DNA of 38,751 nt from the IMG/VR virus record IMGVR_UViG_3300037963_003320, positions 1 to 38,751 of that record; one strand, written 5' to 3'. A program made the translations under genes and the position numbers. Shown here one piece after another: positions 1 through 38,751 of the stretch; positions within the stretch are counted from its first letter, which is position 1; each line of letters begins with the position of its first letter. Source of the DNA: a virus. Below the pieces are notes generated by a model that saw nothing but the letters and a program-made list of their open reading frames with translations, was not told where the DNA came from and did not search any database.

Positions 1-408
1 ATTTCCATACCTCAAAAAGCACCTGATGGTTCAATACTTAGAACTGAATCTCCATTTGATACTCTTGAGAGGGTTAAGCGTGTTGCACAAGAGTGGATAC
101 GACCTGGTCATAGACGAGGTAGTAACACACACAACGTGTCAGCAACTATATCCTTAAAAGAGAATGAATGGAAAAAAGCAGGTGATTGGATGTGGGAAAA
201 TAGAGAGTATTATAATGGGTTATCTGTATTACCATACGATGGTGGTACTTATACACAAGCTCCGTTTGAAGACATTGACGAAGCGAAATATAATAAAATG
301 TCAAAAGTATTATCTAACGTAGATTTAACGAAAGTTATTGAAGCAGAAGATAACACAGATTTATCAGGCGAGTTAGCTTGCGCTGGTGGATCATGTGAAG
401 TAGTTTAA
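1..408 (+). CDS. nrdJ: Class II (adenosylcobalamin-dependent) ribonucleoside-triphosphate reductase, C-terminal part
   Basis: The open frame runs in from the left edge without a start, so only the last 135 residues are present. The GTG at 136 is an internal codon, not a start. The fragment contains RPGHRRGSNTHNVSAT and then LPYDGGTYTQAPFEDI, which match the C-terminal part of monomeric B12-dependent ribonucleotide reductases of the Lactobacillus leichmannii type. It ends in CAGGSCEVV, a CX4C pair in the position of the redox-active tail cysteines that re-reduce the active site. The family converts ribonucleoside triphosphates to deoxynucleotides in the cytoplasm and needs no oxygen, only coenzyme B12. 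It is on the strand opposite the virion genes and is probably an early or middle gene for nucleotide supply. The catalytic barrel lies outside the window. Function is fairly sure; the exact subtype is less so. Confidence 0.88.
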   Translation: MSIPQKAPDGSILRTESPFDTLERVKRVAQEWIRPGHRRGSNTHNVSATISLKENEWKKAGDWMWENREYYNGLSVLPYDGGTYTQAPFEDIDEAKYNKMSKVLSNVDLTKVIEAEDNTDLSGELACAGGSCEVV

Positions 409-424
409 TTTAAAATAATATAAT

Positions 425-604
425 ATGAATTTAGAAGAATTATTTGGAACAATGAGAAGTGAAATGGAAAACGCTGAAGTAGAAGTCATAAAGTTTAGTA
501 CTGGAAATAAATCAGCAGGAACCAGAGTTAGAAAGCACATGCAGAACATAAAAACTGTTGCTCAAAATGTTAGAGCTGAAGTGCAGGCAATTAAAAATTC
601 TTAA
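425..604 (+). CDS. Histone H1-like (Hc1-type) DNA-binding protein, 59 aa
   Basis: This short gene starts 16 bases after the reductase stop and probably shares its transcript. The translation begins MNLEELFGTM and carries GNKSAGTRVRK (residues 27-37) followed by a basic, helical end with NVRAEVQAIKNS. The block K/G-N-K-x-A-G-T-R-V-R-K followed by an amphipathic helix is the hallmark of the small Hc1-type histone-like proteins common in Bacteroidota chromosomes. These are thought to bind and compact DNA; no enzyme activity is expected. In a phage it could coat phage DNA, alter host nucleoid packing or affect transcription, but that is inference. The start is preceded by an A/T-rich stretch without a Shine-Dalgarno site, as elsewhere here. 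A strong terminator follows 20 bases downstream. This is good supporting evidence for the host group. Confidence 0.8.
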   Translation: MNLEELFGTMRSEMENAEVEVIKFSTGNKSAGTRVRKHMQNIKTVAQNVRAEVQAIKNS

Positions 605-623
605 GTAAAATACTTAAAATAAT

Positions 624-650
624 AAAGGGGCTTTTTAGCCCCTTTTTTTA
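624..650. terminator. Rho-independent terminator between converging transcripts
   Basis: A perfect 9-bp stem, AAAGGGGCT (624-632) with AGCCCCTTT (637-645), closes on a TTTT loop and runs into a T-tract ending at 649. It lies between the + strand reductase/Hc1 unit and the stop codon of the last - strand gene at 651. On the + strand it is a textbook terminator. On the - strand the flank is also T-rich (TTTATTATTTT), so it may stop the long late transcript too. Confidence 0.88.
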
Positions 651-932
651 TTAACTTTTTTTATGTTTTCTACAAAACGCAGCAGCAGCCTCTCTACTTC
701 CGAATCCCCATTTTTTTAAAGCTTTAGCATAAGGAGTTGGTTCTCCTTTTTTATTTTTCATAGCGCCACTCATACCAGCAAATCTACAAGCAAAAGAAAC
801 TCTACGTGGACTTGTTCCACTAGTTAATTTTTTACCCATACCAGGGTTTTCTTTTCTCATTTTTCTGTTACGCCTATTGTAAGCCTCTTCTGTTATTTTT
901 AGTGGACTAACACCTCTATTATTGTATGCCAT
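651..932 (-). CDS. Small basic protein with SPLK motif and Arg-rich FACRFAGM block
   Basis: I place the start at 932 (MAYNNRGVSPLK), not at the in-frame ATG at 959. The inner start has the TAATTATGGC context shared by many genes here, while the outer one would overlap the preceding gene by 14 bases. The 93-residue product is strongly basic. It has SPRRVSFACRFAGMSGAMKN in the middle and GEPTPYAKALKKWGFGS near the end. This resembles a family of small phage proteins with an R(K/R)xSFxxRxxGMxGxMK...ALxxW pattern whose function is unknown to me; that is recall, not a search. It is the last gene of the late transcript. The N-terminal SPLK is shared with several neighbours and may mark a virion protein. 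Confidence 0.7.
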   Translation of the reverse strand: MAYNNRGVSPLKITEEAYNRRNRKMRKENPGMGKKLTSGTSPRRVSFACRFAGMSGAMKNKKGEPTPYAKALKKWGFGSREAAAAFCRKHKKS

Positions 933-945
933 AATTATTTTCTTT

Positions 946-1137
946 TTAATATTCTTCATCTAATTTTTTGTGCGGACTGTGTCCCCAATCCATTTCCTCT
1001 AGCGCTTTGTGTCCGGCATGATTTTGAACCACAACATGGGCTTTACCCTTATACATACTGTGCTTTTCAAAAGCTTTTTTAAAAGGACTTTTATCGCAAA
1101 ACATTTTTGCAAAACTACTACTATTTTTATACGCCAT
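946..1137 (-). CDS. Small basic hypothetical protein with SPFK motif (63 aa)
   Basis: The start at 1137 sits in the recurrent ATAATTATGGC context. The product begins MAYKNSSSFAKMF and carries CDKSPFKKAF at about residues 14-23, then several histidines (QNHAGHKALEEM, GHSPHKK). It has no signal peptide or membrane segment. I do not recognise the family. Its N-terminus (MAYK plus SPFK) matches the pattern seen in the genes at 651-932, 2513-2860 and 20749-21015, suggesting a common role or common assembly signal. It sits 2 bases after the exported thioredoxin-like gene and 13 bases before the next gene, so it belongs to the same transcript. Confidence 0.62.
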   Translation of the reverse strand: MAYKNSSSFAKMFCDKSPFKKAFEKHSMYKGKAHVVVQNHAGHKALEEMDWGHSPHKKLDEEY

Positions 1138-1139
1138 AA

Positions 1140-1538
1140 TTATTGAAATTTATTAAGTATTATTGTATCGACTGAGTTTTGAATAGTTTTTTTATCGGCC
1201 TCTAGTTTAAACATTATATTAGCCTTAAACCTTTCTTTCTCAATACCGTTATCAAATATAATAACAGTTGGTATAGACATTACTTTAAATTTAGTTTGAA
1301 GATCAGCGTTTGAGTTTATATCAACTCTATATTTTTCACACTCTTTTAACTTATTTAGTTCTGCAAATTCATTAGCGGAATTCCATCCAGCCCAAAATTC
1401 TATAGCAACAACATCTTTAGCTATTTTGTCATTAAAATTACTACCGTCAATAAAGTCTTGACTAAATGCTGTTCCACAAGCAAACATGAACAACATCATT
1501 AATACATATAAGTAGCTTGATATATCTATTCTAATCAT
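1140..1538 (-). CDS. Exported thioredoxin-fold protein lacking the CxxC cysteines
   Basis: Residues 1-26 form a signal peptide with a hydrophobic core (LYVLMMLFMFA) and a likely cut after AFS, leaving Gln27 at the new N-terminus. The mature part reads as a thioredoxin fold: VVAIEFWAGW (43-52) matches the strand before the active site, and SIPTVIIFDNG keeps the cis-proline (Pro90). The usual WCxxC is replaced by W52-N-S-A-N56, so both redox cysteines are Asn, and the only mature Cys is at 67. It should therefore not act as a disulfide oxidoreductase and may be a binding or chaperone-like domain in the periplasm. The start overlaps the stop of the preceding gene (ATGA), implying coupled translation. 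The cysteine at 21 raises the possibility of a lipoprotein, but the lipobox is poor. Confidence 0.78.
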   Translation of the reverse strand: MIRIDISSYLYVLMMLFMFACGTAFSQDFIDGSNFNDKIAKDVVAIEFWAGWNSANEFAELNKLKECEKYRVDINSNADLQTKFKVMSIPTVIIFDNGIEKERFKANIMFKLEADKKTIQNSVDTIILNKFQ

Positions 1539-1879
1539 TTTCTTAGTAATTTTATTTCTTCGTTTAGTTCTTCAATCTCTTTAACAAGTTGGTCTATTTG
1601 ATTACGAGCCATCTGATCCTTCATGTTAAACTCCATTCTAGTTGGAGGCCAAGTGTTGGTGGCTGCGGGATCACCCATATCTATCGTGTATGTACCTGTT
1701 CCAGGTTTTGGTAATTCTAAAGCTTCATTAACTTTAAGTTCTAATTCTCCAAACTTAGAGTTAATTGTTGCCATTAAACCAAAATAAGCTGATATAACAG
1801 TTGCGACAGCAACAACTATAGCAATTAAAGTTTTAATACTTATTTGAAACTTACTATCTTCTGATAATTCTTTAGCCAT
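1535..1879 (-). CDS. Single-pass membrane protein with C-terminal coiled coil (spanin-like?)
   Basis: The 114-residue product has a short cytoplasmic head (MAKELSEDSKFQ), one strong membrane span at about 15-37 (TLIAIVVAVATVISAYFGLM) and an extended region with ELPKPGTG. It ends in a charged coiled coil (QLVKEIEELNEEIKLLRK). This N-in/C-out layout next to a holin-like gene resembles an inner-membrane spanin. Similar TM-plus-coil proteins of unknown role also occur in marine phages, so a spanin role is only a hypothesis. Its stop codon overlaps the start of the exported thioredoxin-fold gene (ATGA), and it starts 3 bases after the holin-like gene stops. Confidence 0.66.
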   Translation of the reverse strand: MAKELSEDSKFQISIKTLIAIVVAVATVISAYFGLMATINSKFGELELKVNEALELPKPGTGTYTIDMGDPAATNTWPPTRMEFNMKDQMARNQIDQLVKEIEELNEEIKLLRK

Positions 1880-1882
1880 TGT

Positions 1883-2095
1883 TTATTTTTTAGCAAATTT
1901 TTCTACTCCACTGATTCCAAAACAACCTAGTACAACCCATACAAATGAATCATAAACAAACTCATTTATAATAAGGTCTTTACCAACCCATCCTGTTAAA
2001 AGATCAGCGACCATTATTAAACACATGATTGTAAATGCTACAAATCCTATTATAGACTTTTCATTCCAATCATTATTATCTTTAAATATATTCAT
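1883..2095 (-). CDS. Putative holin (two-span small membrane protein)
   Basis: The 70-residue protein has two hydrophobic segments. The first is at about 14-36 (IIGFVAFTIMCLIMVADLL) and the second at about 47-63 (YDSFVWVVLGCFGISGV), followed by a short basic tail EKFAKK. Size, two spans and charged ends fit a class II type holin or a related lysis membrane protein, and the neighbours include a spanin-like protein and, further upstream, a candidate peptidoglycan enzyme. No holin has a catalytic motif, so the call rests on topology and context. Small two-span proteins ending in GxxGVEK(F/L) are common in phages of this kind. Confidence 0.6.
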   Translation of the reverse strand: MNIFKDNNDWNEKSIIGFVAFTIMCLIMVADLLTGWVGKDLIINEFVYDSFVWVVLGCFGISGVEKFAKK

Positions 2096-2106
2096 GTTAT
2101 TTATTT

Positions 2107-2511
2107 TTAATCTCCAAAAGGAACGTCTTCATTTTGATCTCGCTTTTCAGTTGTTTCTTTTTTCTTTTTTTTACCTCCCCAATATTCAACAGCGTGACCT
2201 TCTTCCACCAACTTATCGTTAATATTCACAGACTCTTCTGCAGCTGCGTATATTGTACCAAGCACTCTTCCAAACTTACCAACCTCTCTACTTTCTAAAA
2301 CGAAATTACCATCTCCTAGTAATTCTGTCAATCTAGCCTTAGCGGCTAAACCTCTTTTCTTTTCCTCTAAATCTCTAGTTCTAGATTCTGGAGTATCAAT
2401 ACCTGTTAACCTTATTCTCTTATGAATAGTTATATCAAATCCAAGATCTATGTTAGCGTCAATGGTATCACCATCTACAACCCTATCTAATTTCGCTTTA
2501 TAAGTATACAT
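2107..2511 (-). CDS. Staphylococcal nuclease-like (SNase) protein
   Basis: With the start at 2511 the protein is 134 residues. A longer in-frame start at 2544 overlaps the preceding gene, whereas 2511 follows its TAG stop by one base. The SNase fold is clear: VVDGDTI (11-17), IRLTGIDTPE (33-42), GKFGRVLGTIY (78-88) and NINDKLVEEGHAVEYWGG. All key residues are present: Asp13/Asp15 and Asp39 for Ca2+, Arg34, Glu42 as general base and Arg82. The family cuts DNA and RNA with Ca2+. There is no signal peptide, so it acts in the cytoplasm or virion. It ends in a Lys-rich then acidic tail. Placed late, among lysis and small virion genes, it may degrade host nucleic acid late in infection; that is inference. 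Confidence 0.88.
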   Translation of the reverse strand: MYTYKAKLDRVVDGDTIDANIDLGFDITIHKRIRLTGIDTPESRTRDLEEKKRGLAAKARLTELLGDGNFVLESREVGKFGRVLGTIYAAAEESVNINDKLVEEGHAVEYWGGKKKKKETTEKRDQNEDVPFGD

Positions 2512-2512
2512 A

Positions 2513-2860
2513 CTACCTAACCTTAAAGTCTTTAATCCAATCAAATAATGTTGATAGTTTTTCTTTTATCTTTGAACTATTACCCTCTATTCTATTATTC
2601 AACTCAGCTCTCTTTTCTTTTTTTAGTAACTTATCATGAGCAATATCACCCTCTTTTTTAGTCTTTTCCCAATCTTTTTCTTCTTGCTCTACCTGGTTGT
2701 CGTAGTAAGATGTGTCATCAATAGCATCATATCCATATGGAGCCATGCCTTTTTTAAAGCCTGAAACATCCTCATCTTTATAATATCCATCTTTGTAGTT
2801 TTTCATTGGAGAAACCCCAAAGTTTCTTTTCATTGGGTTTCCCCTCATTTTAAAAGCCAT
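2513..2860 (-). CDS. Small hypothetical protein with MAFKMRG / SPMK N-terminus (115 aa)
   Basis: The start at 2860 has the ATAATTATGGC context. The product begins MAFKMRGNPMKRNFGVSPMK, followed by an acidic Tyr-rich part (YYKDEDVSG, DDTSYYDNQ) and a long, charged, helical C-terminal half (EEKDWEKTKKEGDIAHDKLLKK). I do not recognise a named family, but the N-terminus is nearly the same as that of 20749-21015 (MAFKMKG...SPLK), a gene beside the ejection proteins. This suggests a virion-associated protein with a shared targeting or assembly tag. There is no signal peptide. The stop codon lies one base before the nuclease start, so the two are likely translated together. Confidence 0.68.
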   Translation of the reverse strand: MAFKMRGNPMKRNFGVSPMKNYKDGYYKDEDVSGFKKGMAPYGYDAIDDTSYYDNQVEQEEKDWEKTKKEGDIAHDKLLKKEKRAELNNRIEGNSSKIKEKLSTLFDWIKDFKVR

Positions 2861-2862
2861 AA

Positions 2863-3642
2863 TTATTTTGTTTTATAATAAATTTTCCCGCCTTCTATAT
2901 ACAAACCCTCTCTTACCAACACAGCCTGTCCTTTAATGTTATATATCACACCATTTGTTTTAGATTTATCTACTATTTCCATAATAGCGGAGTTACAAGG
3001 TAAACCTGAGTCACAATCAATATATTCAGTATTAATTACTTCAATATATTCTACAACTGTATCAACAACAAATATTTCTAAGTATTCAGTTTCTACAACA
3101 GTATCATATATAATTGTGTCAACATACTCTACAACAGGTACTTCAACAACCAATGTATCTAATATGTCCTCATAAACAGTGATAGTATCTGTTATGTATA
3201 TATATTCTGGAACAATTGTTGCAACCTCAAACGTATCAACAACAACCGTTGTTATATATTCTGTTTCAACTATTGTATCAAATTGAATTACTGTTTCGTA
3301 AATAAAAAATGGTACTTCAACTGTATCAATTAAATTTACATATTCAACGACGTCTACGTAGATCGTATCACATGGTGGTGGTGGTGGTGGAGCACAATCT
3401 GCTGGTAAAGTTGGTGCAGCCTCGTTTTCATCAGAAGCATCAACGCAATCCTCCCATCCATCGTTTATCCAACCGGCTTGAACACAACCATCTGGAGAAT
3501 ATTGAGTCCAATTTGTTGGGTCATCTCCACAATAAAAACCTCCTTGCTCTGCACAAGTTAAACATAATTCTTGAAAATCGTATTCTTGCGCATTGACGAA
3601 CGAGCCAATAAACGCAAATAGTATTATAATATATTTTTTCAT
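2863..3642 (-). CDS. Secreted Cys-rich/DT-repeat protein with type IX secretion-like C-terminal tail
   Basis: Residues 1-18 form a signal peptide, cut before Gln19. A Cys-rich head follows (Cys 27, 30, 38, 53, 66, 83, 91). Its segment NDGWEDCVDASDE (60-72) resembles the Ca2+-binding end of an LDL-receptor class A module. Six prolines (85-90) lead to about 115 residues rich in Val, Ile, Tyr and Asp-Thr (DTIV, DTVE, DTIT and variants), a repeat style seen in secreted Bacteroidota proteins. The last 28 residues include YNIKGQAV, then GLYIEGGKIYYK, resembling the end of type A sorting tails that send proteins through the type IX secretion system to the cell surface. I infer a surface or secreted product made during infection, for example to block superinfection or alter the envelope. 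The start overlaps the preceding stop (ATGA). No enzyme motif is visible. Confidence 0.75.
   Translation of the reverse strand: MKKYIIILFAFIGSFVNAQEYDFQELCLTCAEQGGFYCGDDPTNWTQYSPDGCVQAGWINDGWEDCVDASDENEAAPTLPADCAPPPPPPCDTIYVDVVEYVNLIDTVEVPFFIYETVIQFDTIVETEYITTVVVDTFEVATIVPEYIYITDTITVYEDILDTLVVEVPVVEYVDTIIYDTVVETEYLEIFVVDTVVEYIEVINTEYIDCDSGLPCNSAIMEIVDKSKTNGVIYNIKGQAVLVREGLYIEGGKIYYKTK
3019..3369 (-). repeat. Degenerate Asp-Thr/Val-rich coding repeats
   Basis: This stretch of the secreted-protein gene encodes about 117 residues of imperfect units built on (V/I)DT(I/V/T)xxx(E/V)Y, for example DTIVETEY, DTITVYED, DTIIYDTV and DTVVETEY. One unit, DTxVETEY(I/L), occurs twice almost unchanged. It predicts an extended beta-rich or fibrous stalk. 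The poly-Pro tract just before it comes from six TGG units at 3373-3390 as read on the + strand. Confidence 0.75.
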
Positions 3643-3797
3643 TTCTTTTTATTTTTACCGTTTCTAATTATAGTCATATGGTCAATCTCTTCTTCTTCAG
3701 TATGGGAGGAGTGATCTGTTCCTTCCCAACCTATCCTATGACTAGGATGCCTCCTTTTACCATGCATATATCTACGCTTGTTAAATTGCAATGCCAT
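3639..3797 (-). CDS. Small basic His/Arg-rich protein (52 aa)
   Basis: A short frame starts at 3797 in the recurrent TAATTATGGC context and ends with TGA overlapping the ATG of the secreted-protein gene (ATGA at 3639-3642). The product begins MALQFNKRRYMHGKRRHPSH, then has an acidic cluster (TEEEEIDH) and a Lys-rich end. I do not recognise it. The start context, lack of any other gene in the space, and exact ATGA coupling support a real gene. It may mainly serve translational coupling of the secreted protein, or be a small DNA- or capsid-binding protein. Confidence 0.68.
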   Translation of the reverse strand: MALQFNKRRYMHGKRRHPSHRIGWEGTDHSSHTEEEEIDHMTIIRNGKNKKK

Positions 3798-3799
3798 AA

Positions 3800-4852
3800 T
3801 TAAAATATCAAATAGTTAAAACCAAACTTCACCTCATATACTGGTTTTTCCCAGTACTTCATGTGAGTCCCTTCAATAAACATCCCAAGTGATTTTGTAA
3901 CCCTCGAGCCAAATACAATACCAGCATCCCATTCGATGTTGTCGTATTTTTCTTTTCCATATTCAAACGAATAATCGTCTAGACCATAATGTAATGGCAA
4001 ACAATTAGCCCAAATATGTAGCCATAGTTTTGGTGTGTACTTATAATACGCTACACCAACAACAGCACTAATTTCTTTTTGTAAACCTAGTTTCTCCAGT
4101 TCACGTTCGTTAAACCGCGCAACTGCGTCTCCGAAATAGTGGTGGAAAAACTCGTCGTTTGAGGTAGCGATAAGTACGGAATCTCCACCACTAACATCGT
4201 ACCAATTCTGGTCGACATAAAATCCTTGTACCCATTGCTCTGGTGCGTATCCAAAATCTTCCGCTAAATCTTGAAACGTTGATTCACCTGGTATCCAAAA
4301 GTCTTCAATAGGATTTATACCATAAGCTGGATGTATTCTACCAACCGCTCCGACTGTAAAATCCCAATTACCTTTTGTTATTCTGTATCTTGTATCAAAC
4401 GATGCGAATCGTAAATCTACTCTTTGATTATCTGTGTATTGCAGTTTAGTAACACAACTATTCCCTAAATATCTTAACCAAAAATTTTGATCAGTAAACT
4501 TTTCTCCACGATTACGTATAAAAGAATAGTTAAGTAGGTATTCCCAACCAATAGCATTACCTATTGTTACATTGTCACTTACTCCATCTTCAGTTCCGTA
4601 ATACCAAGTCTTAACCTTATACTCATAATCCATACGAGCGATTTTTCTCAACCCTATCGTTAAATTATAATCATATGGATTAACTTCTGTTACGTCTTCA
4701 TAACCCTTACCAATAGCAATATAATCCTCTTTCTCTACAAAAGAAGAACCCATTGTCATTGATGTATAAAATGTTGAGTACTTAAAAAAGTCTTTTATTT
4801 GAGCACTACATATTGTACTAATAAGTACAAATAATAAAATTAATTTTTTCAT
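3800..4852 (-). CDS. Outer-membrane beta-barrel-like protein with signal peptide
   Basis: Residues 1-17 form a signal peptide (LILLFVLISTIC core, cut after CSA, leaving Gln18). The mature 333 residues are rich in aromatic residues and alternate hydrophobic and polar positions, as in YEYKVKTWYYG, WLRYLGNSCVTKLQY, GNWDFTVGAVGRI and AVVGVAYYKY. The C-terminus FGFNYLIF ends in Phe, the classic signal recognised by the barrel assembly machinery. I infer an outer-membrane barrel placed in the host envelope late in infection. No family or ligand is recognised. It might alter phage receptors, admit solutes or help outer-membrane rupture. The start overlaps the previous stop (ATGA), and the next small gene starts 3 bases after its stop. 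Confidence 0.7.
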   Translation of the reverse strand: MKKLILLFVLISTICSAQIKDFFKYSTFYTSMTMGSSFVEKEDYIAIGKGYEDVTEVNPYDYNLTIGLRKIARMDYEYKVKTWYYGTEDGVSDNVTIGNAIGWEYLLNYSFIRNRGEKFTDQNFWLRYLGNSCVTKLQYTDNQRVDLRFASFDTRYRITKGNWDFTVGAVGRIHPAYGINPIEDFWIPGESTFQDLAEDFGYAPEQWVQGFYVDQNWYDVSGGDSVLIATSNDEFFHHYFGDAVARFNERELEKLGLQKEISAVVGVAYYKYTPKLWLHIWANCLPLHYGLDDYSFEYGKEKYDNIEWDAGIVFGSRVTKSLGMFIEGTHMKYWEKPVYEVKFGFNYLIF

Positions 4853-4977
4853 CTTCCTTGTCCTCTATATTGTTTTTTATAATTATCACTACCTTTATTT
4901 CTTGAAGTACTGGATTTAGCGTGCACACCTCTTTTTACACGTTTCTTTTCCATAAATACAAATGCTGACCTTTTCAT
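4849..4977 (-). CDS. Small strongly basic protein (42 aa)
   Basis: The frame starts at 4977, one base after the stop of the previous gene, and ends in an ATGA overlap with the barrel gene. The product is rich in Lys and Arg: MKRSAFVFMEKKRVKRGVHA, then KSSTSRNKGS and NYKKQYRGQGR. An inner start at MEKKRVKRG (4953) is also possible. The block KRGVHAK...S..K.S.NYKK.Y.GQGR looks familiar from small conserved phage proteins with no assigned role, which supports it as a real gene, but I cannot confirm this without a search. It probably binds nucleic acid or acidic capsid surfaces. Confidence 0.7.
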   Translation of the reverse strand: MKRSAFVFMEKKRVKRGVHAKSSTSRNKGSDNYKKQYRGQGR

Positions 4978-4978
4978 A

Positions 4979-5338
4979 TTAAGCTTTTGTCATCATTATA
5001 TAATCAAAACTTATTGTTCCAACTGACGATGCTACGTTTAGACCAATAGACGCTGGAACAGCTATAAAACTCCAATCACCAGCGTGAATAATTCCCCACT
5101 GTACATTGTCTCCCTTTTTAAGTAGTATAGAGTTTGATGCGTGAGGATTTGTTATATAGACATATGTTGTAGCCGATGCTGAGGTTGAAACTATTTCTGT
5201 ATTACCAGTGGTTATTGATGCAGTGCTACCACTAGTAGCACCAACAGTTAAACTTTTGTCATTGTTATAATTTAAAGATAGCAATCCAGCGATATTGCTT
5301 TGTGATTGTAATTCTAATTTTGTTTTAACAGTTGCCAT
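4979..5338 (-). CDS. Hypothetical virion-type beta protein (119 aa)
   Basis: The product begins MATVKTKLELQSQSNIAGLL and is rich in Ser, Thr, Ala and short beta-forming stretches (STASITTGNTEIV, TTYVYITNPHASN, SFIAVPASIGLNVASS). It has no signal peptide or membrane segment. This composition is common in small phage decoration or fibre-associated proteins, and the gene lies among fibre-like genes, so I infer a minor structural protein. No catalytic motif is visible. The stop is one base before the 42-residue basic gene. Confidence 0.6.
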   Translation of the reverse strand: MATVKTKLELQSQSNIAGLLSLNYNNDKSLTVGATSGSTASITTGNTEIVSTSASATTYVYITNPHASNSILLKKGDNVQWGIIHAGDWSFIAVPASIGLNVASSVGTISFDYIMMTKA

Positions 5339-5339
5339 A

Positions 5340-5837
5340 TTATATGCTCTTATATGTTATTAATACTTTTTCTCCACACTCAATAGCTTCTGCTATTCGT
5401 GGGTAAATTCTTTTATACGCTTGAGTCGATTTACCTATAAAACCGTTCGTCGTGATTTGGTTGTTTTCTTGGGAGTCGCCAACGAGGAGACAACCAGCAG
5501 TATGCTCATCGGTATTACCACAATGTATAAGAATATACTCAAAACCAGGCACATTAGTAACATGAAGCATCCCAATATGAATGTCTGGAAAACGTTTGCT
5601 ATATTTTTGGTGGTAACCACCAACTGTTCTAAGACCAACTTCGTAAGTCCCGTTAGGTATTCTTGTTTCGCCATATTTTTTTTCATCTCTATATTCATCT
5701 TCTAGTGTATATGCTAAGAAAGTTCTTTTACATCTATAACCCTCACTATGAGGACTATTTGCATGCCTATTTAATTCTAATAACATCCCGTTAGTACTAT
5801 CAGTGCCATCAGAAAATCTAATTACCTCTAATTCCAT
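5340..5837 (-). CDS. DUF5675-type protein, candidate peptidoglycan-acting enzyme
   Basis: The 165-residue protein has the DUF5675 layout: LAYTLEDEYR (41-50), GETRIPNGTYEV (56-67), LHVTNVPGFEYILIHCGN (91-108) and HTAGCLLVG (112-120). His105 and Cys116 sit in an H-x-G-N...T-x-G-C arrangement like the His/Cys pair of L,D-transpeptidase (YkuD-type) folds. The family is common in phages of Gram-negative hosts and is suspected to act on peptidoglycan, but its reaction is not settled. No standard lysozyme, amidase or peptidase gene is visible nearby, so this is the best endolysin candidate, about 3.2 kb upstream of the holin-like gene. The start at 5837 abuts the previous stop (TAAATG). It has no signal peptide. 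Confidence 0.72.
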   Translation of the reverse strand: MELEVIRFSDGTDSTNGMLLELNRHANSPHSEGYRCKRTFLAYTLEDEYRDEKKYGETRIPNGTYEVGLRTVGGYHQKYSKRFPDIHIGMLHVTNVPGFEYILIHCGNTDEHTAGCLLVGDSQENNQITTNGFIGKSTQAYKRIYPRIAEAIECGEKVLITYKSI

Positions 5838-6149
5838 TTATTTAATTATTATTGTTAAAGCGGTAGATCCACCATCATCATCTGTTGTTAATTTTAAATC
5901 ATAAACTCTTCCGTCATAATTAATACCATCATCAAGAACAAGTGTTACTCTAGGTGGTATAACTGTTTCAACTATAACATATTGATTTGTTCCATCATCT
6001 AAAAAAAGTTTTATTATATTATCGTGCGTATCCTCGTGATTAGCAATTCTGATTTGCATTATATTCTCACCCTGAACACCGTTTTCCCCGTATTTAGATA
6101 GTATAGTTGCAGTCCCATCTGCGCTTATGTTTTTATATATAGCTCTCAT
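5838..6149 (-). CDS. Hypothetical small virion protein (103 aa)
   Basis: The product starts MRAIYKNISADGTATILSKY and continues with GENGVQGENIMQIRIAN and DDGTNQYVIVETVIPPRVTL, predicting an all-beta fold. The repeated (F/V)LDDGxNxY pattern (LFLDDGTNQY, LVLDDGINYD) looks like two similar beta hairpins. I know similar small proteins from marine phage genomes beside fibre genes but no assigned function. It lies between a fibre-like gene and the DUF5675 gene and directly abuts the latter. Probably a decoration or tail-appendage protein; this is inference. Confidence 0.62.
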   Translation of the reverse strand: MRAIYKNISADGTATILSKYGENGVQGENIMQIRIANHEDTHDNIIKLFLDDGTNQYVIVETVIPPRVTLVLDDGINYDGRVYDLKLTTDDDGGSTALTIIIK

Positions 6150-6161
6150 TTTATAACTTTA

Positions 6162-6893
6162 TTAACCTGCGGACACCTTTAAAGTACCGCTATCACTCCA
6201 TAATTGACCAGCAACAGTTGGATCTGATGTTGGAAGGTTTGTGAACTTAACTGTTCCGCTAGCTACCACATCTACTAGTGTAGCTGTTCCTCCAGCCTGT
6301 ATACCACCTGCTCCATAAGCTCTAAATACAACATCAGAAATAGCAATATCATTGTAATTAGAATTACTAGATCCACCTCCAGCTTTTCCTAAAAATACTA
6401 GATCACCACTATTAGCTGTTCCAGTACCTCTACCACCAGTTAGTATTAAATCTCCGCCCACTCTATTATTACCAGATCCTCCACCAGCTTCTATTAACAT
6501 TGCTTGCCCATTTATGTTTTGTCCAGGATTAACATCTTTTGCATCTTGTGTTTGTATTACGCCGGGTATTGGTATTCCTAAAAAACTATATTGACAGAAA
6601 ACAATCCTAGCTTGAGAGGACGTATAGGGAGGTCTATCATCAACTCTATATTGTTGGCTTAATTCTAACTTATGATGAGCTGAACTACCTTTGATTTCAA
6701 CTTTTGCCTGTCCACTACTATTCTGATTTCCCCTTATCTTACCTATTTTAATAACTTTATTATTATGAGCGGTAGTAGTGCTTGTACCCGTAAAGTGAGC
6801 AGTAGTATTATTATTATCCTCTATACCTTCCAAGTGAACATCTGAGCGAAATCTAGATATAAAATTCCATATATGTTGACCTATCCATTTCAT
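6162..6893 (-). CDS. Tail fibre/appendage-like protein (243 aa)
   Basis: The N-terminus MKWIGQHIWNFISRFRSDVH is a pattern I associate with phage appendage proteins, and the rest is rich in Gly, Ser, Asn and Thr with repeated beta turns (GGGSGNNRVGGDLILTGG, AGGGSSNSN). The C-terminus has the common fibre motif LPTSDPTVAGQLWSDSGTLK, often found where fibre trunks end or join a tip. It probably forms part of a receptor-binding or head/tail fibre. There is no intramolecular chaperone or lyase motif. It starts three bases after the stop of the small Cys-containing gene. Confidence 0.7.
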   Translation of the reverse strand: MKWIGQHIWNFISRFRSDVHLEGIEDNNNTTAHFTGTSTTTAHNNKVIKIGKIRGNQNSSGQAKVEIKGSSAHHKLELSQQYRVDDRPPYTSSQARIVFCQYSFLGIPIPGVIQTQDAKDVNPGQNINGQAMLIEAGGGSGNNRVGGDLILTGGRGTGTANSGDLVFLGKAGGGSSNSNYNDIAISDVVFRAYGAGGIQAGGTATLVDVVASGTVKFTNLPTSDPTVAGQLWSDSGTLKVSAG

Positions 6894-6896
6894 GTT

Positions 6897-7079
6897 TTAT
6901 ATTTCAAATCCAAAGTTTAAAATCATGAATCTAAATCTAGTGCAAGTCTTCTTTTTATTCTCACATTTCCAGCAAGGACAAAACGATAGCTCTAATATAG
7001 TCCATGTTCCTAATCTAAAATTAATTTCGTATACTTCTTTTTTATTTCCCGATCTCCAGGAATTTATCCAATTTATCAT
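6897..7079 (-). CDS. Small Cys-containing hypothetical protein (60 aa)
   Basis: The product begins MINWINSWRS and contains INFRLGTWTILELS, then CPCWKCENKKKTC and RFRFMILNFGFEI at the end. Four cysteines (C-P-C-W-K-C, then C) could bind a metal. It fills the 230-base space between the giant gene and the fibre gene, in the same direction and ending three bases before the fibre gene start, which argues against the opposite-strand frame over the same bases. I recall similar short phage proteins ending in LNFGFEI but no function. Confidence 0.58.
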   Translation of the reverse strand: MINWINSWRSGNKKEVYEINFRLGTWTILELSFCPCWKCENKKKTCTRFRFMILNFGFEI

Positions 7080-7123
7080 ATTTAGTTCTTTATATTATTA
7101 TTACACAATGATTATTTATATTA

Positions 7124-10100
7124 CTATCTATGGTATCTACATTTGTAAACATTACTTTTTGTCCAACCAGTTAGTTTACATCTTCTACCCTCGGAGTTTC
7201 TACCCGAACAACGCTTTTCTTTAAGCCCAGCATTTTCTTTTTCCATTTTTTCTATCTTCTTATCAATCTCTTTTTCTTTCTTTTTCTGAATCTCTCTTTT
7301 TTCTTCAGCTGACTCTCTAGCAACTTCTAAATCTACATCTTTTGCGCCAACGTTCCACATACTCCAACCTAGCATCATGGCAGCATCTTGCCAGATAGCG
7401 TGTCCACCGGTAACAACCTCCTCCATACTATTAGCTTTGTTTAATATTCTAGCTGTTGGAGCGTTTGTAACAGCCTCAATAACATTAGCTATAGCGTTTA
7501 TATTTGGATTTTCAATTCTAAAACCTAACTCCTCACCAACACCGTCATTGTATGCAAAAGTTTTTAATGCTTGATACATTTTTCTACTTTTAGCCCCAAG
7601 CGGTGGAGATAGGTTTATCATTTCAATAGCAACGTTTCCAAGGTCTCTCTTGTAGCTTTCTTTACCTAGTTCAGCTTGAGCTTGGAGTATAATATTCTTT
7701 AGTGTCGCAGCTGATGCTCCATAAACACCAGTTCCTCTAAGCACAGTATCAAACGCGCCGTTTAAAACTCTTTGCTCTTTCTTTTCAATAGCTTCTTCTT
7801 GGTCGGTACCAAACATCATCCAACCCAATCCGGTTTGTAGAGTCATGAACCAAAGGTTTTGAACTGCACCGTAATAAAGTATTTTAGAAACATTGTTTCT
7901 CCAATCGCCTCTACGGTTAACTAAATCAGACATACCTTTCTTCATTAACCTAGTCATTTGCATAGGTGTATTTGCCCAAGCTAGTATTATTCTACCTAGT
8001 GGTCCGGCTTGTTGTTGTGATATTAAGTCCGGTCTAGAGGATTGCTGTGTTTGCTCCGCTATTTCTTGAAAATCCAACCAAGCCTTTTCTTTAGCTTTAC
8101 TAATAGCCATACCTTGCTTTAAGTACATGTTTAATCTATTTCTATAAAATGGCGCGCCGCCCATAGCAATAGCAAAACTATCTGCTAATTTAGTTGGGGT
8201 AAAACCTTTCTCCAATATATACTTAAGTATAGACCTAGGGTTTTTACCACTTTTTTGGAACTGATTAGTTAACTCTGATGCTGACACATCTATTTCTAAA
8301 CCAGCTCTTCTTTGTTTTAACATTGGTGAATTCATTATGAAAGCAAAGTCTTTCCAAAATTGAGGTTGATTAGCAAAAGCTTTAGACGCAGCGAATATAC
8401 TATTGTCTTTGTGGTTTATAAAGTTAACCATAGATATGGTTTGTAACACCGATGATCTAACATTAATAAACATCGTTGCCCCAACAGAACCATTAATCCA
8501 ATCGTAAAAGTCTTTAGTTGGCCCATCTTTTGTACCGATTAATCTATTAGTACCATGCTCCATTCTGTACAGCATATTTTCTAAAGCTTCTCTATATCTA
8601 GAACCAAGCACACTCTCTATTTTGTTTAAGTTTTTCTCAGAAAAAATAACCTTCTTATTCTCAATCCACTTAGATAGAAAATTAGATCTTGTTGTTCCCT
8701 TAACTAGATTGTTTAGATCACTAGATATGCTCTCTAACATCCAGTACTCACTAGGGGCCTCATAACCCTTTTTCAATCTAGTGATCGACTCTAGTGTTTC
8801 AGCGAACTTAACCAACTTAGGATTACTAGTAACGTAATCTAGTAACATGTTTTTAGTGGACTCTTTCATACCTGGTATCTCATGACCTCCCTTTTCCCAA
8901 AGATAGGTTCTTATAGCAATATCATTAGTGTACTCTGTGCCCTCAATTTTCTTATTAAGTTTAATGTCTTTTTTAGTCTGCTTGGTTAACTCCTTATACT
9001 CTTCAGACATTTTTTGTTTAGCTATAGTTAAGTCTCTAATCCCAACAGCAAATGGGTCAAATAAGTTCTTTTTAAACCAAGCCATGTCAGCATCACCCTG
9101 TTTGCCCTTACCTAATAAAGAATACATTAAGCCGGAGAAATCTTCGGCTGAAGGTGGAATAAAGAAAGACCATTTACCTATATTTCTACCTTTAATCCTA
9201 GCAGCTCCACCACTAATGTTTTCAAGAGCATTAACGTTAAATCTACGCTCTATCATTTCGTTAAATTCAAGGTCTATACTTTTAGAAAACTGAACCTTAC
9301 TTAGCCCAGTACCTTTTACAATGGGTAAGCCTTCTAGGTTTTGAATTAATTCTCTTCCCTTTTTTGTAGATATATCAACTATCCAATCAGGTAGTTCTTT
9401 TCCAAGTTTTAAATCTTTTTGTCTACCAACAAATTCGTTTATTTTAGATACCAACTCTATTGGCATTAAATCGTTTTTCTTTAAGTTATCTGTTTTTACT
9501 TCCATAAAACTTTCCTTAAACATACTTTTAAATCCAGGTTTATTTTTCTGTACAGATTCGTGATTCTTTTTTACTATATTATCTAGCAGAGATCTTTCTT
9601 TTCTTAATTTGTTTCTACTTAAAGCTGTATTTAAAGAAGTCTCAACAAATAGCATACTTGTATCGTAACCCTTATCCTTAAATTCTTTAACTAATTTTTC
9701 CATGTTTTTAATGGAGCCGCCTGTTCCATCAACAATAATCCCATCTCCTCTTCCTTTAAACTTCTCCATCTTTCTGCTAGCTATACCTCTAGCTTGAGCA
9801 CCTATTTTACCTAGCTTACTTCTTTCTTCCTTACTAAGCTCCCTCATATTTTCAGGTATACCCTCTTGCTTTTTTAACCACTCCAAAGAAATATCTTGAT
9901 TAACTATCTCAAAACCTTGATCTCTTAGTTTCAGTTTGTTGATAACATTACTCTTGCCGCTACCAGCACCGCCAGCTAAAAATATAACTTTCTTGCCCGG
10001 TTTAGTTTCATAGTTTTCAACAAACCTTCTACCTTCTTTTGTCGTCATATCAACAACATACTTACCTACTTGAATTTTATTCTTAGCTTGAACAACACTA

Positions 10101-13100
10101 GATTTTACATCTAGTTGATTTAATACATCTTTTACAGCTTTAACGTTAGGTAGTGCATCGTCTACAAAGTACATGTCATTATATCCTTCAGAAAACTTAT
10201 TAAGCATCCATTCAGCCTTAGCCTTGCCAGTTCCGTTACCTAATCCAGTTATATTTTCAATAGGAATTTTAACACCTTTTGATTTCAACCAACCAAGTAT
10301 AGCCATCGCTGATTGCGGTGGTCTAGCTGTTAGTACAAAAACATTATCACTTCCATATTTTTCTATTTGATTCTTCATCTTTTGAAGAAGTGGACCGTCC
10401 ACACCACCTTTAACATTAACAAAATCATTGAAATCAAATTCATAACCTTCTTTTATTAACTTAGAGCTTTCAACAGGCCAAGCTTCAGAACTTATTTTCT
10501 TAACAACACCTGTTTTGGGGTTTTTCGCTGTGACAAAGTTTTTACCTTTTATAATAAGTGTTTCATCAAAATCAAAAGTAGACATACCTCTTTTTTCTCC
10601 TGATCTACTATATTTAATTTGACTGTCGACTATCTTGCTATCTCTAATTAATCTCTCTTTATGCTCAACAGCTTTCTCTCCATTTTTCTTTTCCCATGTA
10701 GATAGCTTCTTATTAGTTAGAAACTCGTAGTAATTTTTACCACTAAAAGAAAATATATTATCCACGTGTTTCCCAGCTGGATGGTATTGGTCTAAGAATT
10801 TTACCCTATCAAAACCAGCGGGATTTGTTTTACCACCCTTATCTATTATGTCAGCAACATACTCGGCTGTTATTAATTGAGAATGATCTGTTAGTATTTC
10901 TTTTATTCTTGCTCTTCTAGCCTTGTCGGTACTATATTTCTTGCTTCTAGTTGCCTCCATTATAAACTCGACTAGCTTTATGTTTGTTAATGCACTTGGT
11001 CCTAGATGCTCACCCTTTATACCAAGTTTACCTTTTTCAATCATTTCTAAAACCACGGCCTCACTACCATACCATTTAACTGCTTGTTTAAACCAAGGGT
11101 TTCTCTTGTTAATGCTATGTGAAACACCCTTCTTAGCTTCAGATAAATTATTAGTAAACTTTTCCACAACCTTACCAGATCTTGTTTTTACCTTGTATCT
11201 ATATGTAGCCTGTGAACCAGTTCTAACATCAACCAATTCTAATCGACTTAACGCTCTAAATCCTTTTACTAAACTAGTTTGAGCTTGTAATATGTGTGCC
11301 ACGGTTGATGCATCAAACTTTTTACCTATAATACCCTTTGTTAGTCTGTTTATTATTTCAGTGTGAAGTTCTATGTTAGCTTCACTAGCTTCAACTATTT
11401 CTTTTTCAATTTTTTTAAGCTCTAATATTTTTTCTGCTTGAGTAATATCTCTGTTTAATATGTTTTCAACCATCTTAAATGGACCACCAACACCCTTATT
11501 CATTAGCTTAACTTTTTCAACCAATTTTTTTATTTTTGGTTCGGATTTAAATGTATTAGCTAAATTAATTAATTTTTGCTTAGACTTAAAGTACGGAGCA
11601 GATATATATTTTCCATCTTTAGTTTTCTGATATTGAACATCTCCACCGTGCTCTTTTTTTATAATATCCTTTTGCTCCGTGGACATAGTTTCCCACCAAT
11701 CCCATTTTTGTTTTTGAGCTGGATTAAGTATTCTCCTATGAAAACCTAACATATCCCATAATGGTTTCATTTGCAGAACATCTTTTCCCAATGCTTTAAC
11801 CACCTCTGGTAATTGTCTTTCTATTCTACCCATCGTTTGTAGATCATTTCTATTGAATCTATCTTTTTTAAATGCGTCCGCAATCTCTTGCATTAAAGGA
11901 TTTTTATGGTTTTTTATACCGGATATAAACTTAATACCGTTAGAAGTTGCTGGAGCAAGATCCCATATTGAATGAACCTTGTCAATTGTTTCTTGACTTA
12001 TGTTTTTATTACCATAATCTCTTATAAGTCTTAGCTCACCAGTATCTGTTAGTTTTATAACATCTCCCAACCCATTTTCCCATATGTCTTTTAATAATTC
12101 TCTTGCGTGATCTATATTAAATTCTGTAGACTTAGAAAAATCTACACCAACCTTACCACCAACAGAGTTTACTATTTTATCTAATAAACCCTCTACAACC
12201 TTTTTTCCATTAACCTCCTCTATTCTATTCTCTCTTCTAACTTGATCAACAACACTTTTAGTTATATTGTCTACTAAGAAATCAGATACAGATTCTCTCT
12301 TTCCAGCAAAATAATTACCAGATGCAGCCTTACCACTAAAACCTATAATATCTTCTGCTTGTACAGTTTCTTTTGTTTTAGGGTTGTAATATTCTCCGTT
12401 TAAGAGAGCTTGTAGTCCCATGTTTCCATTTATTTCCTCCCATGTTTTAACTCTATAAACAGTAGTACCTGCTGTTGTTGAAGCTGTTTTTCTCAACTGC
12501 TCCATACCTTGAGCTGCTTTTGTTGTGCTAACAGAAGCTCTATCAATAACAACCTCTCTACCAAATGGCTTCGCGTCCGGGTATTTTTTTAATATAGCTT
12601 TACTAGGTGTTCCGGCTTTAACTATCCAGTTTTTACCATCAAGAGTCTTCATAACATAGTTTTCCCAAAACATTTTACCGTACTTTTCGGTAAATTTTAT
12701 AACACCATTTTTGCCACCATCTAAAAACATCTTCTTAACAGTTGTCATTACTTCTTTACGAACGTTTTGCTTCAAGTCAGTAATGAATTTTGGGTTAACA
12801 TTTCCATCTACATCTAAAACATCCACTTTAGATTTCTTAAAAGAATTTAACGTTGCGTTAAAAGCTTTTTCTTTTAACACATTGTATTCAGCAGTCCCGT
12901 CTTTAATACCAAAATCTTTTCTAAACTGGGATATTTCTTTTTTAGTAGTCTCTTTAAGTTGTATTTGTTGGTTTTCAAAATCAGTCATCTTTCTATCCTC
13001 AACACCAACTTGTCTTTCAAAAACATCTTCACCAGATTTTTGCTCAAACTTTTCTTTCTTTATCAGTGTTTCAGCTGATGGCAACCCTAATTCCTTTGCT

Positions 13101-16100
13101 AAACTATTAGCTCTTAAATTAAGTCTATTACTAATAAAATCATCTATTGTTTGACCCTTACCTAAATCCTCTCTTCTAAACTCACCACCCCTATCTATAA
13201 GTGACGACGCTCTTAGTATTAGTTCGTTTTTAAATTGCTCTCTTGTTATACCTAAATCTCTCAAAGCTTCTTTTCCACTAGGATATCTAGTTATGGGGTC
13301 ATATATTCTCTTTAATATGCTACCAACTATAGGTCCTACTTCTTTCCCAAAAGAACTTTCGTTAATTGGGTACTCATGTCTAGACCAATCTAACTCTGCT
13401 CCTTCAACCGGTATCTTTCTACCCTGACTATCTAGTATTAAACTACCATCCTCTCTTTTAGCAAAAGAATCTGGGTATCTATTCAACTCCTTTCTAAGCA
13501 TTTTGGCGGGATTGCCATCATACTTACTAACCATAGCCTCAACGTTACTCTTAGACTTAGCTCCACCAGTTCCTTCAATTTTCTTACCATCAACAACCAT
13601 ACCAATGTTTGCGTCAGATTCTTTAGTTAATGTTTCTATCATAGCCCAAAGATCGTTAACAGCTTTCTTAGAATTTACACCGTTAATCTCAAACTTATAC
13701 ATGTTTTTATAAGGTCCTCTTTCTTTCATTATAGGCCACAAAACTGTACCAAGTTGTCTACCAGTTGAGTAATCTTTTATAAGTTGCTTGTTTTTAATAG
13801 CGTCAACTGTAGCGGTTAAGTACTCTTCATAATACTCTCTGGGATCTTTCTTTATTCTCTCACCATCTTTTAAAACATAAAATTCTTCAATTACTTTCTT
13901 ACCATTCTTAACGACAGTCCTGTAGTCGGTCTCGTACATGTAGTTTTGTTCAACTCTATCTTTTATTAATTTTCTATCTTTCGAATAAAGCTTACCTAGC
14001 ACTAGGTCTATTATTTTCATTCCATCCTCTGAAACTCTTCTTCTAGTTTCTTTTTTACCAGTAGCTGGATCTTTGTATGTATAACTTTCTTTTAGTGTGT
14101 CCCATAACAACTTATGCATTATCTCATGTCTACCAACACCTAAGTTTTTAACCTTAAGAGCTTGATTCATGTTGATATATATTTTATCTCCAAGCTTAGA
14201 TATAAAAGCCTCACTAAATTTACCAGCATTGACATCTTCTCCATTTTTCCTTAAAATATCTTCATATTTTTTCTGATCAAGAATTTCAAAACCAACTCCT
14301 ATTTTTTCAGCTAGTTTTTTATCTAGTTTTAATTGAGCCAATAGTTCTTTCTTAAACTCAACGTTATGTTTTTCGAACTGCTTGTCTAATCTTTCGTTTA
14401 ATTCTTTGTTTCTATTTTCTAGTTGCTTTATTTGCTTATCATATATAGCTTCGTTAGAAGAACCTTGCTTAGCGGCTTCTTTTAAATTTTTAATATTATT
14501 TAAATTGTGAGCTAGTTCGTATTGAGACTCCATCCACAGATCTCTAGTGTTACTACCTCTTTCACCCATTTTTAGTTTGGTGGCGATCATTCCGGACTGA
14601 CTAACAACACTATAAACAGATCTTAGGTAATCAGCTCTATCTCCTTTTATACCTTCGTTTTCAAGAAACATTTCAAACTCCTTAGCATTTAGATCTGCAA
14701 TTCTATCTAGATCATCAGCTTTTAACTGACCATCACCTAGCCCCCTAGCTATATTCCATTCAGCTCTTAAGTAATCAATATATTCCTTTTCGCTTTTTAA
14801 ACCTTTTTTGGTTTCAATTATTTCATTTCTCCTAAATAATTCTGCAGCCCAATTCTCAATGTTTTTATTGTCTTTATTTAGTTTGTCTATTTTTTCATTT
14901 AGCTCGTTGAACTTTTTTTCTAAAGCACCCTTACCATTAACAGCATCATAAATACCACTAGTCTTAGGGTCTAACTCCTGTTTTCTTAGATCTTCCAATT
15001 CTTTTGTAATTGGATCTCTCTCAGCCTCTATAAGTTTTTGCAACTGGTCTCTTTCTCTTTTTATGTCTTTTGTTTCCCAAGTACCATCCTCATTCTTCTC
15101 GTTCTTTTGACTCATACCCAAGCCTTTGTCAGCAGCCTTACTCTCTATAGTTTCTGTTTTAATTCTTAAAAAATCTGTCTTTATATCTCTACCGATACTA
15201 CCAAGGCCTCTCCATCCAACAGCCATCATCGCAATAGTTGTTGCTATAAAGTGATCCATTGTTGTGAAAGAATCCCACTCTTCTTTTCTACTTTTACCTT
15301 CTTCAGATTCGGGATCAAGATGTGTCCACGGCCACCATCCGTTATCAAAGTCTTTCTTCATCTGTTCAACAGCACTTGCCACGGTTAATAAGCCTGTCGC
15401 TGTAGCGCCTTGCCCAGTCCACTTACCTAATGTTCTACCAGTTTCGCCAAGAGTTAAAGATCCAGCTAAATTCTTATTTTTTATTTTATCTAAGTATAAT
15501 AATACTTGACCTCCAGGACCACCTTCTTTATTTATTATAGGTTTTAATACTCTGTTTTGAAAACCTTTTATACCTAATCCAAATAATCCTCCCGACATAC
15601 CCATAGCCATGGGGAAAATAAAATTAGTTTGTACCTCACCAGTCTCTTTATCAATATGAAAAGTATGAGCATCAAACATACCACTACCATCAGCAAGTAA
15701 AACCTCACCACCATATTCTGCCATACTCCATTCTAAAGGCGTTACAACACCTGGCACAACAACGTTGTGTACAAATTTCTTATACATTTTACTGTTTGAG
15801 TTCTTTGTAAATGCTCTAGCTAAACCGTGAAATGTTTTATTTAGAGTTTTTAAACCACCAACTTTTTTAAAAACAGCTATCTCTGCTAGCAACGGAGCTA
15901 ACGATGTTACTGTGTTAGCAGCTAAGTTTGCAATTTCCCTCTGCCTATTACCTCTACCGTTCCAACCCTCGTTACGAACATCTGGCAACTGGTATATCCC
16001 AGACTCTAATATTTTGTGTTCAAACACTTGGTTCATATCATCTGAGGTTACATCTTTAAGCCCACCAGTTCCACCAAAAAAGGCTTTACCAAGTCCATCA

Positions 16101-18487
16101 ACAATAGTAGAACCATGCCCCGTTGTTATAACAGAGTTGTAACTACCTTTTGTTGGTAAAAGAGTTTTATCACCACCAAACATCTTAGCGTCCTTTAGGT
16201 TTTTAAGATTAAAATTGACACCAAGCAAATAATTCTCCATATCAGATTCTCTGGGATCGATATTTAAATCAACAGCTCTAGACCACATTTTGTACTCTGT
16301 TAAAGCATCATTAAAGTTCTTTGCTATTTTAGATCCTCCACCAATATTAGTAAAGAACTCTGGTGTTTTACCATCTACATTCAAACCAAATCCCCAAGAA
16401 GAAGGATTCTTTGCATCTATCTCAACATCAAATATTTTTCTATCTCCTTCTGGTCCAAATACCTTTTCTAATTGAGCAACATCATTGACGTATGAATCGT
16501 TACTGGGATCAAAAACTTTTGCAAACTCTTTATCTATCCATCTTATTTCCTTCTCCATTTGATCCTTATTGTCCCACGCGTATTGGCCAGCTGCTAAAAA
16601 TCTATAGTATGCTTTTCTCCGCATTTCTTTTATGAAATCAATATCATTTTCTACAGCTAAGTCTTTAGCGTCTTGCTCTATTTTTATTTCAATATCACTA
16701 GCTTTTCTGCTTTCTCCAGTTGGTACATCGTTTTCATTAACCTGGATCATTCTTGTTTCATCACTAGGATCAAAAACCCATCTTGTTTTTTTAACGTTCC
16801 TAAACTTACCATTTTCATCAACAAGATCTCTTATACCTAGTTTTTCTATTAAGGCATTTTTTTCAACCTCTAATCTTTCTAACTCTTTACCTATATCATC
16901 ACCCTTCAACTCTACAACCTCAATTTTATTTGTGTTCTCATTAAACACTGTTTTAAAACCGTTTTCTATATTTTCAATTTCTCTTTTTATTCTTTTTAAA
17001 TCCGCCGGTTCTTTTCCGTGAGAAACCATGTCCACTATTTCTAAGTAATCATCAACCCCACTAGTACCGCCGTACTTAGCTTCTTCAATATCCTTATTCA
17101 CGTCCTCACTTATAGCTTCTAATTTTTCATACAACCTATCTCTATTATCCCATATATACTTATAAGATAAACGTGTTCCATCTTCAAGCTGAACAAAACC
17201 ATCTCTATCAACACCAGTGCTAACCCACTTGCCTGTTATTTGTCCATCTTTAGAAAAAGTAGGTGTTACTTTTCTACCAGTTGGATCTGTAAAGCTTTCA
17301 CGATATTTTTCAATTAGTCTTCTTTTTGAAATATTTGGATTAAACACGGAGTCTAATTCTTGCATAAGAGCTGCTTCAAATTCAAATTCATTTACTGAAT
17401 TAAGAAAGCTTGAATTACCTATTTTTCTTATTAGCTCCATATCTTGCTCGTGTGCTAAATCTGGATTACTATTTCTTTTGACTTCTTGCATCATGTCATT
17501 TAATTGCCCAAAGTCTATTTCTAATTCCTCGGTGCTACCCTCTGGTCTAGCCTTGTATATATTAAATGGCTTGGATTTCCAACCGTCCCCATGTAAGGTT
17601 ATTGCGTCGCGAAAATTTATAGCCTCTTTAGCTACAACTCCTTGTCCCTCAAAGTATTTATTTAAAAAGTTTTTCAATCTTTTTTCTGGTCCAGCTGTTT
17701 TAGTAGACATGTCTGGTTTATGAAACTTGGGATGTAATAGTTCGTTGGTAGTTGCTATTGGGGTTGTGTCATCATTGTTAATAATACTTTCCATTTGAGT
17801 TATCAAATCCTCTTTAACAGTACCATCATCATTAAATATTTCTAGCATTTTATCATTAGATACCTTTTTACCATCAACCTTAGATTCAACTGTGGGATTT
17901 ATATATCTCCAAGCATCGTACATTTTACTCTTAGCTTTCTTAACCATTTTAGTTTGCGACAAATAATTTGCTATGCCTTTCTCTGCTCCAAGTAAACTAC
18001 CAACAACACCCGCGGTAATAAGTCTATTTTTTACATCCTCTTTTTTTGATATATCTTTATATGACTTTATAGAACTCTCTAGCCACGCTTGAGTTTCTGG
18101 ATCATTACTAATATTAACATTTAGTTCACCTTTAGCTATCTGCTCAAGGTAATTACTGTTAGAATCTTGTAAAAGTTTTTTGAAATTTTCTTTAGATTGT
18201 GGGACAGATACGCCCCCTTTTGATATTGAATAAGTTGGTGGTGGAACCACGTAGTCCTCCTTTCCACCCCTTATTAATTTAGAATTTTTATGTTTTGGAT
18301 CGTTTATAAAAGATGAATGATCTTCTGGTTTAACACTAATCGTTTTACCACTCTGTTGTTGGTACACAAATGTGTCACCCAATGTTGGCATTATTACCGC
18401 CTGATCATTATTTTTTAAAAATTGTTCTAGATCTTCAGGTTCAACTTTATAAGTCTTACCGTCATTACCTCTATATCTTGTTGTCAT
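7124..18487 (-). CDS. Giant multidomain internal/ejection protein (3787 aa) with zincin, HAD phosphatase and P-loop kinase domains
   Basis: This 11.4-kb gene is by far the largest. Seen in order: two similar units of about 30 residues at 4-72; hydrophobic stretches between about 150 and 1120, several with Gly/Ala-rich membrane-like character; long charged coils; H1454-E-I-M-H1458, a zincin-type motif with a possible Glu ligand further on (EYYEEYLTATVD); a HAD phosphatase-like domain (2635-2781); a P-loop kinase-like domain (2833-3010); a region with IPPSAEDFSGLMYSLLGKGK that I associate with large polyvalent phage proteins; a hydrophobic segment NLWFMTLQTGLGWMMFG; and a Cys/His cluster at 3760-3786. 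Following two smaller internal-type proteins, it matches the place of injected proteins in short-tailed phages (T7 gp16, or the virion RNA polymerase of N4). I see no RNA polymerase motifs. It probably enters the cell with the DNA, helps cross the envelope and acts on nucleic acid or host factors. Confidence 0.85.
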   Translation of the reverse strand: MTTRYRGNDGKTYKVEPEDLEQFLKNNDQAVIMPTLGDTFVYQQQSGKTISVKPEDHSSFINDPKHKNSKLIRGGKEDYVVPPPTYSISKGGVSVPQSKENFKKLLQDSNSNYLEQIAKGELNVNISNDPETQAWLESSIKSYKDISKKEDVKNRLITAGVVGSLLGAEKGIANYLSQTKMVKKAKSKMYDAWRYINPTVESKVDGKKVSNDKMLEIFNDDGTVKEDLITQMESIINNDDTTPIATTNELLHPKFHKPDMSTKTAGPEKRLKNFLNKYFEGQGVVAKEAINFRDAITLHGDGWKSKPFNIYKARPEGSTEELEIDFGQLNDMMQEVKRNSNPDLAHEQDMELIRKIGNSSFLNSVNEFEFEAALMQELDSVFNPNISKRRLIEKYRESFTDPTGRKVTPTFSKDGQITGKWVSTGVDRDGFVQLEDGTRLSYKYIWDNRDRLYEKLEAISEDVNKDIEEAKYGGTSGVDDYLEIVDMVSHGKEPADLKRIKREIENIENGFKTVFNENTNKIEVVELKGDDIGKELERLEVEKNALIEKLGIRDLVDENGKFRNVKKTRWVFDPSDETRMIQVNENDVPTGESRKASDIEIKIEQDAKDLAVENDIDFIKEMRRKAYYRFLAAGQYAWDNKDQMEKEIRWIDKEFAKVFDPSNDSYVNDVAQLEKVFGPEGDRKIFDVEIDAKNPSSWGFGLNVDGKTPEFFTNIGGGSKIAKNFNDALTEYKMWSRAVDLNIDPRESDMENYLLGVNFNLKNLKDAKMFGGDKTLLPTKGSYNSVITTGHGSTIVDGLGKAFFGGTGGLKDVTSDDMNQVFEHKILESGIYQLPDVRNEGWNGRGNRQREIANLAANTVTSLAPLLAEIAVFKKVGGLKTLNKTFHGLARAFTKNSNSKMYKKFVHNVVVPGVVTPLEWSMAEYGGEVLLADGSGMFDAHTFHIDKETGEVQTNFIFPMAMGMSGGLFGLGIKGFQNRVLKPIINKEGGPGGQVLLYLDKIKNKNLAGSLTLGETGRTLGKWTGQGATATGLLTVASAVEQMKKDFDNGWWPWTHLDPESEEGKSRKEEWDSFTTMDHFIATTIAMMAVGWRGLGSIGRDIKTDFLRIKTETIESKAADKGLGMSQKNEKNEDGTWETKDIKRERDQLQKLIEAERDPITKELEDLRKQELDPKTSGIYDAVNGKGALEKKFNELNEKIDKLNKDNKNIENWAAELFRRNEIIETKKGLKSEKEYIDYLRAEWNIARGLGDGQLKADDLDRIADLNAKEFEMFLENEGIKGDRADYLRSVYSVVSQSGMIATKLKMGERGSNTRDLWMESQYELAHNLNNIKNLKEAAKQGSSNEAIYDKQIKQLENRNKELNERLDKQFEKHNVEFKKELLAQLKLDKKLAEKIGVGFEILDQKKYEDILRKNGEDVNAGKFSEAFISKLGDKIYINMNQALKVKNLGVGRHEIMHKLLWDTLKESYTYKDPATGKKETRRRVSEDGMKIIDLVLGKLYSKDRKLIKDRVEQNYMYETDYRTVVKNGKKVIEEFYVLKDGERIKKDPREYYEEYLTATVDAIKNKQLIKDYSTGRQLGTVLWPIMKERGPYKNMYKFEINGVNSKKAVNDLWAMIETLTKESDANIGMVVDGKKIEGTGGAKSKSNVEAMVSKYDGNPAKMLRKELNRYPDSFAKREDGSLILDSQGRKIPVEGAELDWSRHEYPINESSFGKEVGPIVGSILKRIYDPITRYPSGKEALRDLGITREQFKNELILRASSLIDRGGEFRREDLGKGQTIDDFISNRLNLRANSLAKELGLPSAETLIKKEKFEQKSGEDVFERQVGVEDRKMTDFENQQIQLKETTKKEISQFRKDFGIKDGTAEYNVLKEKAFNATLNSFKKSKVDVLDVDGNVNPKFITDLKQNVRKEVMTTVKKMFLDGGKNGVIKFTEKYGKMFWENYVMKTLDGKNWIVKAGTPSKAILKKYPDAKPFGREVVIDRASVSTTKAAQGMEQLRKTASTTAGTTVYRVKTWEEINGNMGLQALLNGEYYNPKTKETVQAEDIIGFSGKAASGNYFAGKRESVSDFLVDNITKSVVDQVRRENRIEEVNGKKVVEGLLDKIVNSVGGKVGVDFSKSTEFNIDHARELLKDIWENGLGDVIKLTDTGELRLIRDYGNKNISQETIDKVHSIWDLAPATSNGIKFISGIKNHKNPLMQEIADAFKKDRFNRNDLQTMGRIERQLPEVVKALGKDVLQMKPLWDMLGFHRRILNPAQKQKWDWWETMSTEQKDIIKKEHGGDVQYQKTKDGKYISAPYFKSKQKLINLANTFKSEPKIKKLVEKVKLMNKGVGGPFKMVENILNRDITQAEKILELKKIEKEIVEASEANIELHTEIINRLTKGIIGKKFDASTVAHILQAQTSLVKGFRALSRLELVDVRTGSQATYRYKVKTRSGKVVEKFTNNLSEAKKGVSHSINKRNPWFKQAVKWYGSEAVVLEMIEKGKLGIKGEHLGPSALTNIKLVEFIMEATRSKKYSTDKARRARIKEILTDHSQLITAEYVADIIDKGGKTNPAGFDRVKFLDQYHPAGKHVDNIFSFSGKNYYEFLTNKKLSTWEKKNGEKAVEHKERLIRDSKIVDSQIKYSRSGEKRGMSTFDFDETLIIKGKNFVTAKNPKTGVVKKISSEAWPVESSKLIKEGYEFDFNDFVNVKGGVDGPLLQKMKNQIEKYGSDNVFVLTARPPQSAMAILGWLKSKGVKIPIENITGLGNGTGKAKAEWMLNKFSEGYNDMYFVDDALPNVKAVKDVLNQLDVKSSVVQAKNKIQVGKYVVDMTTKEGRRFVENYETKPGKKVIFLAGGAGSGKSNVINKLKLRDQGFEIVNQDISLEWLKKQEGIPENMRELSKEERSKLGKIGAQARGIASRKMEKFKGRGDGIIVDGTGGSIKNMEKLVKEFKDKGYDTSMLFVETSLNTALSRNKLRKERSLLDNIVKKNHESVQKNKPGFKSMFKESFMEVKTDNLKKNDLMPIELVSKINEFVGRQKDLKLGKELPDWIVDISTKKGRELIQNLEGLPIVKGTGLSKVQFSKSIDLEFNEMIERRFNVNALENISGGAARIKGRNIGKWSFFIPPSAEDFSGLMYSLLGKGKQGDADMAWFKKNLFDPFAVGIRDLTIAKQKMSEEYKELTKQTKKDIKLNKKIEGTEYTNDIAIRTYLWEKGGHEIPGMKESTKNMLLDYVTSNPKLVKFAETLESITRLKKGYEAPSEYWMLESISSDLNNLVKGTTRSNFLSKWIENKKVIFSEKNLNKIESVLGSRYREALENMLYRMEHGTNRLIGTKDGPTKDFYDWINGSVGATMFINVRSSVLQTISMVNFINHKDNSIFAASKAFANQPQFWKDFAFIMNSPMLKQRRAGLEIDVSASELTNQFQKSGKNPRSILKYILEKGFTPTKLADSFAIAMGGAPFYRNRLNMYLKQGMAISKAKEKAWLDFQEIAEQTQQSSRPDLISQQQAGPLGRIILAWANTPMQMTRLMKKGMSDLVNRRGDWRNNVSKILYYGAVQNLWFMTLQTGLGWMMFGTDQEEAIEKKEQRVLNGAFDTVLRGTGVYGASAATLKNIILQAQAELGKESYKRDLGNVAIEMINLSPPLGAKSRKMYQALKTFAYNDGVGEELGFRIENPNINAIANVIEAVTNAPTARILNKANSMEEVVTGGHAIWQDAAMMLGWSMWNVGAKDVDLEVARESAEEKREIQKKKEKEIDKKIEKMEKENAGLKEKRCSGRNSEGRRCKLTGWTKSNVYKCRYHR
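9458..10585 (-). other. HAD phosphatase + P-loop kinase module within the giant protein
   Basis: Phosphatase part (residues 2635-2781): D2639-F-D2641-E-T2643 is motif I, T2720 in VLTARPP is motif II, K2755 or K2757 may be motif III, and D2776-D2777 in YFVDDALPN is motif IV, so all HAD catalytic positions are present. Kinase part (2833-3010): GGAGSGKS (2839-2846) is the P-loop, D2865 in IVNQD is a likely substrate-site acid, D2920 in IIVDGTGG resembles Walker B, and SRNKLRKER (2957-2965) looks like an Arg-rich lid. Phosphatase followed by kinase is the order of eukaryotic polynucleotide kinase/phosphatase and the reverse of T4 Pnkp. The kinase also resembles zeta toxins, so the substrate (DNA or RNA end, sugar nucleotide or other) is open. 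Confidence 0.78.
14114..14128 (-). other. Zincin metallopeptidase motif (HEIMH) in the giant protein
   Basis: Residues 1454-1458 read H-E-I-M-H, preceded by KNLGVGR and followed by KLLWDTL, the helix setting expected for HExxH metalloproteases. A candidate third zinc ligand lies about 100 residues on in REYYEEYLTATVDAI. The sequence just before (EAFISKLGDKIYINMNQAL) could be the edge strand typical of these folds. Similar HExxH domains occur in large injected phage proteins. Confidence 0.62.
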
Positions 18488-18519
18488 ACTGTATCGTTAG
18501 TTACCCGTTATTTTAATAT

Positions 18520-20040
18520 TTATTCGTATTTTGATCCCATCCCAAGGAATCCTGTTTTAACAATTTTGTTGTCTGGGTTTTGTGAATTAAATTTTACTAA
18601 TATTTCTTTTTTTCTTTTTGTGGACGTTTCATCATCATTAAGAAATCCTAATGCCTGTTCCCTTGTTAGACCAGCATCGGTTTCAGTTGATGGTGGTGTA
18701 TACACCTCGTCGGTATCATTACTTCCGTAAATGTTTTGAAATTGATTTTTAGTTAAAAACAAATCTGGGTTTTCTGAACCCCTTTTTATTTGCGCCTCAG
18801 CAGTCATTCTTTGTACTTGCGCTTGTGCACTCTCAGGAGCTCTATTAGCTTTTGCTCTTTCAAAATTTTGTCCTAAAAAATTTGTGAAAAACGTATTTAC
18901 ATATCCACCTTTTCCCCAGAGAGCATCATCATCTCTTTCTATTAACTTGTCTACTATGATTTCAGCGTCTTGCTTTAATATGTTAACATCATTCTCAGTT
19001 ACAATACTATCTCCAGGTGTAGGGTCAACGCCTTCTTCAACACCACCTCCAAACACGCTTGTTATTTTTATAGATGGAGTATCTGGATTATTGTCGTGGT
19101 CAAAAACTAAACCATTTTCTGAGTATGTTGTTGTTTGAAGAGCATCAATTAATCCATCTCTAAAACTAACCTCTGGTCCCATCGCGTGATTTAGCATAGA
19201 ATTTTTATTTCCTTTTTGCATCCACGCATAAACAACATTTGAGTTTGTGCTTACGTCAAACTCCTCATTGTTATCCCATTTTAATGCTAAGGATGCATCA
19301 TATATTCTTTTAGCTTCATTTGTAATAGATTCCATAAAAACACCATCAATCACATTGTCATCAAGTATTTTTTCGTAATCATCCATGCTCACAAACGACT
19401 TCATAAAAGCTGGATCCTTTAAACTTAGTTTCAAGTTAGCTAGATCTGAACTATGAACTTTTTTTTCAAGTTCACTTAAACCAGAAACATCAAAATTCTC
19501 TAATTCTTTTATTTCGTTTTCTATTTTTGATTTTTTAGCTGGATCATATATCATATAACCATATTGGTTATCAACTTCAACCATTGGATTTTCTCCTGTA
19601 AAAGTTGCTGCAACATCAGCACCTCTTGCTGTGGACTTAAAGCTATTTGTTAGCCCACCATTTAATTCATCTAGTTTACCTAGGTTTTTCCCCTTTTCTT
19701 TTGCTGTAGATACCTTCTCTAATCTAGTTATTTTATTATTAACATCTTGTAATATTAAAGCTTTTTTTTGTGGATTTGCCAAAATGTATTCATTTTGCAT
19801 CTCCTGAAACTCACCCATCATTAACTCGTATTGATCAGGAGTTAAATCCCGACCATAATCAACAGCTTTAGATACTTTGTTATTAAAATCATCTTTCTGT
19901 ATCTTTATCTCTTCTGCAACCTTTATCATACCCTGATTCAATCTCTCTTGTATAGCTTGAATACCTAAAGCTATGGTAGAGTCCTTTGATCTCTCCACAG
20001 CCATTCCGGCCCCCTGTACTAATGTTGGATCTGCTGCCAT
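18520..20040 (-). CDS. Internal/ejection-type virion protein (506 aa)
   Basis: The protein is mostly helical and charged, with no signal peptide and no strong membrane segment. It starts MAADPTLVQGAGMAVERSKD and has long Lys/Glu-rich helical stretches (about 30-130, 170-220), a Gly/Asp-rich part (DHDNNPDTPS, near 320) and a Gln/Ala helix (APESAQAQVQRMTAEAQ). I do not recognise a family. Its place between the Gln-rich membrane-tagged protein and the giant protein mirrors the gp14-gp15-gp16 order of T7 internal core proteins, and its size is similar in kind to T7 gp15 though shorter. I infer an internal core protein expelled with DNA. It starts 11 bases after the preceding stop. Confidence 0.68.
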   Translation of the reverse strand: MAADPTLVQGAGMAVERSKDSTIALGIQAIQERLNQGMIKVAEEIKIQKDDFNNKVSKAVDYGRDLTPDQYELMMGEFQEMQNEYILANPQKKALILQDVNNKITRLEKVSTAKEKGKNLGKLDELNGGLTNSFKSTARGADVAATFTGENPMVEVDNQYGYMIYDPAKKSKIENEIKELENFDVSGLSELEKKVHSSDLANLKLSLKDPAFMKSFVSMDDYEKILDDNVIDGVFMESITNEAKRIYDASLALKWDNNEEFDVSTNSNVVYAWMQKGNKNSMLNHAMGPEVSFRDGLIDALQTTTYSENGLVFDHDNNPDTPSIKITSVFGGGVEEGVDPTPGDSIVTENDVNILKQDAEIIVDKLIERDDDALWGKGGYVNTFFTNFLGQNFERAKANRAPESAQAQVQRMTAEAQIKRGSENPDLFLTKNQFQNIYGSNDTDEVYTPPSTETDAGLTREQALGFLNDDETSTKRKKEILVKFNSQNPDNKIVKTGFLGMGSKYE

Positions 20041-20051
20041 ATTATATTATT

Positions 20052-20756
20052 TTAATTATCTATTTTCTTAAGTGTGTATTCTGTAGGATCGTAAGTATAA
20101 TCACTTTGACCTAAACCAGCTGTAAGCATGTCTGTTGCTCCTCCAATACCAGATGCTAAAGCGTTCATACCCGCAGCATCAGCTTGAGCCGCTTGCTCTG
20201 CATACGCAGCGGTTTCTTGCTGAGACATACCCAATAGGGTAGATTGTTTATTTAATTCAGCTTGTCTAGAATAAACCTCACCTTGTCTCTCCATACCTTG
20301 CAATCTACTAGCCTCTTGCATTCTAAGTTTTTGGTTCTGTTGTTCTTGTGCAGCTATATCAGCGGCAGCTCTCTGAGAAGCTAATTGACCTTGTTGAGAC
20401 AGCGATTGAGCTAAAGAAGCAATACCACTACCCCCAGCTGCTCCTCTTAAAGAACTTAATATATTAGCTTGACTTTGTTGGAACTGTTGGTTTTGTAAAT
20501 TTGCAGCCTTTTGATTTATAGTTAAGTCTTCAAATTTATTTTCCATATTTAAAAATGGGTTACTAGTATCTAGATTAGCATAGATATCTTTCAATCTATT
20601 CATCTCAGCCCTAGCCTTATCTTCTCTATCTCTAGCTTCTTCAGCAGCTTTGTCAGCCTTGTGTTTGCCCCATATACCCATACCTAGGTTAACAAGACCT
20701 CCAACAGCCATAGCAGCTTGTGGCACCCATTTTAGCGGACTACTATCCTTAGACAT
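20052..20756 (-). CDS. Gln/Ala-rich internal virion protein with N-terminal membrane segment (234 aa)
   Basis: The product starts MSKDSSPLKWVPQAAMAVGG and has one hydrophobic stretch at about 11-29, followed by long Gln/Ala-rich helices (ANLQNQQFQQSQANIL, LAQSLSQQGQLASQRAAADI, AAYAEQAAQADAAG). This mix of one membrane-seeking segment and low-complexity helices is typical of the smallest ejection protein (T7 gp14 type), which inserts in the outer membrane of the host. The call rests on composition and position, not on a family match. It overlaps the preceding SPLK gene by 8 bases and carries SPLK itself at residues 6-9. Confidence 0.7.
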   Translation of the reverse strand: MSKDSSPLKWVPQAAMAVGGLVNLGMGIWGKHKADKAAEEARDREDKARAEMNRLKDIYANLDTSNPFLNMENKFEDLTINQKAANLQNQQFQQSQANILSSLRGAAGGSGIASLAQSLSQQGQLASQRAAADIAAQEQQNQKLRMQEASRLQGMERQGEVYSRQAELNKQSTLLGMSQQETAAYAEQAAQADAAGMNALASGIGGATDMLTAGLGQSDYTYDPTEYTLKKIDN

Positions 20757-21015
20757 CTTCTTTGTTTTTCTGAGCCGCTCTATAAGCTACAGCTTCTTCT
20801 GATCTGTTTCTAGGATTCATAAGGTGAGCTATATGTTGAGCTTTACTTCTTCTTTCAGCTGGGTCTTTATAATCACCAAAGTTCTCTACAATTTCCGCTA
20901 GTTCACTTTGATCCCATTTGTCCTTTATCCAACTCTTAGCACTTGTTAGCCAGTTTTTTGCATTTTTTAAAGGTGAATTTGCGTGGGCCTGAAACCCTTT
21001 CATTTTAAACGCCAT
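20749..21015 (-). CDS. Small virion-region protein with MAFKMKG / SPLK N-terminus (88 aa)
   Basis: The product starts MAFKMKGFQAHANSPLKNAK and continues as a charged helical protein (WLTSAKSWIKDKWDQSELAE, then KDPAERRSKAQHIAHLMNP). It is the first gene after the second copy of the repeated intergenic motif, so it probably opens the transcript for the internal proteins. Its N-terminus closely matches the gene at 2513-2860. No known family. It overlaps the next gene by 8 bases, suggesting coupled expression with the ejection protein. Confidence 0.7.
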   Translation of the reverse strand: MAFKMKGFQAHANSPLKNAKNWLTSAKSWIKDKWDQSELAEIVENFGDYKDPAERRSKAQHIAHLMNPRNRSEEAVAYRAAQKNKEDV

Positions 21016-21039
21016 GTTATTTATTTTTAGATTAATTAT

Positions 21040-21063
21040 TATTTTACTATTATATAGTTACAT
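21040..21063 (-). promoter_or_regulatory. Candidate late promoter/operator, copy B of a repeated 24-base motif
   Basis: Read on the - strand, two 11-base arms, ATGTAACTATA and ATAGTAAAATA, flank TA. The other copy (32115-32138) has the same arms with AT between. Inside is an inverted repeat ACTAT-ATA-ATAGT, and the sequence contains TATAAT, like a -10 box. The motif ends 24 bases before the ATG at 21015. It lies in one of the few intergenic gaps of the late region (58 bases), upstream of the internal-protein genes. No clear -35 element is seen. It may be a promoter, an operator for a dimeric regulator, or both. Confidence 0.6.
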
Positions 21064-21073
21064 TTTTTACCAA

Positions 21074-21433
21074 CTATTTACTACTTTCTGTTATCTCTGC
21101 TGCGGTTCCAAACAATTCCGACGTTGACGTAGAATTATTTCTAAACGATGCTAATCCATAATATCCTTTTAAAGAAGACAGGTTTGCTCTATTATCTTTT
21201 GAAAAGAATATAAAACTTTGATTTGCAATAGGTGTTGTTACGCCATCTTCAACGGTAACTACTATTATGTTGTCTTCATTATCAATACTATTAATAACTC
21301 CCAAGTAGCTGTCTGCTAGTATTTCAGAAGTTTGAAAATTACTAGAAGGAGTGGGTGAAACGCTATATACTAAGTCACCAACCTGTACAGATGTATTTAG
21401 ATTTTGCTGAAATTGTAATTCTATATTAGGCAT
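21074..21433 (-). CDS. Hypothetical virion protein (119 aa)
   Basis: The product begins MPNIELQFQQNLNTSVQVGD and ends with FIFFSKDNRANLSSLKGYYG and then ELFGTAAEITESSK. The block FFSKDNxxNLSSLxGYYxxxxFxNNS...ESSK is one I associate with a conserved small structural protein in marine phages, without known function. All-beta prediction, no signal peptide. It is the last gene before the second intergenic motif and follows a large tail-type protein by 11 bases, so a tail-complex or decoration role is likely. Confidence 0.66.
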   Translation of the reverse strand: MPNIELQFQQNLNTSVQVGDLVYSVSPTPSSNFQTSEILADSYLGVINSIDNEDNIIVVTVEDGVTTPIANQSFIFFSKDNRANLSSLKGYYGLASFRNNSTSTSELFGTAAEITESSK

Positions 21434-21444
21434 ATTTATTTATT

Positions 21445-23271
21445 TTAAGTAGTTGTAATTTGTGCTAAATCGAAGTCCATTATAACATCAGATGAACCCC
21501 ATTTTTTAACATAAACATCTATAGCCATAGTTATTGTATCATTAGATGAACTAACGGTTTTTCTTACAAGTTGAAAATTACTCATAGAAACAATTGTCCC
21601 ACCGTTTGTTGATGAGTTTGAATTCGTCCAATGTGAAGTACCTCCATTATTAGAAAATATCGGAGTGGTTGGAGCTGTGAAGGCGCTACCATGTGTCTTT
21701 GTGAATGTAACATCCATTTTAAAATAACCACCTTTTCCAAGTGTAGACTTACTAATGTTTAAAGATTTAGTATTAGCTCTACCTACCTTATGTATACTGC
21801 TAGGTAGCGTTATCGTTGCACTTAATGTTTCAGAAAATGAGAACGTTAAAACTAAATCTAAATTTTGACTAAGTTTGTACAAGTACTTTTGCCCGACAGA
21901 ATTAAATAAATTTGTTGGTAAACTAGGACTTAAAGTTGTTTGGTCTTCAAACAAGAACTCATTGTGCGGTTCAACGTTTATATAGTATGAATCAGATCTT
22001 TTAAATAATACTTTTTTGTCATCATCAATCGTAACCGTTTTATTTAAAGTAACAACATTAGTAGATGTATTAACGCTAACAACAATTACTCCGTCCGAAT
22101 CTTTTATTTGTCCAACAGACCCTCGGAAAGACCCAGTATCAGGACCAATAACTTTATCGCGCTCTAATATCCCAGTTATGTTAGCTACCGTAATAGTGTT
22201 AACACTTGATGATGCCGCCGTAGTCTTTGTTAGTAATACATTTGAACCCGGGAAGCGTTGTTTTAAATTAAAAATACCAGTTTTCTTAAACTTATGTAAA
22301 TAAGCACCTATTTTACCTACAACTGGATCAGTAACTATACAATTAACTTTTGATAATATTGAATCTTGAGTACTTTCTCTAACAATAGTTATTTTGCACT
22401 CAGAGTCTTTTGTTCCATTTATAGATATATTCCTTGTCTCACCTTCTTGCTTTATAATACTAGACCCAACATTAACACCTGTTATTAATCTTTGTCCTAC
22501 TGTAGCTGGTATGGCCACTGTGCTAGCAATTAGCTCTATAGATAGTCCATCTTCTGCTATAACATCCACGTTGTTCTTATATCTAAGAATAACACTATAT
22601 GCCTTTGGATATTTTTGAATGGTAGTTGAGTGTTCTATCCATTCCAAGTCTTTCGATATAATACCTTTAGCTTTGTCATTGATTTTTAAATAAGGTCTAC
22701 TTCTAAAAGCATGACCGCTATTAGCTAGCACGTATACCCATGCAGATTTTTCAGATAGGTTTGGAATAACGTCCCCAGTCATAACGGTTTGTTTATACCC
22801 AGATATTGTTGGGTGAGTAATATCAGTTGATGTTCTAACAGATGCTCTATTCCTAGTATTTATTTGGGTGGCCACGGTAAGAGAGTAGTTAGGGCTAGCG
22901 CTATTATCTCTTATAATTTCGTAACTATATGATACGCTTTGTTTTTTTTGATTTGCTAAAACATGAGCACTTCCGTTTATTGGTAGCACTAACTTCACGT
23001 TCTCACTTGGCACAATCCAACCAGCATCAAACAAAAACGTAGCTATTACATTGTTTTTAGGACTATAAATATCTGCTAGTGAATTACTAAAACTAACACT
23101 AGTTATACCCTGAACATTTGTGACATCGCAACTAAAATCTGAGGCACTAACATAATAACCTGAATTCGGTGTTATGGTTAATTGACCTTGGGTCACCATA
23201 TTTCCAGCTGCACCGAAATCGCCACTGTTTTCTATAGTCTTAAATTTTGAAACTTTATAATTTTTTGCCAT
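21445..23271 (-). CDS. Tail-associated beta-rich structural protein (608 aa)
   Basis: The 608-residue protein is rich in Ser, Thr, Val and Asn with repeated short beta strands and no signal peptide or enzyme motif. The N-terminal part carries QLTITPNSGYYVSASDFSC and the middle has EGETRNISINGTKDSECKIT, both in the style of immunoglobulin-like beta modules in tail proteins. It starts 8 bases after the giant nozzle-type gene and probably belongs to the tail tip or a fibre. I do not recognise a named family. The start at 23271 (MAKNYKVSKFK) gives ATGGC as in most genes here. Confidence 0.64.
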   Translation of the reverse strand: MAKNYKVSKFKTIENSGDFGAAGNMVTQGQLTITPNSGYYVSASDFSCDVTNVQGITSVSFSNSLADIYSPKNNVIATFLFDAGWIVPSENVKLVLPINGSAHVLANQKKQSVSYSYEIIRDNSASPNYSLTVATQINTRNRASVRTSTDITHPTISGYKQTVMTGDVIPNLSEKSAWVYVLANSGHAFRSRPYLKINDKAKGIISKDLEWIEHSTTIQKYPKAYSVILRYKNNVDVIAEDGLSIELIASTVAIPATVGQRLITGVNVGSSIIKQEGETRNISINGTKDSECKITIVRESTQDSILSKVNCIVTDPVVGKIGAYLHKFKKTGIFNLKQRFPGSNVLLTKTTAASSSVNTITVANITGILERDKVIGPDTGSFRGSVGQIKDSDGVIVVSVNTSTNVVTLNKTVTIDDDKKVLFKRSDSYYINVEPHNEFLFEDQTTLSPSLPTNLFNSVGQKYLYKLSQNLDLVLTFSFSETLSATITLPSSIHKVGRANTKSLNISKSTLGKGGYFKMDVTFTKTHGSAFTAPTTPIFSNNGGTSHWTNSNSSTNGGTIVSMSNFQLVRKTVSSSNDTITMAIDVYVKKWGSSDVIMDFDLAQITTT

Positions 23272-23279
23272 AACTTTAA

Positions 23280-26200
23280 TTATTCTGGAAAGTACTCATA
23301 AGAAGCGTACTCCATACTTCCATTAACACTAGACTCTCTCCAACCATCTATTTCAATATTATCGTTAGTCCCTGTAACAACTGTATTCATTTCAACTGGA
23401 CCATACACATCAGTTCCAGATCCACTTCCATAAGGTGGTAATTCGGACTGTATATTACTAAGTATAGTACCAGAACCATAAGGGTTAGAAGAGAACGTTG
23501 GATACGATTGGTATTTAGGCGCACCCCCTTGTCCCAATACAGTGTGGTACGGTTGAGATATTAAAATAGTAGCACCAGCGTTAGGTAGCTCTGCCTCAAC
23601 AGCATCAAACTCTATTTTAAAATTACTATCGTAATTATCACTAGTTGCAGGAACCATTAAACTTAATGGATATAATGTATTGTGTTCGACAGTGTGGGTT
23701 GTTGTGGTGTCAGCTAGTTTAATCTTTAAAGTTGAATTACTACCAGGTAGCTGTGCTCCAGTCCCCTTTAAATATAAATTCATTTCAACCATTATCATAT
23801 CTCCATATTCTCTTTCGTATTGAGTATTTCCATCCCCTCCAAATGTTTTATGCTTTATACCAGCTAATCCACTTTCCGAAGATCCAGCGTCTTGGTCTGA
23901 TACAAAAGTGAATGCCGCCCATGGTTGTAAATCGTTAATATCAACAACTTGTATTTCAGTTCCATCTTCTGAATCACCACCATCAGTATCATCTAGGACG
24001 TTAACGTTAATAGGGAAACCTATTCCTTGTACAGAAAACTCGCTTGTATTGATATTATCTAAATTGGTTTCAGTGTCAACTACTCTTTCTACTCCCTGTA
24101 TAAAGTTGAACCACTTACCCTCCTTCTCGATAAACTCTTTAACACTACCTTTTTGTAAATCAGTTTCAAAGCTTTCAACCCACCAACCTTCTTTACCTTC
24201 TAAATTGTAGATATCCGAATCAGTGTATTCAACACCATCATATGTTTCAGTATTAAAAACATTAACTCTAGCTTGAGAGCCCTCATAGTTAATAGCTTTA
24301 AAAGACTTAACAGAACTAGGCATATCATTAAATAAAACGTCTATTCTTGAATCATACTTTGTACCATAAAAATAATTTAGCTTCACACTACTGTTATAGT
24401 GGTGGTATATCTCATCGGATACCGCTGTAATATACTTACCCGTTACTGATAAACCAGCTTCTGGAACAAATGATTTAAAACTAACCCAACCCTTTGAAGC
24501 TTCATTAAAAGAAATAGTTGTATTTTCGGTAGTTAATTTTAATAGATCTTGATAAAAATCAGAGATATTTTCTGAAAACTTTAACGTTAAATTGTACTCA
24601 CCATTAACAGAATCAAAAGTTCCTAATAATGATTTAGACCTCGCTAGATTGTCTCTAAACCACTCTTTCATACCTACATTCGATATAGGTGTTAAACCAT
24701 CTCCAGATAGTCTTAAAACAGCTCCTCTTTGTCTATCTGTAAAGTATAATCTATACTGATCCCAAGCTAATGATTCTGGATTCTTAGATATACCATAATC
24801 GCCAGCAAAAGGAACAGCTGTGCCAAGAACTCTATTTGTTGCTGTTAATTGAGTGTTGCCATCAGCGTTATATAAAGCATCTTTATTAGCTAAAACTTTT
24901 AATACTTTGTCTTCACAAAATGTAACTATATCGGTATTTCTAGTTTTTAAAGCTTGAATAGAACCATAGGCTGGATTTAAATCCTTGGTAATCTTCTCGG
25001 ACATGTTAAATTCATTTAGTTCGTTCACGCCTGAAGTAGAATTGTATATCCCAGAATATATTAACCCACTACCTTTTTTCTCAGCTTTATAATCTAAAAA
25101 TGTTGTAGATACCTTTATACCATTGTCAATAGTTGGCGCATTGAAATCATCTCGTATTCTATCTGACTCTACACCGTTTCCAAAGGTATAACAATTGTGC
25201 CAAGGCAAATCAATAGCGTACTTATAAACATCGGTATCTATTTTCCACATGCCCGTACTACCAGTATTAGGTTGAGAAATAGTTACAGTGAATATATCAA
25301 GATCTAAAGTGCTACCATTATAAGCAAGCTGCCCAACATTCCCTGGTGCACCAGTCAATCCAAACTGACTCATTGGATCAAAATTCCACGGTTGTCCATT
25401 GGTAGTATTAAAAAGAAGTTGATTTAGACCGTTTGTATTAATCCCCAGTGATAGTATTCCTCCTGGCTGAACCACAATTTCATAAAAAGAGGGAACATTA
25501 CTACCTGTAACTATCCAACCCGGTTGGATTGGTGCTCCGTTTAATGTAGAAAGACCTATAGAGTTTATCGCATTACTTTGATCATAATCAAAAATAAACC
25601 AACTCTGATTGCCAAGAGAACTGGAAAAACAAGCACCACTAAGTTGTTGGCTAAGGCCAGTTGATGGAGATACTATATTTCCATTTGTATCAACATCAAT
25701 CTCCTCTTTTATTGTAGATCTAGTTGTTGTTCCGTCTGGATGATGAAACTTAATTATATCCCCTGCTTCTAACACTGTGTTTATTGGTGAGCCGTTGGAG
25801 AATATTTTTACTGCCGTGCCAACAGTATCTTCAACATAGCAATTTGTGGGCAAAACAACTGGTGCGATAGATTGAAGATATCCATTAGTATACACAGGTC
25901 TATCAACTGATACGCTCGCATAAGCAGCAACTTTTTTCTTTGGAGATGTGTATGTTATTATATTCTTTTCATTTAATCTCATTGGTACTATGTTAGATGC
26001 CTCATAGTATATATCCATATCTACATTTTTCTTAGGTTCTGTTTCCCAACAGGCAGCAGAAGTAACCTGCTCTTCTTCAAAAAGCTCTCCAGTTACTGGA
26101 ACTGGTTTTAATATTTCTATTTTCATAGATGTAGAACCATTATGAGCAACAGCTGATCTAGGGTCCCATATGTCTGTTTCAACTCCATAGCCCCTCCAGT

Positions 26201-29200
26201 TTCCAGAATCACCTCCATTAACATATTCCTTTCTAAAAACACCGTTTTCAATTTGTCTAAACCAAATAACAAAAGAAGTTCTTCTATTATAGTAGTTTGT
26301 TGTATCGTCGTCAAAGTTTTTTTGAACTTGATTACCACTACCCGCTTCAATATTGTATGTATCGTTGTCTATAATGCTTGAGCTAAATATTCCACCACCA
26401 ATTTCAGCGCTTTCTTGAATATGCCATTTTATATCTATAGCCTTATAAACAGTACCAAATGGATCATCTGTAAATCTAAAGTATGTTCCACCAGCAAATG
26501 TATTTTTTAGATTATTAAATGATTGAACAACATCTTCCCCTGAGCCTAAGGTGGAAAATGTTAAACCTCCTAATGTACCTTCAACTACTAATCCACCAGG
26601 TTCTTCTCCAACTCCAAAATACATCGAGTCACTATAAGAGAAAGGCCAATCACCAGTTGTTTGAGATACATCTATACTACCTTCGAATAATCCAGAGTTC
26701 TGTCTAGTACCATTTAGAAAAGCAAATTTATCCGCTGCCGGACTGTATAAATGTACCATCTCCTGCATGTTCCCAAAAAATCCTCTTGAACCAGGTTCTA
26801 ATATACCATTGTATACCGGTGTATTATCAATAAATATCTTAGAGGCACCATTTTGATCAAACGCCATCCAGAAATCTTCTATAATACCATCATTATTTGG
26901 GGGAGATTGATCATAATTGTAAGGTAGTCCTTCAAAAGCCCCTTGGTTACTCATCATCTGCCAATAGCTGGAAAATAAGCCATAAAAAATATTTGATTTA
27001 TTTATAAAATCCCATCCTGCAGGTGGACCAAACTCTCCTTCTTGTAGATTTTCATCAACGTACTCTGCAACATCCTCAACGTGAGAAGAGTTTCCACTAA
27101 CAACGTGAAACTTCCAGTCTGAGTAAGGATCTCCATTTTGTGAATACCCCTCAGCAAATCCCCAATTGTTTATTGCCTCACTAGATAATCCTTCTAGTGG
27201 TTGAAACCAAATCCAATGAACCCAGGTTGTACTATTTAATCCAGTTCCATAATCATCCCAGTCTGCACCAGTATAATTAACACCAGCAGAGTTTCCTTGA
27301 TTTTGTGCATTAGGATTTGCATTATTTATACTAGGATCATATCCACTATATAAACTACTAGCCCACGTATCAAACCAAGGATCTGGATCCATAGATATAT
27401 AAGCAATAGCATAAGTACTTAATATTTGATAATCAGTATTAGATTGCTTTGTTATTTTAGACGTTATTATACTATCGTTTTCTATTTTAACAAAGAATCT
27501 TCCATCAAACTCCGCTTTACTTTCTGAAACATCGTCTCTATACTGAAGAAACCAATGTATACCACTACCGTCTCCCATGTCACCAAAGTTAGCGTCAGTT
27601 CCGGCTCCAACATCCAATCCTAAACCCGCGAATGTATAGTTAAAATCTATCTCATCTCCAAAAGACTCAGATAGTATAGTTTTATAAGCGTATTGAGTTT
27701 CCGAACTATTAACAAAATTTGCACCCGACCTAACTAATGTATATTCAAATCTAGCAACTTTGACCCACTTACTATATAATGTTTTATTACTACCAGGATG
27801 AACAGCCTTGACTCTAACCCATTTTGTAACACCTCTAAAGGTATCTTCATCAACTTTTAATTTATCTGGGTGAACTAGTTCAAGTGTGTTTTTGTAAGCG
27901 TCCGGTGTGCCACTAGTTGTAGCCCCGTTACTACTCTGCATCCCTTCTGCACCGTTTGTTTCACCGTAAATATCGATATTGTTTATGCGTTCGGTTTCCC
28001 CCATTGTTCTTTGATCTAGCTTAACAAATTCTGGGACATCGTTTTCAATAGCTAGTATCTTGTATCTAGCTTCTTCTAAAACCGGTGTTTGGTTTCCATT
28101 TTCATTCTTTAAAATCAAATATGTTTCCTCATCAACTTTACTTCTATCAGATGATGGGAATGATAACCATATATTGCCATCTTCAGCGTCATACCATCTA
28201 TCCATAACTAGGTTGTAGTATTCACTTGAAGTTTCTTTAACGTAGTAGCTAACTGAACTAAAATAGGTTGGTGGTTCATCATCCCATTGTTGAGTTAACT
28301 TAAAGTGATTGCTTTTTGCGCATAAGTCTTTGGGTACAACAATATCACCAGTGCTATTAGTAGAATTTGCTGATGGTCCAGCTGTATAACTAGAGGATAA
28401 AACAGGTGTTTGTCTTCCGAACTCATCAGAAAAAACCATACCCCATTTGTAACTTCTTACCGACTTAACCGATTTCTCTGGTGTTAATAACGTTGTGTCC
28501 TCACTAACAATTTGCTGTTGTAAACCTATGAAGGTATCTATATCAAACCCTTGTTCATAATTCCCATACACAACTCTATTTCCAACAATTTCTTGAGATA
28601 AAGCTTTTTTGGGAACATTATCCCAACTTCTAAGTAACTGTTTAGACTCAACAACCTTATGTATTAACTCTGAAGTTAAAACAATCTTACCCGTATTTTC
28701 ACTAACCTCATCAACAAAATTATCCCACTCATTATCAATCCTACGTGTTATTGTTTTTATTATATATACGTTTTGGTCATCAGTTGTTTTAAAAAGAACA
28801 TCAACTGATTTAACGTCATTAGGCCTTACCTTTATGTTTGGAATAAAATCTCTTACAGTGATCTCTCTAACTCCATTAACCATACCGTTATTATAACCAT
28901 TACTAGGTGTGTAACTAAAGTCATCTGGTTGAAAAACAAGTTCAGACCAAGGAGAGAAAGTTGAATATTCCCCATCATCATATCTATATCTATAACCTAT
29001 CCTTCCAAGTTTTAATTCAAAAAGAGGCTTTGGTTGATTAAGCACGAACTCCCAATTTGTATTTAAAGCTGTTAGGTCTGGGTCTATAGAACTAAGTTCT
29101 ATTGTTATACTATTCATGCCAGTACTCTCATTTGTAGCGACATCTGTAACAATAGCTGTTATAGATATATTCATACCTTCAGTAGTATAGTCAGTAAAGG

Positions 29201-30386
29201 TCAATATATCATTTACTCTAAAACCATATAATCCATCTAGATCTACAACCCTAACACTATTAACCTCAGGTGTTCCACCTTCGAAAAAGAAATCTCCAGA
29301 TATGAAACCTTGAACTGGAGATTCACGAGTAGTTCTCCTCATGGTAATATTTGGAGCAGTTGTTGGGGCTTTCCTTATAACAGTGATGTGTTCTTTTTTC
29401 AAGTCGTTATCGGGACTATTTACTCCAACCAACGTATTTAAGTTCTCTATATTATTAACTAAAACTAAATCGTTGTTAGATGGGTCTTTAACTATTAGTT
29501 TAGTATGAGCAAAAGGAGAGGTGAAAGCATTTATACCAGCCATTATCCCAGAGCCATGTATGCATCTTGTTATGTTTATTTTTTTAGGTTCATTTCTACC
29601 ATCACTCCAAAGAAGAATATCATCTATAATATTTATACCTGTTATCTTGTCTTCGGTTTCATAATCAAAATTCAAAAGCCTATCTTCCTCTGGTCTTATA
29701 AACCAAAAGCTTGTTGTACTTCCATCCACCGCTCCAGCAGTTTGTTCTTTATCTAAGTATATCGTTGTACCAGATACAGCTATTATTTTTGTATTAGGCT
29801 GCATTTGATCGTAGGAGGTATTTTTTCTCGATTCAACAATCATTCCAACAATAGGTACGTTATTTGTCATACCAGTTAGGTTTATCGAGTTAAAAGTTCC
29901 TGATGGTGTTGGAGAACCAGCAGACGCATAGTCACATGTTATCATATGCCAATCTACGACAACTGGAGTTACATCACCACCATTTATATTGTTTTCAACG
30001 AATGGTTCAGAAAAATCTTTTTCCACTATAACATCCGCATAAACCTTAATACCAGGAGTTGCAATTATTTCTTCTCTTGTAGGAATAGTTTTAGGTGTTG
30101 CCATGAAAAAATAACCTTTATCACTTTTTTCATCCGCTATAGAACCCACACACTTTGTGACTTGATCTGAAGGAACATTTGTAACCGCATCAGGATACCC
30201 AGTAAAAGTAAAACCAGTACCAATGCTCATATTTCCCTGTATACCTTGCACCGCACCGGCATCACTATTATCAGTGGTCCTAACCTGTATATTCTCCGCA
30301 TGTCTGTATTCACCGTTTGGAACTAGCCTTTCGTCTAGATCTTTGTTCATTTTTCCAGCGGTAAAATTATGTTTAATCTCTGGCAT
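23280..30386 (-). CDS. Giant tail nozzle/tubular-type protein (2368 aa)
   Basis: The N-terminus MPEIKHNFTAGKMNKDLDER, followed by LVPNGEYRHAENIQV, matches the start of large nozzle or stabilisation proteins in podovirus-like phages, in the place of T7 gp12. Pairs of short beta motifs (NDILTFTDYT, DIYGETNGAEG) and a region with RNTDIVTFCEDKVLKVLANK and then AWDQYRLYFTDRQRGAVLRL fit the beta-propeller-like or platform part of such proteins. It is about three times longer than T7 gp12. The extra length lies mostly between residues about 900 and 1650 and is rich in Trp, Gly and Asn, suggesting inserted binding domains. It follows the two adaptor-like genes by 4 bases, as expected for tail assembly order. 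Confidence 0.76.
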   Translation of the reverse strand: MPEIKHNFTAGKMNKDLDERLVPNGEYRHAENIQVRTTDNSDAGAVQGIQGNMSIGTGFTFTGYPDAVTNVPSDQVTKCVGSIADEKSDKGYFFMATPKTIPTREEIIATPGIKVYADVIVEKDFSEPFVENNINGGDVTPVVVDWHMITCDYASAGSPTPSGTFNSINLTGMTNNVPIVGMIVESRKNTSYDQMQPNTKIIAVSGTTIYLDKEQTAGAVDGSTTSFWFIRPEEDRLLNFDYETEDKITGINIIDDILLWSDGRNEPKKINITRCIHGSGIMAGINAFTSPFAHTKLIVKDPSNNDLVLVNNIENLNTLVGVNSPDNDLKKEHITVIRKAPTTAPNITMRRTTRESPVQGFISGDFFFEGGTPEVNSVRVVDLDGLYGFRVNDILTFTDYTTEGMNISITAIVTDVATNESTGMNSITIELSSIDPDLTALNTNWEFVLNQPKPLFELKLGRIGYRYRYDDGEYSTFSPWSELVFQPDDFSYTPSNGYNNGMVNGVREITVRDFIPNIKVRPNDVKSVDVLFKTTDDQNVYIIKTITRRIDNEWDNFVDEVSENTGKIVLTSELIHKVVESKQLLRSWDNVPKKALSQEIVGNRVVYGNYEQGFDIDTFIGLQQQIVSEDTTLLTPEKSVKSVRSYKWGMVFSDEFGRQTPVLSSSYTAGPSANSTNSTGDIVVPKDLCAKSNHFKLTQQWDDEPPTYFSSVSYYVKETSSEYYNLVMDRWYDAEDGNIWLSFPSSDRSKVDEETYLILKNENGNQTPVLEEARYKILAIENDVPEFVKLDQRTMGETERINNIDIYGETNGAEGMQSSNGATTSGTPDAYKNTLELVHPDKLKVDEDTFRGVTKWVRVKAVHPGSNKTLYSKWVKVARFEYTLVRSGANFVNSSETQYAYKTILSESFGDEIDFNYTFAGLGLDVGAGTDANFGDMGDGSGIHWFLQYRDDVSESKAEFDGRFFVKIENDSIITSKITKQSNTDYQILSTYAIAYISMDPDPWFDTWASSLYSGYDPSINNANPNAQNQGNSAGVNYTGADWDDYGTGLNSTTWVHWIWFQPLEGLSSEAINNWGFAEGYSQNGDPYSDWKFHVVSGNSSHVEDVAEYVDENLQEGEFGPPAGWDFINKSNIFYGLFSSYWQMMSNQGAFEGLPYNYDQSPPNNDGIIEDFWMAFDQNGASKIFIDNTPVYNGILEPGSRGFFGNMQEMVHLYSPAADKFAFLNGTRQNSGLFEGSIDVSQTTGDWPFSYSDSMYFGVGEEPGGLVVEGTLGGLTFSTLGSGEDVVQSFNNLKNTFAGGTYFRFTDDPFGTVYKAIDIKWHIQESAEIGGGIFSSSIIDNDTYNIEAGSGNQVQKNFDDDTTNYYNRRTSFVIWFRQIENGVFRKEYVNGGDSGNWRGYGVETDIWDPRSAVAHNGSTSMKIEILKPVPVTGELFEEEQVTSAACWETEPKKNVDMDIYYEASNIVPMRLNEKNIITYTSPKKKVAAYASVSVDRPVYTNGYLQSIAPVVLPTNCYVEDTVGTAVKIFSNGSPINTVLEAGDIIKFHHPDGTTTRSTIKEEIDVDTNGNIVSPSTGLSQQLSGACFSSSLGNQSWFIFDYDQSNAINSIGLSTLNGAPIQPGWIVTGSNVPSFYEIVVQPGGILSLGINTNGLNQLLFNTTNGQPWNFDPMSQFGLTGAPGNVGQLAYNGSTLDLDIFTVTISQPNTGSTGMWKIDTDVYKYAIDLPWHNCYTFGNGVESDRIRDDFNAPTIDNGIKVSTTFLDYKAEKKGSGLIYSGIYNSTSGVNELNEFNMSEKITKDLNPAYGSIQALKTRNTDIVTFCEDKVLKVLANKDALYNADGNTQLTATNRVLGTAVPFAGDYGISKNPESLAWDQYRLYFTDRQRGAVLRLSGDGLTPISNVGMKEWFRDNLARSKSLLGTFDSVNGEYNLTLKFSENISDFYQDLLKLTTENTTISFNEASKGWVSFKSFVPEAGLSVTGKYITAVSDEIYHHYNSSVKLNYFYGTKYDSRIDVLFNDMPSSVKSFKAINYEGSQARVNVFNTETYDGVEYTDSDIYNLEGKEGWWVESFETDLQKGSVKEFIEKEGKWFNFIQGVERVVDTETNLDNINTSEFSVQGIGFPINVNVLDDTDGGDSEDGTEIQVVDINDLQPWAAFTFVSDQDAGSSESGLAGIKHKTFGGDGNTQYEREYGDMIMVEMNLYLKGTGAQLPGSNSTLKIKLADTTTTHTVEHNTLYPLSLMVPATSDNYDSNFKIEFDAVEAELPNAGATILISQPYHTVLGQGGAPKYQSYPTFSSNPYGSGTILSNIQSELPPYGSGSGTDVYGPVEMNTVVTGTNDNIEIDGWRESSVNGSMEYASYEYFPE

Positions 30387-30390
30387 AATA

Positions 30391-31314
30391 TTACTTTATA
30401 GGTTTACTCAATCCTTTTAAAACTTGAGTAAATTCTTCCATTTTTATATTAGATAATCTAATTTTTGCTTTTCTAGTTTCTGCAAACTTTTCTTTTTTAT
30501 ATCTCTGGACTACATATTCTGGTATCTTTGATCTAGAGGATAATATACCATAAGCTATCCACTTATAAACAGCTTCTTCACAAAACTTGTGAACAACCAT
30601 TTCGCCATCAGTTCCTAATCCATCACTTATATATTTTAGCACGATAGTTTGTCCTGCTAATCCAGAGCTAAAATGAATAAACCCTCTACTATTATCTATA
30701 AAAAAAGATCCATTATCTTGTGCGTGTTGAGGGTCTAATCCATATCTTCTACCAAATTGCTCATAAGGTGTGTCTGTTTCACTATCCGTATCTAATGTTG
30801 TTGAACTACTTTGAGAACTAAAGTTATTCCAAGTATCACTACCCGCAGTTTGCTCTAACAGTGAGTCAGTCCCCGTTGCAATATCATCATCCGCGTCAGC
30901 GTTATCGCTATCGTAAAATTGATAATTACCGCTACCATCTTGTGTTATTGAAAAGGGATTAGATGTTTTACCTGTTGGATATAATATTTTTTCTATACCA
31001 TCACTACCAACTCTAGCGAGCTTAACGTAGTTGACATAATCTTGAGGTAGAATCATTTTTAAAGAAGGTGGTATTTCTATCTCTTGAGATTTAACAGATC
31101 GAAAAACATCATAAGATAATTCTTGAATAGCTCTCATACCATGAAACTGTACATCGGTTCTATTTACTTTGGTTATTATTTTGCCTTCACCAACATAAGC
31201 TACTAAGAATGCATTTATTATGTTGTCTAGCGTTATGAATTGATAACCACCGTAGTTAGCAGCATTAGCTGCGCCGTAGTAAGTTTCTTGATTTGTTCCG
31301 TCTAATAAACCCAT
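30391..31314 (-). CDS. Head-tail adaptor/ring-like protein (307 aa)
   Basis: The product begins MGLLDGTNQETYYGAANAAN and has helical ends: a start with LDNIINAFLVAYVGEGK and an end with EEAVYKWIAYGILSSR and KEKFAETRKAKIRLSNIK. A Ser/Thr/Asp-rich insert (about 125-185) separates them. This layout, directly between another adaptor-like gene and the nozzle-type gene, fits a head-tail connector in the role of T7 gp11. The motif IEIPPSLKMILPQDYVNYVK supports a conserved virion protein of this group. Exact family membership is not proven. Confidence 0.7.
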   Translation of the reverse strand: MGLLDGTNQETYYGAANAANYGGYQFITLDNIINAFLVAYVGEGKIITKVNRTDVQFHGMRAIQELSYDVFRSVKSQEIEIPPSLKMILPQDYVNYVKLARVGSDGIEKILYPTGKTSNPFSITQDGSGNYQFYDSDNADADDDIATGTDSLLEQTAGSDTWNNFSSQSSSTTLDTDSETDTPYEQFGRRYGLDPQHAQDNGSFFIDNSRGFIHFSSGLAGQTIVLKYISDGLGTDGEMVVHKFCEEAVYKWIAYGILSSRSKIPEYVVQRYKKEKFAETRKAKIRLSNIKMEEFTQVLKGLSKPIK

Positions 31315-31316
31315 AA

Positions 31317-32093
31317 TTAATTACTTTGATTTTGAATAGTGTTTGATTTATCTACTATTGCTGATTGATGTAAATTTTGTTTTTCTAAAGCTATTCCAGA
31401 TAGCTCCAGTATTCTAATTACTAATGCTTCTTCATCAGAAACATGTATCATAAAACCTATTGATTCATTGCTATTATAAAGAGGTTTGTTATTAACTATA
31501 ACATAAGCCCATTGTGGATCAGGTGGGGAAACCCAGTAGTCCACACTAAATGTTGATCCTTGATTAAAGCCGTAATCACTACCAACAATATCTCCTCCAA
31601 CTGGTTTAAGTAAATTTCCGTTAATTCTATAAAATACAGGTCGTTGATTAGTTGGTTTTGTTAACGGGTTTCTTGCTAATTCCCTATATTCTGCTTGACC
31701 AACCTCTGCTATTAAAATTGGTGGAACTTGATCTACAGTGGCACCACCAACTGGGAGGCCAGTTAAAAGTAGTGATTCTAATCTATATATATCAGGCACG
31801 CTTGTTGATAGATTTATTAACACTCCATTTGTAGTGATGGTTGTTAAAGAGATATCAGCTGATCTTCTAAATGGGTGAAGTTTTTCTTCAATAAGACTAA
31901 CCTCATCACTACCAGAATTATCATCACTAAATTGCTTATGTTTAGCAGTTTTTAAGTCGTGGAAGTAACTTTCTAAAATATCTTTTTGAGCCTTGTTTGC
32001 TAATAGATTAAATTCTTGAGGTGTTATATAACCCCTCTGTTCCTTATTAGCTAAAGCTAAAACCTTCTGATATACGGTATCTATACTAATCAT
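31317..32093 (-). CDS. Head-tail connector/ring-like protein (258 aa)
   Basis: The product begins MISIDTVYQKVLALANKEQR and continues GYITPQEFNLLANKAQKDIL, an all-helical opening that I associate with adaptor or ring proteins below the portal in podovirus-like phages of Bacteroidota. The middle is beta-rich (RLESLLLTGLPVGG, PVFYRINGNLLKPVGGDIVG), and the C-terminus is helical again (DEEALVIRILELSGIALEKQ). It is the first gene after a terminator and the first copy of the repeated 24-base motif, so it probably opens a separate tail transcript. It starts 2 bases before the next gene ends its upstream space, showing tight packing. Confidence 0.7.
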   Translation of the reverse strand: MISIDTVYQKVLALANKEQRGYITPQEFNLLANKAQKDILESYFHDLKTAKHKQFSDDNSGSDEVSLIEEKLHPFRRSADISLTTITTNGVLINLSTSVPDIYRLESLLLTGLPVGGATVDQVPPILIAEVGQAEYRELARNPLTKPTNQRPVFYRINGNLLKPVGGDIVGSDYGFNQGSTFSVDYWVSPPDPQWAYVIVNNKPLYNSNESIGFMIHVSDEEALVIRILELSGIALEKQNLHQSAIVDKSNTIQNQSN

Positions 32094-32114
32094 TACTGTT
32101 ATTTTTTATAAATA

Positions 32115-32138
32115 TATTTTACTATATTATAGTTACAT
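32115..32138 (-). promoter_or_regulatory. Candidate late promoter/operator, copy A of a repeated 24-base motif
   Basis: Read on the - strand, arms ATGTAACTATA and ATAGTAAAATA flank AT. This matches copy B (21040-21063) at 22 of 24 bases. The centre forms a perfect inverted repeat, ACTATA-A-TATAGT, and includes TATAAT. It ends 21 bases before the ATG at 32093 and lies just after a hairpin terminator, which is where a new transcript would be expected to begin. No -35 element is evident. Confidence 0.62.
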
Positions 32139-32159
32139 AATAACGAGAAAGGTTAGCCC

Positions 32160-32195
32160 TTAAATAAAAATAGCCACTCCTTTCGGGTGGCTATT
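32160..32195 (-). terminator. Rho-independent terminator after the head-associated gene
   Basis: On the - strand a perfect 9-bp stem, AATAGCCAC (32195-32187) and GTGGCTATT (32177-32169), holds an inner CC-GAAA-GG tetraloop-type cap, followed by TTTTTATTTA. It lies 20 bases past the stop of the gene at 32215 and about 22 bases before the repeated motif. Confidence 0.87.
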
Positions 32196-32214
32196 CTTAG
32201 TTATTTAAAGAATA

Positions 32215-33045
32215 TTAATTTATTCTTTTTTCAATTGAAGATAAAACTTCCATACCTTCGTCGGTCTTAAACCAAGCAGCTAGTGCTGAATATGGATGTT
32301 CGTCAAAAGGAACTGTCATAAGTTTTCTATCATTAGATCCCCACATGAAAGTTCTTTGATCAGAAGATAATTTAATAATCCCCATTTCTGTAGCTTTAAT
32401 ACCAGTATTCCTTAATCTGATATTAGGATCATTTGCTAAATCAATAAATAAAGATGGCGTTCTTCTAGACATAACTAGTGCATCTCTTTTTATTTCAGCT
32501 GAAGACATTTTAGAAATTCCACTTCCAACTTCAACTCTCATTATAGCTTCTATCTCATCAAAGCTTAATGATTTAGCTAGATTCATAGCTTCTAGCTCTA
32601 GTTCGATATAATCAACATGGTTAGCGGCATCTCTCTGCTCATCTACCTCATGATACTTTTTACCTCTATGAGGATGATATAATGATAAAAGCTTTTGTAA
32701 AGCAACTTTTTCTTTTGGAACAGATAAAACCCCATCTCTAAACCACACGTGCTCTGGTCTCTTAACACCTTTCATCTCATCAACAAACACCGTTCTTTGA
32801 TTTCTTGAATAACCAACTTCTCTTTCGTATCCCTTTTCTTCATCAAACCAAAACAAACCTTTTGTTTTCAAGTGGTAAGCTAATGGAGCTTGTCCGTTTA
32901 AAACATAAACTCTATCTCTTACTTCCCAAGTATCTCTTGGTTTAGCTTTTGCTTTAGGAGCTTCAACCTTAGGTTGTTCTTTAACAACCACTGTTTCTTC
33001 AACCATAGGTTCTTCAACCTTAGTCTCTTTCTTTTTGTTTGCCAT
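32215..33045 (-). CDS. Head-associated structural protein (276 aa)
   Basis: The N-terminal 35 residues are low-complexity Lys/Glu/Val/Pro (KVEEPMVEETVVVKEQ), followed by a folded domain starting WEVRDRVYVLNGQAPLAYHL. The middle has FRDGVLSVPKEKVALQKLLS and LYHPHRGKKYHEVD, and the end SALAAWFKTDEGMEVLSSIE. I recall similar proteins next to capsid genes in this phage group but no assigned role; possibilities are a head fibre, minor capsid or head-completion protein. The gene is bracketed by two terminators (33068-33103 and 32160-32195), so its level depends on read-through from the capsid gene or on an unseen promoter in the 75-base gap. It has no membrane or signal sequence. Confidence 0.64.
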   Translation of the reverse strand: MANKKKETKVEEPMVEETVVVKEQPKVEAPKAKAKPRDTWEVRDRVYVLNGQAPLAYHLKTKGLFWFDEEKGYEREVGYSRNQRTVFVDEMKGVKRPEHVWFRDGVLSVPKEKVALQKLLSLYHPHRGKKYHEVDEQRDAANHVDYIELELEAMNLAKSLSFDEIEAIMRVEVGSGISKMSSAEIKRDALVMSRRTPSLFIDLANDPNIRLRNTGIKATEMGIIKLSSDQRTFMWGSNDRKLMTVPFDEHPYSALAAWFKTDEGMEVLSSIEKRIN

Positions 33046-33067
33046 AATATAATATAATAAAAATTAG

Positions 33068-33103
33068 TAAATAAAAGAAAAGAGGAGCGACTAGCGCTCC
33101 CCC
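33068..33103 (-). terminator. Rho-independent terminator after the major capsid gene
   Basis: On the - strand GGAGCG (33100-33095) pairs with CGCTCC (33089-33084) around CTAGT. The stem extends to 9 bp with two G-U pairs and is followed by TTTTCTTTTATTT. It begins 18 bases past the capsid stop and precedes the next gene in the same direction, so partial termination would lower expression of the genes behind it. Confidence 0.84.
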
Positions 33104-33120
33104 AATCTTAATTGTTGTTA

Positions 33121-34644
33121 TTAGTAAGTACCTTCACCTTCTAACAGTACGAAGTTATTAGCACCTTGAGTAACTAAACATCTTTCAGTTAAGAAGTTCA
33201 TTCTCATTGCGTCAATATCATTCGTCATTGCTCCAACGGCTCCAGTAGTCCAAGTTTTGAACCTTCTGTCCTCCATTTGAGAAGCTCTGTATCTAACGTG
33301 TAAAAACGGTCGCTTTAAGTTTTTACCTAAAGTTTGGTCATACACACTAGTTACACCAGCAGGAACTAAAACACCTCTAACGTGGTTTGATACATCTAGC
33401 ATACCACCTCTTGTAGCTTTGTCATTTAAGTATTTCCAATCTGTTTTGTAGAAGTCATAAGAACCTCTTCTAAAACCATTGAAACCTAAATTCAACGCCA
33501 TATCTTCAGAGTTGTCAAATACACCGTAAGATGTACCACCAGCACCGTAAGCACTTTGTCCAGCTAACATTTCATCTACAGCTAGAGAAAGATCTCTATT
33601 GCAGAACATCATGTACTCTTCAATAGCACCCTGAGTGTCAAGTTGTTTCAATATTGTATCAAAGTCATCTAACATATTGTCGTCACTCCAACCAGTAACT
33701 CCAGTATCTAAAAGACCGTCAAAAACGTTTCCTCTAGCTCTAAGTGCTGCGAATAAACCTTCAGTACCAGCAATTATAGTGTTTGAACCGTAACCAGTTA
33801 AATTATCACCAGAAGTACCATCAGCGTTAGCATCAGATAATTCATGCTCAATTAAAACCATTTCACAGTAATCAGAGAAACGAGATCTAGTATCACCAGC
33901 TGATTTCAAGTACCACATGTAACCATTTTGTCCATCTTCACCAGATACTTCAACCCAGCCAATTTGAGCAGCATCAGATCCTGAGATCTCATACATATCT
34001 TTAATTATAACTGGTTTGTTACCGTAAGACTTGAACTGAGGCTTTAAAGCTTCTGTTCTACCCGTAGTACCTTTTGAATACTCAGATCCAAAAACAAACA
34101 TAGCGTGACCATCTGTAAGATCAGCTGTACCGACATCATCCATGCCCGAAAGTGATTTACTTAAAAGAACACCAGTAGCTTGAGTTACTGTTTGACCACC
34201 TACAGTTGCTGTTGCTACTGCGTTAACATAACCTTTAACATTAGAGTTTGCATCTGATAAAACTACGAGATCACCTTTTCTAACACCCGCTGCCGTTGAA
34301 CCATATAACGTGTTACCATCACAATCTTTTACTATCGTAAATACAAACGTATCAGGTGTTCCAGCAGTATAATTACAGTTACCTAAAAAAGATAAATGTA
34401 ATCTACCTTGCTCTGACCAAACTACTTGATCTGAACTCATTGGCTCTTCTGCACCAACCATTTCTAAGAAGCCTGAAACTGTTCTGTTACCAAAGACCTC
34501 GGCTTCTTTTTCCATAAGATCTGGTAAATATTGTTGTCCCCAATCATTCCCTGCACCACTAGTAAAGTCGATATAATTCGACGCTAGTGTTTGTTGTAAT
34601 GGGGAAGGGTTCGGATTTGTCGCACCCGTCATACTTGTTGCCAT
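33121..34644 (-). CDS. Major capsid protein (507 aa)
   Basis: The protein begins MATSMTGATNPNPSPLQQTL and continues with DWGQQYLPDLMEKEAEVFGN, then SGFLEMVGAEEPMSSDQVVW, matching the N-terminal arm and following strand of large HK97-fold capsid proteins in this phage group. Later parts (GGTSYGVFDNSEDMALNLGF, LHVRYRASQMEDRRFKTWTT, TERCLVTQGANNFVLLEGEG) fit the peripheral and axial domains. The place between a scaffold-like gene and head-to-tail genes, its size and the terminator immediately after it support this as the most abundant virion protein. The fold is inferred from length, order and recalled similarity, not from a structure comparison. Confidence 0.82.
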   Translation of the reverse strand: MATSMTGATNPNPSPLQQTLASNYIDFTSGAGNDWGQQYLPDLMEKEAEVFGNRTVSGFLEMVGAEEPMSSDQVVWSEQGRLHLSFLGNCNYTAGTPDTFVFTIVKDCDGNTLYGSTAAGVRKGDLVVLSDANSNVKGYVNAVATATVGGQTVTQATGVLLSKSLSGMDDVGTADLTDGHAMFVFGSEYSKGTTGRTEALKPQFKSYGNKPVIIKDMYEISGSDAAQIGWVEVSGEDGQNGYMWYLKSAGDTRSRFSDYCEMVLIEHELSDANADGTSGDNLTGYGSNTIIAGTEGLFAALRARGNVFDGLLDTGVTGWSDDNMLDDFDTILKQLDTQGAIEEYMMFCNRDLSLAVDEMLAGQSAYGAGGTSYGVFDNSEDMALNLGFNGFRRGSYDFYKTDWKYLNDKATRGGMLDVSNHVRGVLVPAGVTSVYDQTLGKNLKRPFLHVRYRASQMEDRRFKTWTTGAVGAMTNDIDAMRMNFLTERCLVTQGANNFVLLEGEGTY

Positions 34645-34662
34645 AATAAATTATTTTTTAAA

Positions 34663-35868
34663 TTATTGTTTTTTTCGTTTAATTTTCACCTTTAAACCAT
34701 CAGCGGAATCACCAAGCACTCTATATTTAACTCCTCCTACGTTAACCTCTCCATGTGTTTTCCTAGGATTCATATCGATATTTTTATCTTTAGCAACCTG
34801 CCCTTTGATAGCATCAGCTCTACCTTGTTCATAAAAGTGTTTAGCTACTGCATCAGCGTTCATGGCTGTAAATAAAGATTTGTGATACCCAACAGCGTCA
34901 TTAATTTGTTTTGTTTCTTTATCAACAAACTTGTTGACAAAATTATTAATATCACTTTGAGTGGTTTTAACTTGATCAGTATCTTTAACATTAAACCTAT
35001 ATCTCTTATCTCCAACTTGATAATCAAAACCTTTGAAATCTTTATTGAAAACACTATTGGTTTTAGTTTCAAACACCTTCTTGTTATTTTGTGCTATCTT
35101 ATTCTGCTTTTCGGTTTCCTTGTTGTATCTATTAAAAAAATCCATAGCTTTTTTTGCCTCAGGTGTTAACCTTGATCCAGCTTTAATTTCTTCATAATAC
35201 TTAGACTTTTGCCCGTCTAAATAGGCTTTAGCCTCGGCAACTTGCTCTTTGAGGGCTATTTTCTTTCTTTGAATTACTTTTGGATCGTCCTCTTCTTCAT
35301 CGTATCCAAAGTTTTCATCTAACATAAAATCTCTTTCTTCGTGAGTTAAATGAGATTTTGTTTTCTTATAATACTCATCTAATATCTCAGAGTCATTCAT
35401 TTTAGAAATGTCTTTATTTAAATTAACGTAGTCATTTAAATCACCTCCAGTCTCTTCCATGAACTTAACCAACTTCTCAACTTTTTCTGGAAGTGGTTTT
35501 CCTGTTTCTTTAGCTTCAGCAATAGACTCTTGAATCTTCTCTTCAGCTTCAGCTATTTCCTCTTGAGTTACTTCTTCTAAAACTGGTAAATCTTCTTCAG
35601 TTTTATTTTCATTAGAGTTATCTTTTACAATATCAACCTTCTCTTCAGCAACCACCTCTTCGGGTTTAGGCTCTGGATTAACAACTATAACCTCATCTTC
35701 AACAGGTTTTTCTTCAACTTCTTTGTTTTCAAACTGAGGTTTTGATAAATCAAGTTTTGTTGGAGCATTGTTGCTATTGTCGTTTGAGTAGGTTCTTTTT
35801 TTAATTTTAAGTTTTTCGACTTTACCGTCTACTTTAGGTTCTTCAACCTTTTTCAATTCTTTTGCCAT
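34663..35868 (-). CDS. Scaffold/assembly protein (401 aa)
   Basis: This is a highly charged, helical protein with no beta core. Residues 1-120 are Glu/Val/Pro/Lys-rich and probably disordered (KVEEPKVDGKVEKLKIKKR, KPEEVVAEEKVDIVKD). The middle carries coiled helices (EAEEKIQESIAEAKETGK, IQRKKIALKEQVAEAKAYLD) and the end is basic (VGGVKYRVLGDSADGLKVKI, KRKKQ). Acidic helical body with a basic C-terminus directly between portal and capsid is the standard form of phage scaffold proteins, whose C-terminus binds the capsid shell. No protease motif is visible, so scaffold release rather than cleavage by this protein is expected. It starts in the TTATTATGGC context. Confidence 0.78.
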   Translation of the reverse strand: MAKELKKVEEPKVDGKVEKLKIKKRTYSNDNSNNAPTKLDLSKPQFENKEVEEKPVEDEVIVVNPEPKPEEVVAEEKVDIVKDNSNENKTEEDLPVLEEVTQEEIAEAEEKIQESIAEAKETGKPLPEKVEKLVKFMEETGGDLNDYVNLNKDISKMNDSEILDEYYKKTKSHLTHEERDFMLDENFGYDEEEDDPKVIQRKKIALKEQVAEAKAYLDGQKSKYYEEIKAGSRLTPEAKKAMDFFNRYNKETEKQNKIAQNNKKVFETKTNSVFNKDFKGFDYQVGDKRYRFNVKDTDQVKTTQSDINNFVNKFVDKETKQINDAVGYHKSLFTAMNADAVAKHFYEQGRADAIKGQVAKDKNIDMNPRKTHGEVNVGGVKYRVLGDSADGLKVKIKRKKQ

Positions 35869-35894
35869 AATAAAATTTTATAAAATATTAAATA

Positions 35895-38285
35895 TTAGAG
35901 ATCGAATCTTTCCATATTCGCTCCCCCTGTTAGTATATCATTACCTGATGATTCAAAGTTTTTAAGGGAATCACCATCTTTTCTTCTATCTATCATATCC
36001 TTTTGGTGAGCAGCTTGTCTATCTACTCTAGCGTCTCTTCTATCTTCTCTAGCACCTTCTAGTTCGCTATTTGTTTGTCTTTTTGAATTTTCAATTCTTG
36101 AGTTTAGCTCGAACTCAAATTGCATCAACTCCTTTTTAACCGCAGCCTCTTGTCGCAAGTATTGTACTTTTAATTGGTTTCTAGTTTGTTCAAGTTGAGC
36201 TTCTGATTGCGTCTTTGCTTGATTTTTTTGAACCTCCATTTGGGCAGCAGCTTGTTGTTGTTGAGCATTTGCTTGTGCTTGAGCTTGGATATTTTGTTGC
36301 TGCATCTTCTGATCTCTTTCTATTTTCTTTCTTCTTTTAACCTTCAACAATCTATTAGCTAATTTAGTATTTCTAACATCTCTAAGATCTATAGCATCAT
36401 CTAAGTCTATTGACTTTTGAGCTAACGCAGCTTGAATATTGTTTTCTAACATAGCTTTTTCTTCTTCATCAGGCATTAGTTCTATAAATATACCAAAATC
36501 ATGAAGATGTAATTCTCTTAGCTCTGATAGCGTAGCAACATTATGTGCTCCAACAGCTCTAATAAAAGCATCCGCTGTCGGTGAATACTCTATTATATCA
36601 GCTATACGTAGCGATAAGCACTCCGCTGCCTTCGCGGTTAAAAACAACATAGACTGCAAAACATGCCTTGTTGCAGTATTTGAATTAGCTGCTGCGATTT
36701 TTTGAACACCAACTAAAGCATTACGGTCTGGTGTGCTTGCGTCTCTAGCTTCATTAAGTCCAGTTACATCTCTAATCATTTGTAAGTAATAATTATAAGT
36801 TGTAATTAAACTTTGTATTTTATTACCACCAGCTCCACTTTGTATTTGTTGAATTGGTACTTTAGCTGGATTCATATCACCTTCAGAGGTGAAACTTCTA
36901 CCAACAACAGACCCAGTTTGGAAGAACATGTTTAGAGCTTCTTGTGGATTATAGTTTGTTCCGTTGCCCAGGTCAACTTCAGCTAAACCATCAACATCTA
37001 AGAAAACTCCATCGGGAACCATTCTTGCCATCACTTGTTGTAGCTTTAAATGAGTTAATTGTATCATGTCAGCAAAACCCGTTATCCTACTAACAATTGA
37101 CTCTATTCTACCGTTGTACATTCTTGGTGCAACGATTTGATAACTCATTTTAACTTTTGTAAAATCAGAATCAGACCTCATCATATTAGGCATCATTTGC
37201 CATTTTAAAAGTTTATTTGACCCTAATATATAAACACCTTCATATAAACACTCTATTACTCTTTCTAACCTACTGTAATCACCGTCTTTGTTTTCAGGTG
37301 GATTAAATGTATCGTCTTTTTCAATAACTCTATCCGCACCACTACCGGTTTTCTTTAGCTTATAGACATCATTTGAGTGGGTTTTAAAATTAAAATATAA
37401 TACAGATACTTTATTTTTATCCCTATTAGCTCTACTATTAATTGGATCAACTGATGTTTTAGTTATATCATCTATATCTTTTTCAGTTAGGTCGTGAAAC
37501 TCTTTAACCAACTCATTAATTGGTATCTCCTTAACCTCTCCAACATAATATATATCTTCAAAATACGGTGAGTCTGTGTATGAGTAAACTAAATTGGCTG
37601 GATCAACATATTGAACTCTAGCACCACTACTCCAGTCGAAAGTAGTTTTTGTTGCACCAATACCTAGTACCGCTAAATCATATAAACATCTTCTTCTAAC
37701 AAGATCATAATCACTACCTTCAAGTAAAACGTTTATAGCTTGTTCTTCAGCTAACTCTATAGCTTGCTTGTATTCAAGCTGCATATGAAGTTTTAGTTCT
37801 TCTTCTGTATCAGGAATAGAGTCTGGATTATTTTCGTACAAATCAATGTTTGTACCCATTTTCACAACATCTTTAAACTCTCTAGACCTTATATCATTTA
37901 GCATAGATTCCATATACTCAGTTCTTTTATCAACACCATAACTGTCTTGGGAAAAACAATTGACCTCGTAAGATCTTTGAGCCATACCGTTGACCACTAT
38001 GTCTACGAACTTTGGAATTATTGGAACAGGTTTCCAATCTAAATTTAAGTAAGATAAATCACCATTTATGGATAATTCATTTTTATACTTTTCTACAGAC
38101 TGCTCACCTCTAGCATATAATCTTAATTTGTGAAAATTATTTATATAACTACTATATTTACTTGTTGCACCAGTGAACCACTCGTGCTTAATAGCTTTAG
38201 CTACTTTTAAGCCATACTCATGACTCATTTTTTCAATATCACTAACCGCTTGAGACGGAAAATTCTTTACGATAGACTCTATCAT
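35895..38285 (-). CDS. Portal protein (796 aa)
   Basis: The body contains blocks that I recognise from portal proteins of this phage group: PIIPKFVDIVVNGMAQRSYE, QLEYKQAIELAEEQAINVLL, LYDLAVLGIGATKTTFDWSS and YVDPANLVYSYTDSPYFEDI. Portal rings form the DNA channel at one vertex of the head. The last 140 residues are a Gln/Ala-rich helix (QQQNIQAQAQANAQQQQAAA) leading to a charged Arg/Glu helix and a Gly-rich end, longer than needed for the channel, and may form the long inner barrel seen in podoviruses. The start overlaps the terminase stop (ATGA), giving the classic terminase-portal order. Confidence 0.85.
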   Translation of the reverse strand: MIESIVKNFPSQAVSDIEKMSHEYGLKVAKAIKHEWFTGATSKYSSYINNFHKLRLYARGEQSVEKYKNELSINGDLSYLNLDWKPVPIIPKFVDIVVNGMAQRSYEVNCFSQDSYGVDKRTEYMESMLNDIRSREFKDVVKMGTNIDLYENNPDSIPDTEEELKLHMQLEYKQAIELAEEQAINVLLEGSDYDLVRRRCLYDLAVLGIGATKTTFDWSSGARVQYVDPANLVYSYTDSPYFEDIYYVGEVKEIPINELVKEFHDLTEKDIDDITKTSVDPINSRANRDKNKVSVLYFNFKTHSNDVYKLKKTGSGADRVIEKDDTFNPPENKDGDYSRLERVIECLYEGVYILGSNKLLKWQMMPNMMRSDSDFTKVKMSYQIVAPRMYNGRIESIVSRITGFADMIQLTHLKLQQVMARMVPDGVFLDVDGLAEVDLGNGTNYNPQEALNMFFQTGSVVGRSFTSEGDMNPAKVPIQQIQSGAGGNKIQSLITTYNYYLQMIRDVTGLNEARDASTPDRNALVGVQKIAAANSNTATRHVLQSMLFLTAKAAECLSLRIADIIEYSPTADAFIRAVGAHNVATLSELRELHLHDFGIFIELMPDEEEKAMLENNIQAALAQKSIDLDDAIDLRDVRNTKLANRLLKVKRRKKIERDQKMQQQNIQAQAQANAQQQQAAAQMEVQKNQAKTQSEAQLEQTRNQLKVQYLRQEAAVKKELMQFEFELNSRIENSKRQTNSELEGAREDRRDARVDRQAAHQKDMIDRRKDGDSLKNFESSGNDILTGGANMERFDL

Positions 38286-38751
38286 GTTTTTTGTTTTATT
38301 ATTGTTGATTGAAATCCTTTATTACTATACTTGGATATATTTAGGTTTATAGGTTTCTTTTCTGCATTTGGATTAGGTTTGTACAAATGTCTGTTACAAG
38401 CCATTATTGCTAATCCAGAACTTATTGAGGCATCATGCTTTGTCCTCTTGTTTATATCAAATCTCGACCAGTCGTTTAAGGTTTCATTAAAATACATATT
38501 ACCATAACTTCCATCTTGCAACAATCCCACATGGTCGTTGATATACATTTCAATTGCTGCAGCGTGAGCTTGTTTTATATCTTCACTTGAATTAGGTATA
38601 CCACCCACTTCTTTTTCTGCAACAGATAATTTATTCCAAACTTTATCTGGTCTATTCATACTAAACTTTCTATAACCTCGTCTTCTGAGATAGTATAATA
38701 GTCTAGGTTTATTATTCTCTGCTAATATTGGCATTCCGTAAAACACCAAAG
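38282..38751 (-). CDS. terL: Terminase large subunit, C-terminal (nuclease) part
   Basis: The frame continues past the right edge, so only about the last 155 residues are seen, and no start belongs to it here. The fragment has FYGMPILAENNKPRLLYYLR, RRGYRKFSMNRPDKVW and KRTKHDASISSGLAIMACN. The last block matches the end of the RNase H-like nuclease domain of phage packaging terminases, where a conserved acid (Asp in KHDA) binds metal before a final helix. The ATPase half is outside the window. It cuts concatemeric DNA and drives packaging through the portal encoded next. The stop is TGA inside the portal ATGA overlap. Confidence 0.78.
   Translation of the reverse strand, partial: LVFYGMPILAENNKPRLLYYLRRRGYRKFSMNRPDKVWNKLSVAEKEVGGIPNSSEDIKQAHAAAIEMYINDHVGLLQDGSYGNMYFNETLNDWSRFDINKRTKHDASISSGLAIMACNRHLYKPNPNAEKKPINLNISKYSNKGFQSTIIKQKT

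Follow-up and report, generated by a model that had tools for sequence, protein, structure and literature searches.

The giant open reading frame and its surroundings

The stretch of viral DNA analysed here (the window; 38,751 nucleotides) comes from a virus record of 43.9 kb, IMG/VR IMGVR_UViG_3300037963_003320, of which it covers 38.8 kb; the contig is incomplete. The window contains one giant, uninterrupted open reading frame (ORF), which lies on the same strand as recognizable virion genes:

7124-18487, minus strand: giant ORF of 3787 aa, uninterrupted; predicted polyvalent virion protein that closes the structural block (ORF call and synteny)
14114..14128, minus strand: HEIMH, residues 1454-1458 of the giant protein; predicted metallopeptidase site together with E1555, conserved among giant relatives
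23280..30386, minus strand: virion protein of 2368 aa, encoded upstream of the giant gene (phrog_14478, E 3e-112)
35895..38285, minus strand: portal protein (tblastn, 40-51% identity to portal genes over most of the length)

Judged by its sequence, the portal links the phage to podoviruses of the Pervagoviridae/Elemovirus type. Elemovirus, Panino and Cellulophaga phages are tied to the window phage through both portal and tail genes, and the phage that carries the giant ORF is of a marine, flavobacterial type. These gene matches and the gene order place the giant ORF among virion genes.

The term polyvalent protein covers giant proteins with multiple domains, encoded by phages and conjugative elements, that are thought to be injected; their known domains include zeta-like kinases (Iyer et al. 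2017, PMC5512222); the word phosphatase is absent from the main text of that paper. The giant protein fits this known class. Several unrelated enzymatic domains are combined in a single polypeptide encoded among virion genes: a haloacid dehalogenase-type (HAD) phosphatase, a P-loop kinase with zeta-like features and a predicted metallopeptidase, whose HEXXH motif and downstream Glu (H1454, E1455, H1458 and E1555) are invariant across 13 giant relatives. Two of these 13 relatives match LPD14, a domain whose name refers to polyvalent proteins; the window protein does not.

Giant proteins occupy the same genomic slot in related phages: gp101 of phi40:1, gp101 of phi38:1 and gp72 of elemo, the last with 3757 aa and annotated as structural. 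The initial annotation had assigned the giant ORF to a virion-type location. This assignment is supported, best by Cellulophaga phage phi40:1, where the same block ends with gp101, which carries the GenBank note 'annotation based on experimental MS/MS proteomics analysis'. Comparison of the C-terminus of the giant protein with the elemo, phi38:1, Manatee Spring and Panino giants by hhalign detected no homology, and only position and size agree. No sequence homology to gp101 of phi40:1 was detected either. It is thus from its position that the giant protein is probably packaged in the virion; class and position together suggest that it may also be injected with the genome. PADLOC assigned no defence family.

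The phosphatase and kinase domains

The initial annotation had described, at 9458-10585 (minus strand), a complete HAD catalytic set and a P-loop kinase with an Arg-rich lid. These coordinates correspond exactly to residues 2635-3010 of the giant ORF, and the motifs are present there:

10043..10585, minus strand: HAD phosphatase domain, residues 2635-2815 (33-homologue alignment, AlphaFold, Foldseek to PNKP, phrog_415)
10559..10573, minus strand: HAD motif I, DFDET 2639-2643 (D2639, D2641); D-x-D-x-T invariant
10322..10333, minus strand: HAD motif II, LTAR 2719-2722 (T2720, R2722); [LI]TAR conserved
10217..10219, minus strand: HAD motif III Lys, K2757; invariant column of the HAD alignment
10157..10162, minus strand: HAD motif IV, D2776-D2777; invariant in the HAD alignment (33 homologues)
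9452..9994, minus strand: P-loop kinase, PNK/zeta-like, residues 2832-3012 (Pfam AAA_33 and Zeta_toxin, phrog_505, Foldseek)
9950..9973, minus strand: Walker A, GGAGSGKS 2839-2846; Lys in 71/71 kinases
9893..9895, minus strand: D2865 of VNQD; VNxD in 71/71 kinases, aligned with T4 Pnkp D35 by hhalign (T4 PseT)
9713..9739, minus strand: second kinase motif, IIVDGTGGS (D2920, T2922; DGTGG 2920-2924); DGTG[GA] in 71/71 kinases
9593..9616, minus strand: kinase lid, RNKLRKER 2958-2965; RNxxRxER common among the 71 kinases

Among the HAD domains of IMG/VR relatives, [LI]TAR is kept in all 128, and the motif IV pattern [FYL][AVI]DD was scored in 125 (the remaining three were not inspected). The PHROG family phrog_415, named polynucleotide kinase, is matched by 23 of the 33 HAD homologues, with a best E of 5.7e-5. 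The window HAD scores below the cut-offs of Pfam, and hhalign gave no significant match between it and T4 PseT. Cellular homologues amounted to HAD pieces only, in two MAG contigs.

The kinase is better connected to known families. It matches phrog_505 (polynucleotide kinase), and its motifs align with those of the T4 PseT kinase (hhalign, 57%), including the Asp that corresponds to T4 D35, the general base. The R, N, R, E and R of the lid are invariant in the kinase alignment. The initial annotation had proposed following the catalytic Asp and Lys positions across relatives, and they are retained, both in the kinases (P-loop Lys and VNxD) and in motif I of the nested forms described below. 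Two features weigh against a PNKP reading. The Ser that follows the Walker Lys is retained in the window and is Gly in 31 of the 71 related kinases, which have no Ser/Thr at this position; and the Arg three residues after the T4 catalytic Asp, R38, which contacts the 3'-phosphate, is replaced by Leu at the matching position of the window kinase. Sequence searches of the PDB gave weak matches, chiefly adenylate and shikimate kinases. PNKP was absent from the matches of the single giant protein, and a kinase profile reached the Clostridium thermocellum enzyme (CthPnkp) at E 0.05.

Both domains are, on the available estimates, under purifying selection. Relative to the closest full-length relative (L002), dN/dS is about 0.065 for the HAD and 0.087 for the kinase, rough values as dS exceeds 1 and is near saturation; larger stretches elsewhere in the giant protein give higher ratios of 0.105-0.133.

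The initial annotation had looked to structure prediction for HAD and P-loop folds. AlphaFold returned both (mean pLDDT 83.3, pTM 0.57), with cores mostly near 90 and an uncertain mutual placement of the two domains. In a Foldseek search of the PDB, mouse PNKP was the top match to the window module (E 5.6e-7), over 445 columns spanning both domains. The catalytic fragment of mammalian PNKP (PDB 3u7g, 1yj5) likewise has a HAD followed by a P-loop kinase. Identity to it is about 12-14%, the phage module is part of a 3787-aa protein, and the TM score of the whole module is low because domain placement differs. The best single-domain match to the window kinase is the kinase domain of CthPnkp (TM 0.75). 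Pnkp of the Pnkp-Hen1 type has a phosphatase of another superfamily (PMC4411300). For a homologue with the kinase nested inside the HAD (L114), the model is more confident (pLDDT 87.3, pTM 0.74). The CthPnkp kinase is again first (TM 0.72), Pnkp1 and T4 Pnkp are matched across both domains over about 360 columns, and zeta/PezT proteins are among the matches (zeta, TM 0.52).

The zeta matches bear on a different substrate. As the genome enters, a zeta-like kinase might weaken the wall or hinder the host by phosphorylating a UDP-sugar or some other small metabolite of the host, while the HAD acted on a related small phosphate or reset the reaction; we regard this as doubtful. The initial annotation had held a zeta-type kinase as its main alternative, and at the level of profiles it stands about equal. 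The window kinase scores 43.4 bits with AAA_33 and 41.4 bits with Zeta_toxin, both above the Pfam cut-offs (22.3 bits for Zeta_toxin), and all 22 kinases tested match Zeta_toxin, on a par with AAA_33; sequence profiles thus fail to tell PNK-type and zeta-type enzymes apart. Kinases of this sort have been described in polyvalent proteins, with the same proposal (PMC5512222). Homologous sequences are held in UniProt, so the module sequences themselves are not new, and one of them, with 79% identity, is named UDP-GlcNAc kinase. Zeta toxins and PezT also share a DGT/EGT-like motif and the lid. By fold, however, CthPnkp is closer than zeta/PezT (TM 0.72-0.75 versus about 0.5). Zeta toxins and PezT moreover have no phosphatase partner, no antitoxin was seen near the window module, and both halves of the module match PHROGs named for polynucleotide kinase. 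A phosphatase opposing the kinase on the same small substrate would also be futile.

The Foldseek lists raise a further alternative, in which a HAD nucleotidase and a nucleoside or nucleotide kinase would act on mononucleotides. Adenylate, UMP/CMP and deoxycytidine kinases follow close behind PNK, but with lower TM scores (about 0.5-0.65) than CthPnkp, and early delivery within a virion protein would bring such an enzyme pair no obvious advantage. A role in nucleotide metabolism is therefore quite improbable.

Nested, tandem and kinase-less relatives

The order of the two domains varies among relatives. Two scans that returned best matches were used to count distinct sequences, and among the matches listed the kinase is nested in 69 relatives, missing in 56 and placed behind the HAD in only three, numbers that are not frequencies in nature. 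In the nested forms HAD motif I is followed by a short stretch, the kinase and then the rest of the HAD, and DxDxT is kept in all 69. The kinase enters at a beta-hairpin just past motif I, the place at which HAD caps are inserted. The three tandem forms are the window, L002 and L003, and the contig of L003 stops inside the kinase. The phosphatase-then-kinase order of eukaryotic PNKP, noted in the initial annotation, thus holds for these three and does not extend to the homologues in general, most of which are nested or kinase-less.

Known enzymes show both linear orders. T4 Pnkp (PseT) and bacterial Pnkp1 have the same two domain types, but with the kinase before the phosphatase, and are soluble stand-alone enzymes partnered with RNA ligase. 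Judged by the Foldseek matches of L114 and of the window, an alignment is possible between the nested and the T4-type orders, and between the tandem order and that of PNKP.

Two trees bear on how the tandem form arose. A tree built on the HAD part common to all forms splits the nested forms from the HAD-alone and tandem forms with 100/100 support. In a kinase tree rooted with distant outgroups, a rooting with long branches, the tandem kinases emerge from among the nested kinases. Since the tandem HAD groups with kinase-less HADs and its kinase with nested ones, the PNKP-like order looks secondary. Read most simply, a HAD that had no kinase gained one of the nested lineage behind it; the tandem pairing would apparently have been made anew, and its likeness to the order in eukaryotic PNKP would have arisen by convergence.

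A separate AAA_33-type kinase was sought in 13 contigs of HAD-alone phages, and none was detected. This suggests that the phosphatase can work by itself in such phages, and that coupling of phosphatase and kinase is not obligatory. Whatever the function, a kinase that in some relatives is nested at the HAD cap position, in others is missing and in a few follows the HAD offers a direct view of how bifunctional phosphatase-kinase enzymes can be assembled. In a limited search of open-access literature, neither a kinase nested in a phosphatase nor a virion protein with a PNKP-like pair was found described. It is possible, if rather unlikely in all its parts, that marine phages deliver with their genomes a giant packaged end-healing enzyme in which a kinase cassette at the cap position lies inside the HAD, is absent or lies behind it, and that a PNKP-like architecture was reached there by a separate route.

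A possible role in healing broken ends

Our tentative reading, which falls somewhat short of being probable, is that phosphatase and kinase together form a bifunctional, PNKP-like module in a polyvalent, probably packaged protein, and that this module heals broken nucleic-acid ends, most likely of DNA. The proposed sequence of events is as follows. (i) The HAD domain would most likely strip 3'-phosphates off the broken nucleic acid. (ii) The P-loop kinase would phosphorylate its 5'-hydroxyls. (iii) The ends would thereby be turned into 3'-OH and 5'-P. (iv) The healed ends could then be sealed early in infection by a DNA ligase of the phage or of the host. We infer that the module is packaged, enters the cell and has DNA ends as its substrate. 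The recurrence of a phosphatase and a kinase together, in different orders, would fit enzymes that treat both ends of one break. If the module heals ends and enters with the genome, repair could begin before any gene is expressed, countering host nucleases at the earliest stage. End healing is also a testable function for giant proteins of marine phages that are now annotated as hypothetical or as UDP-GlcNAc kinase.

The chemistry of PNKP is identical for RNA, and virion-delivered repair of tRNA or other RNA after cleavage by a host anticodon nuclease, as by T4 Pnkp with Rnl1, would be a related possibility. The initial annotation had allowed for either tRNA or DNA; the ligases of the relatives favour DNA ends, and tRNA repair appears unlikely. 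A DNA ligase is encoded in 18 of the 19 examined relatives of at least 59 kb. The incomplete 43.9-kb contig of the window itself yielded none. The Rnl1 profile PF09511 gave no match in 27 records, in a search without a positive control, and no RNA ligase was recognized. PF09414 matches, considered as candidates for an RNA-ligase partner, occur in 13 of 26 contigs. The two proteins scanned proved to be ATP-dependent DNA ligases, and the remaining PF09414 places coincide with PF01068 matches. With DNA ligases in the near-complete relatives and RNA-ligase profile matches falling on the same genes, healing of DNA ends is favoured over RNA repair.

Kinase homologues: settings and Walker A motif

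The P-loop kinase of the giant, probably virion-packaged protein has relatives that occur in other settings. L159, a relative bearing a homologous kinase, carries it in a giant protein of 2001 residues (ORF from 2278), in which a HAD phosphatase motif was looked for and none was found. In a second relative, L160, the kinase is a stand-alone gene of 229 residues, and stand-alone kinase relatives are also present in Pelagibacter phage HTVC008M and Methylophilales phage Melnitz. Walker A usually takes the form GK[ST]; in 31 of the 71 kinase homologues scored it reads GKGN, the Lys lacking the following Ser/Thr.

A predicted metallopeptidase site

The giant protein also contains a metallopeptidase-like site, accompanied downstream by a Glu (E1555):

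14114-14128, minus strand: HEXXH motif

Both the motif and E1555 are unchanged throughout 13 giant relatives. The site may function in processing of the giant protein.

Other ORFs of the window

1140-1538, minus strand: thioredoxin-like ORF, start resembling a signal peptide (PF00085, E 2e-7)
2107-2544, minus strand: staphylococcal-nuclease homologue (PF00565, E 6.5e-13)
2863-3642, minus strand: secreted-looking ORF, 259 aa, with a long repetitive stretch rich in Val/Ile/Tyr/Thr
5340-5837, minus strand: DUF5675 protein (E 2.4e-25), adjoining structural genes

Judged by eye, the 259-aa ORF has a C-terminus similar to a sorting tail for type IX secretion.
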